Source: a virus
Reading direction: 5' to 3' (one strand)
DNA: 64,000 nucleotides
Virus record (IMG/VR): IMGVR_UViG_3300033156_000392
Location: 1-64,000 of that record
Numbering within the stretch: position 1 is the stretch's first letter; each line of letters starts with the position of its first letter. The translations under genes were made by a program, and so were the position numbers. Shown piece by piece: positions 1 through 64,000 of the stretch. Under the pieces are notes generated by a model. The model did no database searches. It saw only the letters and a list, made by a program, of their open reading frames with translations, and was not told the DNA's origin.

Positions 1-1
1 C

Positions 2-1654
2 GAGTATTTGCTCAAGAATATCGGAAAAGGATTCAGAGCAGAAGAAAAAAGTCGTCAACCCCCTTCTTGGATTAGTGTCTCCGGGGTGGTCAAACCTGGT
101 GAGGTGGGTGCAGGAGTAAAAGTCCCGGGTGAGTTCACCATTCTGACTGGTACAGCGAAAGACAAGAAAGCCAAGTGCTGGGTGGGAACACAGAAGCCCT
201 ACTTCCACGAGTACTTCCTAAAAGACTCTAAGTACTTCAAGGACTGGACAAGAGTCGTGATACGAGGAGTGAGAGTTCCCAAGCTCGATCCAGACACCAA
301 GCAGCCCATAAAAGGAAAGTACGAAATAATGTGGAGATTCATGATACCAAAGGATCAAATGCCGTACGCTCTCTCTGAGAGAGCCATGAAGAAGGGATGG
401 AAGCCGCCAAAGGGTGTGGTTCCCTTCCCGGAGGAGTGGGCTAGAGAGAAGTTCTCTGAGCGATACGAGAAGTGGAAGGAGTACATGAAGAAGAAAGAGG
501 CTGCCGCTCTCTCCAGAGCCAAAATAGTGATCAAAGAGCACTCTTGGATGGGCCCTGTCCACGTCAGAGCTACTCCCGTCCGAGAGTATCATCTTCTGAT
601 AGACGACGGGAAAGAGAAAGTGATGGACTTCATGTCTCTCCAGAACCCTGTCTTCGAGTTCCCTGCAGCTTTTACCTTTGAAGGGAGAGTTTCCAAGAAA
701 TGGATGGACTTTGAAGGAAAACTGAGACCAGGACAGTTCTGGAACTCTCTAAAAGAGATGAAATCCAACGTCTTAACAATATTCGAGTCCTCTGTTACAC
801 TGGAACGAGAAAAGGAGGATGGCCTGACCGTATTTTACCTTAAAATACCCAAACTTGGCTCTATCAGGCTCAAGCAGGAAGAAGCTGGCTCCGTCTTCTA
901 TGAGTGGTCGAAGGAGAGTGAGATGGAGGAGAGACAGGGCTTCTTCGTTCTCGACAAGCATTCTATGGGGGGCGGAGAGCACTACGACGTGAGATTCAAG
1001 CTCCCGGACTGGGGATATCTGATGGAGGCTACTGGGATGGAGGAAGACCCCTCTAAGAAAGAGAAAGGAGAGAGACAGAGAGTCGTTTTCAAGCACTGCT
1101 TCGACTTGGAGTGGCTGAACAAGGAGTTTAAGAAAGGAAAGAGAAAGGTTGCGGGAGAGTGGACAGAAGTAGAGAGGCTGGATCAAGGCGAATTCACTCT
1201 TCTTGAGCAGAATCCCTACTTCTGGAGCTTCATATTCGCTGGGAGAAAGCTACGTGGTTACTATGCGTTAAAGAAAGAAGGAGGAAAGTGGTATTTCTTC
1301 AAGAGTAGACTTCCTTCAGCTCTCTCAGATCCTCTGAAAGGGGAGCCTCTCTCTCCACCAAGAGTCACTGAGAAGAAAGGGTGGCCATACTTCAGGGTCG
1401 ACATATACGATCCAAGAGACTTCACCAGGACCGAGCCTGACGAGAAAGTGTCTCTCTACTTGAAAGACGTCAAAGTTCCAGAGGGAGTGAAAGTGCTGAT
1501 TGGTCTGTATCCAAGGCCGGACAGAATTCACGGAGCGAGAGTGATGTCCGTCTTCTTCGACACAGACAAGTGGAGCAAGGAGGAGGCCCTCGAGTGGATA
1601 AAGAAGAACAAGCTGGCGGAGAAGGAGTGGGACATGGTCAGGCGAAAGGCTTAA
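2..1654 (+). CDS. LigD 3'-phosphoesterase-like protein, 5' partial
   Basis: The frame is open to the left window edge (a TTG at 8 is the first possible start), so the N-terminus is probably missing. About residues 310-440 resemble the LigD 3'-phosphoesterase domain: FVLDKHSMGGGEHYDVRFKL matches the H-x(n)-HYDxR signature, and the later FAGRKLRGYYALKK...WYFFK matches the domain's end. A weaker similar block lies near residues 170-220 (IVIKEHSWMGPVHVRA). The C-terminus (VFFDTDKWSKEEALEWIKKN) resembles tails of phage head-associated proteins. It sits just before the prohead protease and shares its strand, so a head or packaging role is likely but not shown. The family match is by motif only. Confidence 0.65.
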   Translation, partial: EYLLKNIGKGFRAEEKSRQPPSWISVSGVVKPGEVGAGVKVPGEFTILTGTAKDKKAKCWVGTQKPYFHEYFLKDSKYFKDWTRVVIRGVRVPKLDPDTKQPIKGKYEIMWRFMIPKDQMPYALSERAMKKGWKPPKGVVPFPEEWAREKFSERYEKWKEYMKKKEAAALSRAKIVIKEHSWMGPVHVRATPVREYHLLIDDGKEKVMDFMSLQNPVFEFPAAFTFEGRVSKKWMDFEGKLRPGQFWNSLKEMKSNVLTIFESSVTLEREKEDGLTVFYLKIPKLGSIRLKQEEAGSVFYEWSKESEMEERQGFFVLDKHSMGGGEHYDVRFKLPDWGYLMEATGMEEDPSKKEKGERQRVVFKHCFDLEWLNKEFKKGKRKVAGEWTEVERLDQGEFTLLEQNPYFWSFIFAGRKLRGYYALKKEGGKWYFFKSRLPSALSDPLKGEPLSPPRVTEKKGWPYFRVDIYDPRDFTRTEPDEKVSLYLKDVKVPEGVKVLIGLYPRPDRIHGARVMSVFFDTDKWSKEEALEWIKKNKLAEKEWDMVRRKA

Positions 1655-1692
1655 AAAAGAGGAGAAGAAAGGTGTGATATGGAGGTGTAGGT

Positions 1693-2676
1693 GTGGACTT
1701 TCCCAGGCCGGACGACAGGCTTGAGCATCACCTGATAGGAGTGGGCAAAGTAGCTTTCAACACCGTCTACGAGTCACTTGGTGAGGATCCTCTGGTCATA
1801 CGTGGGATAGCCATCACTCAAGGGAAGTGGAACGGCCTCTACTACCCCTCAGAGGTTCTAAAGAAAGTCTCGAACAGCAAGAGAAAGCTTCCCATACTCG
1901 TGGAGCATGCTAGGACAGCCAAGTTCCTGGACTCTCCGGTCGGCTACGTGAGAACGTGGAAGTATGACGACACCATAAAAGGTATCATATTCGATGCTGT
2001 CATCAGTGACGAGGGAGTCAAGGAGCTGATCAAGGGAGGGAAGCTCCCAGGAGTGTCTATTTCGGCATACGTCGAAACCAGACCAGAGAACTCCCATGAG
2101 GTCGTGACGGACTTGGTCATGAGAGAGCTCTCTCTGGTGAAGAACCCAGCGTGTCACGTCTCCCTGATAGCCTTTAATAGGAGAAACGGTAATGTAAAAC
2201 TGGGAGGTGGAGATAGAATGTCTGAACAGGAACTCTCGGAGATCGAGTACTTGGAGGACTTGGAGAGAGACGAAGTGGAGGAGGCCAAGAAAAGGAAGAG
2301 AGGGTATCCATACTACCCGTACCCCTATCCATACCCGGGGTACGGCTATCCGTATCCCTATCCGTATCCGTACTACTACGGATATCCGGGTAGGAAGGGA
2401 CGATATCCCTATCCGTATGGATATCCAAGGAAGAAGCTCTCTGAGGAAGAGGAGGAGCTTCTGATGTCCTTCCTTGCAGAGATCGAGGAAGAGCTGCAGA
2501 AGACTTTCAAGTGCCCAGCATGCGGGAAGGAGTTCAACACGTGGAGAGACTTCTTCATACACTGGCAGAAAGAGCATGCCGAGGAGTACGGCGTCTACAA
2601 GAAAAAAGAAGAGTCCTCTGAGCTGAAGACTCTGTCCGAGAGGATAGAAGCCTTGGAGAAGAAGCTCGGCCTATGA
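1693..2676 (+). CDS. Prohead protease (XkdF/S78-like) fused to PY-rich linker and zinc finger
   Basis: Residues 1-165 look like a phage prohead serine protease of the XkdF/S78 type. Candidate catalytic residues are H72 (LVEHARTAKF) and S122/S124 (LPGVSISAYVETRP). Such proteases cleave scaffold and capsid N-termini during head maturation. Residues 204-246 are an almost pure Tyr/Pro/Gly tract (repeated YPYPYP). A C2H2-type finger follows (C274, C277, H290, H295), then a short coiled coil. The GTG start follows GGAGGTGTAG. Position directly before the scaffold-like and capsid genes supports the call. The PY tract and finger are unusual for this family. Confidence 0.75.
   Translation: MDFPRPDDRLEHHLIGVGKVAFNTVYESLGEDPLVIRGIAITQGKWNGLYYPSEVLKKVSNSKRKLPILVEHARTAKFLDSPVGYVRTWKYDDTIKGIIFDAVISDEGVKELIKGGKLPGVSISAYVETRPENSHEVVTDLVMRELSLVKNPACHVSLIAFNRRNGNVKLGGGDRMSEQELSEIEYLEDLERDEVEEAKKRKRGYPYYPYPYPYPGYGYPYPYPYPYYYGYPGRKGRYPYPYGYPRKKLSEEEEELLMSFLAEIEEELQKTFKCPACGKEFNTWRDFFIHWQKEHAEEYGVYKKKEESSELKTLSERIEALEKKLGL
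2218..2676 (+). CDS. Possible nested scaffold protein inside the protease gene
   Basis: An in-frame ATG at 2218 (residue 176 of the protease) has a strong Shine-Dalgarno GGAGGTG at 2203-2209 with 8 bases spacing. Initiation here would give a separate 152-residue protein holding the acidic helix, the PY-rich tract, the zinc finger and the coiled coil, without the protease. This is the arrangement of lambda C/Nu3, where scaffold is made from an internal start in the protease gene. Inferred from the ribosome site and the parallel. Confidence 0.5.
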   Translation: MSEQELSEIEYLEDLERDEVEEAKKRKRGYPYYPYPYPYPGYGYPYPYPYPYYYGYPGRKGRYPYPYGYPRKKLSEEEEELLMSFLAEIEEELQKTFKCPACGKEFNTWRDFFIHWQKEHAEEYGVYKKKEESSELKTLSERIEALEKKLGL

Positions 2677-2709
2677 AGATCATCCATAAACAATAGGGAG
2701 GTGATATAA

Positions 2710-3252
2710 ATGGCTGAAGAAGGAAAGACAGTGGCTGAGAGACTGGATGCTCTGGAGAAGAAAGTAGACGAGATTCTGAAGAAGGCTTCCGCCGTCTCTT
2801 CCACGGAGGAAAAGGAAGAGAAAGCAGAGGAGAGGAAGGAAGACGAGGGAGAGAAAGTCGAGAAGAAGGAGGAGAAAGCGGAAGAAAAGACAGAGACGGA
2901 AGCGGAGAAGACAGAGGAAACAAAGACTGAGGAGAAGGAGAGTGCCCATGAGAAGAAAGAGGAAGAGACGTCTTCTGAGACTCCTAAGAAGGAGAGTGAG
3001 CCAGTGAAAGAGGAGAAGAAGGAAGAGAGTGGCACAACGGAGGAAAAAGACGTGCAAGAGACTCCAAAAGAGGAAAAGAAGGAAGAGAAAGTCTCAGAGG
3101 AGAAAAAAGAGAGCAAAGAGGTAACTACAGAGGCACCCGCTCCAGCGAAGGAAGAGAAGGAAGAGGAACGGAAGACAGGGGAGAAAGTAGACACAAAGGG
3201 TCTTACAGCCGCAGAAGTCATCATTGGGCACTACAGGAGGAAGAAGCATTGA
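2710..3252 (+). CDS. Glu/Lys-rich coiled-coil protein, probable scaffold
   Basis: This 180-residue protein is almost entirely Glu, Lys and Thr/Ser after a short N-terminal coiled coil (VAERLDALEKKVDEILKK), and ends in a basic tail (GLTAAEVIIGHYRRKKH). It lies between protease and capsid genes, has a good ribosome site (GGGAGGTG), and its composition fits an extended or helical scaffolding or assembly protein with a basic capsid-binding end, as in HK97-type viruses. No enzymatic motif is visible. The low complexity makes homology uncertain. Confidence 0.55.
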   Translation: MAEEGKTVAERLDALEKKVDEILKKASAVSSTEEKEEKAEERKEDEGEKVEKKEEKAEEKTETEAEKTEETKTEEKESAHEKKEEETSSETPKKESEPVKEEKKEESGTTEEKDVQETPKEEKKEEKVSEEKKESKEVTTEAPAPAKEEKEEERKTGEKVDTKGLTAAEVIIGHYRRKKH

Positions 3253-3431
3253 CCGATATGACTGAGCTGGAAGAGAGGATAGAGGAGCTTGAGGAAAGGA
3301 TCAGGAAGCTTGAGGAGCTTCTGGAGCGTCCGGTGGTCCTTTCTGCAAGAGACGAGCCCCTTGAGCCCGAATTGGAGAACATAACGGCTGGAGAGGCTCT
3401 TTTCAGAGCAAGAAGTAGTGGAAGGCTCTAA
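3249..3431 (+). CDS. Small coiled-coil protein
   Basis: Sixty residues; the first 30 form a heptad-patterned helix (LEERIEELEERIRKLEELLE), followed by an acidic tail. It starts at TTG overlapping the previous stop codon, which suggests translational coupling. Its place directly before the capsid gene suggests a head-assembly helper. Function is not recognised. Confidence 0.5.
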   Translation: MTDMTELEERIEELEERIRKLEELLERPVVLSARDEPLEPELENITAGEALFRARSSGRL

Positions 3432-3464
3432 AGACACAAATAAGGTCTCTCTGTCCTCCATTTC

Positions 3465-3535
3465 TTCTTTTATTCTTTTTACGGGTAGAAAAACTTATAA
3501 ACACCTTTCTTTGAATTTATTCTGGAGGTGTTAAA
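3465..3535 (+). promoter_or_regulatory. T-rich terminator-like tract and capsid promoter
   Basis: A pyrimidine/T-rich tract (3459-3480) ends the upstream operon. An archaeal TATA element CTTATAAAC lies at 3494-3502, placing a start near 3525, with Shine-Dalgarno GGAGGTG just before the capsid start. A separate promoter fits the high dose needed for capsid protein. Confidence 0.55.
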
Positions 3536-4381
3536 GTGAAGAGTTTGGAAGAGCTAGCAACAATCACGACCACTGACATCAGCTCAGTCCTTCCGAAGAT
3601 TATCTTGGATCAGGTGGAGGCTGCAGCCAGACCGAAGAGAGTCATGAGGAGCCTTGTTCGGATCAACAGAGACTTGATCCAGACAAAGGGTCGCTCGATC
3701 TTCGTACCGAAGCGAGGGACTCTCTCTGCATCTGACGTCACTGAGGGTTCTTCACTCACTCCATCGAAGCCTTCTCCGGTCTACTCCACCGTGGAGATAG
3801 TACCGAAGAAAGTGGGAGTGGGAGTGGCAATTACTCAGGAAGCCATTGACGGTGTGGAGCTCGACGTGGTCAACGACATGATCACTGAGGCTGGTGAGGC
3901 TCTGGCTCAGAAGGAGGACACGGACATCCGTGACACCTTCCTGACGGCTGGAGTGGCTGGTCACACCATCAATGCGACTACGTCTGGGACTCTCTCGTAC
4001 GAGGACATCATCTCAGCTCGGTCTGCCATCCTGCAGTCGAACTTCAATCCACAGATTCTGGTCATCCACCCAGACCAGGAGGGTGACCTTCTGAAAGACA
4101 GCAGATTCATCGATGCATCGAAGTTCGGTGACAGAGAGCCTATTCTGAACGGTCAGATAGGAAAGGTGGCTGGGCTGAAGGTCCTGGTTTCCTCGAACAT
4201 GACGTCTGGACTTGCTCTCGTGGTCGATCCTGACAGGGCAGCCTGGATGGCGATCAAGAGAGAGACCGACGTCAAAAAGAAAGAGGAGCCCTCGACCGAC
4301 TCCGTTGAGCTCTACTTCTACAGAGAGTACGGAGTCAAAGTGGTCAACTCTGACGCTGTAGCGGTCATCTCCGGCTGCTAG
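3536..4381 (+). CDS. Major capsid protein, HK97 fold
   Basis: This 281-residue protein has the sequence pattern of short HK97-type capsid proteins: a basic N-terminal region (EAAARPKRVMRSLVRI), a spine-helix region with VGVGVAITQEAIDGVELDV, and the A-domain pattern ILVIHPDQEGDLLKDSRF...GKVAGLKVLVS. It forms the icosahedral shell. There is no long N-terminal delta domain, so scaffold is probably supplied by the separate upstream genes. It begins at GTG after a strong ribosome site, has its own promoter, and is followed by a strong hairpin. Confidence 0.85.
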   Translation: MKSLEELATITTTDISSVLPKIILDQVEAAARPKRVMRSLVRINRDLIQTKGRSIFVPKRGTLSASDVTEGSSLTPSKPSPVYSTVEIVPKKVGVGVAITQEAIDGVELDVVNDMITEAGEALAQKEDTDIRDTFLTAGVAGHTINATTSGTLSYEDIISARSAILQSNFNPQILVIHPDQEGDLLKDSRFIDASKFGDREPILNGQIGKVAGLKVLVSSNMTSGLALVVDPDRAAWMAIKRETDVKKKEEPSTDSVELYFYREYGVKVVNSDAVAVISGC

Positions 4382-4412
4382 AGCAGTCAACAGACTCCGG
4401 GTCTTTGAAAAA

Positions 4413-4446
4413 GTTGCCCTCTCCTCTTTTGAAGGAGAGTGGCAAC
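4413..4446 (+). terminator. Strong hairpin after the capsid gene
   Basis: GTTGCC-CTCTCCT and AGGAGAG-T-GGCAAC form a 13-base-pair stem with one bulge around a 7-base loop, followed by a T-rich run (TGTTTTATATTTCTTTTTTC). It looks like a terminator or RNA-stability element that separates abundant capsid mRNA from the tail operon. Confidence 0.6.
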
Positions 4447-4493
4447 TGTTTTATATTTCTTTTTTCATACCTTTCTTTGGAGGTGTGTAGCAA
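4447..4493 (+). promoter_or_regulatory. Probable promoter of connector operon
   Basis: A TATA-like TTTTATATTT follows the hairpin at 4449-4458, then GGAGGTG and the start codon. Transcription may restart here for the head-tail genes. Confidence 0.4.
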
Positions 4494-5159
4494 ATGCCGT
4501 ATGCTACTCCGGACGAGGTGAGAGAGCTGATCCTTGGTGTAGATGCTGAGGACGCTCCAGATCACGTCTTGAACAGATACATAGAGTACGCACAGCAGAT
4601 AGTCATTAGAGATATCTCTTCTCGTGTGATGGATGAGACTCCTACTGGGACTATAGACGGGTCAAACAAGCTCTTCCAGCTCGAGAACAAGTACTTGGCC
4701 GACCTAGATGGTGACGGAGAAGTAGGTCCGAACGACATCACGGTCAAAGGTTGGAAGTCTGATGGGACGTACGACACTCTCCAAGTTTCCAGAGTTATGT
4801 CTGATGCAGGCATGTTCGAGCTCCAGACCGCTCCAGACTCGGAGTACACGAAAATAACCGTAGACTATGCATACTACCAGAGGAAGGTCGACTACGAGCT
4901 CGTCAGACTGGCTGTACAGATATACTCAGCCGTCCTGTATCTGATTAGAGAGCACTCTCTCATGCCTCTCAAGTTCAAGATAGGAGGAAGAAAAGGTGTC
5001 GAATGGGGATACGGGTACACCTATCCCACCTACCCGTTCGATAAATTCTTGGAGAGGTACAGAGAGATCATATCTAAGCTCACCACCATGACCAGGAAGA
5101 CAGAATGGACCTCCCAGACCACTCCCCAGAGGACACCAGTGGGTGAGGACGATCCATGA
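4494..5159 (+). CDS. Head-tail adaptor with EF-hand-like insert
   Basis: The gene directly after the capsid gene normally codes the adaptor that binds the portal. The N-terminal helices (ATPDEVRELILG...HVLNRYIEYAQQIV) and the C-terminal helices fit that family. Between them is a beta-rich insert with DLDGDGEVGPND at residues 70-81, which matches the DxDxDG calcium loop with Asp at position 12. Calcium binding is inferred from the motif. The stop overlaps the next start (ATGA). Confidence 0.6.
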   Translation: MPYATPDEVRELILGVDAEDAPDHVLNRYIEYAQQIVIRDISSRVMDETPTGTIDGSNKLFQLENKYLADLDGDGEVGPNDITVKGWKSDGTYDTLQVSRVMSDAGMFELQTAPDSEYTKITVDYAYYQRKVDYELVRLAVQIYSAVLYLIREHSLMPLKFKIGGRKGVEWGYGYTYPTYPFDKFLERYREIISKLTTMTRKTEWTSQTTPQRTPVGEDDP

Positions 5160-5536
5160 CGGTCTATCTCGGGAAGAAAGCTATAACGGTCTTGAAGAAG
5201 TACATGAAAGACAAGTTCACTCTCAGGAAGGTGACGAGAGGAGAAGATTCAGACTGGGGACAGCCTGCTATTTCTTACACGGAGTACGAAATCAGAGGAG
5301 TGGCGTATCCGATCAACTATGAGGATCTGACTTTCTACCCACCTGGAGTGGTGAAGGAAGGTGACATCCAGATCACCTTTCTCCCGAAGTACAAGATAGG
5401 AGATGAGGAGGTCGTTCCGGAGAACTTTGACAGAATAGTGTACGGAGGAGCAGAGTTCGAGATCAGAAACGTGAGAGACATGGTGGACGGTAACGTGACT
5501 ATAGCTAGGACCGCATTTGGGAGGCGACTGGAGTGA
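5156..5536 (+). CDS. Head-tail connector/stopper-like protein
   Basis: A 126-residue beta-rich protein overlapping both neighbours by 4 bases. Its position between adaptor and gp10-like genes and its small-barrel look (EYEIRGVAYPINYEDLTFYPPG...FDRIVYGGAEFEIRNV) fit a head-closure or stopper protein. The call rests mainly on synteny. Confidence 0.5.
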   Translation: MTVYLGKKAITVLKKYMKDKFTLRKVTRGEDSDWGQPAISYTEYEIRGVAYPINYEDLTFYPPGVVKEGDIQITFLPKYKIGDEEVVPENFDRIVYGGAEFEIRNVRDMVDGNVTIARTAFGRRLE

Positions 5537-5991
5537 TCACAGTCTCTGGTTCCATTCTCAAGAAGTATCCAAAGAGGTTACAGAGGCTGGTAGACCAGGG
5601 AGCATATGACGGCATCGTTCTCACGGCTTTCGATGCTGCCGTACACTTGAAGAGAGTCTGTCCGATAGGGACTTCTAGGAACGTGAAGGGGATGCTTGGA
5701 GGAATGAGGCAGGGTGGCCTCCTGAGGAGCTCGATAGCTCCAAGATTCATATCAAAGAAGCCTCCAGTCTCAGCCGTCATCATGTACAAGTACGGGAGAA
5801 TTCTAGATTTTGGGATGGCAGGGCCACACAGACACTCCGAGAGGCACAAGGACTGGGTCTGGAACTGGGTGAGGGACGAGGGAAGAAAGCTCTTTCTGAG
5901 AAACATGAGAGAGAGCATCAGAAGGGCACTCCTCAAGGGTGTGAGGAAGGAGAGGTTCGTCATAAAGATAAAAGGAACGAGGAGGAGATAG
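5533..5991 (+). CDS. HK97 gp10-like neck/tail component
   Basis: This 152-residue protein has the gp10-like pattern: a helix, LKRVCPIGTSRNVKG, GGLLRSSIAPRF, a YGRILDFGMAGPHRH segment and a basic C-terminal helix. Such proteins connect the head to the tail tube. The GTG start overlaps the previous stop. Confidence 0.6.
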   Translation: MITVSGSILKKYPKRLQRLVDQGAYDGIVLTAFDAAVHLKRVCPIGTSRNVKGMLGGMRQGGLLRSSIAPRFISKKPPVSAVIMYKYGRILDFGMAGPHRHSERHKDWVWNWVRDEGRKLFLRNMRESIRRALLKGVRKERFVIKIKGTRRR

Positions 5992-5993
5992 CT

Positions 5994-6455
5994 TTGGACT
6001 TCTCAAGGAAAATGCATGAGATAGTGAGGGACTTCCTGAGAGAGAAAGTCCCGGATCCGATATCCAGAGGGAAGAACTGGATATATCCTTCATATCCAAG
6101 GGAAGACGCCACCATGCCAAGGGTGAGCATAGTCGTCATAGGGACTTCTACAGACGAGTTCGGACTCGGCTTCAAGGGGCAGAGAGTCACTTCGAGAGTG
6201 GAGGTGAGTGTCTGGATAGACTCGAGGAGAGAGGGAGTGGTGGATGGGAAAAAGTACAGAGGATCGGGGCTGAGAGAGGCTCTTGGGGACAAGATCATCA
6301 ACGTCCTTCTGGAAGGGAGACCGGAGCTTCTCCAGAAGTACGACATAAAGGACGTCAGGCTTGCCACCACGTCCGTCTACGCATACGATCCCGCAAGAGA
6401 CATATACAGGAAGGATCTCTATTTTGACTTCATATGGGACACCAAAAAGACTTAA
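5994..6455 (+). CDS. Tail completion/terminator-like protein
   Basis: A 153-residue protein starting at TTG, with an N-terminal helix, then a strand-rich core (RVSIVVIGTSTDEFGLGFKG) and a C-terminal strand (LYFDFIWD). Its place just before the tail tube gene fits the tail terminator that caps the tube. No direct family motif is certain. Confidence 0.5.
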   Translation: MDFSRKMHEIVRDFLREKVPDPISRGKNWIYPSYPREDATMPRVSIVVIGTSTDEFGLGFKGQRVTSRVEVSVWIDSRREGVVDGKKYRGSGLREALGDKIINVLLEGRPELLQKYDIKDVRLATTSVYAYDPARDIYRKDLYFDFIWDTKKT

Positions 6456-6494
6456 ATATCCAAAAAGAGAGTTTCTGTAGGAGGTGTAACTCCG
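6451..6494 (+). promoter_or_regulatory. Tail tube promoter
   Basis: TATA-type CTTAAATATCC at 6451-6461, about 40 bases before the start codon, and a strong GGAGGTG. It gives the abundant tube protein its own promoter, as for the capsid gene. Confidence 0.5.
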
Positions 6495-6932
6495 ATGGTA
6501 GTTGAGAACTTACCGACTAAGGGCTGGAACGTTAAGCTGACACTCGATGGCTCAGAGGTCGGCTATGCAAGTTCGGTGTCTTGGGACGTGGCCACCAACA
6601 TCGAGGAGTACTACGAGCTTGGGTCTCCTAAGCCAGCAGTCATAGTTGAGGGCAACTACGAGGTTTCGGGGACTCTGGAGAAGGCTTTCGTCGATGCCCC
6701 TCTTCTGACCTTGATAGCTGGGTCCAGTGGTCTGAACCTTGGGCAGACTTCTCTCACTCTGACCGCCACCGCACCGAAGAACGTGGAGAGTGGGAAAGAG
6801 TACTACGAGATCACTCTCAGCGGAGTGAAGCTCGAGACTGTCTCCAACGAGTTCCCCCAAGACGGCTTTCTCACAGACTCGATAGACTTCAAAGCCACAG
6901 ACATCAAGATAGAGAAGCTGACTGCTCCTTAG
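6495..6932 (+). CDS. Major tail tube protein
   Basis: This 145-residue beta-rich protein fits the tail tube fold: GWNVKLTLDGSEVGYASSVSWDVATNIEEYYELGSPKPAVIVEG near the N-terminus, alternating strands, and a C-terminal FKATDIKIEKL. It lies directly before the tail assembly chaperone genes. It would polymerise into the tube around the tape measure. No sheath protein was recognised, which suggests a siphovirus-like tail. Confidence 0.7.
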   Translation: MVVENLPTKGWNVKLTLDGSEVGYASSVSWDVATNIEEYYELGSPKPAVIVEGNYEVSGTLEKAFVDAPLLTLIAGSSGLNLGQTSLTLTATAPKNVESGKEYYEITLSGVKLETVSNEFPQDGFLTDSIDFKATDIKIEKLTAP

Positions 6933-6962
6933 TCTGGGTGTTGAGAAACTCCAAGAAAGGAG

Positions 6963-7319
6963 GTGATAAGCGTGCAAGAAAGCATGGACAAGTTAGCGAA
7001 GCTGCTGGAGCCAATGCCCACTGGCACAGTCAAGGATCCTATTTCTTCGGTCGAGATAAAGGTCAGAGGACTGACGTTCGGTGAGATAGGAGAGATTCTG
7101 GATGCAGCAAAGTCTTCTCGTTCCAATCTGACTCTCGGTGTGGTGACAAAAGCGACTGTCGATCCTCAGCTCACGTGGGAGAAAGCGAAGAAGCTGAAGG
7201 CACCAACCGTGAACGTCATTGTTTCAAAGGTCCTGGAGCTCTCGGGTTTTACGAAGGAGCTCCTGGAAGGGCTAGAGAACTTGCCAGAGACGATTTCTGC
7301 AGAACGGCCTTCATTGTGA
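6963..7319 (+). CDS. Tail assembly chaperone (G-like)
   Basis: A 118-residue protein between tube and tape measure genes, the standard place of the lambda gpG-type chaperone that binds the tape measure during tail assembly. The start is near GGAGGTGATAAGC. Codons 95-96 hold a slippery site, and the stop overlaps an ATG of the next frame (TGATG). Confidence 0.65.
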   Translation: MISVQESMDKLAKLLEPMPTGTVKDPISSVEIKVRGLTFGEIGEILDAAKSSRSNLTLGVVTKATVDPQLTWEKAKKLKAPTVNVIVSKVLELSGFTKELLEGLENLPETISAERPSL

Positions 7320-7453
7320 TGAGAGAGATGGGATACACCTTTCGGGAGCTCAGAGAGATGTCACCTACACAGCTAGCGTTCCTAGCGGAGTCCATAAAGC
7401 TTTATTACAAGGAGCAAGAAAGAGCTATTAGGAGAAGTAGGAGGAGAAGATAG
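6963..7453 (+). CDS. Tail chaperone frameshift product (GT-like)
   Basis: A -1 shift at the G-GGT-TTT heptamer (7244-7250) joins the G-like protein to a frame continuing YEGAPGRARELARDDF and ending in MREMGYTFRELREMS...RRSRRRR. This gives a protein of about 163 residues with a basic tail, like lambda gpGT. The downstream part could also start alone at ATG 7319, overlapping the upstream stop. The frame, slippery site and position before the tape measure all agree. Confidence 0.6.
7244..7250 (+). other. Probable -1 ribosomal slippery site
   Basis: GGGTTTT is read as G-GGT-TTT in the upstream frame, the canonical X-XXY-YYZ form. Slipping back one base enters the downstream frame directly. Confidence 0.6.
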
Positions 7454-7455
7454 AT

Positions 7456-9102
7456 ATGCCAGCCAATCAGATAGAGGAGATTGTCAGGTTCGAGGTAGAC
7501 ATCACACAGATGGACAGAGCAATGGGCAAGATCCTGAACCAGGGTGACAGAGTAGACAGACAGATGAGATGGATAGGCAGGGACTTTCTCAGGATAGCCT
7601 CCTTCGTGAGAGAGTGGGGCAGGAAGCTCGACCAGGTCTTTGGAGCCATGCAGAAGTCCTCCCTCACTCTCGGAGCCTCGATCCAAGACATCCACTGGGC
7701 CTTTGAGGGAATAGCCGCTGAGATAGGTGACGCTCTCTCTCCCTTGTTCGACGCTCTTGGCGACACCGCTGAGAGAGTTCTCTCCTTCTTTGAAGACATG
7801 CCACAGTCTCTCAAGGCTCTGATAGGGATGGGAGTCTTGATGGGGAAGATATTCTTCTCCGTCATAGGATGGTGGCTCCAGCTTGCAGGTACTTTCATGC
7901 TCTTCCGCTTCGGAGCAATGATGCTCATGGCGGAGCTTGGTCCTCTCGGTCTCTCCTTCGGGAAGTTCGGAGGAACGATAATGGGAATCGGTAAAGTTCT
8001 GGGTGTTGTCACACCTGGGATGCAGGAGTTCATGGGCTCCGCTTTTGCTGCTAAGAACATCATGTACTCCTTCGTCAAGTCCGGGAAGCTCACGGAGGTG
8101 CAGTTCTACAAACTTCAGAAGGCTCTAGCCACTACCGGAAAAACGACCAAGTTCGTGACGGCTGTAGATTCCGGCATGATCACCAACACCAGGAGCATGT
8201 GGAGATGGATGGAGAAGGAAGGGCTGGCTGTCAGAAAGGGAACAAAGAGAATGATCGTCCTCGGAAAGACTCAGAAGAAGGTGGAGAAAGCACAGAAAGG
8301 ACTACTGTCGAATCTCGGAGGCTTCGTTCCCAAGCTGGCTGCAGGCTTCATAGGCTTCTCTCTTCTAGGATACGCTATCGAGAAGGCAATTCCTGCTCTT
8401 GAGAATCTTGGAATAGATCTATGGCTCTTCGGAGATCTCTTCGAGTGGTTCATCGAGCTGGATCCTGTGTCTATCATTCTCCTTCTCGGTGGAGCCTTCG
8501 GGATGCTGAGATATGCTCTCGGAGGAACTACTGCAGACGTCTTGACTATGATGGGTAAGTTCTGGCAGTTCTATCTCATAGCACAAGTCATAACTGGTAT
8601 CTTCAACATCTGGAAGGATGGATGGAAAGGAGTCGCAAGAGTTGTGATAGCTGTTCTGGCTCTTCTGGCTTGGCACTTCAGAGCGTTCATCATCAAGAAA
8701 GTTACCACGTGGCTGGGAGTCTTGCAAGCTACCACGTGGAAAGCTACTGCCGCTGTGTGGGGCTTGAGAGCTGCCCTGATGGGGTTGCCCTTCTTTGCAC
8801 TCTTCGCCCTTGCAGGTCTCGGTGCTGGAGCTGGTGCTCCAAGAGCTCCTGGAGGAGGTGGAATACCTGCCATTCCCGCCACAGCTTACGCACAAGGTGG
8901 TGGCTTCGTGGCAAGAGGAGGTCTGGCTGTCATACATCCGGGAGAGCTCATTCTCCCTGCTGGAGCATGGGGAGGAGGCCTTGGGAACGTCACGGTGAAC
9001 ATCCAGTCAGCCATCATTAGGGAGGAGGAAGACATAAGAAGCCTGGCTGATGAGATATCTATGGCAGTGGCTGACAGACTTAGGAGGAGAGGGAAATGGT
9101 GA
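7456..9102 (+). CDS. Tape measure protein
   Basis: A 548-residue protein with an N-terminal helical region, several long hydrophobic segments (for example LLGGAFGMLRYALGG and IAVLALLAWHF), and the typical end AQGGGFVARGGLAVIHPGEL. Tape measures set tail length and help DNA pass the membrane. 548 residues predicts a short tail of roughly 80 nm by the usual 1.5 angstrom per residue rule. It directly follows the chaperone frames and overlaps the next gene by 7 bases. Confidence 0.7.
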   Translation: MPANQIEEIVRFEVDITQMDRAMGKILNQGDRVDRQMRWIGRDFLRIASFVREWGRKLDQVFGAMQKSSLTLGASIQDIHWAFEGIAAEIGDALSPLFDALGDTAERVLSFFEDMPQSLKALIGMGVLMGKIFFSVIGWWLQLAGTFMLFRFGAMMLMAELGPLGLSFGKFGGTIMGIGKVLGVVTPGMQEFMGSAFAAKNIMYSFVKSGKLTEVQFYKLQKALATTGKTTKFVTAVDSGMITNTRSMWRWMEKEGLAVRKGTKRMIVLGKTQKKVEKAQKGLLSNLGGFVPKLAAGFIGFSLLGYAIEKAIPALENLGIDLWLFGDLFEWFIELDPVSIILLLGGAFGMLRYALGGTTADVLTMMGKFWQFYLIAQVITGIFNIWKDGWKGVARVVIAVLALLAWHFRAFIIKKVTTWLGVLQATTWKATAAVWGLRAALMGLPFFALFALAGLGAGAGAPRAPGGGGIPAIPATAYAQGGGFVARGGLAVIHPGELILPAGAWGGGLGNVTVNIQSAIIREEEDIRSLADEISMAVADRLRRRGKW

Positions 9103-9740
9103 GGTATCTGATGCTGGAGCCTAGGATGGAAGCTGGAGCCATGAGAGATCCGAAAGACTCCTCATGGCACTACGCCTTCTACTATCCGTCTAAGAATCCG
9201 ACAGAGTACTATCTCTTTGCCTTCCAGCTTCTCCCCGAGAGAGCCAGGTTCCAGAGTGGGACTGAGTGGAGAGTCAAGTGGGTGGCTAAGAGACCTTTCA
9301 AGAGGTATAGATACAGGACGAGAGGAGAAATGTCACTGGAAGTGGAGGGACTCCTTCCCATAACAGACATCTCACACTTGGACAGGATGGTCAGAGCTTC
9401 ATCAATAGTTTCGTATGGGACAGGAGGTGTAGACATAGGAGCTGTTTTACGATTCAGATACTTCGACCCAGAAACTGTTCCTGGGTTCGTGAGTAAGGAG
9501 GGTGCAATTGTGACTTTCTCCACGCTCTCAAACTATCCGACTGTTCCAGATGACGAGGAGAACTCCTATCTGAGAGGAATACTGGGTGTAGACGCTAGGT
9601 TCTGGTTCGTATGCTCCAAGAGAACCACTCTGGAGCCTCTCAACAGGTGGGTGAGTATAGACGGAACGAATACTCGTCTTGGGAAGTACACTTTGAGAGG
9701 AGAGATGATATACTATGGTCAAGACGGACAGCTTATTTAA
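9096..9740 (+). CDS. Distal tail-like protein
   Basis: A 214-residue beta-rich protein following the tape measure, the usual place of the distal tail protein that joins tube and tip complex. It has alternating strands (YYLFAFQLLPERARFQSGTEWRVKW) and no enzymatic motif. Call by synteny. Confidence 0.5.
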   Translation: MVRYLMLEPRMEAGAMRDPKDSSWHYAFYYPSKNPTEYYLFAFQLLPERARFQSGTEWRVKWVAKRPFKRYRYRTRGEMSLEVEGLLPITDISHLDRMVRASSIVSYGTGGVDIGAVLRFRYFDPETVPGFVSKEGAIVTFSTLSNYPTVPDDEENSYLRGILGVDARFWFVCSKRTTLEPLNRWVSIDGTNTRLGKYTLRGEMIYYGQDGQLI

Positions 9741-9752
9741 GGAGGTGAGAAA

Positions 9753-10040
9753 GTGATAGGAGACTCCAAGTCCGGTGTGGCAACTCTTACTCCCTCCGAG
9801 ACGTATGACATCAAGCCTTCGGGAGTGAGAGAAGAGTGGATAGTGACCAATCTGTACACCACTGGTGCATCGACGTTCGAGGTGACCGATGGGACCGACT
9901 CCGTTCCCTTCTGGGAGCCTACAGGCAGTGACAGGCTGAAGGGAGAGAGCTTTCACCTGTCTAGCAGCTACTGGATCAAGGTCACCAACACCGGGTCGAC
10001 GGAGATCAAGATAGCCTGGGACGGAGTGCAGAGCAGGTAG
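9753..10040 (+). CDS. Small beta-rich tail-associated protein
   Basis: A 95-residue protein, all strands and turns (WIVTNLYTTGASTFEVTDG...YWIKVTNTGSTEIKIAWDG), which resembles small virion decoration folds. The GTG start has GGAGGTG upstream. A similar layout appears in the protein at 35892, which hints that both are virion proteins. No precise family. Confidence 0.45.
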   Translation: MIGDSKSGVATLTPSETYDIKPSGVREEWIVTNLYTTGASTFEVTDGTDSVPFWEPTGSDRLKGESFHLSSSYWIKVTNTGSTEIKIAWDGVQSR

Positions 10041-10052
10041 GGGGAGAGAACT

Positions 10053-10472
10053 ATGCCTGACATGCTCTCCGAGACCGGGAAGAGAGTTTGGACACTCTCT
10101 GAGACTGGAGAATGGCTCTTCACCTCCATACTGGAAACTGGAGAAACTGCCTTTCCTCTTGGCACTCTCGTTTCTCTCTACATGGAAGCTCATCTCCATG
10201 GCTGGGAGACTAGATCCACTTCTCTCTCTCTCGAGGCTCATATGGACAAGTTCGAGGTCCTGACACTGGACATACCTCTTGAGACGTCTCTGGAGACTCT
10301 CCCACCTCAGCTCGTCCTTTCGCCTTTTGGAGAGCTCTTCTTCGGAGCAGTGTCTGAGAGAGGGAGAGAGATGATACACACACTTGCTGAGACTGGAGAG
10401 AGACTGAGAATACCAGTTCCGGTTCCCTCAGTCGGGATGCCAAGTCCCACAGTTCTGGTGGTGAGGAGGTGA
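10053..10472 (+). CDS. Tail region protein with ETGE repeats
   Basis: A 139-residue protein with a repeated short motif: LSETGKRVWTLSETGEWLFT, ILETGET, LAETGERLRI, and a variant VSERGREM. The repeats suggest a beta-solenoid or layered structure. It lies between two tail genes and shares their operon. Function not recognised. Confidence 0.45.
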   Translation: MPDMLSETGKRVWTLSETGEWLFTSILETGETAFPLGTLVSLYMEAHLHGWETRSTSLSLEAHMDKFEVLTLDIPLETSLETLPPQLVLSPFGELFFGAVSERGREMIHTLAETGERLRIPVPVPSVGMPSPTVLVVRR

Positions 10473-10476
10473 GAAA

Positions 10477-13299
10477 GTGCCAGTAACACCAGGATACTAC
10501 ATCCCGGAAGATTCCATAGTCTACGTTCTCTCGGAAAGAAAAATAGACGAAGTTCCGAGGTTCGAGATAAGAGTCTGGGATCCCATCAAGAAGGGAGGGT
10601 CGATGGGAGAGATAGAGGCTGACATAGAGATCGGGGAGCCAGTGGAGATTAGACTGGCTTCTCCAGAGGAGAGTCCGAGACCACTTGTGAAAGGACTGGT
10701 GTACTCCATAAAGAGAGAGGATGAGGAGATTATAGTTTCTGGCTATGGCTTCGAGAAGATGCTGACTAACTTGACAATTACTTTTGATGACGAGGAGAAG
10801 GAAGCGGAGCACTTCTGGAACAAGGACTACTCATATTTGTTGGAGTTTTTGATAGAAGTCTGGGTGAACGGGAGAAACTTGAACGACTGGGTGGCCTATA
10901 AGAACGGAGAAGGAAGTGAGCCTCCTGCAGAGCATTACGTAATAGACACCACGGAGCTTGGAGCACAGCCTTTGGGAACAAAAGGATATTTCAAGATAAA
11001 GAAGGACGATAACCTGTGGGAAACCATTCTGTCACTGTGTAAGGAGCTGAAGGCTATTTTCTACTTAGACACCGTGATAGAATGGAACGAATCAGAGAAC
11101 AAGTACGAGTTCAATCACACGGCCAGACTCAGATTCTACAGAGGTGGACCAAACTTTGACGTAGAAGGTACAAGACTGGTTGAGGGAGACTGGGAGATTA
11201 CGGACTTGGTTTTATCAAAGAGTCTTGAAAGGAGTCAGGATGATCCATATTCCATCATCATAGTGAGTGGAGGGACTGACGGCTTCGCTGAGGAGTTCAA
11301 TAAGGGTATTCTTGACTCTAGATGGTCATATCAAGAAGGGAGTGTCGAGTGGAGGAAGGATCCTACTTTCTCTTCTGAGGGAGAGTATGGTGTCCAAGGT
11401 ACTTCTGAGGGACTCTCTCTCTTCCAGACGAAAGGAGTGTATGGCTACGGAACCTATGAGTTTGAGGCTGTTCTCGATGCTGGAGCTCCTTCATGGGACT
11501 GGAAGACACCGCTAATAGTCATTTCTCCTCTCTTCAGTCTGTACATCCAAGGGAGAGGAATTCCTGGATCTTCTCCTCCAGCATACCAGTGGAGATTCAC
11601 TTTCTCCCGCTCCGTCTACACCTCACTTGAAGAGCATACGTTCGGAGAGGAGTCAAGGACTCGGGAAGTGACGAGATATTCCTCGACTTCAAAGGTGAAA
11701 GTAGTTCTCCAGGTCAAGAGGAAAGAGGTCAGCTACCAGCTCTACATAGACGGCTCAAAAGACTTGGAGGATTCTTTCACTCTGCAGGAGGAGCCGGAGA
11801 GTCCGAGTGAAACGTTAAAGTTCTATTTGACGGACAAGTCCTTCCTCGATAGAGTCGTGGTTGCCAGTGACGAATCTATCATCTACACGATCATCGACTC
11901 CTATGCACTCGAAAGGTTCGGTCCCACCACCAAGAGAATATACATCCCCTCAGTGAGCACTCTGGAGGAAGCCAAGGAGCTGGCACAGTGGTATCAGGAG
12001 AGAGCCAGAGAGGGATTCTGGTCTGGGACTTTCGTCATTCCAGGCTCCCTCGACGTCAAGCTTGGAGACACTGTCTATTATCAAGGAAGAGGATACTTCG
12101 TGACCGGGATCAAGCACACTCTCGATCCTTCTTTCGAGACCACTCTGGAGGTGGAGGAAGCACGTCCAGACTTGGTGAAAGAAATAAAAGACACCAATCA
12201 AGCTACTCTTGACAGACTATCCACCGATGAGTTCAAGAGAGACACTGTGATAGTTTCTCCAAAGATAGAGTCTGGAAGCTCTCTTCCGTCTACCGGAAGG
12301 CCGGGAGAGGTGTACTACAACGACTCTGACAGCAAGCTCTACGTCTACAAGAAGCAGGAAGATGGAAGCTATGCTTGGACGGAGATATTCGACACAGAGT
12401 CAACCTACTCAGTTCCTGGGACTTCTACAGTCGATCCGAACACCGTCCCTCTCTCAGTAGTCTCTTCTCCCACTAACATTTCCATCCAAGACTCAACCAC
12501 CAACGTCAGTAACGTTTCTAATAACACTGGCTTGGGAGTAGGCAGTTCCAGTCTTCCTTCAGCCCAGACGGTGTCCTCTGCTACAGGTCTTACCTCGGTC
12601 TGGGTGCCTCAAAGTATTTACAAGAATCCCTCTCTCACTCTCTCTGGTTGGAACGAGTACACGGGAGCGATTTCCTCTCTCTACTGTAACAAAGTTCTGG
12701 ATTTCTTTGTCAGAGTTTCAGGAGTTGGCTCTGATACCAAAAAGAGATGGTTCCATATGGCTTTCCTTGGCACGTCTTTTACCGTTTCCAAGAAGCCTAT
12801 CGTCCTGGGTATTCTGATACGCAGCACCGACTCCTCCGGAACCCTTGGGAGCATAGCTCTCAGCGAGCAAAAGATGGTTTCTTCCTACGAAACTTCTCAG
12901 GAGCCAGATGGCACAGTCAGTCTGTCAGATTTCTCCTGGATAGTCCCCGTTAGTTGCAAGGACGGTGACTATTTCGTGGTAAGACTCCTTGCTAGAGACA
13001 AAGACGCCGTCGGAATGTCGTACACAGGAACTTCGGTAGTTTCTTTTTCAATAGCAAGTGGAGCACACGACCACAACATAGGTCCTATATCCGTCACTAA
13101 TACCTCTCATGGACATGGTACGTCAGATCCTGGACACTCACACGGTGTCAACGATCCTGGACATACTCACACCCCTTCTGATCCCGGACATTACCACTCT
13201 CTGGATCAGGAGGCTCACACTCACACGGTCTCAACTTCTGGTGGCGGTCTTGAAACAAAGAAGAGAAAGTATCTCAACATGGAGGTGTATTTGAAATGA
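10477..13299 (+). CDS. Tail hub/tip protein with lectin-like insert and HxH needle
   Basis: This 940-residue protein is the largest in the window. Residues 1-245 look like a baseplate-hub or tail-tip ring domain. About residues 265-450 form a concanavalin-like jelly roll (FNKGILDSRWSY...GVYGYGTYEFEAVLDAG) that interrupts the hub. Hub-type sequence resumes near LAQWYQERAREGFWSGTF and GDTVYYQGRGYFVTGIKH. The C-terminus (863-918) carries six HxH pairs (HDH, HGH, HSH, HTH, HYH, HTH) in a GH-rich repeat, like the metal-binding needle tips of T4 gp37/gp12. It should bind the host surface. Confidence 0.65.
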   Translation: MPVTPGYYIPEDSIVYVLSERKIDEVPRFEIRVWDPIKKGGSMGEIEADIEIGEPVEIRLASPEESPRPLVKGLVYSIKREDEEIIVSGYGFEKMLTNLTITFDDEEKEAEHFWNKDYSYLLEFLIEVWVNGRNLNDWVAYKNGEGSEPPAEHYVIDTTELGAQPLGTKGYFKIKKDDNLWETILSLCKELKAIFYLDTVIEWNESENKYEFNHTARLRFYRGGPNFDVEGTRLVEGDWEITDLVLSKSLERSQDDPYSIIIVSGGTDGFAEEFNKGILDSRWSYQEGSVEWRKDPTFSSEGEYGVQGTSEGLSLFQTKGVYGYGTYEFEAVLDAGAPSWDWKTPLIVISPLFSLYIQGRGIPGSSPPAYQWRFTFSRSVYTSLEEHTFGEESRTREVTRYSSTSKVKVVLQVKRKEVSYQLYIDGSKDLEDSFTLQEEPESPSETLKFYLTDKSFLDRVVVASDESIIYTIIDSYALERFGPTTKRIYIPSVSTLEEAKELAQWYQERAREGFWSGTFVIPGSLDVKLGDTVYYQGRGYFVTGIKHTLDPSFETTLEVEEARPDLVKEIKDTNQATLDRLSTDEFKRDTVIVSPKIESGSSLPSTGRPGEVYYNDSDSKLYVYKKQEDGSYAWTEIFDTESTYSVPGTSTVDPNTVPLSVVSSPTNISIQDSTTNVSNVSNNTGLGVGSSSLPSAQTVSSATGLTSVWVPQSIYKNPSLTLSGWNEYTGAISSLYCNKVLDFFVRVSGVGSDTKKRWFHMAFLGTSFTVSKKPIVLGILIRSTDSSGTLGSIALSEQKMVSSYETSQEPDGTVSLSDFSWIVPVSCKDGDYFVVRLLARDKDAVGMSYTGTSVVSFSIASGAHDHNIGPISVTNTSHGHGTSDPGHSHGVNDPGHTHTPSDPGHYHSLDQEAHTHTVSTSGGGLETKKRKYLNMEVYLK

Positions 13300-13532
13300 C
13301 GTGGAAGTGTCCAAACACGGGGAGTGAGTACGATCAGGAAACGCAGGACAAGATAGACTCAGCTGGACCAGGAGCGACCGTCAGAGTCGACTGCTCCTTC
13401 TGTGGAGAGACACACTTCTTCACTCCTCCCCTTCCTTGGGAGATCGGAGACAGAGGGAAAGTGAAGGAAACGTACACTTTCAAGACAGTTCTCGTCATGG
13501 AGTCATTTCTTAAGGACAATGAGGACGCCTGA
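13296..13532 (+). CDS. Small zinc-binding-like tail operon protein
   Basis: A 78-residue protein with CPNTGSEYD and CSFCGETHFF, a zinc-ribbon-like set of three cysteines plus His. The start overlaps the tail tip stop (ATGA), so it is the last gene of the tail operon. Its end overlaps the convergent Alba gene by 30 bases. Confidence 0.5.
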   Translation: MTWKCPNTGSEYDQETQDKIDSAGPGATVRVDCSFCGETHFFTPPLPWEIGDRGKVKETYTFKTVLVMESFLKDNEDA

Positions 13533-13757
13533 GTGCTCTCTCCCACTTTCGTCACTCTGCTTGATCGTCTCTATAGAGGAGAGAGTCACTCCGAAGAGTC
13601 TCTTAGCTCTCTCAGCCAGCTCATAGGCTTTCTCCATCCCGGTTCCGAAGGCTGTCACTCTCACCTCATCGTACTTCCCGAGCTTCACTGCTACAGCCGT
13701 CAAGTAGTTCCCTATGGGCTTCCTGGCTACTCTCACCAAGTTGTCATCACTCCTCAT
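13503..13757 (-). CDS. Alba-family DNA/RNA-binding protein
   Basis: Eighty-four residues fit Alba: a K-P motif at residues 13-14 followed by IGNYLTAV (compare KKPVMNYV), GKYDEVRVTAFGTGMEKAYELAERAKRLFG, and the C-terminal strand SGVLIVLKK. Alba dimers coat DNA and RNA in archaea. The ATG at 13757 overlaps the end of the portal gene. An earlier in-frame ATG at 13775 lies inside the portal and is less likely. It could condense viral DNA or remodel host chromatin. Confidence 0.75.
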   Translation of the reverse strand: MRSDDNLVRVARKPIGNYLTAVAVKLGKYDEVRVTAFGTGMEKAYELAERAKRLFGVTLSSIETIKQSDESGREHSGVLIVLKK

Positions 13758-15021
13758 TTTCCTCACCTTCCTCATCTTTGGAGAAGAACCTCATGCTTGG
13801 GTGTCCTCTGGCTAGCTTGTCTCTCTTCTCCCTCTCTTCCTCAGTGTTCGGTATCTGAGGTAGTCCCTCTAGAGATCTTATCAGGTTCTCAGTCTCTATG
13901 TCTCTGGTCAGGAGACCAGCTCTGGTCAGAATACCAAGCCTTCTGGCCATCGAGAGTCTCGTGGTGGGAGAGTACTCTACAAAGCTTATCCTCGGTATGC
14001 TCTTGAGATTGTAGACAGGTGATATCTTCTCGAATATTTGCTCCTCTATCTGCTCCGCTAACTCGTTCTGTAGAGCTCTTATGGTTCTCTCGTAGTCAAT
14101 GAGAGTGGTGTCTCTCCCTTTTTCCTCTGTTTCTATCCTTGGAAAACCAAGACACTCTCTTATGATGTTGGAGAAGTAGTGCAAGTACGTCTCCACTCTC
14201 TCTGGCTTTCCAAGCTCCATTGCTCTCATGTTTATCCAGTAAGGAAAGATGAAAGCACTCTTCGACGTCAGATTCTTCAAGTCTCCCTCCAGCTTGGTTA
14301 CCAGTTCCTCTGATGGAGGGTGCTTGTCGTCTCCCACCGAGAGTATGATGGGTGGGAAGCCAATCCTCCAGACAGACTCTCCCACTCCCTCTTCCATGTT
14401 GAGCTTGAAGAGAATGGGCTTGTAGAGGATTTCGAGTGGAGATATGCCCATTCTTCCCTCCTCAAGGCTGTAGAGTGTGAAGAAAGCAACCTTTGAGACA
14501 GGGAGAGTTATTTTCTTCCCTCTCGAAGTAGTCTGGACGAACTCCGTCGGATATCCGTACTCGTCCTGCTTTATACTCCCATTCGGCTCTCTTCCGTAGT
14601 CTATGGTCTTCGGATCCACTCTCAGTATCTTCAGGACCTCTGTGTTGGCTCTGTTGGGTATTATCTCGTATATGGCGAACCCGTATATCAAACAGTCTCT
14701 TATGACGGTTCTAAGGAACTTACCGAACCCTCTCTTCCTGTCTCTACAGAAGTTCTCCACTATTCTCCTGCTCTCTTCATCCTCAGAGGTTATTGTGTAT
14801 CCTCCAGACACTACGTCTCTGGCGTACTTGTTGACAAGTCCGAAGACCAGTCCGTCCATCCTGTATATTTTTTCCAAAAGAGAGAGTCTCGCCTTTGGGG
14901 TTTCTCCTCTCTTCGAGAGAACTTCACCGCTACCTTCCACAGCAAGGCTTCTGACGAGTCTCCTTACTTCTCCTTCAGTTTCAACCCTCTTGGTGGGGAC
15001 TTCCTCTCTCCTGAATCCCAC
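13747..15021 (-). CDS. Portal protein
   Basis: This 424-residue protein has the phage portal pattern: an early VFGLVNKYARDVVSGGY, then the LIYGFAIYEIIPNR and VDPKTIDYG segments, VAFFTLYSLEEGRMGISPLE, and the C-terminal FSNIIRECLGFPRIETEEKG, the common end of the wing and crown. The portal forms the dodecameric DNA gate. Unlike in most tailed viruses it is not between terminase and protease but on the opposite strand after the tail module. It starts at GTG. Confidence 0.75.
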   Translation of the reverse strand: MGFRREEVPTKRVETEGEVRRLVRSLAVEGSGEVLSKRGETPKARLSLLEKIYRMDGLVFGLVNKYARDVVSGGYTITSEDEESRRIVENFCRDRKRGFGKFLRTVIRDCLIYGFAIYEIIPNRANTEVLKILRVDPKTIDYGREPNGSIKQDEYGYPTEFVQTTSRGKKITLPVSKVAFFTLYSLEEGRMGISPLEILYKPILFKLNMEEGVGESVWRIGFPPIILSVGDDKHPPSEELVTKLEGDLKNLTSKSAFIFPYWINMRAMELGKPERVETYLHYFSNIIRECLGFPRIETEEKGRDTTLIDYERTIRALQNELAEQIEEQIFEKISPVYNLKSIPRISFVEYSPTTRLSMARRLGILTRAGLLTRDIETENLIRSLEGLPQIPNTEEEREKRDKLARGHPSMRFFSKDEEGEENEE

Positions 15022-15026
15022 TCACA

Positions 15027-15143
15027 TCACCCTGTCCTTGAGCAGAGAGGGCACTCTTGGAGAGTTCCTACTATCTCCGTACCTTCTGAAACTTGAATTC
15101 TCCAAGTTGCTCCACAGCTTTGACACTTTATGTCTGTTTCCAT
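15027..15143 (-). CDS. Zinc ribbon microprotein
   Basis: A 38-residue protein with CQSCGATW...CPLCSRTG, a CxxC-CxxC zinc ribbon. It lies six bases upstream of the portal in the same operon. Such tiny ribbons occur throughout this genome. Confidence 0.55.
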   Translation of the reverse strand: METDIKCQSCGATWRIQVSEGTEIVGTLQECPLCSRTG

Positions 15144-15179
15144 TCTTTCACCTCTTCACACTTCTCTCTACTTCTCGGT

Positions 15180-15362
15180 TTAAATACGTTTCTTGCATTT
15201 GTCACACATAACCGTTCTCTTTATACCTAACAGAGTGCTCTCCTTGTCCCTGGAGAGCCATAGAAGCTTCTGGTACTCTTGCCACTCGTGAAGTGTCATG
15301 GTGGCTTCTCTCACTTTCCCACATACTGGACAGGGCTTCAGTCTGACCTTCACCTCAGTCAT
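15180..15362 (-). CDS. Zinc ribbon protein
   Basis: Sixty residues with CPVCGKV near the N-terminus and CDKCKKRI at the end, a two-knuckle zinc site separated by a helix (LHEWQEYQKLLWLSRDKE). It follows the metallophosphoesterase by two bases in one operon. Nucleic-acid or protein binding is inferred only. Confidence 0.55.
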   Translation of the reverse strand: MTEVKVRLKPCPVCGKVREATMTLHEWQEYQKLLWLSRDKESTLLGIKRTVMCDKCKKRI

Positions 15363-15364
15363 TT

Positions 15365-16300
15365 CTACACCTCCTTCGGTCTTCTATATCGGACTTGAGT
15401 GGTTCTCCCGAACCTGTCTAGAATCAGCCATCCGACCTGTGCTACATATCCCTTCCCAAGCAGATATGAGGACTCTTTCTGCAGGCATCCAGCCTCTATC
15501 AGCAGCTTGTTTCTCTCCGGAGTGAGAGCCAGGAGCTGATGTCTGTGTCCTGTGACAAGTATGTCTGGCTTGGGCTCGGGGAGCCTTCTGAATATGTTGA
15601 GAAGAGTGGAGCCTATCGAAACGGATACGCCTGCAGAGTGCATCATCATCAGCCTCCACCTTCCGTTTACTTTCAGGTTGGCCACTGAGCCGTAGTATCT
15701 GACGTTTCTAACCGAGTTTGCCACTGTCTTGAGAGGATCCAAGCCTACCTGATATCTACCTTTTATTTTCTCCTCATGCCCCCCTATTACCATGTGGACT
15801 CTACATCTTCTAGGAAGCATCTTCAGATGCTCTATCATCTCCTCTATCTGGTACTCTATCTTTGGCTCTTTAAGGTCCATTAGCTCTATCCTGTACACAC
15901 CAAGACCCTGAAGCAGATCTCCAGCAGCTAGTATGTCTCTGATTCTTTCTCTTCTCACGTCCCTGACGAGTTCTCTCCAAGCCATCTCCGAGAAGTATGT
16001 GCTTCCTATGTGCCAGTCAGACGTGATCAGAAAGGGAGTGGAAACCTTTCCTTGGATGTTGTAGGAGAAACCTGATCTGAGCATGGAGAGCTTTCGAACT
16101 CCACTGTCGACATGCTCTTGGATGTCATATCCAGCGTCTCTCAGATTCTTCACTGTCGTTCTGATGCTCCTCTTGCTCACTCTCACTCCTATTTGATGGA
16201 AGAGTCTTCTCTGTATTTCTCTCTCAGCCATAGGTCCGGGATTGTCTTTTAGAATTCTTATAATGAGACTCTCCAGAGACGGTAATTGAGACAGACGCAT
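15365..16300 (-). CDS. Calcineurin-like metallophosphoesterase with winged-helix N-terminus
   Basis: Residues 1-75 resemble a winged helix (EREIQRRLFHQIGVRVSKRSIRTTVKNL). The rest is a metallophosphoesterase: D95-x-H97 (SDWHIG), D128 (GDLLQG), GGHEE at 173-177 where GNHE is usual, a His in MMHSAG, and GHRH. Mre11, SbcD and the archaeal PolD small subunit share this fold. With PolB and the OB-fold protein in the same gene block, a nuclease role in replication or repair is likely. The Asn-to-Gly change is odd. Confidence 0.7.
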   Translation of the reverse strand: MRLSQLPSLESLIIRILKDNPGPMAEREIQRRLFHQIGVRVSKRSIRTTVKNLRDAGYDIQEHVDSGVRKLSMLRSGFSYNIQGKVSTPFLITSDWHIGSTYFSEMAWRELVRDVRRERIRDILAAGDLLQGLGVYRIELMDLKEPKIEYQIEEMIEHLKMLPRRCRVHMVIGGHEEKIKGRYQVGLDPLKTVANSVRNVRYYGSVANLKVNGRWRLMMMHSAGVSVSIGSTLLNIFRRLPEPKPDILVTGHRHQLLALTPERNKLLIEAGCLQKESSYLLGKGYVAQVGWLILDRFGRTTQVRYRRPKEV

Positions 16301-16305
16301 CTTAT

Positions 16306-16563
16306 CTATCCTCTCAGCTTCTTTCTAGCCCTTTTAATAGTCTCCGGTAGTCCATATAAAACCCACCTAGATAGCTTCAGACTCTCTATTTTTCCTTCTT
16401 TCACGAGCTTTCTTGCAGTAAGAGAAACGTGTCCCTGACTTCTACCAAGACGTCTGGAGAGCTCCGAGCCAGTAAAAACCTCATTTTTGTGTTTCCTGAT
16501 ATACTTCAATATTTGCTTCTCCAGAGGATCTTTCCATAGTTTCTTTACTTCTTGGAGTTTCAT
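16306..16563 (-). CDS. Winged-helix transcription regulator
   Basis: An 85-residue HTH protein: EKQILKYIRKHKNEVFTGSELSRRLGRSQGHVSLTARKLVKEGKIESLKL fits a MarR/ArsR-type winged helix with recognition helix RSQGHVSLTARK. A basic tail follows. It is first in the operon of metallophosphoesterase, portal and Alba, and may control it. Its promoter is divergent from the gene at 16647. Confidence 0.65.
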   Translation of the reverse strand: MKLQEVKKLWKDPLEKQILKYIRKHKNEVFTGSELSRRLGRSQGHVSLTARKLVKEGKIESLKLSRWVLYGLPETIKRARKKLRG

Positions 16564-16646
16564 ACATTTTTCACTTCCTTTGGTTCCTTTTAAAGGTATC
16601 GGAAATTTATAAAAAGGAGAAAATCTAACGATATATTAGTGGGAGA
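16564..16646. promoter_or_regulatory. Divergent promoter region
   Basis: On plus, TTTATAAAAAGG at 16606-16617 places a start near 16635, just before the ATG. On minus, CTTTTAAAAGG-like sequence around 16587-16596 lies about 25-30 bases before the regulator start. A natural site for regulation by the adjacent HTH protein. Confidence 0.5.
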
Positions 16647-16850
16647 ATGAGCAAAAAGTACACTCTGGAGAACGTCTTGAAGCAGCTCGAGAAGATATCT
16701 GAGAAGCAGGACAACGTTCTGGAGAGACTCACCAGACTCGAGGTAGGATTCAATAATCACCTTGCCACACACGACAAAATATTCAAAGTCTTCCTAGCCT
16801 TCTTTTCCGTCGTCCTTGGTTTTGTTCTCAAGGTTCTTCTCTTCCCCTAG
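16647..16850 (+). CDS. Coiled coil plus membrane anchor (XhlA/holin-like)
   Basis: Sixty-seven residues: a long amphipathic helix (LENVLKQLEKISEKQDNVLE) and one C-terminal membrane segment (VFLAFFSVVLGFVLKVLLF). This is the architecture of XhlA-type phage proteins linked to lysis. Its end overlaps the convergent polymerase gene by 57 bases. A lysis role is inferred. Confidence 0.5.
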   Translation: MSKKYTLENVLKQLEKISEKQDNVLERLTRLEVGFNNHLATHDKIFKVFLAFFSVVLGFVLKVLLFP

Positions 16851-19139
16851 ATACATGAACAAAGACGTCTGACCGTCTCTTATGCTCTCAAAAGGCTTGT
16901 CTATCAGCTTCAGAAGCTCGTCAACTATGTTGGCGAACCTTTTCTTGTAGAAGTCCACGTCTACTCTCTTTTTCAGCTTCTTTCTGATCTTCTTCTCAAG
17001 TGCTTCGTTGAGAGCTATCCAGTTCACGTATCCGAACTCTCTACACGGTCTGACTCTCACTATCACGGGCTTCGACCCTTTTCCGAACCTCGTCTTGAAG
17101 AGAGTGTTGGACGCCTCTATGGCTCTCAGGTGTGCTGGCTTCCTACTTGGTATGTACTCCGATGGAGGCTTCTTCACCTGTACTGGTCTCCCTAGATCCA
17201 TCAGAGAGGAGAAGGAGAGCTTCTTGAGCTTCTCGTACCTCTCTAGGACTAAAGAAACTATTTCTTTAGGCTCTTTCTTCTGCAGAATAGCTTGAGAGAG
17301 GAGCTCCTGAGTCCCTGCAAGAAACTCCTCAGAGTCCGATCTAACGAACTGTATTCCTTTCTTCCAGACTCTTCCCTCAGAGTCTATTCCAGCGTATCTC
17401 TTCTTGGTGAGGAAGAAAATTCTCTTGAAGACCGTCTGAGCTTCAAGGAGCAGGCCAGGTGGGGAGTTCTTCTCCACTAGAGAGACGATTTCCTCATATT
17501 GTTTCTCTGGAGCGTATAAGAAAGCAGAGTCCGTGTCTGCATAGAGAACTCTCACACCCTCACTCTCCACTTTCTCGATGAACTCCTTGATGTGCTTTCT
17601 TCCAGCAGCCGTTATAGATTCTGCTATCCAGGGCATTCTAGCTCTCAGATTGTGTCTTGTAGCTCCATAGAAGCTGTTCAAGACTCTTTTTACCGCCTCA
17701 TGTTTCGTTTTGAGTCTCTGATACTCTTCTCCGGTGCTCTTTCTCATCTTTCTCTTGAGGCTCTCTTTTAGTCTCTTCACTTTCTCTACTGCTTGGGGGA
17801 GCAGACCTTTTGGCTTCGAGACGAAGGAGTAGTTCTCTATTCTGAGGTCTCCATCATGGTCATACGTCTCCGGAGAGATGTTATAGAGGATGATGAGTGA
17901 GGGATAGAAGCCTGAGAAGTCCACCAGCACTACGTTCTCGAAGATTCCGACCTCTGGCTCTCTCACGTAAGCTCCCTCGTATCTGTCTTCTTCCTCTTCT
18001 TTCTTCGGCTTGTTCTCCAGGACTTTTCCTTTCTCCTTTGCCAGTCTCAGAAGAACTATGTCCACGAGAGTAGACTTGTGGAAGACGTCTTCCCACTGAG
18101 ACCCAGTCACTCCTCTCACCTCGTCAAAGAAGTCGAATATTCCGAGTATTTCTTCAAGCTCTAAGAGTCCTTTCACGTCGTTCTCACACCTCTTTACTAG
18201 CTTCTCTGGGTTCTTTTTCCACGTTTCCTCGAACGTTCCTTCAATCTCTATTTTCTCCACCGGGACGGAGTGTCTCTTCAATATCTCTCCGAGAGCCTCG
18301 TTCCAAGAGCTCCTCAGCTCTCTCCCAACCCATTCTCGGTAGATTCTCGAGTAGTCTAGAACTGTTCTTCCCTTCACGGTCCATCTTCCTTCCTCGTCTC
18401 TCCTGACGAATCTCAGAGGAGAGAGAGCCCTGACGTAAGGGACTTTCAGCTTCCTGCATCTCTCGACCAAGTAGGGAAGGTCGAAGTTCTCTACGTTGAA
18501 CCCTGTTATAATGTCTGGATCTATTCTGTCTATCTCCTGTATGAACTTTCTGAGCATTTGCTTCTCACTCTTGAAGTCCGTTAGCTTGAGCGTCCTCACT
18601 TTCCTCTCCCAGTTGTCCACGTAGGAAATCACGACTATCGGCCTCTTCTTTTCCTCCATGAGAGTGTCTATCCCTTCCTCTCCTGCAGGAACTTCTATGT
18701 CGAAATAGAGGACTTTAAAGAGAGATTTTCCGTTATTGACTGGTCTGAACCGTCTTTTCTCCAAATCAAGCTCTATAAACTTATGTATTCCGGAATCAAT
18801 CATATATCTCCTAGTAAATGGAATATCAGACTCATATGTGGCTACTTTCCTCTGCAGAGAGTTGTTTCTGAGCCTCTTTATGTCTGTAGGATTACGTGTG
18901 AATATCTTTATGAGCTCGTCACTGGAGGTGAGAAGCTTCTCTCTGCATATCTCTGACGCCGTTATGTAGACTCTCGGCACTCTCCCCGAGATGTAGTCTC
19001 TCTTCTTCACGTAGCAGTAGGGTCTGAAGTCGTCTACTTTTATGACTACTCTCTCTTTCTCCTCTGACCATCCAAAAAGAAAAAGAAAAGGTCTCTCCTG
19101 ACGTGTGACGTACTCCACTCTGTTCACACAGACTCTCAT
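16794..19139 (-). CDS. polB: Family B DNA polymerase
   Basis: A 781-residue archaeal-type replicative polymerase, the usual full length. Visible motifs: Exo I YFDIEVP, Exo II GFNVENFDLPYL, Exo III-like RCENDVKG (the usual Tyr four residues before the Asp is Arg), motif A DFSGFYPSL, motif B-like KRVLNSFYG, motif C YADTDSAF and KKRYAG. The C-terminus has QTSLFMYL, which fits a PIP box (QxxLxxYL) for host PCNA. It is coupled to the upstream OB-fold gene by an ATGA overlap. Polymerase activity looks intact. Confidence 0.92.
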   Translation of the reverse strand: MRVCVNRVEYVTRQERPFLFLFGWSEEKERVVIKVDDFRPYCYVKKRDYISGRVPRVYITASEICREKLLTSSDELIKIFTRNPTDIKRLRNNSLQRKVATYESDIPFTRRYMIDSGIHKFIELDLEKRRFRPVNNGKSLFKVLYFDIEVPAGEEGIDTLMEEKKRPIVVISYVDNWERKVRTLKLTDFKSEKQMLRKFIQEIDRIDPDIITGFNVENFDLPYLVERCRKLKVPYVRALSPLRFVRRDEEGRWTVKGRTVLDYSRIYREWVGRELRSSWNEALGEILKRHSVPVEKIEIEGTFEETWKKNPEKLVKRCENDVKGLLELEEILGIFDFFDEVRGVTGSQWEDVFHKSTLVDIVLLRLAKEKGKVLENKPKKEEEEDRYEGAYVREPEVGIFENVVLVDFSGFYPSLIILYNISPETYDHDGDLRIENYSFVSKPKGLLPQAVEKVKRLKESLKRKMRKSTGEEYQRLKTKHEAVKRVLNSFYGATRHNLRARMPWIAESITAAGRKHIKEFIEKVESEGVRVLYADTDSAFLYAPEKQYEEIVSLVEKNSPPGLLLEAQTVFKRIFFLTKKRYAGIDSEGRVWKKGIQFVRSDSEEFLAGTQELLSQAILQKKEPKEIVSLVLERYEKLKKLSFSSLMDLGRPVQVKKPPSEYIPSRKPAHLRAIEASNTLFKTRFGKGSKPVIVRVRPCREFGYVNWIALNEALEKKIRKKLKKRVDVDFYKKRFANIVDELLKLIDKPFESIRDGQTSLFMYLGEEKNLENKTKDDGKEG

Positions 19140-20089
19140 CCTATCACACGTGGGATGGAGAGCTCCGGTATAGGATAGATGCCTATGGTTTCCATGTAGA
19201 ATCTGTCTCCAGACGACCAGAGTCTTCCTGTGGCAACCACCGTCGAGTCTTCGTCAACGGTCAGAGGTACCCACGGATAGAGTCTGCATCTGAGAGAGAT
19301 GTCAGGCTCTTCCACGTCTACCAGATCCACGGAGAATCTTCCGTTCTCTCCTCTAGGCTCTCGGATCCTGTAGATCACACCCTCCACGAAGGTGTATCTC
19401 TGGTTCCTTCGAGCCTTCGTGTGCTCGGGGAGCTGGTATATGGGCACCAGCACTTTCTGGTTGCTCAGAATGTCTCTGACGTCCGGCACTGCCCCTTCCT
19501 TAGCCGTAAACTCGGTGTGCTCAGAGGAGTCCAGACGGAGAACGCCGTTCACGACGTTTCCCTCCAGTGCCTTGAAGGAATAGAGACCGTTGGGCTTCGG
19601 TCCTTCCTCTGAAGCCTTCTCACCGTACATGGTCAGCCAGAAAGGCATCCACGCTCCTCCTCTCTTCAGGGCACCGAGTATGTCTCTGACGTACTCGTAC
19701 CCGGAGAGAGGCTGTCCGTGGTTGGGATTGGGTCTTCCACGTACGTACGGCCTCCAGTCGATGGGAGTACCGTCTGGATCGACCATCCCTCTCTTTATGG
19801 CTGCCTGTAGGTCTTTCTTCGAGAAGCCTTCTGCTATTCTCTTCATCTCTTCTATCACGTTCCTGAGCTCCGAAACACCGAGAATCACACCCTCGAAGTC
19901 CACTGCAGTTCTCCTTGCCATTCTCTCTCTTCGCAGCTTGTTCACTGTCTTGTTCAGAGCAAGCTTCTCCTTGTTCCCTGACTCTGGGAGAGTGGACAGC
20001 ACCTCGTTGTAGATTTTCTCCACTTCGTCAAGAGAGACACCAAACTTGTTGGAGACTTTCTCCAACTTTGTTTTCACTTTTTCATCCAT
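19136..20089 (-). CDS. OB-fold ssDNA-binding protein, RPA-like
   Basis: A 317-residue protein with an N-terminal helical region (residues 1-100) and strand-rich C-terminal half. GRLWSSGDRFYMETIGIYPI at the end and VPIYQLPEHTKARRNQRYTFVEGVIYRI resemble OB folds of archaeal RPA proteins. It directly precedes polB with an ATGA overlap, so it probably coats single-stranded DNA during replication. No zinc finger is seen. Family call moderate. Confidence 0.55.
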   Translation of the reverse strand: MDEKVKTKLEKVSNKFGVSLDEVEKIYNEVLSTLPESGNKEKLALNKTVNKLRRERMARRTAVDFEGVILGVSELRNVIEEMKRIAEGFSKKDLQAAIKRGMVDPDGTPIDWRPYVRGRPNPNHGQPLSGYEYVRDILGALKRGGAWMPFWLTMYGEKASEEGPKPNGLYSFKALEGNVVNGVLRLDSSEHTEFTAKEGAVPDVRDILSNQKVLVPIYQLPEHTKARRNQRYTFVEGVIYRIREPRGENGRFSVDLVDVEEPDISLRCRLYPWVPLTVDEDSTVVATGRLWSSGDRFYMETIGIYPIPELSIPRVIG

Positions 20090-20188
20090 ATGTTCACCAC
20101 TCCTTCTTGGGAACTTCTCTTTTAAAGCCTTTCTGAAATTTATAAAGAAAGGACACCTTTAAATATCCTTCTGCTCTATCTAATACGG
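20090..20188. promoter_or_regulatory. Divergent replication-gene promoters
   Basis: Minus: CTTTATAAATTTC (20137-20149) and TTTTAAAG (20120-20127) precede the OB-fold/polB operon. Plus: TTTAAATATCC at 20158-20168 places a start near 20189, so the DHH mRNA may be almost leaderless. Confidence 0.5.
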
Positions 20189-21145
20189 ATGAACATGAAG
20201 AAAGAAGTTAGCACAATAAGTAAGGAAGAAGCGGAAGAGCTCCTGGGAGGGAAGGCACACAACGTTTCTTCACACTCCGATGCGGACGGTATTTCTGCAG
20301 CAGTTCTCTTCAGTTTGGCTTGGAAAGTCAACTCCATAAGGTTTCCAGAGAGGTTCGGTGACGTGAAGAACGGAGAGACTGTCCTGGATATGACTCCTCT
20401 GGAGGAGGGATTTGAGGGGATTATCATAGATCACCACATCCCAAGGTGTGAGTACCCGAACGCCGTCTATCTGCACGGTGACGAGCCAGCCACCTATTTG
20501 GTCTACTCACTCTCCAAGGAGAGAATACCACCGGAGCAGAGATGGAAGGTAGTCATCGGGTGTGTGGGTGACGGATCGGAGGAAGTCGTTCCTCCAGACG
20601 TGTGGATAAAAAACAAAGACTTGATAGTCGAGATGTCACAGGTGTACAGTGGGAGAGGAGGGATAGATCTCTATCCAAGACCTCTCTTCGAGAAGCTCTC
20701 ACCAGCTCTCAATGCCTTCGCAAGGACTGGACATCCTGATATAGGATACAGAGTCCTTATGCAGTCTGCTACTCCTAGAGACTTCTTGTCACACACTCTG
20801 GTAGACGAGCACAAGAAAATGCTCCAGCAGGAGGAGAGCAGAGTCCTTAAAGAATACCCGGTGAGAGAGGTGGGTCCCGTCTACTACTGGGAGATCAACA
20901 CTTCTTTCCACATGTCGTACTTGGCTTCCAAGCTCCTCTCCAAGAAGCACAAGACAGTCATTCTGGTGAACGCCTACAACAACAGTCTGTCTATAAGAGG
21001 TCCTCTTGCGGAGGTAGCCAGAGTCTTTCTCTCCGACATATGTGATCTCGGTGGCCACAGAGGGTTCATAGGAGGGAGCATAAAGGCTGGAGTAGATAGA
21101 AAAGAAGTTCTACGTACCTTCATCCGTAAATGGTGGAGCACTTGA
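20189..21145 (+). CDS. DHH-family phosphoesterase, RecJ/GAN-like
   Basis: This 318-residue protein has the DHH signature: SHSDADG (D31, D33), DHH at 81-83, and the DHHA1 motif DLGGHRGFIGGS near the C-terminus. Archaeal RecJ homologs (GAN) are GINS-associated 5'-3' exonucleases. Here it leads an operon that also has RadA and an XPF-type nuclease, so a role in processing DNA ends is likely. Length is shorter than the cellular GAN (about 450-480). Confidence 0.75.
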   Translation: MNMKKEVSTISKEEAEELLGGKAHNVSSHSDADGISAAVLFSLAWKVNSIRFPERFGDVKNGETVLDMTPLEEGFEGIIIDHHIPRCEYPNAVYLHGDEPATYLVYSLSKERIPPEQRWKVVIGCVGDGSEEVVPPDVWIKNKDLIVEMSQVYSGRGGIDLYPRPLFEKLSPALNAFARTGHPDIGYRVLMQSATPRDFLSHTLVDEHKKMLQQEESRVLKEYPVREVGPVYYWEINTSFHMSYLASKLLSKKHKTVILVNAYNNSLSIRGPLAEVARVFLSDICDLGGHRGFIGGSIKAGVDRKEVLRTFIRKWWST

Positions 21146-21366
21146 GAGTGGAGAAGGTAGCGTATAGAGTTTGGTCAGTGAGTGATGAGAATGGGGAGCA
21201 CTACGTCACCGTGGAGAGGGGAAACTGGAAGTGCATCTCGTGCCTGGAGTTTCTCCGGAAGAGATCCTGTCCTCACATTAGGAGAGTGTGGGAGTACCTT
21301 AAGGAGGAGAGAAAGTGGGACGGAAGTGTAGTGTCTGCGGAAGGAGAAAGGAAGGAGCAGAGGTGA
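21130..21366 (+). CDS. SWIM-like zinc finger protein
   Basis: Seventy-eight residues with WKCISCLEFLRKRSCPHI, close to the SWIM motif CxCx(n)CxH but with one extra residue in the first pair. SWIM proteins act with RadA/Rad51 paralogs in archaea and eukaryotes, so its place just before RadA is telling. It overlaps both neighbours. Confidence 0.55.
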   Translation: MVEHLRVEKVAYRVWSVSDENGEHYVTVERGNWKCISCLEFLRKRSCPHIRRVWEYLKEERKWDGSVVSAEGERKEQR

Positions 21367-21554
21367 ACGGTGTGTACTACTGCATGAGCCATCTGCAGGG
21401 TCTAAGGGTCGTCTGTCCTCTCTGCAAGGAGTCTTTCATAGTCGCCAACTCGGAGAAGTACAGACATCTGGTTTACTCTAAGAACGGAGTTCTCAAGATA
21501 GTTTGTCCTCTTAAAATAAGAAAGAAAGGAGGTGAGAGAAAGTGCCTTCGCTGA
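21315..21554 (+). CDS. Double zinc-knuckle protein
   Basis: Seventy-nine residues with CSVCGRR...YYCMSH and CPLCKES...KIVCPL, two zinc sites. GTG start inside the previous gene (52-base overlap) and end overlapping the RadA start; both overlaps suggest coupled translation. The conserved Cys pattern shows the frame is real. Confidence 0.55.
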   Translation: MGRKCSVCGRRKEGAEVNGVYYCMSHLQGLRVVCPLCKESFIVANSEKYRHLVYSKNGVLKIVCPLKIRKKGGERKCLR

Positions 21555-22513
21555 AGGACATAAAAGGGCTAGGGCCGAAGAGCATAGCAAAGCTTGAGGA
21601 GAACGGTATAACCAGCATAGACCAGATAGCGGGGATGGATCCTACTGAACTCATGAGAATCACTAGCTGGGGAAAGGCTCTGTGTGAGAGAGTGATAAAG
21701 GACGCAAAAGCTCTCTCCATAGACAACCTTATCCCACTACGGACAGCTGCAGAGGTCGAGGAAGAGAGAAAGAGCAAAGTCAAGTACTACTCCACTGGCT
21801 GTGTAGACCTGGACAAGATTCTCGGTGGTGGAGTGGAGACGGACTGCATACTCGGAGTAGCAGGACATTTGGGCTCTGGGAAGACCAACTTCTGCTTCTC
21901 AGTGGGAGTTTCATGCATCCAAGAGGGAAGAAAAGTCGTCTACATCGAGACTGAGCCTGGGATATTCAGGCTCGACAGAGTCCTGGAGATAGCAAAGAAC
22001 AGGAACGTCGACATGGATCCCAACGACTTTCTTGTGGTCGATGCAAAGGTCATAGACAACGACCCAGAGAAGCTCCTTCTCTCGTATGACAGAGTGGAGA
22101 AGGCAGTGAAGAACGGAATGGACATAGGTCTTCTCTGTGTGGACTCCTTTGCGGCTCCCATCAGGTCTTTCTACGTCGGAAGACAGTCTCTCGGAGACAG
22201 ATCAAAGATGATATCGAGGCACATCAGATCTCTGCAGAAGCTGGCTGCCAAGCACAATCTGGCCGTCATCCTGACCGACCAAGTGATGTCCCAGCCAGTG
22301 GCGGAGCCTGCTCTGCAAGCAATGACCGAGGCTATCTACGGCACACATAAGATACCAGTGCTCGGAGACACTCTCCTGCACTCAGTGACCATATGGCTCT
22401 CTCTTGAGAGAAGAGGAAAGAAGAAGTGGAGAGGGATAGCCTTCGATGCACCACACTTGCCCATTGGAGAGGCTTTCTTCTGCATAGGTCCAGCCGGAAT
22501 ACAGAAAATATAG
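21542..22513 (+). CDS. radA: RadA recombinase
   Basis: A 323-residue RadA with an N-terminal helix-hairpin-helix domain (IKGLGPKSIAKLEENGI), Walker A GHLGSGKT at 108-115, Walker B LLCVDSFAAPI, the RQSLGDRSKMISRHIRSLQKLA region and the L2 loop region VMSQPVAEPALQAM. It forms filaments for strand exchange. Viral copies may drive recombination-dependent replication. Length is close to cellular RadA (about 350). Confidence 0.9.
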   Translation: MPSLKDIKGLGPKSIAKLEENGITSIDQIAGMDPTELMRITSWGKALCERVIKDAKALSIDNLIPLRTAAEVEEERKSKVKYYSTGCVDLDKILGGGVETDCILGVAGHLGSGKTNFCFSVGVSCIQEGRKVVYIETEPGIFRLDRVLEIAKNRNVDMDPNDFLVVDAKVIDNDPEKLLLSYDRVEKAVKNGMDIGLLCVDSFAAPIRSFYVGRQSLGDRSKMISRHIRSLQKLAAKHNLAVILTDQVMSQPVAEPALQAMTEAIYGTHKIPVLGDTLLHSVTIWLSLERRGKKKWRGIAFDAPHLPIGEAFFCIGPAGIQKI

Positions 22514-22514
22514 A

Positions 22515-23165
22515 GTGGCGGGTGAGAGAGTGCAGATACTGGTGGACGTCAAGGAGCCTCCAGTGATGAGAGAGAGGCTCGTGGAGCTGGGCTTCGACGT
22601 TAAGGTGGAGAAGCTCCAAGTGGGAGACTACCAAGTCGGAGAGTACGTGGTGGAGAGAAAGACAGTAAAGGACTTTCTCTCGTCCATACTGGACAGAAAG
22701 AGACCCGACAGATTCAGAGTGCAGCTGATGAACTTGGCAGACGTGGAGAAGAGAGCTCTGATCATAGAGGGGTACAGACCTTCCAGAAGGGAGAAGATAT
22801 ACAAGACGTACATAGGATGGATGGTGGGAATAGAGGACGGATGGAAGATACCAGTGTACGAGACGAGAGACGAGACGGAGACGGCTCTCCTCCTCCATTT
22901 CTTGTACAGGAGATCAAAGAAGAAAGAGTTCCTGAGACCAGTCAGGAAGAGAGGTACGTCTCTCAGAGAGAGGAAGGAGGACATTCTCTGCTGTGTCCCG
23001 GGAATAGGGAGGAAGCAAGCTAGAGCTCTCTTGGCTAGGGAGCCCGTCATAGGGAAGCTTCTCTCCCTCCCGAGAGAGGAGCTGGAGAAAATAGAGGGTG
23101 TGAGAAAGAGGTCCATAGACGAGCTCTTGAAGCACTTCTGGGAGAGTGGTGAAGATGATAGTTAA
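22515..23165 (+). CDS. XPF/Hef/Mus81-type structure-specific nuclease
   Basis: A 216-residue protein: ERCC4 nuclease domain with D11, GDY (38-40) and the ERKTVKDF signature (E47, R48, K49, D53), then a double helix-hairpin-helix (CCVPGIGRKQARALLA, IEGVRKRSIDELL). It matches the C-terminal half of Hef or crenarchaeal XPF without the helicase. It cuts branched or flapped DNA, and archaeal homologs usually bind PCNA. It follows RadA by one base. Confidence 0.85.
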   Translation: MAGERVQILVDVKEPPVMRERLVELGFDVKVEKLQVGDYQVGEYVVERKTVKDFLSSILDRKRPDRFRVQLMNLADVEKRALIIEGYRPSRREKIYKTYIGWMVGIEDGWKIPVYETRDETETALLLHFLYRRSKKKEFLRPVRKRGTSLRERKEDILCCVPGIGRKQARALLAREPVIGKLLSLPREELEKIEGVRKRSIDELLKHFWESGEDDS

Positions 23166-23292
23166 GTACGTCTGTGGAGTCTGTGGATACACAAGTCCCG
23201 AAGTCAGGACAGACTCTCTCCTCACCGAGAGCAAGACGTGTCCAATTTGCTTCAGTCCTCTTGAGGTGGAGGTGGTGGAGGTGACGTCATGA
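23155..23292 (+). CDS. Zinc ribbon microprotein
   Basis: Forty-five residues with CGVCGYTS...CPICFSPL, a classic CxxC-CxxC zinc ribbon. The ATG overlaps the nuclease stop and its own stop overlaps the next start (ATGA), so it is a coupled gene between repair and sugar modules. Confidence 0.6.
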   Translation: MIVKYVCGVCGYTSPEVRTDSLLTESKTCPICFSPLEVEVVEVTS

Positions 23293-24434
23293 AGATACTC
23301 CTTCTGGCAGCCTCTCCCTTCCTCCAGACGGCGTATGGGTACATAGGGAGGTGTCTCGGGAAGACTCTCGCTCTGAAGCACGAGGTGTACTACTTCGGAG
23401 CAAAGTACTACGGTCTCCCCTACTCGAGAGACGGGTACGTCCTTCTTCCCACTGCTCTCTCTTCCTCTGGCCAAGAGATAAAGACAGGGACGGAGAGAGC
23501 CATAGCAGCCATCAACAGAATAAAGCCTGACATCTTAGTTACTCTCGGGGACCTTCTCTTCCTCAAGTATCTTGAGGTCGTGAGAGAGAGGCCGTACTGG
23601 ATAGGATACTTCCCGGTGGAGTCCGATCCCTTCAGACCCTCAGAGATAGGAACCGCTAGAAAGATGGACTTAGCCGTTGTCCCGACTAAGTGGGGGCAGA
23701 GAGTGCTCAAGAGAGACGGTGTGGAGGCTGAGTACATACCACATCCCTTGAATCCCTCTTTCTACCACGTACGGAAGGAGAAAGCTAGGTCTATGCTCCT
23801 CACTACGGAGGACAGAGACCTAAAGAAACAGTTTATTTTCGGGTACTGTGGGACCAACGTCGAGAGGAAGAGAATAGACAGGCTGATGGAGGCTTTCAAG
23901 AGTGCTTTCAAAGGGGAGGAGGACGTTCTTCTCTGGCTGAACACTCCCACAACGGATCCTCTTGGCTGGGATCTGCCGTACATGTCAAAGGTGCTGGGGA
24001 TAGAGAAGCAGGTAGTCTTCACCTCATACATCGACTTCTTCCCTCCCTCTGAGGAGGAGCTGAACACCATCTACAACTCGTGGGACGTCCACGTCACAGC
24101 ATCCTCCGGAGAGGGATTCTGCCTCCCCGTCCTCGAGACTATGTCTCTCGGGAAGCCACAGATAGGGACGAAATACTCCTCTCTCCCGGAGCTGATAGGA
24201 GACTCCGGGATACTGGTTCCTCCTAGAGAGATAGTCTTCGGAAATCTTGGGCACAGAGCTCTGGTCGACATAGACCTTCTCGCAGAGGCTATGAGAAAGA
24301 TGTACGAGAACGAGGAAGCAAGGAGAGTTTTCTCTGCCAGAGCAGAGGAGAGAGGGAAGGAGTACGAGTACAAGAGAGTGATGACGCAGTGGCTCTCTCT
24401 CCTTGACAGAGTGGAGGAGGATCTCTTTGGCTAG
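23289..24434 (+). CDS. GT4-family glycosyltransferase
   Basis: A 381-residue GT-B enzyme. The C-terminal half has the GT4 EX7E motif (EGFCLPVLE), followed by TMSLGKPQIGTKYSSLPEL, and FGYCGTNVERKRIDRLMEAF for the donor domain start. It would transfer an activated sugar to a virion protein, cell-surface glycan or lipid. It is paired with a second GT4 gene, which suggests a di- or oligosaccharide. Confidence 0.8.
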   Translation: MKILLLAASPFLQTAYGYIGRCLGKTLALKHEVYYFGAKYYGLPYSRDGYVLLPTALSSSGQEIKTGTERAIAAINRIKPDILVTLGDLLFLKYLEVVRERPYWIGYFPVESDPFRPSEIGTARKMDLAVVPTKWGQRVLKRDGVEAEYIPHPLNPSFYHVRKEKARSMLLTTEDRDLKKQFIFGYCGTNVERKRIDRLMEAFKSAFKGEEDVLLWLNTPTTDPLGWDLPYMSKVLGIEKQVVFTSYIDFFPPSEEELNTIYNSWDVHVTASSGEGFCLPVLETMSLGKPQIGTKYSSLPELIGDSGILVPPREIVFGNLGHRALVDIDLLAEAMRKMYENEEARRVFSARAEERGKEYEYKRVMTQWLSLLDRVEEDLFG

Positions 24435-25581
24435 GATACTGGTTCTCTCCAACTCTCCCTTGAACCCCTCCGGGTTCGGGACTGCATGTGACGTCATATG
24501 TAGGTCTCTGGCTGACAGACATGAGGTGATGGCTCTCCCCCTCTTCCTCCCTTCTCCGTCTCCTCTCTCCTTCAACGGCTACCAGGTCCTTCCTACAAGA
24601 CAGGGATTCTACTCTCTCATGAGAGAGAAGGAAGGAAAGTACCTGCTGGACTACTACTCTCCGGACTTGGTCATAACCATGTGTGATCTCTATCTCTTCT
24701 CCGGATTCAGACCCAAAGTTCCTTGGATAGCATGCTTCCCGGTCGACGGTGACCCTCCGAGACCCTCAGAGAGAGAAGTCTCAAAGATTCCAGACGTACT
24801 GGTAGCCATATCCAAGTTCGGGAAGAGAATGGTCAGGAAGTACTGGGGAGAAGACGCCGTCTACATTCCTCACGCCGTCTTGGACGACTTCAGGCCAGTA
24901 CGGAAAAAGAGAGCAAAGGAGGCGTTCGGAATAGACGCTGAGAAGATAGTATTCGGCTACAACGGGTCGAACGACGTGAGGAAGCTCCTGAACGTCCTTC
25001 TCCAAGCTTGGAAGAGAGCGTTCGGTGACAGTGATGACACTCTCCTCCTCCTGAACACTCCTCGTGTCAGGAACTCTCCGAGATCTTTCGACACCACTGC
25101 TCTCATAGAGGGACTCCAAGTAGAGAACTGTCTGATACCTTTCGAGACTCTCGTCAGACCTCCCTCAAGAGCAGAGATCAATCTTTTCTACAACGCTCTG
25201 GACGTCCACGTGATGGTGACTGGAGGAGAGGGATTCGGACTACCGATAGCCGAGAGCATGGCCTGTGGAGTCCCCAACATAGGGACGAACTTCTCTGCCA
25301 TCCCCGAGATCATGGGTGGAGGAGGGGTCAAGGTGAGAGTCAGAACCGTTCTCTTGGACACTTTCGGATCGGGGAAAGCCATACCGGAGGTCTCTGACGT
25401 AGCCAGGAAGATGAAGCTCCTGAAGGAGAGAGAGGAGCTGAGAAAGGAGCTCGGAAACTGTGCTCTCATGGAGGCTGACAGGTACAGAATGGAAAAGGTA
25501 GCTCCTCTCTGGGAGGACTTGGTGGAGAGAGTCCTCCAAGAAAAGTATATAAGGGGTAAGAGAAAGACTCTTCATAGGTGA
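24427..25581 (+). CDS. GT4-family glycosyltransferase
   Basis: A paralog of the preceding gene, with ILVLSNSPLNPSGFGTA at the N-terminus, FGYNGSNDVRKLLNVLLQAW and the EX7E motif EGFGLPIAE. TTG at 24427 is preferred because GGAGGAGG lies six bases upstream; a longer frame begins at 24403. The start overlaps the previous stop. Confidence 0.8.
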   Translation: MARILVLSNSPLNPSGFGTACDVICRSLADRHEVMALPLFLPSPSPLSFNGYQVLPTRQGFYSLMREKEGKYLLDYYSPDLVITMCDLYLFSGFRPKVPWIACFPVDGDPPRPSEREVSKIPDVLVAISKFGKRMVRKYWGEDAVYIPHAVLDDFRPVRKKRAKEAFGIDAEKIVFGYNGSNDVRKLLNVLLQAWKRAFGDSDDTLLLLNTPRVRNSPRSFDTTALIEGLQVENCLIPFETLVRPPSRAEINLFYNALDVHVMVTGGEGFGLPIAESMACGVPNIGTNFSAIPEIMGGGGVKVRVRTVLLDTFGSGKAIPEVSDVARKMKLLKEREELRKELGNCALMEADRYRMEKVAPLWEDLVERVLQEKYIRGKRKTLHR

Positions 25582-25582
25582 T

Positions 25583-25744
25583 ATGATGGAAGAAATAACA
25601 GAAAAGAAAGTCGTACTAGGGAGCGTTCTGGCTGGCTTCGCTCTAGTGGGGTACGTTCTGAACTTCCACGAGCTGACAGCCATCATGATAGCTCTCTTGG
25701 CTGGTCTCTTCGGCTTGGAAGGGTACAACAAGCTCAAGAAATAG
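25583..25744 (+). CDS. Small two-helix membrane protein
   Basis: Fifty-three residues: VVLGSVLAGFALVGYVLNF, a short turn (HELT), AIMIALLAGLFGLEGY and a basic end. It fits a hairpin of two membrane helices, as in small holins or anchors. It sits between glycosyltransferase and pyruvyltransferase genes, so it may also belong to the sugar module. Confidence 0.55.
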   Translation: MMEEITEKKVVLGSVLAGFALVGYVLNFHELTAIMIALLAGLFGLEGYNKLKK

Positions 25745-25762
25745 ACAGAGAGAGGACTACAA

Positions 25763-27355
25763 ATGCCTTTTCGGATAGTCGTCGTCAATGCGTCTGGATA
25801 CGGAAACGCAGGTGACGATGCTCTGAACGAGGCTATTTTTTCCTACTTAAGAGAGCAGTTTCCAAGAGACTTTGTGGAGATAGAGAGGAAACACCCTGCT
25901 GATCCCTTGCCGGACTGTGACTTTCTCATCATAGGTGGAGGAGGACTGATATACGAGGAGCCCTTTGCCAACGTGGAGAACTACACCGGATACGCCTTTG
26001 AGGCGAAGAAGAGAGGAGTTCCATACTGCTACTTCGGCATAGGTGTCCAGTCTCCCATCAGGAAGTCGAGAGCGGTAGAAGCGTACAGAAAGGCTCTCTC
26101 CTCTGCCTTATTTGTCTCAGTAAGGAATCCTCACAGCCTGAATAGGCTAAAGGAGATAGGAATTCACTCCTTTCTTGGAGAGGACACTGGATGGCTCCTG
26201 AATCTCGGAAATAAGGGAGTAGAGAGCTCCAACGGTGTAAGAGTGGGTCTAGCGGCTAGAAACTTTCCGGAAGCAGAGTCTATAATGGAGAAGCATCTGA
26301 GGGGAATCGTCTCTTCTCTGAAAGGATACGACCTTCTTCTCTTCTCTCAGTCAAGAGTAGACGATGACGAGGTGATGGAGAGGCTCTCCGAGGAGCTCGG
26401 TGCCCCTCTCTTCAAGTACTCCGAGATGGAGGGGAGGCCGAGTGACTTTTTCTCTCTCCTGGGGAGCGTCGACGTCTTGGTTTCTTCTAGATTCCACTCC
26501 GCCCTCTACGCTCTGAAGATGGGTGTTCCCGTGGTCGGGATGACTGGTGGAGGAGGGAAGCTCTTCTCGCTCCTCTCGAGAGTCGGACTCGACGACTACA
26601 TGGTCAGGAAGACGGAGACGGAGAGAGTGGGTGAGAAAGTGGAGAAGATGCTGAGAGAGAGGAGCACCGCCAGACAGAGAATTGCTTCTTCTCTCCCTCT
26701 TCTCATGGAGAAGTGTAGAGAGAACTATCGTCTTCTGATGGAGTATTTGTATCCCTCGTATTTGGAGAAGGCGTACTCGTCCTCGTACTATAACGAGAGG
26801 AGCACCGGATGGTCTGGAGGATACAGGGAGGAGAGCCTGAGAGGAGCTATGGAGAGCTTCCTGGACGAGTGCAGAGAGAAGGGAATGCACCCGGAAGGTA
26901 AGACTCTGGTGGTGGGGTGTGCCAAAGGACTGATGGTCAAGATCCTGAAGGAGAGAGGTGTGGAAGCGACTGGTGTGGAAGTCTCTGCCGACGCTGTCAG
27001 AGAGAAAATGACGGAGCGGGTCGTGCAGGGGAGTATTCTCTCCGTTCCCTTCGGAGACTCGTCTTTCTCATGCACCGTCTGCTCAGACGTCTTGGAGCAT
27101 GTCCCAAGAGTCTTCTTACAGAGAGCTCTGGGTGAGCTTTCAAGAGTGACGGAGAGCTTGGTTATAGTCAAAGTCCCTGGGCCCAGAGTCACCTTTGATC
27201 CTACTCACATTTCCCTCTTTGACAGAGACGAGTGGCTCTCTCTTCTATCATCTAAGTTCTTCCTCCTGGGAGAGACGGAGTGGGCAGGGAACTTTGTCTT
27301 CTTTTTAAAGCCCAGAAAGGTTTTATACCACCCGGGGAGAGCTTTAGAGAGGTAG
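25763..27355 (+). CDS. Polysaccharide pyruvyltransferase-methyltransferase fusion
   Basis: Residues 1-320 match the CsaB-type pyruvyltransferase family: NASGYGNAGDDALNEAI, FLIIGGGGLIYEEP, YCYFGIGVQSP and SSRFHSALYALKMGVPVVGM. Residues 375-510 are a class I SAM methyltransferase: GKTLVVGCAKGLMVKIL, VPFGDSSFSCTVCSDVLEHV. The two joined activities suggest a ketal-pyruvylated, methylated glycan. It acts with the two GT4 genes upstream. Confidence 0.75.
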   Translation: MPFRIVVVNASGYGNAGDDALNEAIFSYLREQFPRDFVEIERKHPADPLPDCDFLIIGGGGLIYEEPFANVENYTGYAFEAKKRGVPYCYFGIGVQSPIRKSRAVEAYRKALSSALFVSVRNPHSLNRLKEIGIHSFLGEDTGWLLNLGNKGVESSNGVRVGLAARNFPEAESIMEKHLRGIVSSLKGYDLLLFSQSRVDDDEVMERLSEELGAPLFKYSEMEGRPSDFFSLLGSVDVLVSSRFHSALYALKMGVPVVGMTGGGGKLFSLLSRVGLDDYMVRKTETERVGEKVEKMLRERSTARQRIASSLPLLMEKCRENYRLLMEYLYPSYLEKAYSSSYYNERSTGWSGGYREESLRGAMESFLDECREKGMHPEGKTLVVGCAKGLMVKILKERGVEATGVEVSADAVREKMTERVVQGSILSVPFGDSSFSCTVCSDVLEHVPRVFLQRALGELSRVTESLVIVKVPGPRVTFDPTHISLFDRDEWLSLLSSKFFLLGETEWAGNFVFFLKPRKVLYHPGRALER

Positions 27356-27356
27356 A

Positions 27357-28337
27357 ATGAGAGACTCTGAGATCAAGAAAGTCCTTCTCCGCTACCAGAA
27401 GGAGCTCATGTCCTATCCGAACGTGGTGGGAGTCTGTGTGGCAAGGAAGGTGGTGAGGGGAAAGAGGACGAGAGAAAAAGCCATCCAGGTTCTGGTGAGA
27501 GAGAAAGTCCCCGAGAAGTACCTGAGACCAGCACATGTTCTCCCGAAGAGGGTGGAGGAGGTGCAGACGGACGTTCTGGAGGTGGGTGAGATAAGAGCTC
27601 TTGGTCTCAGCGTCAGACCGTACTTGGAGAGAAAGAGAAAGTACAGACCCGTCGTCGGTGGAGTCTCGTGTGGGAATCCGTACATCACGGCTGGAACTCT
27701 TGGAGGATTCGTGGAGAAAGGAGGAAAGACATACATTCTCTCGAACTGGCACGTCCTTGGAGACGGTGCGAAGAAAGGGGATCCTATCCTGCAGCCTGGG
27801 AGATACGACTCTGGGACTCTTGCTGACGAAGTAGCCGTCCTGTCGGAGAAGATAGACGTGAGAACGAGGAGAGGACTTCTCTCTCTGATTCTCAGAAGGA
27901 AGGTGGAGAACAGGATAGACGCTTCCATAGCCGAGATGGTTACAGAGTACGATCCTAAGATTCTTGAGATAGGGTATCTGACGTCCGATCCTGTGAGAGC
28001 CAGAATAGGCGACAAAGTCCGGAAGTCCGGGAGAACCACTGGATACACGGAGGGAGAGGTGCTGTCAGACTCAGCCACCGTGAGAGTGAGCTATGACGAC
28101 GGTACGGCTCTCTTCACTGAGCAGATAATGACCTCTCCCATCCTGAAGCCTGGAGACTCAGGCTCATGGCTGGTGAGGGGGAAGAGCGTCTGTGGCTTGT
28201 GCTTTGCAGGATCTGACAGAGTGGGTCTCGCTAATCATGTCTCTGACGTCTTCACTGCCTTCAAGATAGAGAGAGTAGCTACTGGAGCGGACGTCCCAAA
28301 GAGGAGAAGAGTCGATCTCAGATTCTGTCCAGAGTGA
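27357..28337 (+). CDS. Trypsin-like serine protease
   Basis: A 326-residue protein with an intact chymotrypsin-fold triad: H132 in SNWHVLGDG, D188 in RIDASIAEM and S268 in GDSGSWLV. An N-terminal region of about 95 residues (VVGVCVARK...VLVREKVP) is typical of the viral and bacterial proteins that carry this domain. No signal peptide is seen. It ends the sugar-cassette operon and may process virion or surface proteins. Its 3' end overlaps the convergent gene by 20 bases. Confidence 0.75.
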   Translation: MRDSEIKKVLLRYQKELMSYPNVVGVCVARKVVRGKRTREKAIQVLVREKVPEKYLRPAHVLPKRVEEVQTDVLEVGEIRALGLSVRPYLERKRKYRPVVGGVSCGNPYITAGTLGGFVEKGGKTYILSNWHVLGDGAKKGDPILQPGRYDSGTLADEVAVLSEKIDVRTRRGLLSLILRRKVENRIDASIAEMVTEYDPKILEIGYLTSDPVRARIGDKVRKSGRTTGYTEGEVLSDSATVRVSYDDGTALFTEQIMTSPILKPGDSGSWLVRGKSVCGLCFAGSDRVGLANHVSDVFTAFKIERVATGADVPKRRRVDLRFCPE

Positions 28338-28569
28338 GGTACTTCTCGCTCGCTCTTATCTCTCTCACCATCCTCTGGAGCTCATGAGAGAGGAGCTCTG
28401 CCTTGTGTACGGGTAGAAAGAGAGTTTCTCTCCCCACCCCTATCTTTATTCCTGTGTCGAGCTTGGTGACCGTCACTATCTTTGTAAGTGCTTTCCCTTC
28501 CTTGTAGAAGACTCCTCTGTACTTCTTCCTGTCCCTATCATCTCTCTTCTTAGGTTTCTTCGGAAGCAT
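28318..28569 (-). CDS. Small basic protein
   Basis: Eighty-three residues with a very basic N-terminus (PKKPKKRDDRDRKKY), strands and a C-terminal helix. ATG at 28569 lies inside the upstream gene end; an earlier in-frame start at 28611 lies deeper in that gene. Function not recognised. Confidence 0.45.
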   Translation of the reverse strand: MLPKKPKKRDDRDRKKYRGVFYKEGKALTKIVTVTKLDTGIKIGVGRETLFLPVHKAELLSHELQRMVREIRASEKYLTLDRI

Positions 28570-28834
28570 CTTCACCACCGGAGGAGAGGAGGTGTGTAGC
28601 CAGTGCTCCAAACACCTCTTTCTCTATCTTCTCCCAGCACTCCTCACACATTCTGATCTCCATGCTCAGGGACTTTCCCTCCAGAAGGACTCTGACCGTT
28701 CCTTGCTTCCCACACTTGCACTTGAACGCCCTGTTCTCGGTGTCAGCAAGCTTCCATTTGACGTCTGTAGACCAAGAATACCAAGGGTAGTGCTCGTAGG
28801 TGGTAGAGGGAATGTCTGTGCTCTCAGAAGTCAT
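28550..28834 (-). CDS. Zinc-binding protein
   Basis: Ninety-four residues with FKCKCGKQG and CEECWEKIEKEVFG, a four-cysteine zinc site. Its start overlaps the previous gene's stop. No further function is seen. Confidence 0.5.
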   Translation of the reverse strand: MTSESTDIPSTTYEHYPWYSWSTDVKWKLADTENRAFKCKCGKQGTVRVLLEGKSLSMEIRMCEECWEKIEKEVFGALATHLLSSGGEDASEET

Positions 28835-29730
28835 TTTTTACTCCTCCTCAGAGGCTTGTACACGCTTTGGAGCCAGTTACTCTTCAAGGGTAACACACGT
28901 ATCTTGTGGTGAGCCTTCCCAAGGTCGTTTTCTTTCGGAAAGAGAACCCATCTTGGTGTCCTAGCTATGTTCTGCATCTTCTCATAGACTCTAAGGAGTA
29001 CTCTCCTGTCTCCTTTTCCGTTATTCTCCTTGATATAGTCTTTTATCTGGTGTTTAAGGTCTATGAAGAGTCTTCTTGCGTATAACCACTTGTTAACACC
29101 TCTGATCAGTAAAATCTCCCTTACTAGCTCCTCTTCCTCCGTACTGAGAGAAAAGAGATCGGATATGTCTCTCACGACCAGCTCGGGGTGGTTCTGGGCG
29201 TAGCTGTCTATGGTGGAGGGAGAGGCTCTCGACAGCTCGTCAAGAACTCTCTTTCTCCTGTAAACTATGCTTTCTATTTTCTTCTCTATCTCACTGTCTT
29301 CCTTCTTCAAGTCTTCTGAAGTGAGGATGAGAACGCTCAGACCGAGTCTTGAGAGCCATTTCTGCCTCCTTCTGTCTTTCTCCTCTGCGTCTCCAAGTCT
29401 ATGCCATATCTTTGGTGAAACTTCTATCACGAGTCTCCAGTAGGGGAGAAGAAAGTCGAGAGAGTAGTATCCAGTCTGTTTCTCGTTCTGTATCTTGAAG
29501 TTGTGGTAGAAGTCCTCCCCTTCCACCAGACCCATTCTCTCTAGTATTCTCTTTATTCTCTTCTCCTCGGAGCTCCACTTCCCGTTCCGTTCGAAGCGGT
29601 GCATCACCTCCCCACACAGAACTCTGAAGTTTGCTCTCTTGATTCTCCCTTTCTTGACGTCTTCTATCACTCTCTTCTCCAGACGTCTGATTCTCTCTCT
29701 CAGCCTCTGAATCTCTTTTTCTTTCTTCAT
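28831..29730 (-). CDS. Vsr/DUF559-like endonuclease protein
   Basis: A 299-residue protein. Residues 90-150 contain the DUF559/Vsr-type nuclease pattern: SLDFLLPYWRLVIEVSPKIW, H, EEKDRRRQKWLSRLGLSVLIL, that is D, E-x-x-x-K, H and the R-x(n)-L-x-x-LG helix. An N-terminal coiled coil precedes it, and the C-terminal 150 residues are helical. It may cut host or modified DNA. Upstream gene overlaps by ATGA. Confidence 0.6.
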   Translation of the reverse strand: MKKEKEIQRLRERIRRLEKRVIEDVKKGRIKRANFRVLCGEVMHRFERNGKWSSEEKRIKRILERMGLVEGEDFYHNFKIQNEKQTGYYSLDFLLPYWRLVIEVSPKIWHRLGDAEEKDRRRQKWLSRLGLSVLILTSEDLKKEDSEIEKKIESIVYRRKRVLDELSRASPSTIDSYAQNHPELVVRDISDLFSLSTEEEELVREILLIRGVNKWLYARRLFIDLKHQIKDYIKENNGKGDRRVLLRVYEKMQNIARTPRWVLFPKENDLGKAHHKIRVLPLKSNWLQSVYKPLRRSKK

Positions 29731-29858
29731 TCAGCCTTCACCCTCTTCACTCTCTCCTCTCTCGTCTTCCAGAATATCCTTCCCCCACAGTAGGGACATA
29801 TGGGCTTCTCGAGCTTCTCGAACTTTCTCCAGCATCTTTCACACTTGTACACCTTCAT
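29727..29858 (-). CDS. Zinc ribbon microprotein
   Basis: Forty-three residues: YKCERCWRKFEKLEKPICPYCGG, then a basic tail. The stop overlaps the nuclease start. A GGAGGAGG ribosome site precedes it. Confidence 0.6.
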   Translation of the reverse strand: MKVYKCERCWRKFEKLEKPICPYCGGRIFWKTREERVKRVKAE

Positions 29859-29953
29859 CCCTCCTCCTCACAGAAGTCTAAAAAAATAGTTACTTTAGGA
29901 GTGTCTGTGTCACTTTTCATGAGTAACATTCTTCTGTTCTTGGACTTTGTCAC
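29855..29953 (-). CDS. Tiny coding frame ahead of a zinc ribbon gene
   Basis: A 32-codon frame (KSKNRRMLLMKSDTDTPKVT...FCEEEG) from GTG 29953 whose stop overlaps the zinc ribbon ATG. Its frame passes through the 21-bp palindrome at 29878. An 11-codon frame just upstream (29950-29985) begins about 27 bases from a TATA box. Could be leader peptides or chance. Confidence 0.3.
   Translation of the reverse strand: MTKSKNRRMLLMKSDTDTPKVTIFLDFCEEEG
29878..29898 (-). promoter_or_regulatory. 21-bp palindrome, copy 1
   Basis: CTAAAAAAAT-A-GTTACTTTAG, an imperfect copy of CTAAAATAAC-W-GTTATTTTAG, twenty bases upstream of a zinc ribbon gene start. Likely operator or promoter element. Confidence 0.5.
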
Positions 29954-30007
29954 TTCGTCACTCTCCCAAGTTTCTTTTTTTTCACCCAGTTTTTAAGTCT
30001 AGTGATT

Positions 30008-30017
30008 GTTTATAAAC
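30008..30017 (-). promoter_or_regulatory. TATA box GTTTATAAAC
   Basis: A palindromic TATA element in the last codons of the gene at 30010, facing the nuclease operon. Predicted start near 29985. Confidence 0.5.
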
Positions 30018-30195
30018 TCTTGAAGAGTTCTCTGAGGTAGGAGAGCCTGAACCTCCGTTCCTTTCCACAGTGTGAGCAGTAGAGAAGAGTCGTCTTTCCG
30101 TTTCCTTCTTTCAGAGTCTCTTCTCTCGTCAGAATGTTGGTCGAGACTCTCATGCATCTCTTGCATACCCACTTCAGAGCTATCATGTTTTTCAT
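30010..30195 (-). CDS. Zinc ribbon protein
   Basis: Sixty-one residues with WVCKRCMRVS...LYCSHCGKERRF, a CxxC-CxxC ribbon ahead of a short helix. Two bases after the upstream gene's stop. Confidence 0.55.
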   Translation of the reverse strand: MKNMIALKWVCKRCMRVSTNILTREETLKEGNGKTTLLYCSHCGKERRFRLSYLRELFKSL

Positions 30196-30197
30196 AT

Positions 30198-30587
30198 CTA
30201 CTCCTCCCTTTTTCCTTTATCCGAGGACCAGAACGAAACGTACTTCCATCCTTTCTTCAGAAGCTTGGAGAGATTTACCTCCGTTTCCCACTTCAGCTCG
30301 ACATCGTATCCGTATTTCTTGAAGATGTAGAGGACGAGATAGGGCTCTCTCAGCCACTCATCTCCGAGAGGCCAGAGATTGTCGGCTATGAGAAGAAGGG
30401 TCTTCAAGTCAGTCATAGTCAGATCCTTGTACTTCTTCTCCATCACGTCCAGTGCATCTTCGGAGGCTCTTTCGAAGGTGGAGAAGGAGTTCAGGACTCT
30501 CTCCCACTCTTCTTCCTCAATATGGATGTTTCCGAGATCCCATACCAGTTTCAGAGTGGGAACCAAGAGGTACTGATGAGTGCTCAT
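30198..30587 (-). CDS. Hypothetical alpha/beta protein
   Basis: A 129-residue, mostly helical acidic protein (IHIEEEEWERVLNSFSTFERASEDALDVMEKKYK). No family recognised. The ATG overlaps a tiny upstream frame's stop, suggesting coupled translation. Confidence 0.45.
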   Translation of the reverse strand: MSTHQYLLVPTLKLVWDLGNIHIEEEEWERVLNSFSTFERASEDALDVMEKKYKDLTMTDLKTLLLIADNLWPLGDEWLREPYLVLYIFKKYGYDVELKWETEVNLSKLLKKGWKYVSFWSSDKGKREE

Positions 30588-30646
30588 GCTTCATGCACCT
30601 CGTCCTCAAAGGACGAACTCTGTTCTCTTGCTTCTGTCTTCTCCAT
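30584..30646 (-). CDS. Tiny peptide gene, 20 residues
   Basis: ATG 30646 to a TGA overlapping the next ATG (ATGA). The peptide EKTEAREQSSSFEDEVHEA is acidic. A TATA box at 30687 predicts a transcript starting near 30664 and GAGAGG lies just before the ATG, so it is positioned as the first frame of the operon. Confidence 0.35.
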   Translation of the reverse strand: MEKTEAREQSSSFEDEVHEA

Positions 30647-30686
30647 CGGGTAAACCTCTCCCAAGAGTAATAAAAGGGTTGTGGTT

Positions 30687-30696
30687 GTTTATAAAC
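30687..30696 (-). promoter_or_regulatory. TATA box GTTTATAAAC
   Basis: Palindromic TATA about 40 bases before the tiny frame at 30646; overlaps the end of the exonuclease gene. Confidence 0.55.
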
Positions 30697-31249
30697 TGGG
30701 AAAGGACCATACGTCGGAATAACGGAGAAAGAGAGTCGTATAGTAGAGAGCGTCGTCCAGAGCTCTGTGTCTTCTTCCTTGCATCGGTACTTCTCGGTAG
30801 ACAACACTGTTTATTTCTCTCGGTCTTACTCCTCTTGACGAGGCCAGCTGGTGCTTCAGACTTATGTGTCTATCCAAGAGGCGAAGAATGGATCCCTCAT
30901 ATCCTTTCATCTTTGCTTCTCGGAGAATTTGTTTCTTGTCATAGAAGCCCCAAGAGCACATGACGGTTTTCTCTTTCCCTATCCATTTCTCGAACTCTTG
31001 CATGGCCTCGTGGAATACTTTTCCTCCGTCCACGTCCTTCTGCTCTATGCCAGTGAGCCTAGTGCAGTACTCGGAAAGTACCGGATTGAGAACTGGTCTG
31101 ACTAGGAGATTGAAGGTGTCCGCTCGCTCTGGTGGAGAGCCCAGCACTCTCACGGCTCCTATCTCTATGATTTCGCTGCTGTGCCTTTGTTTTTCTTTAT
31201 CCGCCCAGCACGTCGCCTCCAGATCGAATATTATGTACTGTGTCATCAT
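30689..31249 (-). CDS. DEDDh 3'-5' exonuclease
   Basis: A 186-residue exonuclease with Exo I FDLEATCW (D9, E11), typical of the ERI-1/KapD branch, EIIEIGAVRV, a middle Asp-containing segment and Exo III HRALDDALYYTTLF (H-x4-D). It removes nucleotides from DNA or RNA 3' ends; the ERI-1-like FDLEATC signature leans towards RNA. Preceded by its own TATA box. Confidence 0.75.
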   Translation of the reverse strand: MMTQYIIFDLEATCWADKEKQRHSSEIIEIGAVRVLGSPPERADTFNLLVRPVLNPVLSEYCTRLTGIEQKDVDGGKVFHEAMQEFEKWIGKEKTVMCSWGFYDKKQILREAKMKGYEGSILRLLDRHISLKHQLASSRGVRPREINSVVYREVPMQGRRHRALDDALYYTTLFLRYSDVWSFPSL

Positions 31250-31290
31250 ATCACCTTTTGGTTCGGACCTGTATAAAACAGTGTCTGAAG

Positions 31291-31300
31291 ATTTATAAAC
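31291..31300 (-). promoter_or_regulatory. TATA box ATTTATAAAC
   Basis: About 45 bases before the exonuclease start; predicted transcription start near 31268. Confidence 0.5.
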
Positions 31301-31487
31301 TTCTCTCTTTTTCTCTTCTAAGGAGAGAGGCTATCCTGTCGCAGATAGTACAGGGCAGGAGTCCTCTCTTTTTCCCTTCCTTGTTCAGAGACTCGTATCC
31401 GTGCTCAATGAGAGCGGCCATGTGAGAGAATTCTACCGAGTCAAGCTTCAGGACGTAGTTCCCGAACAGAGTTCTTTTTATCTTCAT
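31293..31487 (-). CDS. Hypothetical small protein with CxxC
   Basis: Sixty-four residues, with LPCTICDRIASLLRREKE at the C-terminus. No family recognised. Confidence 0.45.
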   Translation of the reverse strand: MKIKRTLFGNYVLKLDSVEFSHMAALIEHGYESLNKEGKKRGLLPCTICDRIASLLRREKERSL

Positions 31488-31496
31488 GTCCTCACT

Positions 31497-31859
31497 TCAA
31501 GACTTTTTCTTGCCTCCCTCATACTTGAGTCTTAGAAGAGCGTTGGTCAGCTGGAAAACTATTCTGTTTCTCTCCTTCCAGCTCTCAGAGAGGAGAAGGA
31601 GTTCGAGAAGCTCGTGCACCAGGACTCTCTCGTTTGACGCCCCCACGATAAAGTGTCTCTCGTTCACTCCCTCTCTGACGTACCCCTCCCAGCCCTCTGT
31701 TCTCTCAAGCTCCACTCCGAGATCACAGAGCCCGAGTCTGTGCTGCCACTCCTCAAGGAGATACATGAGCTCCTCCATCGTCACTTCTCCCTCGCTCTTC
31801 TTGCACCACTCAGGCTTGTTACTCTTGATGAGTAACTTTCTCTTTTTGGCTCTACTCAT
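31497..31859 (-). CDS. Possible minimal zincin, HELLE motif
   Basis: A 120-residue protein with RVLVHELLELLLL, which has the HExxE/H arrangement of zincin metallopeptidases, set in a helix after a predicted strand (ERHFIVGAS). A third ligand is not obvious. It could also be a catalytically dead relative. Overlaps the next upstream gene by 8 bases. Confidence 0.45.
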   Translation of the reverse strand: MSRAKKRKLLIKSNKPEWCKKSEGEVTMEELMYLLEEWQHRLGLCDLGVELERTEGWEGYVREGVNERHFIVGASNERVLVHELLELLLLSESWKERNRIVFQLTNALLRLKYEGGKKKS

Positions 31860-32193
31860 GCTCCTCTCCTCTCTTCTTCTTTTTCAGACGAACTATCTTT
31901 GAGGCTATCAGGTAGACTATGGCCGCCTTGTGCTGTATCTCTTTCTCTTCCGGCTTCCTTGGATAGCAGGTGCCCATGACGTACAGAGCACTGGCGTACG
32001 CCACTATCTTGGAGAGACCCTTAACTTTTTTCTCACTTATCTCTAAACATCTCTTGAAGAGATCTATGTTCCCTAGATAGTACAGGTTCTTTCTCTTTCT
32101 CTTGATCTCTCCCTCTCTGACCATGTCTTCCAAGAGAGTCCCGAAGTACTGACACTCTCTGTCACCACATATCCAGCACTTTCTCTTTCTCAC
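31852..32193 (-). CDS. Zinc-knuckle helical protein
   Basis: About 113 residues from GTG 32193, with CWICGDRECQYFG at the N-terminus. The GTG overlaps the upstream stop, so this start is preferred over an earlier one at 32295 that would lie inside the upstream gene. Function unknown. Confidence 0.45.
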   Translation of the reverse strand: MRKRKCWICGDRECQYFGTLLEDMVREGEIKRKRKNLYYLGNIDLFKRCLEISEKKVKGLSKIVAYASALYVMGTCYPRKPEEKEIQHKAAIVYLIASKIVRLKKKKRGEEHE

Positions 32194-32372
32194 TTTCTCA
32201 CCAGCTTGTTCCAGAACCTCTTTCCGACCTTCTTCAGGAGTCTGGCCGAGGGCTTCTTTCTCGAGACGGAGACGTATCCGTTGTACCAGCCCCACAGGTA
32301 CGTCTCTAGCAGTGTCTTGTCAATAGTGAGGAGAAGGATGGCTAGCTCTTTCTCTTCCCCGCTCTTTCTCAT
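32190..32372 (-). CDS. Hypothetical basic protein
   Basis: Sixty residues, aromatic and basic (LETYLWGWYNGYVSVSRKK). Coupled by overlap to both neighbours. Not recognised. Confidence 0.4.
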   Translation of the reverse strand: MRKSGEEKELAILLLTIDKTLLETYLWGWYNGYVSVSRKKPSARLLKKVGKRFWNKLVRK

Positions 32373-32674
32373 GCAGAGAGCACCTCCATCTTCTTGTTTC
32401 TCTCTCTGCAGTACCTTCTCAGCTCTCTCAGATAGTACGACTTGATGTCTTTCTCGATCCTTATGATCTCATCCTCCACGAAGTGAACACCCCTGACCGT
32501 GAGCACCATGAGAGTTCTGGTGTACGAGAGCTTTCTCGGTCCTCTGAACCTGGCTCTGAAGGAAACGTTTCTATTTTCCTTCTTCTCCAGGTAGGACTTT
32601 AGCTTCTTCTTGAAAGTCTTGAAGAAGCCTTTTGGACCGTACTTCATGTACAGATACACGTCTACGACAAACAC
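32369..32674 (-). CDS. Hypothetical basic protein
   Basis: A 101-residue basic protein with strand-rich middle (SYTRTLMVLTVRGVHFVEDEI) and C-terminal helix. ATGA overlap with the next gene. Not recognised. Confidence 0.4.
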   Translation of the reverse strand: MFVVDVYLYMKYGPKGFFKTFKKKLKSYLEKKENRNVSFRARFRGPRKLSYTRTLMVLTVRGVHFVEDEIIRIEKDIKSYYLRELRRYCRERNKKMEVLSA

Positions 32675-32676
32675 TC

Positions 32677-33102
32677 TCAGACCTCCAGAACCGTCACTCT
32701 GTCAACGAAGAGGCGACAGGAGAGAGGAGTCGTGAAAGATCTCTTCCTTCTTCCCGTATAGACGTCCAGTGGGTGCAGGAGTTTCTCTAACATTCTCTCT
32801 CCCTCTGGGAGGACGTTTCTCTTCTCCTTCACTATCTTCATGGTGTATCCGTTGTTGACACTCGCCGTAACTAGGTAGGCAGTTCTGCAAGGAAGATCGA
32901 AGTCGATGCATACGTTCAGATAGGAAGTGGTATCGAAAGAAACTGACTTGTTCTCTCTCAGGAGAGAGCTGTACGCCTTGCTCTTCTCTCTTATCCACTT
33001 CTCTCTAGCAGTCTTAGAGCCTATCAAGAAGTAGTACTCCGCCTTGCCGTTGACCGTCACAGTCACCAGAGAGTACTCACCCTTCTCCAATCTTCTGGTC
33101 AT
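32677..33102 (-). CDS. Hypothetical protein
   Basis: A 141-residue, mostly beta protein (EYSLVTVTVNGKAEYYFLIG). Same operon, 26-base overlap with the upstream gene. Not recognised. Confidence 0.4.
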   Translation of the reverse strand: MTRRLEKGEYSLVTVTVNGKAEYYFLIGSKTAREKWIREKSKAYSSLLRENKSVSFDTTSYLNVCIDFDLPCRTAYLVTASVNNGYTMKIVKEKRNVLPEGERMLEKLLHPLDVYTGRRKRSFTTPLSCRLFVDRVTVLEV

Positions 33103-33436
33103 GCAGCTCCCCCTTTCCGTGCCTTTCTCTCTTATGCTCTCTCACTTCCTCCCATGTTAAGAATTCTTTCCCACACTCTCCACATACAAAGACGCTCTCT
33201 ATGTGGAGCTTCAGAAGGTAGATGAAGTAGAGAAAGGTGAGAAGGATGAGAAAGAGAAAAGAGAATCCTAGTACGTACGCACCATTCCCGAGCATGAAGC
33301 AAGAAGCGATAAGTGAAAGGGCAAGTCCTATCGAATAGAAGAACTGAAGGCACTTCATGGGGTTTAGGATGTGGAGAAAGTCTTTTTTAAAACCTTTCCA
33401 CAGCCACTTCCAGAATCCTCTCTCCATGCTACTCAC
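33077..33436 (-). CDS. Membrane protein with C-terminal C2H2 finger
   Basis: A 119-residue protein with two membrane helices (FFYSIGLALSLIASCFMLG, AYVLGFSFLFLILLTFLYF) and a finger CGECGKEFLTWEEVREHKRERH. The finger resembles the one fused to the prohead protease (CPACGKEFNTWRDFFIHWQKEH), suggesting reuse of one module in two proteins. Confidence 0.55.
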   Translation of the reverse strand: MSSMERGFWKWLWKGFKKDFLHILNPMKCLQFFYSIGLALSLIASCFMLGNGAYVLGFSFLFLILLTFLYFIYLLKLHIESVFVCGECGKEFLTWEEVREHKRERHGKGELHDQKIGEG

Positions 33437-33836
33437 CTCCTTTCTTTGAAGTCTGGTTTCGTGACTTCTTTGCTCTCTCGCTCTTCTCTCTCACTTTCAG
33501 GAGTTCTCTGAGCATGAGCTTCCATACTTCGCAGAGAATGTAGAATTTCTTTATAAACAGTCTTTTTACGACAGAAGCTTTCTCACTGTATCCGATCACG
33601 TACACCTTTCCGTTCTTCTCTCGATAGAAGCCGACAAAGAAGATTTCCTCCGGCTCGAGAGTGACTCTGAACGTCATTTCCTTCCCTCGATCACTGACAT
33701 GTGAGCATACTTTCTTCTTTCTATTGACTCTAACTTTCGATCTCTTGGTGTTTCTCCCACTTCTTTCTGGTGGACAGATTGTAGCGGGGAGAGGACAGGA
33801 CTTCTTCTTGCATCCTTTACATCTTGAGTGTATCAT
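33429..33836 (-). CDS. Cysteine-rich basic protein
   Basis: A 135-residue basic protein with CKGCKKKSCPLPATICPPE at its N-terminus, a possible metal knot, and a beta core (EIFFVGFYREKNGKVYVIGYS). Contains a TTTATAAAC match in its coding sequence that may be chance. Confidence 0.45.
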   Translation of the reverse strand: MIHSRCKGCKKKSCPLPATICPPERSGRNTKRSKVRVNRKKKVCSHVSDRGKEMTFRVTLEPEEIFFVGFYREKNGKVYVIGYSEKASVVKRLFIKKFYILCEVWKLMLRELLKVREKSERAKKSRNQTSKKGGE

Positions 33837-34027
33837 TCGTTCACCTCTCTCAGCTTCTCAGCAGCTTTGCATAGCAGAAAGACTAGTGCGAAAACCGGGA
33901 GGAAGAAGTAGTATACGAAAGTCTCCCACTTTGAAGGATAGTATACTCTGAAAGGATGGTCTACGGCCAACAGACCAGCTAGGAAGTATGCCACAAGACC
34001 AGTGACGATCCAGTCGATCCAGCTCAC
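33833..34027 (-). CDS. Small two-segment membrane protein
   Basis: Sixty-four residues with WIDWIVTGLVAYFLAGLLAV and YYFFLPVFALVFLLCKAA, two membrane segments. Overlaps neighbours by four bases. Confidence 0.5.
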   Translation of the reverse strand: MSWIDWIVTGLVAYFLAGLLAVDHPFRVYYPSKWETFVYYFFLPVFALVFLLCKAAEKLREVNE

Positions 34028-34332
34028 ACGTTCACCTCCTCATTTTCTTGAATGAATTTCTGAATCTTCTTATGACTCTTCATTCGCTTCCAGTGTTTTT
34101 CAAGAACTTCAAGAATTTTCGAGGCAAGATTGGCACTTCTCATATCTTTTGTTAATAAAGCGGTCGCCTGAAGTTGGGCGTAAATCAAATTCAACTCATG
34201 TAAGTTCAGTTCAATTCTCACAGTAGTTTGTTTCTGCTCATTCTCAAATTCAGATAGAAGTTTTGCATACTCCTTGCCTAACTGAAACTCTTTTTGAATT
34301 TGTTTCCAATCTTCAAGATTTATTCCATTCAC
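34024..34332 (-). CDS. Hypothetical helical protein in AT-rich island
   Basis: A 102-residue all-helical protein (LSEFENEQKQTTVRIELNLHELNLIYAQLQ). Glutamine and AT content are higher than in neighbours, which suggests recent acquisition. The 3' end codes EENEEVNV, whose DNA supplies the next ribosome site. Confidence 0.45.
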   Translation of the reverse strand: MNGINLEDWKQIQKEFQLGKEYAKLLSEFENEQKQTTVRIELNLHELNLIYAQLQATALLTKDMRSANLASKILEVLEKHWKRMKSHKKIQKFIQENEEVNV

Positions 34333-34478
34333 CCGCTCACCTCCTCATCTTCCATCATTTGTTCAATTTCATCTTCACTGAAAGTCGTTCGGCATCGAGG
34401 ACAAATTCCTCTGCCACTCGGAAGTTGCTCGATGTATGAATTTTGGCAGTTGGGACAGATTAGAGTTAATTCAGCCAT
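34329..34478 (-). CDS. Zinc ribbon microprotein
   Basis: Forty-nine residues with LICPNCQNSY...GICPRCRTTF, a CxxC-CxxC ribbon, and an acidic tail ending DEEVSG. Overlaps both neighbours. Belongs to the AT-richer island. Confidence 0.6.
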   Translation of the reverse strand: MAELTLICPNCQNSYIEQLPSGRGICPRCRTTFSEDEIEQMMEDEEVSG

Positions 34479-34680
34479 CACCGCTCACCTCCTCATCTCC
34501 TAACCTTTCCACAACTTCAACTATGAAAAACGGAACTGTTTTGTAGTGGCTTCTGAAAAATGCTTCAGCACAAAGCTTTGCGTCGTCCAAATTATCATAC
34601 GCTCCTATCAGTTCTAAAGAGGTGCATTTTGAACAAGTTTCTTTGACAACCCAATATTTCCGTTTTATGAGTTCACTCAC
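34471..34680 (-). CDS. Hypothetical small protein
   Basis: Sixty-nine residues: CSKCTSLELIGAYDNLDDAK and FFIVEVVERLGDEEVSGDG. An alpha/beta fold with one CxxC; not recognised. Its C-terminal codons contain the GGAGGTG used by the next gene. Confidence 0.45.
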   Translation of the reverse strand: MSELIKRKYWVVKETCSKCTSLELIGAYDNLDDAKLCAEAFFRSHYKTVPFFIVEVVERLGDEEVSGDG

Positions 34681-34822
34681 GACGGTTCACCTCTTCGTAG
34701 TCCATACACTCACCTTCGTCGTTTATAGTAATTACACGTTTCTCACAGAATTTCCTCTCTCCAGTGAGTGATAGAGCAGTTCTGTGTACACACTTTTCTC
34801 GATAGCATCTGATACTCGTCAT
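34673..34822 (-). CDS. Cysteine-rich microprotein
   Basis: Forty-nine residues, CYREKCVHRT...KFCEKRV...GECMDYE, four spaced cysteines that fit a zinc site. ATGA overlap with the upstream gene. Confidence 0.5.
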   Translation of the reverse strand: MTSIRCYREKCVHRTALSLTGERKFCEKRVITINDEGECMDYEEVNRRE

Positions 34823-35340
34823 TTCTCAACCTCCACTACCTTTACCTTGTCAGCCCAATCAAGACACATCCCCATCTTGAAGGCTTCTTCGAGAATCTTC
34901 TGAATAGTCGCTGGAGCAACAAAGCTCATGAAGATCCTGAACTTCTCCTCATCGGAGCGTAGGAACTTGTCAGTGAACTGTCTCGCCTCTATCTCCAGCT
35001 GTCTGACGTAGGATGTGGAGTATCTTCCCTTTCGTTCTTTTCTCTCTGTCCTCTTGACTTCGTGGATGTAGCCCCAGTCGCTCTCTCTCATACCGAGTTC
35101 TCGGATAGCCTCTTTCCATTCTCTCAAAGACTTGAAACCGGAGTCTTTCACGAACAGATGGAGCATAGAGGGACTTGCCTCCGTCCTCCAAACGACCTCG
35201 ATGTCACATATCTTTTTCCCTCCTCTCCTGTCAGTCGCCCAGTCTCTTCCGTACTTGTGGGGCTTCTTTCTGAACGTGTAGACCACACCCTTCTCGAGGA
35301 GCTGTCTTCTGGCTTTCTCGTTCTGGAATATCATCACCAT
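34819..35340 (-). CDS. ASCH-like domain protein
   Basis: A 173-residue protein. ARRQLLEKGVVYTFRKKPHK, DIEVV, KDSGFKSLREWKEAI and WGYIHEVKR follow the ASCH/PUA-like pattern (inward G-x-K-x-T/R, then strand and edge helix). ASCH domains bind RNA or modified nucleotides. Moderate confidence by pattern only. Confidence 0.5.
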   Translation of the reverse strand: MVMIFQNEKARRQLLEKGVVYTFRKKPHKYGRDWATDRRGGKKICDIEVVWRTEASPSMLHLFVKDSGFKSLREWKEAIRELGMRESDWGYIHEVKRTERKERKGRYSTSYVRQLEIEARQFTDKFLRSDEEKFRIFMSFVAPATIQKILEEAFKMGMCLDWADKVKVVEVEK

Positions 35341-35346
35341 TTGTCA

Positions 35347-35550
35347 CTACCTCCTCTCACCGATCACGACTGTTATTTCTTCACCGTTCTTTACTGGAAA
35401 GTTGTTCTTTTCCACGAAGGCAGTCCATTCCTTCGTTTCTTTCGACCAAAAGAAGTTCACAAGTCTCTTTGCCAGTTCCTTCCTGTATTCAATCGGTATT
35501 CTCCCACTGAACTCGAGAACCACTTTTATTTGAAGCTTATTGTGATCCAT
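35347..35550 (-). CDS. Hypothetical small protein
   Basis: Sixty-seven residues starting at ATG 35550, chosen because AGGAGGT lies seven bases upstream. Strand-helix-strand (KLQIKVVLEFSGRIPIEYRK). Not recognised. Confidence 0.45.
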   Translation of the reverse strand: MDHNKLQIKVVLEFSGRIPIEYRKELAKRLVNFFWSKETKEWTAFVEKNNFPVKNGEEITVVIGERR

Positions 35551-35563
35551 GAGAGTACCTCCT

Positions 35564-35749
35564 TCAATCAACTCCGAGGAGTGACTTTAGTACCTGGAAG
35601 AGAATTACTATCGTCTCGTCTCTGTCTATCTCCACACTCGTTCTCTCTCCTTCGTCTTTCAGTACGATGGAGTAGCAGATTCCTCTCTCCGGTCCTCCAT
35701 AGAAGCGGTGTATTTCTATTTTGTCGGTATCGTACACCTTCATCTTCAT
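35564..35749 (-). CDS. Small paralog A (flanks plus-strand cassette)
   Basis: Sixty-one residues. KIEIHRFYGGPERGICYSIVLKD closely matches KITIKRFWGGIQRGTCYSLTVKD of the gene at 37032, so the two are paralogs. They flank the plus-strand cassette in the same orientation. Function unknown. Confidence 0.5.
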   Translation of the reverse strand: MKMKVYDTDKIEIHRFYGGPERGICYSIVLKDEGERTSVEIDRDETIVILFQVLKSLLGVD

Positions 35750-35891
35750 CAGACTCTATTACTCACATGGTTTTATAAGCGTATTCAAAGTTTATAAACA
35801 AGGAGAAGTGTTATAAGGCGTTATGCTTTCTTTCTCTCTCCCCTGAAAAGTATTTAAGGACTGAATCAAGAAGTTAGAGAGGTGAGTACAA
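35750..35891. promoter_or_regulatory. Divergent promoter with iteron pair
   Basis: Minus side: TTTTATAAGC (35771-35780) and GTTTATAAAC (35790-35799). Plus side: tandem GTGTTATAAG-GCGTTATGCT (35808-35827), then TATTTAAGG (35851-35859) and GAGAGGTG before the start. The same GTTTATAAAC plus iteron pair occurs before the terminase genes at 61078-61128, so both plus operons may be controlled together. Confidence 0.55.
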
Positions 35892-36197
35892 GTGCCAAAG
35901 AACGACATTCTCGCCTGGGACAGAAAGTCTGGAGCGGGAAGCATAACGGCTTCTGTGAACTGCTTGGACGTCACCAACAACCGAGTCTTTCCCCATCTTG
36001 AGGTCTTTGTAGCTTCTACCACGGCTAACGACTTCTACGTCGAGTGCTCCACCGACAACAGTGTCTGGAGACTGGCTGAGACCATATCTGTGTCTGGTAC
36101 GTCTGAGATGAGAGGATACTTGAACGCCTACCCGTTCGTAAGAGTCAGATCTGGGAGTCAGGGAACCAACGAGGTGGAAGTCGTAGCCTCGGGGTGA
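35892..36197 (+). CDS. Small beta-rich virion-like protein
   Basis: A 101-residue protein of short strands (GAGSITASVNCLDVTNNRVF...YPFVRVRSGSQGTNEVEVV), like domains that decorate virions or host-binding fibers. The GTG start follows GAGGTG. First gene of a four-gene plus cassette in the middle of minus-strand genes. Confidence 0.45.
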   Translation: MPKNDILAWDRKSGAGSITASVNCLDVTNNRVFPHLEVFVASTTANDFYVECSTDNSVWRLAETISVSGTSEMRGYLNAYPFVRVRSGSQGTNEVEVVASG

Positions 36198-36201
36198 TGC
36201 T

Positions 36202-36576
36202 TTGCCGTTTAGCTTCATAAGGAGAAGAGGAGACAAGATAGTGGGACAGATAGAGATGGTCACCACTGACCCAGTGATACAGATGACGAACGATGACGGA
36301 GTCTCTGGTGGCATAGCAGTCACCTCTGAAGGGTTCAACATGAGCTCTGGAGACACTTCTGTCCAAGTCTCTGAAGATGGTCCAGTCCTGCTCACTCCCG
36401 CTCCAAGTTATGGGATCAAGTTCGACACGTCTGGTACTATGCCGACTGCTGAAGAAACGTACAGAGGGCAGCTCTTCATAGTCTACGATGACCAGCCTGA
36501 GGGAAAAGACAGAGTGTACATTTGCCTGAAGTCTGCATCTGACAACTTCAACTGGGTCGAGATAGCAAGAGGATAG
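36202..36576 (+). CDS. Beta-rich virion-like protein
   Basis: A 124-residue protein starting at TTG, mostly strands (IVGQIEMVTTDPVIQMTNDD...YRGQLFIVYDD) ending RVYICLKSASDNFNWVEIARG. The C-terminus resembles ends of phage fiber or spike proteins. Same operon. Confidence 0.45.
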   Translation: MPFSFIRRRGDKIVGQIEMVTTDPVIQMTNDDGVSGGIAVTSEGFNMSSGDTSVQVSEDGPVLLTPAPSYGIKFDTSGTMPTAEETYRGQLFIVYDDQPEGKDRVYICLKSASDNFNWVEIARG

Positions 36577-36587
36577 GAGGTGTTAGG

Positions 36588-36854
36588 ATGGGTGTTACTC
36601 CTAAAGGATTCAGGACTCCTGACGAGAAGGTCATCATAGAGGACGGTAAAGTCCTGAGTAGGGGTGTACAGGTCAAGGACGAGGCTGAAGTGACTGTCTT
36701 TGAAGTAACGGGAGAAGGAAGTGTTTTCCATGGTAAGTCCAAGCATGAGCAAGATCCCTCGGTACTCGGTGGAATCGTCATGTACTCACCGACGAAGAAG
36801 TGGAGACTTACGGTTTCCGATACTGGACAGATCGTCACGACTCAAATCGAGTAG
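36588..36854 (+). CDS. Beta-rich virion-like protein
   Basis: Eighty-eight residues: VTPKGFRTPDEKVIIEDGKV...GIVMYSPTKKWRLTVSDTGQ. The end resembles tail-fiber C-termini. GGAGGTG precedes it. Confidence 0.45.
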   Translation: MGVTPKGFRTPDEKVIIEDGKVLSRGVQVKDEAEVTVFEVTGEGSVFHGKSKHEQDPSVLGGIVMYSPTKKWRLTVSDTGQIVTTQIE

Positions 36855-36857
36855 GAG

Positions 36858-37046
36858 GTGAGTGAAGTGCCTGACATGGTTGAGAGGACTGGTGGAGAAA
36901 CATGGGGAAAGAAAGACGTCACCCTCAATGAGGGACAGACCATAGAAATCCGTGTCGACGGAGTAGCTACAATCACCGCTACTGTCCCTACAGGGAAGAA
37001 GTTTGTCGGAACCTACGGCTACTGGGGCGTCCTAGCTTCTCTCTGA
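36858..37046 (+). CDS. Small beta protein
   Basis: Sixty-two residues, two beta hairpins (VTLNEGQTIEIRVDGVATIT). Last gene of the plus cassette; its end overlaps the convergent gene by 15 bases. Confidence 0.4.
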   Translation: MSEVPDMVERTGGETWGKKDVTLNEGQTIEIRVDGVATITATVPTGKKFVGTYGYWGVLASL

Positions 37047-37235
37047 GCCCTTCAGTCCCTCCGTCCAGTTCAGCTCGTGCAACAATCTTAGGACAATCTG
37101 GAACAGCTCATCCTTTCTGAACTCTGTGTATCTTCTCGAGTCCTTCACCGTCAGAGAGTAGCATGTTCCTCTCTGTATGCCTCCCCAGAAACGCTTTATT
37201 GTTATTTTCTCGTTATCTATGATTTCTGTTCCCAT
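37032..37235 (-). CDS. Small paralog B (flanks plus-strand cassette)
   Basis: Sixty-seven residues, paralog of the protein at 35564 (shared RF[YW]GGxxRGxCYS pattern and a following KD). Same minus orientation, on the other side of the plus cassette. Confidence 0.5.
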   Translation of the reverse strand: MGTEIIDNEKITIKRFWGGIQRGTCYSLTVKDSRRYTEFRKDELFQIVLRLLHELNWTEGLKGSERS

Positions 37236-37257
37236 GCTCTACACCTCCTTCTTTTTT

Positions 37258-37740
37258 TTATCTCTCCACTTTCAGCTTCTCAGCCACACTTTTCTTTTCG
37301 GTGGAGAGAAAGACCAAGATCATTCCGAAGACCGATCCAGCCATTGAAGCCATTCCTAGGTCCACCCCTCCCACCCAGAAGTGAATTCCCTCCAGTATCC
37401 CGTACGCCAGCTGAGTTCCAAGCCAGTACAGGCATGCCAGTCTTGCGTAGTAGTCCGGAGCCTCGTCAAGCCACCACAGGTAGAAATACAGGAAGAGAAG
37501 GAAGCATCCAAGACCTCCTATAAATGCTACTGCCACCAGTGTCGCTCCTGAGAGTCCGTCTATGACCGTGTATCCGGAGAAGAAGAGATACTTCACCTCT
37601 GCAGTTCCTCCAAGGGCTCTTGTTAGAGTTGCGTGTCCGTACTCATGGAAAGCTACAGTGACCATGGAGAAGACCAGAAACGCAGTGAGGAAATCGACAA
37701 GGTGAATTATTCGCTCTTTGTTCTTCTTGCTGAGTTTCAT
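37258..37740 (-). CDS. Membrane metalloprotease-like protein, HEYGH
   Basis: A 160-residue protein with H32-E-Y-G-H36 at the end of its first membrane segment (FHEYGHATLTRALGG), as in M50 site-2 or related intramembrane proteases, and four to five membrane segments. No second motif (LDG-type) could be identified, so activity is uncertain. A TATA box lies 55 bases upstream. Confidence 0.55.
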   Translation of the reverse strand: MKLSKKNKERIIHLVDFLTAFLVFSMVTVAFHEYGHATLTRALGGTAEVKYLFFSGYTVIDGLSGATLVAVAFIGGLGCFLLFLYFYLWWLDEAPDYYARLACLYWLGTQLAYGILEGIHFWVGGVDLGMASMAGSVFGMILVFLSTEKKSVAEKLKVER

Positions 37741-37744
37741 AACA

Positions 37745-37930
37745 TCACCTCTCGGTAGCTACTCTTCTCTTTCTCTTATAAGAGCTATGATTGTTTATAA
37801 ACTTCTCGTACTGCTTGGCTGTCCAGCATGCTCCGCAGAGAGGACCTTTCTCGTCTCTGAAGGCATAGACGCCTCCCGGAAGGTCGGAGTGGCACTTATT
37901 ACACTTGTATCCTGTCACAATGCACCCCAT
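37745..37930 (-). CDS. Zinc ribbon protein
   Basis: Sixty-one residues from ATG 37930, YKCNKCHSDLPGG...PLCGACWTAKQY and a basic tail. The ATG lies inside the upstream gene end (16-base overlap); an earlier in-frame start at 37978 lies deeper within it. Confidence 0.55.
   Translation of the reverse strand: MGCIVTGYKCNKCHSDLPGGVYAFRDEKGPLCGACWTAKQYEKFINNHSSYKRKRRVATER
37793..37802 (-). promoter_or_regulatory. TATA box GTTTATAAAC
   Basis: Palindromic TATA within the 3' part of the zinc ribbon gene, facing the membrane protease gene. A second palindrome TCTTATAAGA lies at 37773. Confidence 0.55.
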
Positions 37931-38145
37931 CCCTTTCTCTCCATCTCTCTGAGAGCTATTCTCAGACACTTCCTGCACTCCTTCTCGTCACCGTTCGCCA
38001 GTGCCTCTATCGACCAAGCCAGCCACTCTATGCTCTCGGAGTACCAGTCCTTGTCAGCGACTCTCTCTGGGTCAGAGAGTCTTGCTATGAGTCTTGCCAG
38101 ACCAGCTATCAGCTCTCTTCTCTCCCTGTCAGAGTGTAGCTTCAT
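37915..38145 (-). CDS. Hypothetical helical protein
   Basis: Seventy-six residues, two or three helices (ELIAGLARLIARLSDPERV...SIEWLAWSIEALANGDEK). Could be a small four-helix or MazG-like fragment, but no motif. Upstream of the zinc ribbon. Confidence 0.45.
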   Translation of the reverse strand: MKLHSDRERRELIAGLARLIARLSDPERVADKDWYSESIEWLAWSIEALANGDEKECRKCLRIALREMERKGWGAL

Positions 38146-38155
38146 CCTCCTCTCC

Positions 38156-38462
38156 TCAGAATCTCTTTCCGTGCTTGTACTCTCTCTTCTTGTTTCTCTC
38201 CATCTTCTCCAGAATAGCTTTCTCTATGTCCATCTTCCATGCATGGCAGAAGTCCAGAATCCGTATGATGCAGTCAGCAAACTCCTCAGCTATTCTCTCT
38301 TTCCTGTACAATGGTCTTCTGAACTTCTCCAGAGCCTCTGAGAGCTCTGAGTGCATCAGAGCTATGCACTCACCAGGGGCTTCTCTCCGATTCCCAGAAA
38401 CCTTTCTCTACAGCTATTCTGTGTGCCTCCTCCGCAAGCTCTGTGATGCTTTTGTATGTCAT
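38156..38462 (-). pseudogene. MazG-like NTP pyrophosphohydrolase with +1 frameshift
   Basis: The N-terminal frame (ATG 38462) reads SITELAEEAHRIAVEKGFWESER and then stops at 38370. The next frame continues GECIALMHSELSEALEKFRR, EEFADCIIRILDF and the end ILEKMERNKKREYKHGKRF. Together they form a full MazG-like protein of about 101 residues. The break is one extra base near 38375-38385. It may be a sequencing error, real inactivation, or programmed +1 shifting (CCC TGG TGA). MazG enzymes hydrolyse NTPs. Confidence 0.6.
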
Positions 38463-38466
38463 AAAC

Positions 38467-38553
38467 TCACCTCCTTGAGTGGATAGTGAACATTCTTCGC
38501 TTCTTCCCTTTCCCCACCCAGAACCTGACTTTCTTTCCTTTCTCTCTCCTCAC
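38467..38553 (-). CDS. Tiny basic peptide, 28 residues
   Basis: GTG 38553 overlaps the preceding stop. The peptide (RREKGKKVRFWVGKGKKRRM) is extremely basic. SD for the MazG start (AGGAGGTG) lies in its last codons. Could be real or chance. Confidence 0.35.
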   Translation of the reverse strand: MRREKGKKVRFWVGKGKKRRMFTIHSRR

Positions 38554-38819
38554 TTCTTCACCTTCTTTATTATTTCTCTGAAGAGAGTGGAGTTGTCAAG
38601 CAGGTACTCAGACCCTTTCTCGTCGACAAGTACGGTCCACTTTATTCCTATGTACTTTATTCTCCCTCTCACTCCCATAGCTTCTATGACGTCTCCCGGG
38701 AGGAGCAAAGGATGCATCATCAGTATTAAGCCAGTTAGGAAGTCCACTATTACGTCTTTCAGGACGTACAGGAGAGCTCCAGCAAGAGCGAGAGCCAAGA
38801 CGTCGCTCAAGAGAGTCAC
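38550..38819 (-). CDS. Miniature MscS-like mechanosensitive channel
   Basis: Eighty-nine residues: one membrane helix (LALALAGALLYVLKDVIVDF) followed by LTGLILMMHPLLLPGDVIEA, GVRGRIKYIGIKWTVLV and GSEYLLDNSTLF. This is the TM3 pore helix plus beta domain of MscS (P-G-D, G-x-V/I, and the usual PNS/PNG end as DNS). Cellular MscS has two extra N-terminal helices. A viral reduction is unusual. Confidence 0.6.
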   Translation of the reverse strand: MTLLSDVLALALAGALLYVLKDVIVDFLTGLILMMHPLLLPGDVIEAMGVRGRIKYIGIKWTVLVDEKGSEYLLDNSTLFREIIKKVKK

Positions 38820-38947
38820 CTCTTGGAGAGTGGAGATCGGTGAAAGGAAAAGTGACTGAGGCTCATAGAGACGGAATCACCTCCAATGTCTGTGCCGTCT
38901 CTCACCAAAGGGTGGTGATGTGAAACGGTAACCCACGCATTTACCAT
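38816..38947 (-). CDS. Hypothetical small protein
   Basis: Forty-three residues (NAWVTVSHHHPLVRDGTDIG...). GGAGGT lies five bases before the ATG and its stop overlaps the MscS-like start, which favours a real gene over chance. No function seen. Confidence 0.35.
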   Translation of the reverse strand: MVNAWVTVSHHHPLVRDGTDIGGDSVSMSLSHFSFHRSPLSKR

Positions 38948-38998
38948 CCACCGACCTCCAGAGAATGTATGTCTTTCCTCTCTTAAAAGGTTACTGTT

Positions 38999-39008
38999 GT
39001 TTATAAAC
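38999..39008. promoter_or_regulatory. Bidirectional TATA palindrome GTTTATAAAC
   Basis: Sits between minus operon (start 38947) and plus gene (39053), at similar distances to both. Confidence 0.5.
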
Positions 39009-39052
39009 TCTGAGTAGTTACTCTTTTATTTCCATGAAAAGAGTATAATCTG

Positions 39053-39193
39053 ATGGAAGAGAAAATATGCTACATATGGCGGTGTCCGAGAAGGGCTGTA
39101 GCTTCTGTAAGAGGTATCTATCTCTGTGAGGAGCACCTAAAGGAGCTCTCTGAGGGCTTCAGAACGGTAGAGCCTAAGAAGAAGGGAAAGTAG
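39053..39193 (+). CDS. Zinc-binding microprotein
   Basis: Forty-six residues: ICYIWRCPRR...GIYLCEEHLKEL, a C-x(n)-C, C-x2-H zinc site with a basic tail. One of few plus genes in this block, driven by the shared palindromic TATA. Confidence 0.5.
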   Translation: MEEKICYIWRCPRRAVASVRGIYLCEEHLKELSEGFRTVEPKKKGK

Positions 39194-39273
39194 CTTCCTG
39201 TGCCTGTAGCTCCAGACCAGTCCTCTTGGAGTGAGTATACTTCTCAGCATCCCTCTGAACTCAGCAGTAGTCC

Positions 39274-39570
39274 TTATAAGTCTTTTCCCTTCGTCTCTAC
39301 GTCTGTAAGCTGTAGCTGTTGCGGTTTCTTCTTCTGCTCCATGAGGAAGGAGAAGAGGTTCCTCAAGTCTTCCTTGTCAACTGGCTCCATCGTCACTTTC
39401 AGGGCTCCGAGGAGCTTTGTCACGTACGCCACTCCCGCTGGGCACTGCTTTCTGAGTGTTTCTATCTCTTCTATGCTCTCTTTCTTAAGAGGGAAGTATA
39501 TAAGGAATCTGTTCTTGTCGTTCTTCAGTGTTATCTCCCAGTCTATAATTTCCTTCAGCTTCTCCTTCAA
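39274..39570 (-). CDS. Hypothetical protein
   Basis: A 98-residue protein, strand-rich N-terminus (EITLKNDKNRFLIYFPLKKE) and helical end. Four-base overlap with upstream gene. Not recognised. Confidence 0.45.
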   Translation of the reverse strand: MKEKLKEIIDWEITLKNDKNRFLIYFPLKKESIEEIETLRKQCPAGVAYVTKLLGALKVTMEPVDKEDLRNLFSFLMEQKKKPQQLQLTDVETKGKDL

Positions 39571-39989
39571 GTGGAATCACCTCCCAGTCTTGCTATCACC
39601 AAGCTGTTCACGGATTCTTGGAGTGAGAGAGTTTCTTCTTCCACCCTGAAGTAGAAGGGTGGGTTCCATTTTTCCATGCTCTCGTATCTGAAGGAGTAGA
39701 CCATCTGCCACGCCCCTCTGGCTACTCCGTATAGGAGAAGATACTTCGGGCCTGGACTCTTCAGTGAGAGGAGCTTCATCAGTATCTCTGAGAAAGTGGA
39801 GAGGTCCTCTGGGACGGTGTGCAGAGGAATCTCTATCTTGAACTCACTGGAGGTATAGTTCTTGTTAGCTATCTTGAGAACTACGGGGAGAGTTATGACG
39901 TCTTCGTAGCTCTTCATCTCTTCCTTTCTGACGAAGTCTTTCTTGTCCCTGCTGTAGAGAGCCACTCCCTGTAGCATCTGCTTTCTCAC
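39567..39989 (-). CDS. Hypothetical protein
   Basis: A 140-residue protein from GTG 39989, chosen because GGAGGAG lies five bases upstream and the GTG overlaps the preceding stop. A longer frame begins at 40037. Beta-rich (VVLKIANKNYTSSEFKIEIPL). Not recognised. Confidence 0.45.
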   Translation of the reverse strand: MRKQMLQGVALYSRDKKDFVRKEEMKSYEDVITLPVVLKIANKNYTSSEFKIEIPLHTVPEDLSTFSEILMKLLSLKSPGPKYLLLYGVARGAWQMVYSFRYESMEKWNPPFYFRVEEETLSLQESVNSLVIARLGGDST

Positions 39990-40207
39990 TTTCTCTCCTC
40001 CATCCATCTCTTGAGATCGTACTTGATGTCTCCACACTTCACACAGTGGAAGTATCCTATGCTCTCCATTGGCAGATAGTCATGCTGGCACATGAGTCTA
40101 CTTTTTCTGTAGCTGAGAACGCTCTCAACCTCTCTCTGACACTCCGTACACAGACTGTACAGACTGCAGCTCCCTCTCCTTCCACACCCGTCACACTCTT
40201 CCGTCAT
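39986..40207 (-). CDS. Double zinc-site protein
   Basis: Seventy-three residues: CDGCGRRGSCSLYSLCTECQ and LMCQHDYL...FHCVKCGDIKYDL, two zinc sites. Overlaps neighbours. Confidence 0.55.
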   Translation of the reverse strand: MTEECDGCGRRGSCSLYSLCTECQREVESVLSYRKSRLMCQHDYLPMESIGYFHCVKCGDIKYDLKRWMEERK

Positions 40208-40466
40208 CTCTCTTCTCCTCCTCTTTTTTCTTCTCTCTTCTCACCTTCTCGACCTCCTCTGGGAAGAGCTCTGCGAGTACTCCCTGTATCGAGACTGGCT
40301 GGCCACACTTGTCACACTCCAGAGACATGGCCATGCTCTCTCCAAGCTTGTATCCCACGGCCTTGACTCTCTTTGATCCACATCTCTTGCACTTGTACAC
40401 CCTTCTCTCTCCGTGTCTGAAGTCCACCAGCTTGAGCTTCTCTTTCGGTACGTTCAATATCACCAT
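40191..40466 (-). CDS. Zinc ribbon protein
   Basis: About 91 residues: RRVYKCKRCGSKRVKAVGY and LECDKCGQPVSIQG, a transcription-factor-like ribbon, then a charged tail. ATG at 40466 gives a compact start; one at 40472 is also possible. Confidence 0.55.
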   Translation of the reverse strand: MVILNVPKEKLKLVDFRHGERRVYKCKRCGSKRVKAVGYKLGESMAMSLECDKCGQPVSIQGVLAELFPEEVEKVRREKKKEEEKRDDGRV

Positions 40467-40482
40467 ACACATTCACCTCCTT

Positions 40483-41583
40483 TCACTCCTCACTCTCGAA
40501 GACCATAGGAATTTCTATGTTCAGCATAGTTTCTCCCTCCTCTTCCTCCTCTATAGTCTCCTCATCCAAGTCGTCTAAAGAAATTGTTTTTTTATCTTCT
40601 CTCTCCCTTCTGTCTCCGAGTACGGCAATCTCGTACGAAGTCCATTTCTGCTCAGCCATAAATCTTCTCAGCTTGAAGACGAAGACAACGGGAATAGGAA
40701 GGAGAGAGTATGCTCCGAGAAAGGGTAGAAGGACGTAGATGAATCCTGATATAAGAGTTCCGTAGAAGATTGCTGATATGAAGGCGTAGGGAAGCTCCTT
40801 TAGAAGTATCTCGAACATCTGGAGAGGCGTCTTCTTCTTGACTACTTTCTTCCATCCAACGACGTCGTACTCCTCGTCTCCCTTTTTGAGAGTCCCTATG
40901 CTCTCCTCTCTCACCTCCGTCAGGTAGTTTCTCTCCGCCATCCCTGTCTTCAACCACTTCACGTCTCCGGTCTTGTTTATGACCATTGAGTACTGGTAGA
41001 GCTCTCTGTTCAGGAGCTTGTTCTGATCTATTCTGGCCAGTGTCTGTATGGCTCTCTCTCCGGCGTACTGCTTCAGAAAGTCTCTGTCATACTTGTTGTC
41101 TGGACAGCTCTTGCAGACTATGAAGTCGAAGTTGGTTCTCATCTCTACTGGTAATCCATGAAATCTATGTAATCCCATTATAGTGAGAATGTATCCATTA
41201 GTCCTATTACCTAATTCTCTGAATTCATGTCTTATTCTGAAGAACTTGGCCAAGGCTTCCTTCTCCTGTGGGACGAGAGTGACGTCGTCCACGAAGACTA
41301 TCTGGATGGGTTTCTCGTTCAGTGCTCCGTAGCACAGATCGAGTCTTCCAGCCTTTATCTCGAGAGCGTTGACGTTCTTCTCTCCGTATATCTTGCATGC
41401 TTCCTCCACCAGCTTCCTAACTAGCTCCGACTTTCCAGCTCCTTGTCCACCGTAGAGAATGACGTTTCTCCAAATTATGTTGTTGGGCTTGTACGGGAGA
41501 TCGTCTCTTACTGGTATCACCACTTTGTTGTAAGGGGGAAATATCTCTCTCAGAATCTCTCTGTTTCTCGGCTTAGGAGGCAC
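40483..41583 (-). CDS. P-loop ATPase with C-terminal membrane hairpin
   Basis: A 366-residue protein with Walker A YGGQGAGKSELV, a Walker B-like IQIVFVDDVTLV, then an AAA/FtsK-HerA-like body. Residues 270-310 form two membrane segments (YAFISAIFYGTLISGFIYVLL, AYSLLPIPVVFVF), followed by an acidic C-terminus. This order is seen in Zot-like or membrane-anchored virion ATPases. Packaging, assembly or surface role possible; family uncertain. Confidence 0.55.
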   Translation of the reverse strand: MPPKPRNREILREIFPPYNKVVIPVRDDLPYKPNNIIWRNVILYGGQGAGKSELVRKLVEEACKIYGEKNVNALEIKAGRLDLCYGALNEKPIQIVFVDDVTLVPQEKEALAKFFRIRHEFRELGNRTNGYILTIMGLHRFHGLPVEMRTNFDFIVCKSCPDNKYDRDFLKQYAGERAIQTLARIDQNKLLNRELYQYSMVINKTGDVKWLKTGMAERNYLTEVREESIGTLKKGDEEYDVVGWKKVVKKKTPLQMFEILLKELPYAFISAIFYGTLISGFIYVLLPFLGAYSLLPIPVVFVFKLRRFMAEQKWTSYEIAVLGDRREREDKKTISLDDLDEETIEEEEEGETMLNIEIPMVFESEE

Positions 41584-41584
41584 C

Positions 41585-41758
41585 TCAAGTCACCCACAAC
41601 TCTTTGTCGTCCCTCTCTATCTCCAAGATGAGGGACTTTATTTTTGTTCTCCGTCCTTTCTTGTCGACAGCCTCCACTCTCTTTATTTCTCCGAGGCTGG
41701 AGAGAGAAGTCTCTTGGAGAAGCTCCTTAAGCTCTCTCTCAGTGAGGACGGTCTTCAT
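41585..41758 (-). CDS. Hypothetical small protein
   Basis: Fifty-seven residues from ATG 41758 (KTVLTERELKELLQETSLSS...KIKSLILEIERDDKELWV). A TATA box lies 30 bases upstream, giving a very short leader with GGTGAG. Function not recognised. Confidence 0.5.
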   Translation of the reverse strand: MKTVLTERELKELLQETSLSSLGEIKRVEAVDKKGRRTKIKSLILEIERDDKELWVT

Positions 41759-41787
41759 CTCACCACATGTTTCACTCTTCCTTCCAG

Positions 41788-41797
41788 ATTTATAAAC
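41788..41797 (-). promoter_or_regulatory. TATA box ATTTATAAAC
   Basis: Thirty bases upstream of the start at 41758; predicts an 8-10 base leader. Confidence 0.6.
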
Positions 41798-41799
41798 CT

Positions 41800-42048
41800 T
41801 CACACCATCCACTCTCCGGGAGTCCCTATTTCTCTCCATTTCTTCTTGAGTGACCGTGCCTTTTCCACGGCCTCTTTCTCCTCCCCGAAGACGTGTCTCT
41901 CCTCGTATCTGGCTACCCCTTTCTCGGTCAGACCAGTGGCAACGAGAGTGACTATGCTTCTCTCACCGAACTTCTCTCTCTCTTTCTCGACGTATATTCT
42001 GTAGTGTATACTTTCTGGAAACGCCTTGAAGAGGAAGTCGTCTTCCAC
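41800..42048 (-). CDS. Hypothetical protein, 82 residues
   Basis: Alpha/beta look: SIHYRIYVEKEREKFGERSI, VTLVATGLTEKGVARYEERH. GTG start lies 12 bases from a perfect 21-bp palindrome. Not recognised. Confidence 0.5.
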   Translation of the reverse strand: MEDDFLFKAFPESIHYRIYVEKEREKFGERSIVTLVATGLTEKGVARYEERHVFGEEKEAVEKARSLKKKWREIGTPGEWMV

Positions 42049-42059
42049 GTCAAGAGCCT

Positions 42060-42080
42060 CTAAAATAACTGTTATTTTAG
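42060..42080 (-). promoter_or_regulatory. 21-bp palindrome, copy 2 (perfect)
   Basis: CTAAAATAAC-T-GTTATTTTAG, perfect inverted repeat, directly before the gene at 42048 and in the 3' end of the gene at 42072. There is no room for a separate TATA box, so the element probably contains the core promoter. Confidence 0.65.
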
Positions 42081-42293
42081 CACCTCCTTCTTTCTCTTTC
42101 TCACGTGTATCACCAGTGTTTTCTTCTCTCTGTCGACTACTATTCTCCCCTCAAGATCGTCTTCCTTCTTGAATCCGAGCTGTCTCAAGTAGAACCAAGC
42201 TATGGGGAAGATTCTTGACGCCTTCACTCTCACGAACTTCTTCCACTGCTTCTCTTCATATTTGTTTGTGGAGTCTGTATCCATTCCTATCAC
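42072..42293 (-). CDS. Hypothetical basic protein
   Basis: Seventy-three residues from GTG overlapping the upstream stop. Basic, with a short strand-rich end (RIVVDREKKTLVIHVRKRK). Not recognised. Confidence 0.45.
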   Translation of the reverse strand: MIGMDTDSTNKYEEKQWKKFVRVKASRIFPIAWFYLRQLGFKKEDDLEGRIVVDREKKTLVIHVRKRKKEVLK

Positions 42294-42640
42294 GACCCAG
42301 ACTTAACTACTCCGAGTATTCCCAAGTTGAGGATGACGCCAGCTATGAAGGCGAAGGCGAAGAGAACTGCCGTGAGATTGGTAGCCCATATGCCAGTGAG
42401 AGAGAAGACAAAAGGCTCCGCTACCTTCCAAGCGACTAAGAGCTGTAGGAGAACTCCTATGAGAGGGATTAGAGCAAGCAAGACCGTCAAGCTCAAGAAG
42501 AAGCTGTAGAGAAGGGTTGCGAGAAAGCCCGAGACTCCTCCGTATACGAAGTATCCAAGGGAGCCGAGAACTATCCATATTGGTGTGGCTTCCCAACTCT
42601 CCCATATTTTTTTCACTTTTGTCCACTCTCCTACGTTCAT
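42290..42640 (-). CDS. Multi-pass membrane protein
   Basis: A 116-residue protein with three to four membrane segments (IWIVLGSLGYFVYGGVSGFL, LTVLLALIPLIGVLLQLLVA, NLTAVLFAFAFIAGVILNLG). The TATA box at 42662 places transcription at or next to the start codon. Confidence 0.5.
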   Translation of the reverse strand: MNVGEWTKVKKIWESWEATPIWIVLGSLGYFVYGGVSGFLATLLYSFFLSLTVLLALIPLIGVLLQLLVAWKVAEPFVFSLTGIWATNLTAVLFAFAFIAGVILNLGILGVVKSGS

Positions 42641-42661
42641 CAGACACCTATCGTCTTCTTG

Positions 42662-42690
42662 GTTTATAAACCTATTCTTTGTTTATAAAC
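42662..42690. promoter_or_regulatory. Tandem GTTTATAAAC palindromes
   Basis: Two perfect 10-bp palindromes, 42662-42671 and 42681-42690, 19 bases centre to centre. Either strand could be served; the minus gene starts 22 bases away. Confidence 0.6.
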
Positions 42691-42895
42691 TTCCGTACTT
42701 CTTTTATACGAGAAGCTGGATGCGAAGTGACCTTCTTGTAACGTGTGCGGGAGGAAGGATGAGAGAGATGGTGAGGAGAGGTCTCCAGCACTCTCTCCTG
42801 CACTGTATGAAAGCCGTGTGGAGCCTCTCCTTACCCTTCTTTCTCTCCCAGCTGGCATGTATGTCACCCTCTCTCACCTCTACTCAGAGGCGTTC
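42691..42895. other. Intergenic region, no clear gene
   Basis: About 200 bases between tandem TATA boxes and the 3' end of the next minus gene. Plus frames at 42743 and 42759 (with GGAGGAAGG too close to the ATG) are possible but unconvincing. Confidence 0.4.
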
Positions 42896-43264
42896 TCAGT
42901 AGTATTCCTTACCGTCTCCGCTCTGGTCGGCTATGTCCTGTGGCGTAAGGCCGTAGAATCTCACCAAGTCTCTGAGAACGTGTACCTTTGCCTCGTCTCT
43001 GATTAGCTGTTCCACTGGCAGGGTGAAGAAGCCCATGAATATTGATCTCGCCAGCACGTACTTCTTTCTCTCGTCGATGTTCATCTTCTTTATTCTGTCC
43101 AGCACTCTGAACAGCTTGTGTACGAACTCTGAGCAGGCTTTTCCTGTTTCATCGACTAGCTTCCTGATGTCGTCCCTGTCCTTCTCCTCCACTTTCAGGT
43201 CGTTCAGAACCAAGTCCAGAGGGTCTACTCTCTCCTCTGTCTTCTTTTCCTCCACTTCTGTCAC
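42896..43264 (-). CDS. Hypothetical helical protein
   Basis: A 122-residue all-helical acidic protein (DDIRKLVDETGKACSEFVHK...LARSIFMGFFTLPVEQLI). GTG start after AAGGAGGTG. It overlaps the preceding gene by 116 bases in another frame. Confidence 0.55.
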   Translation of the reverse strand: MTEVEEKKTEERVDPLDLVLNDLKVEEKDRDDIRKLVDETGKACSEFVHKLFRVLDRIKKMNIDERKKYVLARSIFMGFFTLPVEQLIRDEAKVHVLRDLVRFYGLTPQDIADQSGDGKEYY

Positions 43265-43463
43265 TTTCTCTCACCTCCTTTTTCTTTCTCCTTCTCAAGA
43301 CTTTCTTGAGACAGTCCTCGTGGTAGATGCCCACTATTCTCATTGGATTGTATCTGTTTCTTGAGAAGGTTGCCTGAACGAGAGCGTATCCTCTCTCCGT
43401 CTTCTCACCACAGACGGTGCAGAGGAGATTGCTCTCAGACTTCACTTCTCTCTTTCTTGACAT
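43149..43463 (-). CDS. Zinc-binding protein with overlapping tail
   Basis: A 104-residue protein. The first 62 residues are ordered (LLCTVCGEKTERGYALVQA...GIYHEDCLKKVL), with CxxC and HxxC zinc ligands. The rest is polar and overlaps the next gene's frame, which suggests the real core ends near the overlap and the tail is a by-product. Confidence 0.5.
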   Translation of the reverse strand: MSRKREVKSESNLLCTVCGEKTERGYALVQATFSRNRYNPMRIVGIYHEDCLKKVLRRRKKKEVRESDRSGGKEDRGESRPSGLGSERPESGGEGQGRHQEASR

Positions 43464-43773
43464 CCATCAACCACCTCCTTATTCTGTTGTGCTCTCTTGA
43501 CAGATTGAGAAGTGAGAGTGCCGCTCTTTCACTCTTCCTCTCCACCATCATCATTATCTTGTCCAGATACTCTTTATACGCTTTCACGACGTTCTCCAGG
43601 ATTTCCTCAGTAGAGCTTCCCTCAGTTTCTATCCGCACCGGAGGCACACTCTCCAGTCCAAGAGTCTGCATATATCTCGGCTCTGGATACCATATCGAGA
43701 TGTATTTCTTGAGTGTACGAGCTATCTCTTTCACTTCTTCTCCAAGCTCTTTGAGACTCTCTCTTTTTTTCAT
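43435..43773 (-). CDS. Hypothetical helical protein
   Basis: A 112-residue, mostly helical protein with a short beta hairpin-like stretch (YISIWYPEPRYMQTLGLESV). It begins the block upstream of the tandem array and shares helix-strand-helix order, but similarity is weak. Overlaps by four bases. Confidence 0.45.
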   Translation of the reverse strand: MKKRESLKELGEEVKEIARTLKKYISIWYPEPRYMQTLGLESVPPVRIETEGSSTEEILENVVKAYKEYLDKIMMMVERKSERAALSLLNLSREHNRIRRWLMDVKKERSEV

Positions 43774-44000
43774 TCTTCCTCCTCCCAGATTCTTCTGATG
43801 GTCGTGACCATGTACTTCAAGAGAGCCTTTGCCGGATTCTTTCTGACCTCGTCCTCGTTGACGTCCGCTAGAAGCTCTCCGAGAGTGTAGAGAGACTCTG
43901 CCTGATCGGAGGCTCTGACTATGTCTCTCTCTGAAAGACCTCCATTGAAAGCCTCCACTGCCTCTCTCACTAGGTCTAGAACTAGCTCTTCTATCTCCAT
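43770..44000 (-). CDS. Hypothetical helical protein
   Basis: Seventy-six residues, all helical and acidic (EIEELVLDLVREAVEAFNGG...ALLKYMVTTIRRIWEEEE). Not recognised. Confidence 0.45.
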   Translation of the reverse strand: MEIEELVLDLVREAVEAFNGGLSERDIVRASDQAESLYTLGELLADVNEDEVRKNPAKALLKYMVTTIRRIWEEEE

Positions 44001-44041
44001 CTCTCTCTCTTTCCTCCTCTCTCTTTGTTACTCTTCATGGC

Positions 44042-44815
44042 TCACTCCGTCTTCGGTAGGAGAAGGTCGAGAGCCACCGTCTCCAGAATTCTCTCTGCCA
44101 GTAGGTCCAGCTTCTTCTGCTTGTGTATCTCTGACTTGTACTTTCTACTGGTTATGGCTGAAACTATCCTCTGGAAGCAGTCCCAGACAGTCATGTCCTC
44201 TATTTCCTTCTTTTGATGGTCTACGGCTATTCTCTGCTCTATTTTCTCTTTAAGTCTCTCTCCAGCCTTTATTCTCTGAAGAATGGCTGTATACTCCTCG
44301 TAATCAAGTTTTCTCTGTGCTAGCTTCTCCACTATCGGTTTCCAGAGCTCTACGACCTTGTTTACCACCTTGAAGTAGTCCTGTACAGCGACGTCTATCT
44401 TTCCTCTGTGGGTCTTTCTGAAGGGTCTGGTGGCGGCCTTTGGGAGCTTGTAGTGGAAGCCTGTTACTCTGTGCACGAAGTCTATTTTGAGAGCGTTCTT
44501 GCCGTCAGCGGTGTTCATGACCTTTATCCCGACGTCGCTCTCCAGTGGGTACACCGTCATCTGCCCTCTTCCTTCCCAATATATCACTCTCCCCTCGATC
44601 TCCTCCGGAAGGTTCTTGAGTGCCTCTCTGTAGAGATCTCTGAACTGCACCAGCTTGTAGTACTTCGAGACCACCGATATGGCTTTCTTCTTCCCTTTCT
44701 CTCTTATGGCTCTGAGCTCCTTCTGCCTCTCCCAGCTTCCGTTGTCGTCTATGGCTATGTCCGTCATCTCAAGCTCCGGTAGCTCTGCAACTCTCTCCAG
44801 TAGCTCTTTCTTCAC
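44042..44815 (-). CDS. Divergent array member, coiled coil and beta core
   Basis: A 257-residue protein with N-terminal helices, a beta segment around residues 75-115 (GRVIYWEGRGQMTVYPLESD), long helices and an end KKLDLLAERILETVALDLLL. Order of parts and position link it to the tandem array that follows, but identity is low. Function unknown. Confidence 0.5.
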   Translation of the reverse strand: MKKELLERVAELPELEMTDIAIDDNGSWERQKELRAIREKGKKKAISVVSKYYKLVQFRDLYREALKNLPEEIEGRVIYWEGRGQMTVYPLESDVGIKVMNTADGKNALKIDFVHRVTGFHYKLPKAATRPFRKTHRGKIDVAVQDYFKVVNKVVELWKPIVEKLAQRKLDYEEYTAILQRIKAGERLKEKIEQRIAVDHQKKEIEDMTVWDCFQRIVSAITSRKYKSEIHKQKKLDLLAERILETVALDLLLPKTE

Positions 44816-44828
44816 TTTCTACCACCTC

Positions 44829-45473
44829 CTAATTTAATAGTTTCTTTAGCTCATCTTTAGGGATGAGAGCAATCTTGTCTGAGAACTTCTTCTTACTCTT
44901 CAGGATGAAGGCCTCTCCCTTCCTCAAGACACGTCTGTACTCTCCGAGAAGCTTCTTTCTCCTCTCTACAGCCCTATCGAAGTCCAGCAGGATGTTGAGT
45001 ATCTTTCTATCACTAAGGTCTTCTATGTCCCTTCCACAATTCAGAGACCAGTAGAACTTTTGTACTTTCTTCATAATCTTTATCCCTTCCAATATCACGT
45101 CACCGAACTCCTCCAGTCCTTTCTCTCTGAGCCCGAAGAAGAACGTGTCTGGAAGTCCTTCTGAGAGAACATCTATCCTCTGGACGGTCCGGTACTTGTA
45201 TATTCCACCACGTCTCAGAGTGTACTCTGAGTAGATGGATATTCTATTCTCCCAAGCAATGGCAGAGGCTATGAGATGTACAGTTTCTTCCATTCTCTCC
45301 ATAAGGTCTCTGAGAACGGCTGGACTGATCTCTTTCTCTATCTCTTTCAGTGTCACCACTTTCTCTCTCCTCTCCGATACCAGCCTCTTGTACTCCTTCT
45401 CTTTGAAGAGGTTCACACGTTTCTGGAGGAGGCTTAGAGCCTTCAGCCTCTTCTTGAGCTCTTGGTCAATCAT
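44829..45473 (-). CDS. Tandem array protein 1
   Basis: About 214 residues from ATG 45473, whose codons overlap the upstream stop. N-terminal coiled coil (LKKRLKALSLLQKRVNLFKE), EETVHLIASAIAW, beta core with LRRGGIYKYRTVQRIDVLSEG, C-terminal coiled coil ending KKFSDKIALIPKDELKKLL. It closely matches member 3 (MEETMDVIASAI, RKDGIYRYGARYAVDILSDE). Function unknown. Confidence 0.6.
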   Translation of the reverse strand: MIDQELKKRLKALSLLQKRVNLFKEKEYKRLVSERREKVVTLKEIEKEISPAVLRDLMERMEETVHLIASAIAWENRISIYSEYTLRRGGIYKYRTVQRIDVLSEGLPDTFFFGLREKGLEEFGDVILEGIKIMKKVQKFYWSLNCGRDIEDLSDRKILNILLDFDRAVERRKKLLGEYRRVLRKGEAFILKSKKKFSDKIALIPKDELKKLLN

Positions 45474-46116
45474 CCTCATCTCTCCCAAGTGAGTTCAGAG
45501 CTATCTCTGTTGAGAACTTATCGATGATCTCCTCTCTCAGCTCGTCTATCTTCTGTTTCAGAGGGAGTGTTCGTCTGTCTATCTTTCTGAGCTCTCTGAG
45601 CAGCTTCTCCCCTTCTATGAGCGTTTCAAGAGTGTTGTCGAGTGTGTCAACCTTGAAGTAGATAGAGTCCTTCCATACCTTCTTGAAGAGCGTGTCCACG
45701 TGCTTTCTGAGCTTGAGAGAGTATCTGAGAAGCTCTTTCATCCTCTTCATCTTCGTCTTTCTGAGCAGCTCTCGCAAATCTTCTTCATCTATTACGAGAA
45801 GATGTACTCTCTCTGGAGAGTCAGACCAGAATATCCCTTCTCTCGGGACGTATGTGATAGCGTAGTCATCTAACTCCACTTTCACTTTCTCCGTGACCAT
45901 AGCACCAGCCACTCTGTGTATCAGACCTTCTATGGCGTCTGGAAGAGGTGTAACTCTTTCCATCAGCTTCCTCCTGAGTGCAACCAGTTCATCAAGGAGC
46001 TCTCTCTTCTCCTCTTTCATTCTCTTCTTCTCGTCCTCTACGTACTTCTGGAACTCCTTCTCAAGCCTCTGGAGAGTCTTGACTCTCCTCTGTAAATTCC
46101 TGTCCGTTTCTCCCAC
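45466..46116 (-). CDS. Tandem array protein 2
   Basis: A 216-residue member: basic coiled coil (RRVKTLQRLEKEFQKYVEDE), IEGLIHRVAGAMVTEK, core VPREGIFWSDSPERVHLLV and end DKFSTEIALNSLGRDEDD. The C-terminal FSTE pattern is shared by most members. Function unknown. Confidence 0.6.
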   Translation of the reverse strand: MGETDRNLQRRVKTLQRLEKEFQKYVEDEKKRMKEEKRELLDELVALRRKLMERVTPLPDAIEGLIHRVAGAMVTEKVKVELDDYAITYVPREGIFWSDSPERVHLLVIDEEDLRELLRKTKMKRMKELLRYSLKLRKHVDTLFKKVWKDSIYFKVDTLDNTLETLIEGEKLLRELRKIDRRTLPLKQKIDELREEIIDKFSTEIALNSLGRDEDD

Positions 46117-46123
46117 CTCTCTA

Positions 46124-46378
46124 TCAGAGTACGTCGGGGTACCTCTCCAGGAGGTACGATGCTGGGTATGGTCTCCCGTCGACTTTCTTCCCGTCTCTCA
46201 GGAGTATTATCACAGCTATTTCGTTGACGTTGTCCAAGAGTATGACGTCACTGGCCAGCTCTGAGGCAATGTTCTCAAAGACCTCCTCTCTAAGCTCTGC
46301 ACCATATCTTTCCAACATTCTCTGGTCCACTCTCATCTCGGTTAGGATGCCCATTCGCAGGCCTTCTATCTCTCTCAC
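46124..46378 (-). CDS. Small beta/alpha protein within the array
   Basis: Eighty-four residues: RVDQRMLERYGAELREEVFE and ASDVILLDNVNEIAVIILLR. Interrupts the array; not related by eye to the array family. GTG start overlaps the preceding stop. Confidence 0.5.
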   Translation of the reverse strand: MREIEGLRMGILTEMRVDQRMLERYGAELREEVFENIASELASDVILLDNVNEIAVIILLRDGKKVDGRPYPASYLLERYPDVL

Positions 46379-46549
46379 TCACTCTACCTCTGTGGTCCAT
46401 AAATAGATGCAAGCGTTTCCACGTTCCATTTCTTCTCTGTACCCACGTTTGAGTTTCTTTCTCTTTTTCTCTGCATCCTTCCTTCTCTTGAATACATAGA
46501 CCTCTTCAACGAGCCCTCTCCACTCCAGAATTACTGCGTACACTTTCAA
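46379..46549 (-). CDS. Small basic protein within the array
   Basis: Fifty-six residues: KVYAVILEWRGLVEEVYVFK, basic helix, ERGNACIYLW. TTG start with AGGTGAT upstream. Strand-helix-strand; not recognised. Confidence 0.5.
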   Translation of the reverse strand: MKVYAVILEWRGLVEEVYVFKRRKDAEKKRKKLKRGYREEMERGNACIYLWTTEVE

Positions 46550-47244
46550 ACTATCACCTCCTTTTTTTCTCGTTCTCGTCTTGAAGGAAGAAGAGCCAAG
46601 ATGTGAGAGAATTTCTCCAAGCTCCTCCTGATGAACTCGTCCGCCTCTCTAATAGCTTTCTTCCCTTTCTCCCTCCTTTTCAGCAGCTTCTCTCTCAGTT
46701 CATCATAGTGTATCAGGATGTCTACTATTCGGTCCTCTCCGAGGTCCACTCCAAGAGTCGTTAAGTCCAAATTCTCCAAGGGAGCGAAACGTTCGTGTAA
46801 GGAAGTGTAACGTGCTAGCCCCTTCAGCTTCCTTGCTATCTTTCTTCCTCTCTTGATGCATTGACCATACTGTATCAGGAGTTCGTCGTCCACAGTCCCA
46901 AGAAGGTACAGCTCTGGAAACTCTCTCTCGTCGGAGAGAATGTCCACTGCGTAACGTGCTCCGTACCGATATATCCCATCTTTTCTTATACTGTAGCTCC
47001 TGCCGAGAATGACTTTGCCCTTCACTAAGAAAATGGCAGAAGCTATGACGTCCATCGTCTCTTCCATCTCCTCCAGCTTCTCTGCAAACAGAGTCGTTTC
47101 ACTCTCTCTGTAAAGAGCTCTGAGAGCTCTCAGGTCTTCTCTTCTCTCTCTGATGATCCGTTTGTGCTCCCTCTCGATCATTCTCTCCACTCTCCTCCGG
47201 AGCTTTTCAAGAGCCTCTACTCGCTTCTTCAGCTCTCTGTCCAT
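46546..47244 (-). CDS. Tandem array protein 3
   Basis: A 232-residue member from ATG 47244: coiled coil (LKKRVEALEKLRRRVERMIE), LEEMEETMDVIASAIF, core SIRKDGIYRYGARYAVDILS, then long helices and LEKFSHILALLPSRRE. Nearest relative is member 1. An earlier in-frame start at 47283 lies in the upstream gene. Confidence 0.6.
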   Translation of the reverse strand: MDRELKKRVEALEKLRRRVERMIEREHKRIIRERREDLRALRALYRESETTLFAEKLEEMEETMDVIASAIFLVKGKVILGRSYSIRKDGIYRYGARYAVDILSDEREFPELYLLGTVDDELLIQYGQCIKRGRKIARKLKGLARYTSLHERFAPLENLDLTTLGVDLGEDRIVDILIHYDELREKLLKRREKGKKAIREADEFIRRSLEKFSHILALLPSRREREKKEVIV

Positions 47245-47245
47245 G

Positions 47246-47872
47246 TTACGACACTCTCCCTCTCTTGAGCGTTGACAGAGCAAGCTCCTCCGAGAACTCC
47301 TCCATCATTCTCTCCTTCAGCTTCTCCAGTCTCTCTTCTATCTCTCTTCTCTTCTCTAAGTGTGCGTTGAGCTTCTCGAGAATTGTGTCGGCGTTCTGGA
47401 GTGCCTCTATCTGGCCGTGTAGGTAGCCAAGAGATGGTATGTCTGAAGGTTGTCCGGAACTTCTGTAGCTCCGATAGTTCGCCATTATCCTTTGGTACTC
47501 TTCCAAGCACTCTCCGAGTACTTCAAGTTTCCTCTCTCCGGACTCCTTGAGATATTTCAACACTGGTGAGGAGAAGTATTTCAAGTAGATTGGGTACTTA
47601 TGTCTGTAGTAGAAAATCCCTCTCCCGGGTCTGAGGCTAATCTGCTGGCTCACTGTCTTCGTCTCTGTATACATGTTTCCGGCTATCTGATGGAACATTC
47701 GTTCTATGTCTTCTCCCAAGTCTTTGTACACCTCTGCTTTCTTCTCCTCTATTTCCTTCAGGACGTCTTCTCTCTCCTTGACCAGCTCCATCTTCCTCTT
47801 CTCTATGAACTCCTCAACCCTCTCTCTGAGAGTTTCAAGCCTCTTGAGCTCCTCATTCAGCTTCTCATCCAT
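47246..47872 (-). CDS. Tandem array protein 4
   Basis: A 208-residue member: coiled coil, ERMFHQIAGNMYTETK, core SLRPGRGIFYYRHKYPIYL, C-terminal coiled coil and end EEFSEELALSTLKRGRVS. The RPGxGIFYY pattern is the clearest shared core in the family. Confidence 0.6.
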   Translation of the reverse strand: MDEKLNEELKRLETLRERVEEFIEKRKMELVKEREDVLKEIEEKKAEVYKDLGEDIERMFHQIAGNMYTETKTVSQQISLRPGRGIFYYRHKYPIYLKYFSSPVLKYLKESGERKLEVLGECLEEYQRIMANYRSYRSSGQPSDIPSLGYLHGQIEALQNADTILEKLNAHLEKRREIEERLEKLKERMMEEFSEELALSTLKRGRVS

Positions 47873-48518
47873 TCTTCTTCCTCCTCAACGAGTACATACT
47901 CGCTTCCTCAGAGAATTTCTCCAGCATTTCTCCTCTCAGCTTCTCGATTTCTCTCTCAATCCTGTCTTTCTCTCTCAGAGCTTCTTCCAGTCTCTCTTTC
48001 TCCTCGTCTATCGTCGACAAGTACTCTATCATCTCTATCCCGTGGTAGTCCGGTCCAGCGTAGTATGGAGGGCTCTCAAAGCTATGATACAGAGCCCGTA
48101 GTCCCTCGTACAAGCAGGAGAGTCTGTGTATGTAGAAGCCGAGAGCTCTCACTCTCTCGTTCTCAGAGCTCATCATACTTCTTCCAGCTCCATCGTCATA
48201 GAATATCGGTGCTCTGTGTTTCTTTCTGTGGTAGAAAATTCCTCCGTTCGGTCTTATCACTAAGTATTCGGAGTTCAGATAGGGCTTCTGTAGAGGTATC
48301 TTGATGAGCTTGTTGCTCATCTCTCCAGCTATTCCGTGTATCAGTTCTTCCATCTCGTTTGTCGAGGGTGGAGAGAGTTCTTTATATAGCTCTCTCACCC
48401 TCATTAGCTCTTCGTGCTTGGAGTTCACGATTGTGTCTATCCTGCTGTATATGAAGTTTCTCACTCTCACCTTCAGTGTCTTCAGCCTTTCAGCCTCTTT
48501 GACAAGCTTAACGTCCAC
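47865..48518 (-). CDS. Tandem array protein 5
   Basis: A 217-residue member: coiled coil, MEELIHGIAGEMSNK, core VIRPNGGIFYHRKKHRAPIF, coiled coil and end EKFSEEASMYSLRRKKNG. Overlaps member 4 by eight bases, which implies coupling. Confidence 0.6.
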   Translation of the reverse strand: MDVKLVKEAERLKTLKVRVRNFIYSRIDTIVNSKHEELMRVRELYKELSPPSTNEMEELIHGIAGEMSNKLIKIPLQKPYLNSEYLVIRPNGGIFYHRKKHRAPIFYDDGAGRSMMSSENERVRALGFYIHRLSCLYEGLRALYHSFESPPYYAGPDYHGIEMIEYLSTIDEEKERLEEALREKDRIEREIEKLRGEMLEKFSEEASMYSLRRKKNG

Positions 48519-48519
48519 A

Positions 48520-49137
48520 CTATCTCCTCCTCTCCTTCAGGAAGTAGAAGGTGGCCTCGGTACTCATCTTCTCCAGAAGTCGTCCTATCTCTCTCCAGAT
48601 TTCTCTGAACGTCTTCTTCTTGAATTTTAGGACTTCTCTTCCGTACTTCAGGTGACTGTCCAAGCGAGCAATGAAGTACAACCTCTCTCTCTTCTGCTCA
48701 GGGACGGCTGGAAGAAGGTTTCTTACCGAGAAATAGGAGTCCAGCAGTCCACGGACTCTTCCAAGAGTCTTAGCAATCTCTCTTACCTTCTCGTTCTTCG
48801 AGTTCAGCATCCCAGCTATCCCAATCAACGAGAGTACGTCGACTCTCAAAATCTTCTCTCTCTTCTTTCCTCCGTACAGTCCTTTCCCCGGACGTATGAC
48901 CAATTTTCCACACCGGACTGGCTTCTCTGCTATCTGCCCAAGCAAGCCCTGTATGAGGTCCTCCACCTTTAATATCTCAGGATAAGGGTTTGTTTTATCT
49001 ATTAGCTCTGTGTATTTCTTGAGCTTCCTCATTCTCCTTCTCTCCAGCTTCTCCATCTCTTTCTCCACAAAGGTAAACATGGCTGTCTCAAGCTTCTCCA
49101 GAGACTTAACTCTCGCAAGGAAGTCCTCATCTCTCAC
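48520..49137 (-). CDS. Tandem array protein 6
   Basis: A 205-residue member: coiled coil, VEDLIQGLLGQIAEK, core LVIRPGKGLYGGKKREKILR, coiled coil and end EKMSTEATFYFLKERRR. The aromatic-Tyr pair of the core is partly lost. Confidence 0.6.
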   Translation of the reverse strand: MRDEDFLARVKSLEKLETAMFTFVEKEMEKLERRRMRKLKKYTELIDKTNPYPEILKVEDLIQGLLGQIAEKPVRCGKLVIRPGKGLYGGKKREKILRVDVLSLIGIAGMLNSKNEKVREIAKTLGRVRGLLDSYFSVRNLLPAVPEQKRERLYFIARLDSHLKYGREVLKFKKKTFREIWREIGRLLEKMSTEATFYFLKERRR

Positions 49138-49756
49138 GTTTCTCCCTCGACAGCAGATAGAGAGGAAGGTCTTCTGAGAACTCGCTATAGACCTCTCTCT
49201 CGATCTCTCTAATCATCTCCTCAATTTTTCTTTTCCTTCTCAGCTTTCTTTTGAGTTCTCTCAGTACGGTCTTGTGGTTGAGAGCCAAAGACGCTTTCTC
49301 CTCCTCCGAAGTATTCTCTATCAACCAGACTCCGTACAGACAGGCATCCAGTTTCTCGTACAAAGCAGAAATTCTCTCCGAGAAGTCCGCCACCCTTATC
49401 GCTCTCTTCTCACCAGTTTCTCTGAGCTTCTTTATGAGCGTCTTAGAGGGGTAGTACGTAAGCAACATTCCTCCCTCATCCGAGAGTCTGACTCCTCTCC
49501 CCGGAACGATGAGTAGACTCAGACCGTTTATCTCTCCAAGATACACAATTTCTCTCAGGTCGGCAGAGAGAACGTACTGCAGGAAGTCCTCCAAGTTTCT
49601 CCTGACTCTCCATAGGTGTCCGTCCAATAGCTCGTGTGCGACTCTCTCTATCTTTCTAAGCTCTACTCTGTGCTCTCTCAGTATCCTCTTTATTTCAGCT
49701 TTCTTCCTGTAGACGTACTCTTCAAAAGTTAGTCCCTTCTCACGCTTCAAAGTCAT
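49127..49756 (-). CDS. Tandem array protein 7
   Basis: A 209-residue member: coiled coil, core LLIVPGRGVRLSDEGGMLL, C-terminal coiled coil and end SEFSEDLPLYLLSREKRER. VPGRGV corresponds to the RPGxG core of members 4-6. Confidence 0.6.
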   Translation of the reverse strand: MTLKREKGLTFEEYVYRKKAEIKRILREHRVELRKIERVAHELLDGHLWRVRRNLEDFLQYVLSADLREIVYLGEINGLSLLIVPGRGVRLSDEGGMLLTYYPSKTLIKKLRETGEKRAIRVADFSERISALYEKLDACLYGVWLIENTSEEEKASLALNHKTVLRELKRKLRRKRKIEEMIREIEREVYSEFSEDLPLYLLSREKRER

Positions 49757-50396
49757 CCCTCCTTCTGAGAGCGTACATAGAAATCTCTGTGGGGAACTCG
49801 CTCGTGAGTTTCTCCACTAGCTTCGCTAGCTCCATTCTCAAGTGTCTCGCTTCCTCAGCCGCCTTCTCTGCTCTTTCCATCTTGAAGTCTATGAAAGCCA
49901 AGAACCAGAGTCGTTCGACTGTGTCAGAGGGTATCTCTGGCACTGAGCCCCTTATTTCTCTGTATCCCTGGACGATCTCGAGGAACGTATCCAGTCTCTC
50001 TCCCAGTTTTTTCTGCTTCTTGTCCTTACTTCCGTATAGCTCTATGATGACGTTTGTGATTTCTCTTATCGGAAGAGTCAGCAGAACGTACTTTATTCCC
50101 AAGTTTATCCCTACTTCGGGACTCTCTGCCGTCTTCACCATCCTCTCCAGCCGTATTTTGCCTCTCGTCACCTCTGTCAACAGTTCTCGTAGGAGAGATT
50201 CAACAAGACATAGCTCGTCTCCGAGTTTCTCCAAGTCTTTCAGAGTGTCGATGTACTCTCTCATTTTCTTCTCTCCTTCTTTCAGCATTCTCTCCTTCTC
50301 GCTGAGTATGAAGCCTCTCATTCCTCTCTCAAGCCTCTCAAGGGCGACCAGTGTTTTCATAATACTCCTCTCCGGCATTTGTTCTTTTTTCTCCAT
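49740..50396 (-). CDS. Tandem array protein 8
   Basis: A 218-residue member from ATG 50396: coiled coil, VESLLRELLTEVTRGK, a less clear core (INLGIKYVLLTLPIREIT), coiled coil and end SEFPTEISMYALRRRD. An earlier start at 50423 lies in the upstream gene. Confidence 0.55.
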   Translation of the reverse strand: MEKKEQMPERSIMKTLVALERLERGMRGFILSEKERMLKEGEKKMREYIDTLKDLEKLGDELCLVESLLRELLTEVTRGKIRLERMVKTAESPEVGINLGIKYVLLTLPIREITNVIIELYGSKDKKQKKLGERLDTFLEIVQGYREIRGSVPEIPSDTVERLWFLAFIDFKMERAEKAAEEARHLRMELAKLVEKLTSEFPTEISMYALRRRDDFEA

Positions 50397-50407
50397 TCTA
50401 CCAGCCA

Positions 50408-50953
50408 CTACTTCAGAAGCCATATACAGAGCCTCTCTGAGTGCTTCATAACGAAGTCCTTGAGAATTTCTTCCGCCTCCTCCGCTTTCTCTCTCGTTTC
50501 CATCAGCATCTTCGCTAGCTCTCTCTCTATTCTCTTCCTATGTCTATAGAAGCACTCATAAGAGGTTGGGTCCTCCGGGTTAATAAATCTCTCTCCTCTC
50601 TTTATTCGGAGTTTAGAGTCTATAATGAGGGTAAATTCACTATTTAGTCGTTTCTCTCTCTTCTTTAGAGTAAATATCTTGTTTATTTTTCTGTATATGG
50701 AAAATAGTCCCTTTATGACCTCTATTTTGTCTTTACTGAGAGAATATATATCTATTCGTTCGCCTTCCCAAGTGTAGATGCCGTTTCTCCTAAGTAGCAC
50801 CTCTCTCTCCAGCTCACTCTCTATCAACTTGAGTACTTTGGCTACTATATTCCTGTGTGCTCTTCTCCAGATGCCCTCCACGTACAGGTGGAGCTCGCTC
50901 AGATGTTGGTAGACGCTCCATTCTCTCAACCAGAAGGCTTCTTCTCTTCTCAC
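50408..50953 (-). CDS. Tandem array protein 9, divergent
   Basis: A 181-residue protein: N-terminal helix, core LLRRNGIYTWEGERIDIYSL (compare GIYKYR/GIYRYG of members 1 and 3), C-terminal coiled coil and end MKHSERLCIWLLK. Coding here is more AT-rich. First gene of the array in transcription order. Confidence 0.55.
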   Translation of the reverse strand: MRREEAFWLREWSVYQHLSELHLYVEGIWRRAHRNIVAKVLKLIESELEREVLLRRNGIYTWEGERIDIYSLSKDKIEVIKGLFSIYRKINKIFTLKKREKRLNSEFTLIIDSKLRIKRGERFINPEDPTSYECFYRHRKRIERELAKMLMETREKAEEAEEILKDFVMKHSERLCIWLLK

Positions 50954-50963
50954 ACAATCTCAC

Positions 50964-51353
50964 CTATCTTCTTTTCAGGAGCTTCCAGAGTCCAAGCTTC
51001 CCTATGAAGGTCCAGTACTTTTCTCTCCCCAAGAATCTCTCTCCCCATCTCTCGGAGAAGGCTTTGGGGCAGTCTATGACGTGCTTCGGGAGAGTTTCTA
51101 TGATGTATTTCTTCAGTTTCTCCTCGCTCTCGAAGCTCAAGTAGAAGCTCTTGTCTTTTCCGGCTACTCTGACTATCTCTGCTTTCTTGTCCAGAGCACC
51201 TCTCAGTATCTCTGACGCTATCGAAGGGTCTATGGACTTGAAGGGGAAGCTGAGTATCCTCCACTCTCCCTCGTAGGCTCTGTGAACCCAGAGAGCCTCT
51301 CTCCACGTGGGGAGGAGTCCCTCTATGTAGCACAGCAGTTTCTTCCTACTCAT
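50964..51353 (-). CDS. Second paralog family, member 1
   Basis: A 129-residue protein: SFPFKSIDPSIASEILRGAL and SFYLSFESEEKLKKYIIETL. The F-x-x-x-x-x-x-x-x-x-I-x-x-G segment aligns with the two upstream genes. A perfect palindrome lies 23 bases before the ATG. Function unknown. Confidence 0.5.
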   Translation of the reverse strand: MSRKKLLCYIEGLLPTWREALWVHRAYEGEWRILSFPFKSIDPSIASEILRGALDKKAEIVRVAGKDKSFYLSFESEEKLKKYIIETLPKHVIDCPKAFSERWGERFLGREKYWTFIGKLGLWKLLKRR

Positions 51354-51375
51354 ACTTCTTCCTCGCTCTGTAATC

Positions 51376-51396
51376 CTAAAATAATCATTATTTTAG
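51376..51396 (-). promoter_or_regulatory. 21-bp palindrome, copy 3 (perfect, compensated)
   Basis: CTAAAATAAT-C-ATTATTTTAG. Both arms changed together relative to the consensus (AAC/GTT to AAT/ATT), so symmetry was kept. Twenty-three bases before the gene at 51353. Confidence 0.65.
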
Positions 51397-51400
51397 CTCT

Positions 51401-51772
51401 CTACTGCTGGCTCGCTCCCTCTGACAGGATCTCAATCGCTATGTTCTGGTATATCTCGTCCCAGTCCTCATCAGTCATTCCAAGCACTGTTTTGCTCTCT
51501 CTTATGAACTTCTTCGTGTACTTCTTCATATATTTGGAGAGGTACTTGATGAACTCTATCATTTTCTTTCTCCTCTTGAATATGAAGAATATGTACGATT
51601 TCTTCACAAGCGGAATTTCTATTTCTCCCCTCAGTGCTATTCCTCTCTTCACTATCTCCGTAAGCGTCTCACTCCTAAAGCCGTACGCTTTGAAAAACAC
51701 TCCGTTAAAGCCGGAATTGTACCACAAGAGAGTCCCGAATATCTTCATTTCTCCTATCACTTTGTCCACCAT
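51401..51772 (-). CDS. Second paralog family, member 2
   Basis: A 123-residue protein: YGFRSETLTEIVKRGIALRG, IFFIFKRRKKMIEFIKYLSK and TDEDWDEIYQNIAIEIL. Same layout as the gene at 52189. GGTGAG precedes the ATG; palindrome 20 bases upstream. Confidence 0.5.
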   Translation of the reverse strand: MVDKVIGEMKIFGTLLWYNSGFNGVFFKAYGFRSETLTEIVKRGIALRGEIEIPLVKKSYIFFIFKRRKKMIEFIKYLSKYMKKYTKKFIRESKTVLGMTDEDWDEIYQNIAIEILSEGASQQ

Positions 51773-51791
51773 CTCACCTCTCTTTCTTTTG

Positions 51792-51812
51792 CTAAAATAA
51801 CAGTTATTTTAG
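51792..51812 (-). promoter_or_regulatory. 21-bp palindrome, copy 4 (perfect)
   Basis: CTAAAATAAC-A-GTTATTTTAG, perfect, twenty bases before the gene at 51772. Confidence 0.65.
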
Positions 51813-51814
51813 GA

Positions 51815-52189
51815 CTACTGAGTCCTCTCAGCAAGCCTGTTTACGACGACGTTGCTCTCTATAGTCTGGTACTCCTCCTCACTCAGTCCAAGTTTCTCTC
51901 TTCCTTCGAGTCTGAACTTCCTCGTAAGACTCCTCAGAACGGTGCTGAGGTAGAGGAGAAACTCTCTCAATTTCTCCATACGTTGAAACCGGAGAACCAG
52001 CGTCGCTCTCGACTTAGACCGAAACGCTGACGTGAACAGCAGGAGAGTCGCTCCTCTCTCCACACCCTCTTTCACTATGTCCGTGAGAGCCTGTGCCGGA
52101 AGGGTGTCTGCTCTGAAACTTATGTCTCTCTCCATCTCGAACCAGACCGGAATCTTCTTCTCGGTCATTCTGCCTATCATCAGAGTCAT
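51815..52189 (-). CDS. Second paralog family, member 3
   Basis: A 124-residue protein from ATG 52189: ISFRADTLPAQALTDIVKEG, ATLVLRFQRMEKLREFLLYL and LSEEEYQTIESNVVVNRLAE. Clear paralog of member 2 (FRxxTLxxxLTxIVKxG). Confidence 0.5.
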   Translation of the reverse strand: MTLMIGRMTEKKIPVWFEMERDISFRADTLPAQALTDIVKEGVERGATLLLFTSAFRSKSRATLVLRFQRMEKLREFLLYLSTVLRSLTRKFRLEGREKLGLSEEEYQTIESNVVVNRLAERTQ

Positions 52190-52208
52190 ATGCTCGCCTC
52201 TCTCTTCC

Positions 52209-53468
52209 TCACTCTTCCTTCCGTATTCTGGTAGTTCTCCCAAATGGTACTTCTTCCTCTGCCTTACCGTCTGGTGTCAGTATCCAGAGTGTCTCGTGTC
52301 TTCCTCTCCTCTCTGGGAAGTCTCCGTACCCGTCGGTGAAGTAAATCAGCAGTTTCGCTCTCTTCTTATGCTCTCTTATCCACTCGAAGACTGGTCTGAA
52401 GTCCGTCCCACCGTATCCAGTCCTCTTGAAGACTCTCTTTCTGGAGACCTTCTCAAGAGGTTCTGCCATCTTGATGCTGGCGTCGCACTCTATGTATGTC
52501 CCTCTCAGTGTGTCTCTGTGTATGTCGAATATTCTCCTAATCTCTCCCATAAACTGAGAGTAGTCCTCGTCAGATATTGACCCAGACGTGTCCACCGCTA
52601 TCACTATGTCTATCTTCTCCTTGAGTACTGATGGGAAGTATGTCCCGAGTGTCTGAGAACGTTTGTGCGGTCTTCGCCAAGTGTAGTCTTTTGGTATCTC
52701 TTTCGTGATGTATCTCCATAGCATCTGCTTCCACCCAAGTTTAGACGGTAGTATCTTGTCTATCAGTTTCTGTAGTCCTGCTGGCAGTTTTCCCTGTACC
52801 TTAGCGAATGTGGCGGCCTTGATGGTGATGTCCTTCCAGAACTCTCCTATGTCCGTCTCCGGATGTTTAAAAGGCTCTTCGTTGCCTCCGGAGCCCTTCT
52901 CGTCCTTCTTTCCCTCGTTGTCTTCTCCCTCTTCGCCATAGAACCCTTCTTTCTTGTCGTTGTGGGTGTCGAACTGCTTCTGGAGTATTCCCTTTCCTTC
53001 TCTGTCTCCCTTTCCGTCTCCACCACTTCCAGAGACGGGTATGTGTATCTTCTTTGCGTTCTTCATCAAGTAGTCGTAGACCGCCTCTACCACCTTGCCT
53101 CTGAACGTCTCCAGCGGCTGTATTGCGAAGTCTGGCACTGGACTCCCAGACTCGTAGAGCATAGTGTTCACGACGTAGTCTCCCGCTATATTCCAGACGA
53201 CTGGCTCTCTCCCCTGTCTCCTCAACAAGTGCTCAAGTATCAGATGGAGTATCTCGTGCTTTATGACGAACTGTAGTTCTATGTCTCCCAGCTTCTTCAC
53301 GAAGTCTGGATTGTACGGTACGTTTCCGTATCTGTCTACTCCCATCGTCGGTATCTTCTTGTTCTCTCTGAACTTCAGGTATGTGGCTATGTAGGAGAAG
53401 AACGGCTCTTCTTCCTGTAGGAGAACTATGGCTCTCGTTATTCTCTCTCTTGGAGTCAGTTGAAACAC
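52209..53468 (-). CDS. Zincin plus VWA protein (DUF2201-like)
   Basis: A 419-residue protein. Residues 1-115 hold a zincin-like motif H71-E-I-L-H75 with H80 (VIKHEILHLILEH). A charged Gly-rich linker (about 145-210) follows. Residues 290-400 are a VWA-like domain: MIDAS-type DTSGS, later T in YGGTDFRPVFEW and TDGYGDFPE. It pairs with the AAA+ gene at 54287, as in MoxR-VWA chaperone systems. The GTG start has AAGGAGGTG. Confidence 0.75.
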   Translation of the reverse strand: MFQLTPRERITRAIVLLQEEEPFFSYIATYLKFRENKKIPTMGVDRYGNVPYNPDFVKKLGDIELQFVIKHEILHLILEHLLRRQGREPVVWNIAGDYVVNTMLYESGSPVPDFAIQPLETFRGKVVEAVYDYLMKNAKKIHIPVSGSGGDGKGDREGKGILQKQFDTHNDKKEGFYGEEGEDNEGKKDEKGSGGNEEPFKHPETDIGEFWKDITIKAATFAKVQGKLPAGLQKLIDKILPSKLGWKQMLWRYITKEIPKDYTWRRPHKRSQTLGTYFPSVLKEKIDIVIAVDTSGSISDEDYSQFMGEIRRIFDIHRDTLRGTYIECDASIKMAEPLEKVSRKRVFKRTGYGGTDFRPVFEWIREHKKRAKLLIYFTDGYGDFPERRGRHETLWILTPDGKAEEEVPFGRTTRIRKEE

Positions 53469-53545
53469 TTTCTACCACCTCCTTATCTTTCTCTCTCAAA
53501 CTATGTATGGGGATCGCTAATAAAGTGTATGGGAGAGAGACGTTC

Positions 53546-54280
53546 TTACTTGTCTCTCTCCAGAAGTTTCACGGAGACGTATGGTGCGGCTATCATATAG
53601 GCCGCCCTCACTCTTTCCTCTAAGTCGTCTCTGAACTTCCTGAACTCCTCTACTCTCTTTCTGACTTCCTGTCTGATGAACTCCTCGTGTATGTAGAAGA
53701 GAGTCAGAGAGTCGAGGTCGCTGTAGAGTCGTGTCCTTATACCGTAAAGTTTGCTCTGAACCTCTATGCTTGTGTACGGAAACGCTATCCACAGTTCGAC
53801 TGTCTCTGTCTCCACTGTATACTTCGTCTTCCACTCCACGCCCTTCACTTGCTTCAGACACTCTATCAGAGTCTTCAGCATTTCCTTCTTTGTGGGTCTG
53901 ACGTTCGCTCTCGCTTCCTCTGTCTGGAGAAGGTCTATGAACTTCTCTATCTTATATGACCTCGCATAGACGCTGTCGTCGTATACCTTGAACTCAAACA
54001 CACTCCCTCGCCCACTGTTGTAGTACCCTTTGTAGACGAGTCCCGTGTTCGTTATGGCGACGTCGTCAAGGTCTGCTCTCTTCCTCATCAGCCCTCTCGA
54101 CAGTGTTCTTATCAGTTTCTCGTAGTTTGTACAGAGAGTATGTACGTCTTGGGAAATCTTCGTCACCTCTTTGTCCACCTCGCTCTTCCACTCCGTCAGT
54201 TCGTCTCTGAGTTCGTCTACCTCTCTCCAGAACTCGAAGTTCTGGGGCTGTGTGTACTCCTGCTCAGGCATCTCCACCAC
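53546..54280 (-). CDS. Coiled-coil/beta protein between AAA+ and VWA genes
   Basis: A 244-residue protein: N-terminal coiled coil (LRDELTEWKSEVDKEVTKIS), beta core (YNSGRGSVFEFKVYDDSVYA, TVELWIAFPYTSIEVQ), C-terminal coiled coil and end APYVSVKLLERD. The order coil-core-coil is the same as in the tandem array, which suggests an adaptor that the AAA+ machine works with. Similarity is structural, not clear in sequence. Confidence 0.5.
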   Translation of the reverse strand: MVEMPEQEYTQPQNFEFWREVDELRDELTEWKSEVDKEVTKISQDVHTLCTNYEKLIRTLSRGLMRKRADLDDVAITNTGLVYKGYYNSGRGSVFEFKVYDDSVYARSYKIEKFIDLLQTEEARANVRPTKKEMLKTLIECLKQVKGVEWKTKYTVETETVELWIAFPYTSIEVQSKLYGIRTRLYSDLDSLTLFYIHEEFIRQEVRKRVEEFRKFRDDLEERVRAAYMIAAPYVSVKLLERDK

Positions 54281-54286
54281 TCTGTC

Positions 54287-55384
54287 TCAGAAGGTGTACT
54301 TGACTATCGTCTTTGAAATCTCCTTCCACTCCGGTATCTTTGCTGAGACTCTCCGTACGTACTTCTGGTGTCTGAGTACCAAGTTTCTCATCAGGACTAT
54401 TCCGAACTCTGGTTTTTCCCACGCTGTCTCTGTCAACTGTGCTATCTTACAGTATGCTCTGAAGAACTTCTCGTCCTCTTTGAAGAAGTGTATCAGAGCA
54501 GATGTCAGAGCCCATCTCTCGTTGAGAGCAGTTATGTCTCTCACTCTGTTGGGGTCTCTCACGAAGTCCTCCACCTTGTACTTCTTGACCAGTCGTGAGA
54601 ACTCTATGAACTCCTTCGCTATGCCGTTGCCCACCGATGACGCCACGAGTATCTCTATCTCTTTCTCGTCCTCTACGTCAGAGATTAGTTTAGAGGCTCT
54701 CCACCAACTCCTCGGAGTCGGGAAGGCTCTCTCCTCAGTGTTCTCTTCCAACTTGAAGAGATAGTCTGCTCTGAAGTTCAGAAATGCCTGTATCCTGTGG
54801 TCTACACCGTTCTTCATAGCCCACCGTGTCCAGATGTTTATGTGTGGCACTCTGAGTTCAACCCAGTCAAATCTGTTCTCAAGTGGCTTGGCCATCTCGA
54901 AGGTGTGTGCTCTGTCTTCCTCTTTGTTTCCAGCACCTATCACCACGTATCCCTCTGGGAGTACGTAGTCTCCGAGTTGTCTGTCCAGAATCAACTGGTA
55001 GCACGCACTCTGTATGCTCGGTGGGGCTAAGTTTATCTCGTCTAAGAAGATAATCCCTGCCCCTGTCTTTGGGAACCAAGATGGGGGTATCCACTTGGTT
55101 ATTCCACCGTGTCCGTTCTCCATTATCTTAGGCAGTCCGAGAAGGTCGCTTGGCTCTAACTGAGAAACTCTCCTGTCTATAAGGCAGAAGTGCTTCTCAG
55201 AGTTTATGTCCTCTGGTCGCTCTGAGTACTCGAGTTTCATAGACTCCGCTATCTCTTTGGCAGTCTTCCTGACTGTGTCCGACTTGCCTATCCCTGTCCT
55301 CCCCTGTATACAGAGAGGTATCCTCTTCTCATAGTGTCTCCGTATGACTCTCTCGAGTTCTTCGTGGTTCACTTCTCTCACCAT
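54287..55384 (-). CDS. MoxR-type AAA+ ATPase
   Basis: A 365-residue AAA+ protein: Walker A GRTGIGKSD (28-36), Walker B GIIFLDEINLAPPSIQSACY, the QLILDRQLGDYVLPEGY insert typical of MoxR/RavA, sensor 1 VIGAGNKEED and PLENRFDWVEL. It should remodel proteins with the VWA-zincin partner. The gene is first in the three-gene module, with GGTGATGTGAA at its start. Confidence 0.8.
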   Translation of the reverse strand: MVREVNHEELERVIRRHYEKRIPLCIQGRTGIGKSDTVRKTAKEIAESMKLEYSERPEDINSEKHFCLIDRRVSQLEPSDLLGLPKIMENGHGGITKWIPPSWFPKTGAGIIFLDEINLAPPSIQSACYQLILDRQLGDYVLPEGYVVIGAGNKEEDRAHTFEMAKPLENRFDWVELRVPHINIWTRWAMKNGVDHRIQAFLNFRADYLFKLEENTEERAFPTPRSWWRASKLISDVEDEKEIEILVASSVGNGIAKEFIEFSRLVKKYKVEDFVRDPNRVRDITALNERWALTSALIHFFKEDEKFFRAYCKIAQLTETAWEKPEFGIVLMRNLVLRHQKYVRRVSAKIPEWKEISKTIVKYTF

Positions 55385-55395
55385 TTCACATCACC

Positions 55396-55452
55396 TCACT
55401 TTCTTTCTCCTCCTTCTTGTATGCCCGTATCATCGAGGCTGTGCCTCTCTAT
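55396..55452 (-). repeat. Peptide-like repeat ERHSL, copy 1
   Basis: Codes IERHSLDDTGIQ before a stop, with no good start codon. A related peptide ERHSLNDIQRKR is at 56077, suggesting a duplicated remnant or tiny frame. Confidence 0.3.
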
Positions 55453-55473
55453 GGCCGTGAAGTCTACTCGTTC

Positions 55474-55650
55474 TTATCCTCTCCCTACTCTGCTGTACTC
55501 TCTCCAGCACTCCAAGTGTGTCATAGGTAACTCTCTTCTCTCGTACTTGAAGGTGTCTCTCCGGACTCTCCCTCTGTCTATGACCACCACTCTGTCGCCT
55601 TCCTTGAGTCTTCCTCCACATACGGGACAACGTATATCTCCCAAACTCAT
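55474..55650 (-). CDS. Zinc ribbon protein
   Basis: Fifty-eight residues: IRCPVCGGRLKEGDRVVVID and THLECWREYSRVGRG, with CxxC plus H/C ligands. The other frame over this region lacks any pattern. Confidence 0.6.
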   Translation of the reverse strand: MSLGDIRCPVCGGRLKEGDRVVVIDRGRVRRDTFKYERRELPMTHLECWREYSRVGRG

Positions 55651-55683
55651 CACTCTCCTTTCTACTCTCGTTTAAATGTGTGC

Positions 55684-55782
55684 TCACCAGTCATCGGTCT
55701 TAGCACACTTTGAGCAGTAGTTTCCGTATCTCTCTTTCTCGTACTCCGTCAAGTGCTCTCCACAAGTCAGACATTTTTTCAC
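55684..55782 (-). CDS. Zinc ribbon microprotein
   Basis: Thirty-two residues: KKCLTCGEHLTEYEKERYGN, YCSKCAKTDDW. GTG start. Compact CxxC-CxxC ribbon. Confidence 0.5.
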   Translation of the reverse strand: MKKCLTCGEHLTEYEKERYGNYCSKCAKTDDW

Positions 55783-55801
55783 CTTTCCACCTCTTTCTCT
55801 C

Positions 55802-56062
55802 TCAGTCTATTATTTTGATGTCTTTCTCCCACTCTCTCACGAGTTCTTCGACCGACTTGTTCTCTCCAAAAAACTCTGGATATTTCTTAATCTGTTCGAT
55901 GATGGAAGTCGTCTTAGGCTTCTCTTCCGTCTCTATGTGGACGTTCGCTGGGACTTTGTATTTCAGCGTTCCAGTGTCATCAACTACTGGGACTGTTTTC
56001 TCTTTGTCGATGTAAGGGAGTTCTTCGTACTCTCTACAGGAGATTAGTTTCCATTCCGTCAC
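55802..56062 (-). CDS. Paralog of the gene at 57204 (short)
   Basis: Eighty-six residues. EWKLISCREYEELPYIDKEK and VPVVDDTGTLKYKVPA match EWTTIGRREYNRLNWSKQER and IPFVDEKGKLRWRVPA of the gene at 57950. The N-terminal module is shared, the rest is not. GGAGGTG upstream. Confidence 0.5.
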   Translation of the reverse strand: MTEWKLISCREYEELPYIDKEKTVPVVDDTGTLKYKVPANVHIETEEKPKTTSIIEQIKKYPEFFGENKSVEELVREWEKDIKIID

Positions 56063-56076
56063 TTCTTCTTCACCTC

Positions 56077-56118
56077 CTATCTCTTTCTTTGTATGTCATT
56101 GAGGCTATGCCTCTCCAT
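56077..56118 (-). repeat. Peptide-like repeat ERHSL, copy 2
   Basis: ATG 56118 codes ERHSLNDIQRKR. Overlaps the end of the gene at 56105. Similar DNA to copy 1 (GGCATAGCCTCAATGA versus GGCACAGCCTCGATGA). Confidence 0.3.
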
Positions 56119-56338
56119 ACTCGTGATGCTTCAGTCTGCTCTTCAGTATTCTCTCGGTCTGCTTCATATACTCCAGACGCCTGAGAACCCGCTTCTTCTT
56201 CTCTCTCAGTTTCTCCACTATGTCGTCAATCACTTCTACGAGTCTCTCTGCGTTCTTCTTGTACTCTTCTATGCTCTCCAGAACAGACTCTATTGTTTCT
56301 CTCTCCTTCTTGTTCAGAGAATCACCACTACAAGCCAC
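56105..56338 (-). CDS. Coiled-coil protein
   Basis: Seventy-seven residues from GTG 56338: long heptad helix (IESVLESIEEYKKNAERLVE, VIDDIVEKLREKKKRVLRRL). Start overlaps the preceding stop region. Function unknown. Confidence 0.45.
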   Translation of the reverse strand: MACSGDSLNKKERETIESVLESIEEYKKNAERLVEVIDDIVEKLREKKKRVLRRLEYMKQTERILKSRLKHHEYGEA

Positions 56339-56492
56339 AAGCCTTTCTGAATCTCTCTTCGTCGAAGTTCGGGTTGTCGTAGGCGAAGAGATTGCTGAAG
56401 GCTCTAACTGCTCTCTCCTTGACACTCTGTACGTCTATCGTCTTCAGAATCTCTGCCACCTGCTTGTAGTGTCTCCTTTGGAAGTCAGGCAT
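56328..56492 (-). CDS. Small conserved phage-type protein
   Basis: Fifty-four residues: PDFQRRHYKQVAEILKTI, RAVRAFSNLFAYDNPNFDEE, RFRKACG. Similar small proteins, with NPxFDxxRFxxACG ends, recur in bacteriophage genomes; function not known. Confidence 0.6.
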   Translation of the reverse strand: MPDFQRRHYKQVAEILKTIDVQSVKERAVRAFSNLFAYDNPNFDEERFRKACGL

Positions 56493-56508
56493 TTGCTCTC
56501 ACCTCTCT

Positions 56509-56661
56509 TTATTTTCTATTCACAGGGTCTATCTTGTATATCTTCCTGAGCCTGTGTAGGAGTTGCTTCTCATTCCTTGCGTGTATCTCTCCCACTTTGT
56601 TTCCTCTGTCCCATATCTCCACGTCTCTAAGGCTCAGGCAGACCAACACGTAGTTTCTCAC
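56509..56661 (-). CDS. Hypothetical small protein
   Basis: Fifty residues from GTG 56661: strand LVCLSLRDVEIWDRGNKVG, helix ARNEKQLLHRLRKIYK. Not recognised. Confidence 0.4.
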   Translation of the reverse strand: MRNYVLVCLSLRDVEIWDRGNKVGEIHARNEKQLLHRLRKIYKIDPVNRK

Positions 56662-56692
56662 GGTTTCACCTCTCTCTTCCTCTCTCCGGATC

Positions 56693-56866
56693 TCACTCCA
56701 TCGCTATCTCCAGCAGGAGAGTGATGAGCGTCCCTGCCACAACTCCTCTCAAGAGGGCTGTGGGGCTCTCTCTCCAGCCGAGCACAAGTTGTATTCCCAG
56801 CACCAAGACCAGAGCCGCCACCAGTAGCACCGTCTCTCTAAGAGTCGGTTTCTCTCTCTTTTTCAT
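56693..56866 (-). CDS. Small two-helix membrane protein
   Basis: Fifty-seven residues, membrane segments VLLVAALVLVLGIQLVLGW and LRGVVAGTLITLLLEIA with basic N-terminus. A palindrome lies 12 bases upstream. Confidence 0.5.
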   Translation of the reverse strand: MKKREKPTLRETVLLVAALVLVLGIQLVLGWRESPTALLRGVVAGTLITLLLEIAME

Positions 56867-56877
56867 ATCTCTATCTC

Positions 56878-56898
56878 CTAAAATAACTGTTTCTTTAC
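56878..56898 (-). promoter_or_regulatory. 21-bp palindrome, copy 5 (imperfect)
   Basis: CTAAAATAAC-T-GTTTCTTTAC, twelve bases before the membrane protein gene at 56866. Confidence 0.5.
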
Positions 56899-57122
56899 GA
56901 CCATCTCAACTCTCCGAACATCACTATCTCAGGCGTTATGAGAGGCGTTATGGAGAGTGGTATGCCGGAGTGTCTCATAACGTCTATACCGTCAAATGAG
57001 CACTCTATCAGCACCAGAGTGGACGAGGAGAATAGTGTATTCCTCACCTCTCTCCTCTCTCCCTCTACTCCTACTCCACTCTCTCTAACGCCTCTAACGC
57101 CTCTCTTTCCTTCTTTTCTCAC
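56895..57122 (-). CDS. Questionable small gene in repeat-rich region
   Basis: A 75-codon frame from GTG 57122. The beginning (GVRGVRESGVGVE) is coded by GGCGTTAGA iterons and the end (ITPLITPEIVMFG) by others. A palindrome lies 29 bases upstream. The region may instead be a regulatory or origin region with no gene. Confidence 0.3.
   Translation of the reverse strand: MRKEGKRGVRGVRESGVGVEGERREVRNTLFSSSTLVLIECSFDGIDVMRHSGIPLSITPLITPEIVMFGELRWS
56932..56982. repeat. GYGTTATRA iterons, group A
   Basis: GGCGTTATG at 56932-56940 and 56944-56952 in direct repeat, and inverted TCATAACG at 56975-56982. Confidence 0.55.
57085..57102. repeat. GYGTTATRA iterons, group B (inverted)
   Basis: CTCTAACGCCTCTAACGCCT holds two inverted AACGCC units. 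With group A they bracket about 100 bases. Confidence 0.45.
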
Positions 57123-57150
57123 TATATCTCCTCTTTTCTCTCTACGAATG

Positions 57151-57171
57151 CTAAAAAAACAATTGCTTTAG
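57151..57171 (-). promoter_or_regulatory. 21-bp palindrome, copy 6 (imperfect)
   Basis: CTAAAAAAAC-A-ATTGCTTTAG, upstream of the questionable gene at 57122. Confidence 0.45.
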
Positions 57172-57203
57172 GCTTCTCTCAGGCAGTTTCTACCGTAGGG
57201 CGG

Positions 57204-57224
57204 CTAAAATAACTGTTTCTTTAG
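57204..57224 (-). promoter_or_regulatory. 21-bp palindrome, copy 7 (imperfect)
   Basis: CTAAAATAAC-T-GTTTCTTTAG, inside the last codons and stop of the gene at 57204, and 53 bases from copy 6 centre to centre. Confidence 0.5.
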
Positions 57225-57950
57225 TCTCCGTTTGCTATGAAAATGACTCTGTGCCATCGCTTCAGATGTATCTCCGGGTGCTGTGGGTGCTTTATTTTTT
57301 CCTTTTACGTAGATGCCTGTCAGTCTGTATTCTTCCAGATGTTCTATGTCTTGGACGGCTCTCACTCTGATTTCCTCCGCCTTGTGGTATCCGAGTTGCC
57401 ACTTCACCGACTTTCTCAAATGAAGTCTCACTGCCTTCGGAATTCTCTGTCTCGGTGGTCTCTCCGGTACGAGGTACAGGTCTCCCTGTCTCTTTACTTC
57501 CTTCTCTCTCTTCAGGACTTCCTCTGGGAAGAGTTTCTTTAGTATCTCTGACGGCTTGTCTTTCTTTCCCTTCTCCCTGAAGTAGAGTCTGCTCTCTGTG
57601 TACTGCTCTCCGTCTTTCAGTACGACGAGACACACCGGGGTTGTTGTCTGGAAGTAATAAATCTCCAGACCGAACTTTCGGAAAATCTTTCCCTCTTTTG
57701 CTGATTGTAGTGTCTGGTAGTTTTTCACAAGGTATCCAGCGAGTACTCTCTGCGTCTCCTCGTCCACGTCTTTGAACAACTCTCTCACTTTCGTTAGAGC
57801 CCTCTCTCCGATGCTCTGCTTCTCTGAGACCCACTCTGCTGGCACTCTCCACCTCAGTTTCCCTTTCTCGTCCACGAAGGGTATTGCTCTCTCTTGCTTG
57901 CTCCAGTTTAGTCTATTGTACTCTCTCCTCCCTATCGTAGTCCACTCCAT
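57204..57950 (-). CDS. Hypothetical protein, long paralog of 55802
   Basis: A 248-residue protein from ATG 57950 (GGAGGTG six bases before; an earlier GTG is at 57959). N-terminus matches the protein at 55802; then helices, a beta segment (LEIYYFQTTTPVCLVVLKDG) and RPPRQRIPKAVRLHLRKSVK. Its last codons lie in a palindrome. Function unknown. Confidence 0.5.
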   Translation of the reverse strand: MEWTTIGRREYNRLNWSKQERAIPFVDEKGKLRWRVPAEWVSEKQSIGERALTKVRELFKDVDEETQRVLAGYLVKNYQTLQSAKEGKIFRKFGLEIYYFQTTTPVCLVVLKDGEQYTESRLYFREKGKKDKPSEILKKLFPEEVLKREKEVKRQGDLYLVPERPPRQRIPKAVRLHLRKSVKWQLGYHKAEEIRVRAVQDIEHLEEYRLTGIYVKGKNKAPTAPGDTSEAMAQSHFHSKRRLKKQLF

Positions 57951-57955
57951 CGCTT

Positions 57956-58180
57956 TCACCTCCTCCCACTCTCTCTTGGAGTGAGTATGAACTCGCTCTC
58001 TCTCATCTGTAGCACTCTCTCAAGGCTCTCAAGGCTCTTCGTCGCTACTCCCTCTCCGTCTATCACGACTGCCAAGACGACTCTATCTCTGTCTCTCACG
58101 ATCTCCCTCTCTCCGTTTCTTCTCTCATCAGAGCCTTGCTCTCTGGAGGTATCTTGATATTTGCTCCAGAGTGCTCTCAC
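57956..58180 (-). CDS. Hypothetical small protein
   Basis: Seventy-four residues, polar N-terminus, then DRVVLAVVIDGEGVATKSLESL. The GTG start follows AGGTGAGGTGG. Not recognised. Confidence 0.4.
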   Translation of the reverse strand: MRALWSKYQDTSREQGSDERRNGEREIVRDRDRVVLAVVIDGEGVATKSLESLERVLQMRESEFILTPRESGRR

Positions 58181-58198
58181 GGTCTCTATCCATCCACC

Positions 58199-58366
58199 TC
58201 ACCTGTGTGCTATCTGTATCCTTCTCAGACACAAGGGACAGACCGGACGTCCTCTCCAGTCTCTCATAGAGTCTGCAGTCCAGACTCTCTCGCAGGTGGG
58301 ACACTTCACTATCTCTATCCGTCTGCCCGTGAGTCTCTCGCTCTCGTTAAGAAGTTCTCCTTCCAT
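58199..58366 (-). CDS. Zinc ribbon protein
   Basis: Fifty-five residues from ATG 58366: RIEIVKCPTCERVWTADSMR, GRPVCPLCLRRIQ. A CxxC-CxxC ribbon. GAGAGGTG precedes it. Confidence 0.6.
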   Translation of the reverse strand: MEGELLNESERLTGRRIEIVKCPTCERVWTADSMRDWRGRPVCPLCLRRIQIAHR

Positions 58367-58379
58367 ATCTCTCACCTCT

Positions 58380-58505
58380 CTACTCCCATATATCGTGGTT
58401 GTTAACACAGTCGCAACAGTTCTGTACTATCCAGTCTTCGTCCGTCTCGCTTGCTCTGTACTCATTCCCACATACCGGGCACGTCCACACTTCTTCTTTC
58501 TCCAT
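58380..58505 (-). CDS. Zinc-binding microprotein
   Basis: Forty-one residues: WTCPVCGNEYRASETDEDWI, NCCDCVNNHDIW. Zinc ribbon with cysteine cluster. Confidence 0.55.
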   Translation of the reverse strand: MEKEEVWTCPVCGNEYRASETDEDWIVQNCCDCVNNHDIWE

Positions 58506-58522
58506 TTATCTCACTCCTTCTC

Positions 58523-58729
58523 TCACAGTCTCTTCTTCTCCACCTTCTCCATCAGACTGTCTCCGACTTTGATTTCCTCGCTCCCGACGTAGTTTATCCA
58601 GAGTTTGCCCCGTACCTCTTCCACGAATACCAGCCCTATATGTTCACTGCTGAAGGCGTTCTCTCTTCTCACCTCAAGACAGACGTAGTTCCCTTTCTTC
58701 ATCTCGTCTATCCGAATCTCTAAACCCAT
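58523..58729 (-). CDS. Hypothetical beta protein
   Basis: Sixty-eight residues, strand-rich (YVCLEVRRENAFSSEHIGLV, FVEEVRGKLWINYVG). The palindrome at 58770 lies 41 bases upstream. Not recognised. Confidence 0.45.
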   Translation of the reverse strand: MGLEIRIDEMKKGNYVCLEVRRENAFSSEHIGLVFVEEVRGKLWINYVGSEEIKVGDSLMEKVEKKRL

Positions 58730-58769
58730 TCACATCACCTCTCTATCTCTTCGTCTCTCTAAGAAGTTG

Positions 58770-58790
58770 CTAAAATAACAGTTATTTTAT
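58770..58790 (-). promoter_or_regulatory. 21-bp palindrome, copy 8
   Basis: CTAAAATAAC-A-GTTATTTTAT, one end base differs from perfect symmetry; overlaps the stop of the gene at 58787. Confidence 0.6.
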
Positions 58791-58909
58791 CTCTTTCTCT
58801 TCTTCTCTCTCGTCGCTCTCTCCACCAGCATCGCTATCTCCCACGCTATCGCTACCGCCAGACTCGGAGAGTCCACATAACCCATCTCTAAGACCTTATC
58901 ACTTTCCAT
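58787..58909 (-). CDS. Tiny protein, 40 residues
   Basis: ESDKVLEMGYVDSPSLAVAI then AWEIAMLVERATREKKRKR: one short hydrophobic helix and a basic end. ATG 58909 overlaps the end of the next upstream gene. Confidence 0.4.
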   Translation of the reverse strand: MESDKVLEMGYVDSPSLAVAIAWEIAMLVERATREKKRKR

Positions 58910-59160
58910 CTCAATACCTCTCCCTCGTCTATGCTCGCTGGTGGTCTATAAGGCTTTCTCCCTCTCCCTCTGTGGGGCTTTGCGTGTCCTTCTCCTCCTC
59001 CCCACGTCCTGAGTTGCTTCTTTGCTTGCTTTCTCCTCGCTCTCTCTTCGTCTATCTCCATCTTCTTTATTGTCTTCTGTACTATGTCTATCATAAAAGA
59101 GCAGTTAATCTTTCTGTAATACTCTAACTTCTCTTTCAGTAGGTCTTTAAGGTCTTTCAT
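58888..59160 (-). CDS. Hypothetical basic protein
   Basis: Ninety residues from ATG 59160: helix (KDLLKEKLEYYRKINCSFMI), then a basic Gly/Pro-rich C-terminus (GHAKPHRGRGRKPYRPP) that could bind nucleic acid. ATGA overlap with the upstream gene. Confidence 0.45.
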   Translation of the reverse strand: MKDLKDLLKEKLEYYRKINCSFMIDIVQKTIKKMEIDEERARRKQAKKQLRTWGGGEGHAKPHRGRGRKPYRPPASIDEGEVLRWKVIRS

Positions 59161-59474
59161 TCCAAACACCGAAATAGATAAGGAAGACAAAAGTAGTCTG
59201 GACACGTCCTTATATAGCGGTCTATCTCTCTTATGTTCTCGTACTCTACTTTGAAGTCTCTTATGGTCTTCTGTCTTCCGTGAGATAACTCCCTCATCAG
59301 TTTGAGATATGGGTTAACGGACTCTACGGATAAGACTATCTCCTCTCTTCTCCTCTCCTCTCTCCTCTCATCATCGGTCTGGAATATGGGAGAGAGGTTA
59401 AGGGGTCTCTCGACTATGAAGTCTGTTATTCTCGTCTGCCGTGTCTTTCCCGTTCTCATCATCATCATCTCCAT
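59157..59474 (-). CDS. Hypothetical protein
   Basis: A 105-residue protein. An early RTGKTRQTRITDFIV, resembling a PIP-like QTRITDFI segment, then charged helices. The PIP resemblance is weak and not at the terminus. Confidence 0.4.
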   Translation of the reverse strand: MEMMMMRTGKTRQTRITDFIVERPLNLSPIFQTDDERREERRREEIVLSVESVNPYLKLMRELSHGRQKTIRDFKVEYENIREIDRYIRTCPDYFCLPYLFRCLE

Positions 59475-59528
59475 TTCAAACTAACACAAAAAATAAAGGA
59501 AAGGGAGAGGTTGGGGCGTGTTCTCTCC

Positions 59529-59834
59529 CTATAACTTCTTAGGTCTCACTAAGACTTGGGCGGGGTTCTGTTTGTATGACACTCGCCAGTTTGGATATTT
59601 TCTCTTCAACTGTTGTGCTACACTCCTCACGTTCTCTGTTTTGATTGGTGCGGTTGTGTGTTCTTTGAAAACGTCAAAAGGAATAGCCACGAACTCATCA
59701 GTTTTCTTGACGTTCTGTATAGCGTTGTTTATGGCAGTCTTCAGCGTCTCATCAATATCCCACTTTGTCGAGATTGGTTTAACGACAACCTCGAGCGTCA
59801 ACTGAACCCCTTCATTTTTGTTGTTGTTCTTCAT
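59529..59834 (-). CDS. Hypothetical protein, foreign composition
   Basis: A 101-residue protein (LTLEVVVKPISTKWDIDETL, VRSVAQQLKRKYPNWRVSYK). The C-terminal half looks like a helix-strand DNA-binding end. Its Asn/Gln content and CGC/CGT codons differ from the rest. A separate TATA (CTTAAATA, 59868-59876) and a palindrome lie upstream. Confidence 0.5.
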   Translation of the reverse strand: MKNNNKNEGVQLTLEVVVKPISTKWDIDETLKTAINNAIQNVKKTDEFVAIPFDVFKEHTTAPIKTENVRSVAQQLKRKYPNWRVSYKQNPAQVLVRPKKL

Positions 59835-59880
59835 TTTCGTCTCACCGAGTAGGTATCGACACGTGAGTATTTAAGTCTTT

Positions 59881-59901
59881 CTAAAATAATAATTTCTTTA
59901 G
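59881..59901 (-). promoter_or_regulatory. 21-bp palindrome, copy 9 (imperfect)
   Basis: CTAAAATAAT-A-ATTTCTTTAG, immediately upstream of the TATA box of the gene at 59834. Here promoter and palindrome are separate, which suggests an operator or activator site. Confidence 0.55.
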
Positions 59902-59962
59902 GCAATTGTCGAAGTGTGCCTTCTTTATATACTCTCGTAAAATAAGACTAATGTTATGTTCT

Positions 59963-59988
59963 AACGCCTTTATAACGCCTTTAACGTT
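59963..59988. repeat. GYGTTATRA iterons, group C
   Basis: AACGCCTTTATAACGCCTTT plus AACGTT: three units, 10-11 bases apart, inverted relative to those at 61111. Confidence 0.5.
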
Positions 59989-60122
59989 TTGTCTGGGTTT
60001 GGGGGAAAATGAGACAAAACCCCTCTTTAAATACTCTTTAGACAGTTGTCGACATTACGCTTTATGGGTGAATTGAGCAAAAGACTTTTAACCCTACACG
60101 AGAAGGGTTAGCGGTGATGTGA

Positions 60123-60782
60123 ATGGTAAGGCCACGAAAAGACGCAACAATCGGGGTCTTGGAAGCGTACGAGATTTACAGAACCAACCCAACCCGAGCC
60201 ATAGAGGGTTTGGGTGGGTTGTCGGCGAAGACGTGGTTGAGAAGATTTCGAGAGAACGGATTAAAGATAAGACAACAGCGTAAGCGGAAGGTACACAATA
60301 ACGACTATGTGAACGTTGAGGAGTTGGAGAAGTGGGTTAGCGTTGATATAGACGAGATAACCTTTAAGCCCCTCCACACCAAGCATCAACGTGTTGTTAA
60401 AGAACTCGATGCCCAACTCGTAAAGGTCGGACTACACGAAGACGATGAGCATAAAGCGTTTGTGTTGATTACGCCGAGAACGTTAAGCAAACGAATAGCA
60501 CAACGGATTTTAGAGATTTACAGAGAGAAGGGTTTTAGCACAGTAGCGGATAAGGAGTTTGAAGCAGAGTTTAACGTTCGACACGGCACACGTGGGAAAG
60601 CACTTGTAGAAAACATAACGGCACGAATTAAAAACCTTGTCTATATGAACCTGCGACTCTTCAAGAAGGACGAGAGAAGCAGAGTTATCCAAGACTTATA
60701 CGAGAACGCAATAAAGACACTATGCGATGAGCCACCAGCCGAGATTAAACGATTAGTTGAAGACCCCCGAGCACTCTTTTAG
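60123..60782 (+). CDS. Probable DNA-binding regulator, foreign composition
   Basis: A 219-residue basic protein. N-terminus LEAYEIYRTNPTRAIEGLGG, LSAKTWLRRFRENGLKIRQQ resembles an HTH, then a mixed domain and helices. Arginine codons CGA, CGT and CGG are frequent, unlike the AGA/AGG bias elsewhere, so it was likely acquired recently. It lies next to the iterons and palindromes and is a candidate to bind them. No clear family. Confidence 0.5.
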   Translation: MVRPRKDATIGVLEAYEIYRTNPTRAIEGLGGLSAKTWLRRFRENGLKIRQQRKRKVHNNDYVNVEELEKWVSVDIDEITFKPLHTKHQRVVKELDAQLVKVGLHEDDEHKAFVLITPRTLSKRIAQRILEIYREKGFSTVADKEFEAEFNVRHGTRGKALVENITARIKNLVYMNLRLFKKDERSRVIQDLYENAIKTLCDEPPAEIKRLVEDPRALF

Positions 60783-60784
60783 CA

Positions 60785-60820
60785 CTTCTTTTTTTCTTTT
60801 TCTTTTTTTCTTTTCTCTCC
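60785..60820 (+). terminator. T-rich terminator
   Basis: Long T tracts (CTTCTTTTTTTCTTTTTC) follow the stop at 60782, like archaeal T-rich terminators. Confidence 0.6.
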
Positions 60821-60882
60821 TCTAACTCTCTACACGTCATAACACTTCATAACACCCCTTATCTTCTCCTACACTAAAAAAA

Positions 60883-60903
60883 TTCAAATAATGATTATTT
60901 TAA
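60883..60903. repeat. 21-bp palindrome, copy 10 (degenerate)
   Basis: Core AAATAAT-G-ATTATTT is symmetric; the outer arms are altered. Confidence 0.4.
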
Positions 60904-61077
60904 CAGTCCACCCCCGGTTCTAGTCACGACACACAATCATAACACACTGATCACAACAGATTATCATACACCTTCTAGAACGAGAACTTTCAAAGAAAGC
61001 AGACGGCATGCATAAAAGTGTGTATTTAGAAAAAACTTCCAGAAAGGAGTGTTAGACCCTCTCTCTGTTCCATCTTT

Positions 61078-61128
61078 GTTTATAAACAACAGAGAAGATA
61101 TATAAGAGAGGTGTTATAAAGCGTTATG
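61078..61128 (+). promoter_or_regulatory. Terminase promoter with iteron pair
   Basis: GTTTATAAAC (61078-61087), GATATATAAG (61097-61106) and tandem GTGTTATAAA-GCGTTATGTG (61111-61130) reach the start codon. The second TATA predicts a nearly leaderless mRNA; iterons overlap the predicted start site, so repression is plausible. Confidence 0.55.
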
Positions 61129-61670
61129 TGATGCCGTACCTCTGTAACTGTCAGTGCAAGATAGGAAAGTCTCCCAATAGAGATCTCTACCACGATCTGA
61201 GAGTCAAGGAGAGATACTCCTACGAGAGGCTCTCGCAGGTGGCTAGAGAGAAAGGGGAAGATATTTCTCCCATGGCCTTCCACAGACACTTCACCAAGCA
61301 CGTCAAGCCTGCACTGGAGGAGTACGTAAAGATGAATGCGTCAGAGGCTTGGCTCAGGGAGAGAGCCAGAGAAGAGGTCAACTTGTACCACGAGATTCTA
61401 TCTAACCTAGTTCTGCTCAGAGAGAAGGTCGAGGAAGCGTGTAGACTCCCTCTCTCATCCTCCAACATCACTGCACTCACCAATCTTCTGGGTGAGATAA
61501 GAAAGACTATCGTATACATCGCACAGCATAAAGACCAGCTTGTCGGGATAAGAGGAGAGATGAGTGAAGACATAACTCTCTCCTATCTCTTCGAGATCAT
61601 AGACGAGCTTCCGGAAGACAAGAGACAGAAGCTGAAGGCGAAGCTTCAGGCTCTGGTGGGTCTGACATGA
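61128..61670 (+). CDS. Small terminase subunit-like protein
   Basis: A 180-residue helical protein directly upstream of the large terminase. The N-terminus (CNCQCKIGKSPNRDLYHDLR, YSYERLSQVAREKGEDISPM) resembles an HTH that would recognise viral DNA, followed by helices for oligomerisation. ATGA-type overlap with the large subunit. Confidence 0.6.
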   Translation: MMPYLCNCQCKIGKSPNRDLYHDLRVKERYSYERLSQVAREKGEDISPMAFHRHFTKHVKPALEEYVKMNASEAWLRERAREEVNLYHEILSNLVLLREKVEEACRLPLSSSNITALTNLLGEIRKTIVYIAQHKDQLVGIRGEMSEDITLSYLFEIIDELPEDKRQKLKAKLQALVGLT

Positions 61671-62950
61671 ACATAGCGTGGAAGGCATATAAAATATGGG
61701 AATGGTACAGTGCTCCGTCCATCTACTTCAAGGACGTGACGGGACAGGATCCCATAAAAGGACAGAAGCATATAATGGACTTTCTACCGACCAACGAGAA
61801 CAGGTTGCTGGTGTGTGCCGCCTCTGGAGCCGGGAAGACGAGAGTGCTGGCTGCTGCAGCTCTCTGGGAGTGTACGGTACTACCTACCATCATCAGGAGG
61901 CCAGTCAAGGCACTGGTTCTTTCTGGATCTTTGGAGCAGTCAAAAGTTCTCTACGACTACACCTCAGAATACATCAAGAGGTGCAGCATAGTCGGTGACA
62001 TGGTACAGACCAGATTGAAGACTGAAACGAGATTCAAGAACGGCTCTCTTTTGAAGGCTCTTCCCTGCTCCGAGAGAGCCTTCTACGGTAAGCATGTAGA
62101 CCTACTGATCATAGACGAGGCAGCTCTAAAAGACATACCAGAAACGATCATAGACCATGCTCTGTCCATAGTGGCTCCAGTAAAAGGCTCCAAGCTCATG
62201 ATGTCTTCGACTCCCTATGAGCCTTCCTCAAGGTTCGTGAAGATGTGGGAGAAGGCACCAGAGGAGGGGTGGCTGAGGATAAACTGGTCGGCTGAGGAGT
62301 GCAACTGGATTCCGAAGAGTGTGATAGAGGAGGCACGGAGGACTCTCTCAGAGACGGAGTTCAGAATAAGGTGGAAGGGAGAGATAGTTACACCTTCAGA
62401 CACGTACTTCAGACGGGAGAGTATAAAGCAGTGTTTGATCAGTCAAAAGCCAAGGAGGGGAGAAGGAGAGATATTTGGAGGACTTGACTGGGGCTTCAAA
62501 CATTCGACTGTTCTTACTCTTGTCCAGTCTGAGGGTGAAGAAATTAACGTATTACTCACGAAGGAGTGGAAGAGAGAACGAATAGACAAAATATACGCCG
62601 ATATTCTCACTATTTGTAACGAGTATCATCCGAGACTCATCAATGCAGACTCTTCTCACGTCTTCGAGAACAACAAGTTAAAGGAGCTTGGAGTCCCTTT
62701 GGAGCCTATATCCTTTGCTAAGGAGAAGGAGAATATGCTGAACAATCTCGCCTCTCTTTTGGAGCACGGGAAGCTCTCCATCTGGGAAGAGGAAACTACT
62801 CTCATCTCCCAACTGAGGGACTACAAGAAGGGACTTCGTGGAGGGGACGACTTCGTTGACTCTCTCATGCTTGCGGTGAAAGACGTCTACAGTCCCACAT
62901 ATTCCGTACCAGCTGAGAAAGTACCTTTCAAGGTGGTAAAATACTTATAG
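61667..62950 (+). CDS. Terminase large subunit
   Basis: A 427-residue packaging motor: Walker A AASGAGKT (51-58), Walker B LLIIDEAAL (146-154), coupling SSTPYEPSSRF, and RNase H-fold nuclease with D in GGLDWGFKHST, D in LINADSSH and D in DDFVDSLMLAV. It cuts concatemers and pumps DNA into the capsid. Next to the small subunit. Confidence 0.85.
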   Translation: MNIAWKAYKIWEWYSAPSIYFKDVTGQDPIKGQKHIMDFLPTNENRLLVCAASGAGKTRVLAAAALWECTVLPTIIRRPVKALVLSGSLEQSKVLYDYTSEYIKRCSIVGDMVQTRLKTETRFKNGSLLKALPCSERAFYGKHVDLLIIDEAALKDIPETIIDHALSIVAPVKGSKLMMSSTPYEPSSRFVKMWEKAPEEGWLRINWSAEECNWIPKSVIEEARRTLSETEFRIRWKGEIVTPSDTYFRRESIKQCLISQKPRRGEGEIFGGLDWGFKHSTVLTLVQSEGEEINVLLTKEWKRERIDKIYADILTICNEYHPRLINADSSHVFENNKLKELGVPLEPISFAKEKENMLNNLASLLEHGKLSIWEEETTLISQLRDYKKGLRGGDDFVDSLMLAVKDVYSPTYSVPAEKVPFKVVKYL

Positions 62951-62971
62951 ATAGGAAGGAGAGTGTCTTTG

Positions 62972-64000
62972 ATGACAAGAGTTAAAGTTCTTGGGTCAAG
63001 AGGTCTCATAGACGAGAAAGACAGACTGATTAGAAGGCACTCTGGCCTCTTGATAGACGAGAGAATACTGGTCGACTGTGGAGAAAAAGAGTTTCTGGGT
63101 ACTAAGCCAGATGTCTGTTTTCTTACTCATGCACACCCAGATCACTGGTTCCCTGTTAAGGAAAAAGTAGAGAAAGTTCCTCTCTCAGTGTACTGCTCTG
63201 GGAGAACTGCACAATTGCTGAATACTGAAATAGAACAAATTAGAGTATTCAAGAGGTTATCTATTTCTAGAATCAGAAGTCCTGACTACACTGTCTACAC
63301 CTACCCTGTCGTCCATTCGATAAAGGCACCTGCGAACGGATACGTTCTGAGTCTCGGTAGCTCAAAGATAGTCATTCCGGGTGACGTACTTTCAGTGAAG
63401 GAGAGGATAAGAGAGAAGCTGTGGACAGATGCTCTAGTCTACGTGGGTGACGGTTCATCCATAGAGAGGGAGCTAGTTCGTAGAAAGGAGGGAGAGATAT
63501 ACGGACACGCCTCTGTCATGAGACAGCTTGGATGGTGTAACCAAGGAAAGATAGAAGTAGCCGTACTCAGACACTGGGGCTCTGAAACTGTCAAGAAGGG
63601 AATCAGATGGGCGAGAAGAAGGATAGAGCAGTTACTGGATGAGAAAGACTGGAGTTACCCATCAAGAGTAATTTTGGCTACCGACGGTGCGACTCTGGAC
63701 ATCGACAGCCTCCAAGTGAAGACTCCAGACGTTTCTCCGGTGGAGCCTAAGAGATTCATAAAAAGAGTACCAAGGGCTGGCTTGTATCTCACTCCTCCAC
63801 ACGGAGAGTTGATTTGGGAGAGGAAAAAGACTTTGATAGTCAAGAGCAAGAAGTTCGAGAAGTACGTTGGAGAGCCTCTCTACCTTCTCTCTGACGGAAA
63901 GTGCTATGGAATTCTGAGTCTTCGCTCTCCCTACAAGATAGATAGGAATGAGTTTGAGAAGCTGAGAGACAAGCACAGGATCTCTGATGAGGAAGTTAAA
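62972..64000 (+). CDS. Metallo-beta-lactamase fold protein with ASCH-like domain, 3' partial
   Basis: The frame runs off the window after 343 codons. Residues 1-265 are a metallo-beta-lactamase fold with HAHPDH (53-58), PGD and GHAS metal residues, like RNase Z or CPSF nucleases. Residues 280-343 (AGLYLTPPHGELIWERKKTL, LYLLSDGKCYGILSL) look like an ASCH-type domain. It follows TerL, and the protein at the left window edge carries a phosphoesterase domain with a missing start, so the two could be parts of one large protein. Confidence 0.65.
   Translation, partial: MTRVKVLGSRGLIDEKDRLIRRHSGLLIDERILVDCGEKEFLGTKPDVCFLTHAHPDHWFPVKEKVEKVPLSVYCSGRTAQLLNTEIEQIRVFKRLSISRIRSPDYTVYTYPVVHSIKAPANGYVLSLGSSKIVIPGDVLSVKERIREKLWTDALVYVGDGSSIERELVRRKEGEIYGHASVMRQLGWCNQGKIEVAVLRHWGSETVKKGIRWARRRIEQLLDEKDWSYPSRVILATDGATLDIDSLQVKTPDVSPVEPKRFIKRVPRAGLYLTPPHGELIWERKKTLIVKSKKFEKYVGEPLYLLSDGKCYGILSLRSPYKIDRNEFEKLRDKHRISDEEVK

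Follow-up and report, generated by a model that had tools for sequence, protein, structure and literature searches.

A tandem array of eight secure paralogs and a probable ninth, with a predicted helix-hairpin-helix fold, in a tailed virus that probably infects an archaeon

Why should a tailed virus carry eight or nine strongly diverged copies of one small protein side by side? The question is raised by a run of minus-strand genes between positions 44829 and 50953 of the stretch of DNA analyzed here (the window), which consists of bases 1-64000 of a 73,253-base IMG/VR virus record. An earlier note, made from the letters alone, had described nine tandem paralogs at this place and suspected a tenth. 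The virus is tailed; an HK97-type capsid protein (3536-4381, plus strand), a Mu-like portal (13747-15021, minus strand, about 30 kb from the array), and a terminase (61667-62950, plus strand) are encoded in the window. The family B DNA polymerase is nearest, at an identity of about 25%, to those of haloarchaeal tailed viruses, and the window also encodes an ERCC4-HHH nuclease; judging from this weak polymerase similarity and from the nuclease, the host is probably an archaeon.

The nine reading frames, here designated M1 to M9, are placed and ordered as the earlier note had given them. In the direction of transcription, a gene that has no kinship with the array proteins (50964-51353, minus strand; 129 aa) would open the putative transcription unit, and it is followed by M1 (50408-50953, 181 aa), in which the N-terminal part is shorter. 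The eight minus-strand genes between 44829 and 50423 are M2 (49740-50423, 227 aa), M3 (49127-49756, 209 aa), M4 (48520-49137, 205 aa), M5 (47865-48518, 217 aa), M6 (47246-47872, 208 aa), M7 (46546-47244, 232 aa), M8 (45466-46116, 216 aa), and M9 (44829-45473, 214 aa), where M7 and M9 are counted from their likely ATG codons at 47244 and 45473, respectively. The array is not quite contiguous, since two small unrelated minus-strand genes split M7 from M8, one of them (46379-46549) with a weak resemblance to DUF7204 (E 2e-4, below cutoff) and the other (46124-46378) coding for 84 aa. At most junctions the genes overlap by 8-17 nt or lie about 1 nt apart, so that the overlapping or nearly touching arrangement described before is borne out, and Shine-Dalgarno-like sequences precede several starts, e.g., GGAGG in front of M3 and GAGGAGGA in front of both M5 and M6. 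This packing, as read from the sequence, fits one message with coupled translation.

Sequence comparisons confirm that M2 to M9 share ancestry as paralogs. Most pairs among them score strongly in an all-against-all alignment with shuffles, and a profile of the eight members, run against the whole record, matches exactly eight places. Hidden Markov models built from seven members recover every left-out eighth one with E values from 3.8e-9 to 1.3e-33, M3, the most divergent of the secure members, being the weakest and M5 and M6 the strongest, while the best scores of reversed and shuffled decoys, which served as control, are 7-13.4 bits. If a tandem array is taken to require at least three neighboring genes on one strand that are significantly similar to each other, the locus is an array. 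The strong divergence with retained length that had been noticed is real, as pairwise identities are 15-33% and lengths 205-232 aa among the eight. In the tree, M7, to which M9 is closest, groups with M9; M2 groups with M4 and then with M5; and M3 groups with M8, a topology that fits tandem duplication with later rearrangement.

Of the nine, eight are secure members, and M1 is a probable ninth on weak but concordant evidence. Profile scores of M1 are 8 bits with the full profile and at most 13.4 bits in one leave-one-out run, which is below or near decoy level. In single-sequence HHalign comparisons, M1 aligns in the expected register over LRRNGIYTW..ERIDIYS, as the top match among the single proteins tested, and its core LRRNGIYTWEGERIDIYS is in register with LRRGGIYKYRTVQRIDVLS of M9. 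The hairpin/core motif reaches p=0.038, and the C-terminal motif is weak (rank 20 of 554 ORF ends). An AlphaFold model of M1 with the other members as alignment (pLDDT 67, pTM 0.44) consists of a helix (3-48), a hairpin (52-61), and further helices (74-118, 129-170, and 172-180), a predicted helix-hairpin-helix order like that of M6. The supposed tenth, weaker member, the minus-strand gene after M9 (44042-44815, 257 aa), has to be given up; family HMMs and HHalign give no match, and the protein leans weakly to DUF932 (E 0.0046, 17.2 bits, under the Pfam cutoff of 23). Another candidate, a predicted coiled-coil protein of 244 aa encoded farther upstream (53546-54280, minus strand), was likewise undetectable by the family HMMs and HHalign.

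The coiled coil-beta core-coiled coil design that had been proposed for the family agrees with the AlphaFold model of M6 obtained from an eight-row alignment (pLDDT 85.9, pTM 0.71). In this model, predicted helices at residues 3-48 and 54-67 precede a beta hairpin (78-88), which is followed by helices at 103-109, 114-139, 151-159, 161-192, and 194-207. Invariant or nearly invariant positions include L12, E57, G85, F193, and R204 (M6 numbering). Mean pair identity amounts to 26% both in the hairpin and in the two helices before it, rises to 38% at residues 193-204, and is only 10-17% at residues 93-160. Taken as ends versus middle, 21-38% stand against 10-17% (shift test p=0.046), which suggests a modest contrast in variability. 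Fold searches with the model (Foldseek, VIA-align) returned generic helical matches, the best with a Z of 6.4, and no significant match to a solved or viral structure; comparison of the array proteins with the PDB gave weak helical matches only.

Searches of the array members against Pfam, PHROGs, and NCBIfam gave nothing above noise, none of them is similar to any anti-defence protein known from Pfam or PHROGs, and the PADLOC library of defence proteins returned coiled-coil noise only. No relative was found in annotated phages, in viral contigs scanned with M6, M7 plus M9, and M5 plus M6 plus M8, or in genome contigs scanned with M5 plus M6 plus M8, these scans being pattern-based and liable to miss distant relatives. 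The array profile also found nothing convincing (best E 0.08) among 53 virus records that carry a metallopeptidase-vWA gene. Within the limited sensitivity of the pattern-based searches, the family appears new to every library searched and confined to one sampled virus lineage, as would be expected for a fast-evolving, lineage-specific accessory family.

With respect to expression, the window contains a 21-bp palindrome, CTAAAATAACNGTTATTTTAG, which with its variants occurs 11 times where about none is expected. Allowing up to three mismatches to CTAAAATAACNGTTATTTTAG, ten matches are found versus 0.02 expected, and the degenerate half-site CTAAA[AG][ACT]AA yields eight exact and eleven near-exact sites (at most one mismatch), none of which appear in block shuffles. 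Most copies precede the start codon of a minus-strand gene by 11-46 nt, and the palindrome looks like a putative operator of a viral regulon. Perfect copies could fold as RNA hairpins and asymmetric copies do not, for which reason a DNA-level reading with a dimeric DNA-binding regulator, for which the product of 59529-59834 is one candidate, is favored over an RNA hairpin. One operator-like site, CTAAAATAATCATTATTTTAG (51376-51396), lies 22 nt upstream of the gene at 50964-51353 that leads into the array, and another copy (51792) is found one gene further upstream. A weaker site with two mismatches (44829-44849) is located at the M9 end, 13 nt before the next gene, and would close the array unit; apart from it, the array interior contains no further site. 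The palindrome marks many genes of the minus-strand arm and does not single out anti-defence genes. Anti-defence genes of archaeal viruses can be defined by a conserved, virus-specific regulatory sequence with a strong promoter in front of them; the palindrome does precede the array unit, yet it precedes many other genes too, and any TATA/BRE promoter next to it would be putative.

The genes upstream of the array suggest one alternative explanation for it, namely that its proteins serve as clients or adaptors for a MoxR-type AAA+ ATPase (54287-55384, minus strand; phrog_1297, E 1e-80) and a vWA protein with an N-terminal metallopeptidase domain (52209-53468, minus strand; DUF2201_N plus DUF2201), which would remodel or clip them, for example in virion assembly. 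These two genes, with the 244-aa coiled-coil gene between them, lie 1.2-4.5 kb upstream of the array on the same strand. An account of jumbo phages proposes such a MoxR/metallopeptidase-vWA pair as a virion-assembly chaperone (PMC7824862); the same pair adjoins the present array, and the array proteins fall outside the pair as described there. In type, the pair is also akin to the conflict systems made up of MoxR and vWA proteins (PMC7159879), and no neighbor matched a model of VMAP, the third component of ternary MoxR-vWA systems, at the limits used, a result that is meaningful only if the library includes VMAP. Other viruses possess tandem families beside the pair, with at least 13 small Cys-rich proteins in locus L009 and eight proteins of about 200 aa in L028 (IMGVR_UViG_3300035183_001189), where the array ends 64 bp before the metallopeptidase-vWA gene; arrays adjoin such genes also in L025, L016, and L092, those of L025 and L092 being small ones. 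The L028 array likewise consists of eight tandem diverged paralogs of about 200 aa, but it has no profile similarity to the present family and was rejected as a homolog (HHalign E 0.26). A general link between arrays and the pair seems strong when DNA polymerase loci serve as control, as families of at least four members occur at 9 of 81 MoxR/vWA loci versus 0 of 80 control loci. It vanishes against matched stretches of the same genomes, where such families are not clearly enriched (8.9 versus 5.9 per Mb), and in the adjacency test, in which families are found no more than 2 kb away from the vWA gene at 3 of 64 loci versus 2.5% expected (p=0.2), so that no such link is claimed here. Among 81 other viral loci, 3 have a family of at least eight members nearby, as does 1 of 60 further 20-kb tiles; an array of this size is uncommon in a virus, as had been supposed, but not unique. 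Besides, a palindromic site stands between the vWA gene and the array unit, and a C-terminal recognition tag shared by the array and its non-homologous neighbors was looked for and not found, as a position matrix picked out the eight members, marginally M1, and nothing else. A role of the paralogs as clients or adaptors of the pair is unlikely, though it deserves some weight.

Three further explanations bear on the proteins themselves. The copies might be subunits of one hetero-oligomeric machine, prefoldin-like or a scaffold with fixed stoichiometry, assembled by way of coupled translation, and their similar lengths, their overlapping genes, and the long terminal helices around a beta hairpin are in line with this. 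In prefoldin, end helices flank a beta hairpin, as they do in the M6 model, but the array proteins are longer and have extra helices; the Pfam models Prefoldin and Prefoldin_2 match at noise level (E of 3.6 and 4.1, respectively, well short of the cutoffs), and neither prefoldin nor any assembly was matched significantly in a fold search that cannot exclude one. As divergence among the copies is moreover high and uneven, a single machine of this kind seems rather unlikely. That the proteins are minor structural components of virion or tail would accord with the frequency of coiled-coil proteins in tails and heads. However, the genes for capsid, terminase, and a candidate adhesin are on the plus strand and the array is on the minus-strand arm, to which the portal gene forms the exception among them, and we consider a structural role improbable. 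Similarly, the strongly basic character of several members (net charge +21 for M4 and +14 for M9) could point to proteins that bind nucleic acids or modulate transcription, each with its own target sites, but M2, M5, M6, and M8 are about neutral and no DNA-binding domain was recognized with Pfam, PHROGs, or NCBIfam, which leaves this explanation little credence.

The explanation that we prefer, tentatively and as one possibility, is a lineage-specific, non-virion set of host-directed proteins for counter-defence or takeover, in which the helical scaffold is constant and the middle varies more. Besides the paralogy, the predicted fold, the failure to find homologs, and the precedent discussed below, its location was counted in its favor, on the minus-strand arm and apart from most recognized head and tail genes, as were the lower conservation of the middle compared with the ends and the regulon motif. 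Paralogy, gene packing, and palindromes are here read from sequence, whereas the fold is predicted, for M6 and less securely for M1. On this view, tandem duplication of one gene coding for a small helical protein might have taken place within the virus lineage, after which the copies diverged to their present identities. The unit may be expressed as a single transcript under a viral regulator that governs many non-structural genes of the minus-strand arm, and its products would be non-virion proteins. Their long end helices could form homo- or hetero-oligomers as a constant scaffold, the middle, which is less conserved (roughly residues 93-160), might contact differing host targets, and the set would represent a repertoire that acts in counter-defence or host takeover. 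The fully specified version, a binding repertoire in which all nine copies mix on a constant coiled-coil scaffold, each middle is diversified for its host target, and the whole is a joint regulon under the palindromic operator, is distinctly doubtful.

Known viral gene families offer parallels to such a host-directed set. According to a survey of archaeal viruses, regulatory sequences specific to each virus are shared among its anti-defence genes, and copies of AcrID1 cluster through duplication (PMC11065993), which makes a counter-defence reading plausible rather than proving it. The AcrID1 clusters of the rudiviruses SIRV1-3 are alike to the present array in genetics, not in sequence, as closely spaced, multiplied, and diverged copies, many of them with virus-specific regulatory sequences (PMC11065993); the present array matches no family model searched, and a host-defence target would be assigned by analogy only. 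The expansion of zinc-ribbon proteins in Bacillus phage G, with about 35 copies, is likewise a large lineage-specific viral family, although of another protein type and, in the passage concerned, not described as one operon (PMC7824862). With eight or nine copies in one virus, the array provides natural variants of one fold in which binding can be compared, and the palindromic motif provides a handle on which genes of the virus switch together. If the counter-defence reading is true, it would show that duplication of a single scaffold can supply a tailed virus with a repertoire, much as seems to be the case for AcrID1 in rudiviruses.

Tandem families lie beside MoxR and metallopeptidase-vWA genes in other viruses as well. 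Upstream of such a gene pair in IMGVR_UViG_3300048588_000476 (locus L009, 870-7036), at least 13 small Cys-rich paralogs are arranged in tandem, with C-terminal ends like 'ELALALLMMEG'. The tailed-phage contig L028 encodes eight tandem paralogs of about 200 aa each (62-5387), which carry 'ENEDEFF' at the N-terminus and, in several cases, end in 'LPKHLGDYIRKVQF', and a metallopeptidase-vWA gene follows immediately after this array. In Moorella phage MTATph1 (L012, 1377-24950), several proteins around the MoxR-vWA genes contain 'NPxxPxEVLxxLA' helical repeats.

Other tandem families include two distinct ones of about 70-aa proteins in viral locus L025 (9180-9983 and 18771-20409), the larger sharing an N-terminal 'LPDHPAR' and a C-terminal 'EALDxFYxxxIAxKML'. 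Viral contigs L188, L193, L209, and L213 encode families of 5-7 proteins of 420-450 aa, whose Cys motifs appear radical SAM/SPASM-like by eye. Three tandem paralogs at record positions 65476-68139 (L008, 1476-4139) all start with 'HSHSGG', one with what looks by eye like an additional LamG-like insert, and are candidate adhesins.

Upstream of the array unit, adjoining small genes at 51401-51772 (123 aa) and 51815-52243 (142 aa) look alike in design by eye and may be mutual paralogs.

The virus-specific palindromic motif CTAAA[AG][ACT]AA-N3-TT[AGT][CT]TTTAG occurs, with at most two mismatches, at 12 sites of 21 bp each (17249, 29878, 40575, 42060, 44829, 51376, 51792, 56878, 57151, 57204, 58770, and 59881) versus 0.05 expected. 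Most sit closely upstream of minus-strand genes, and they probably mark a viral regulon.
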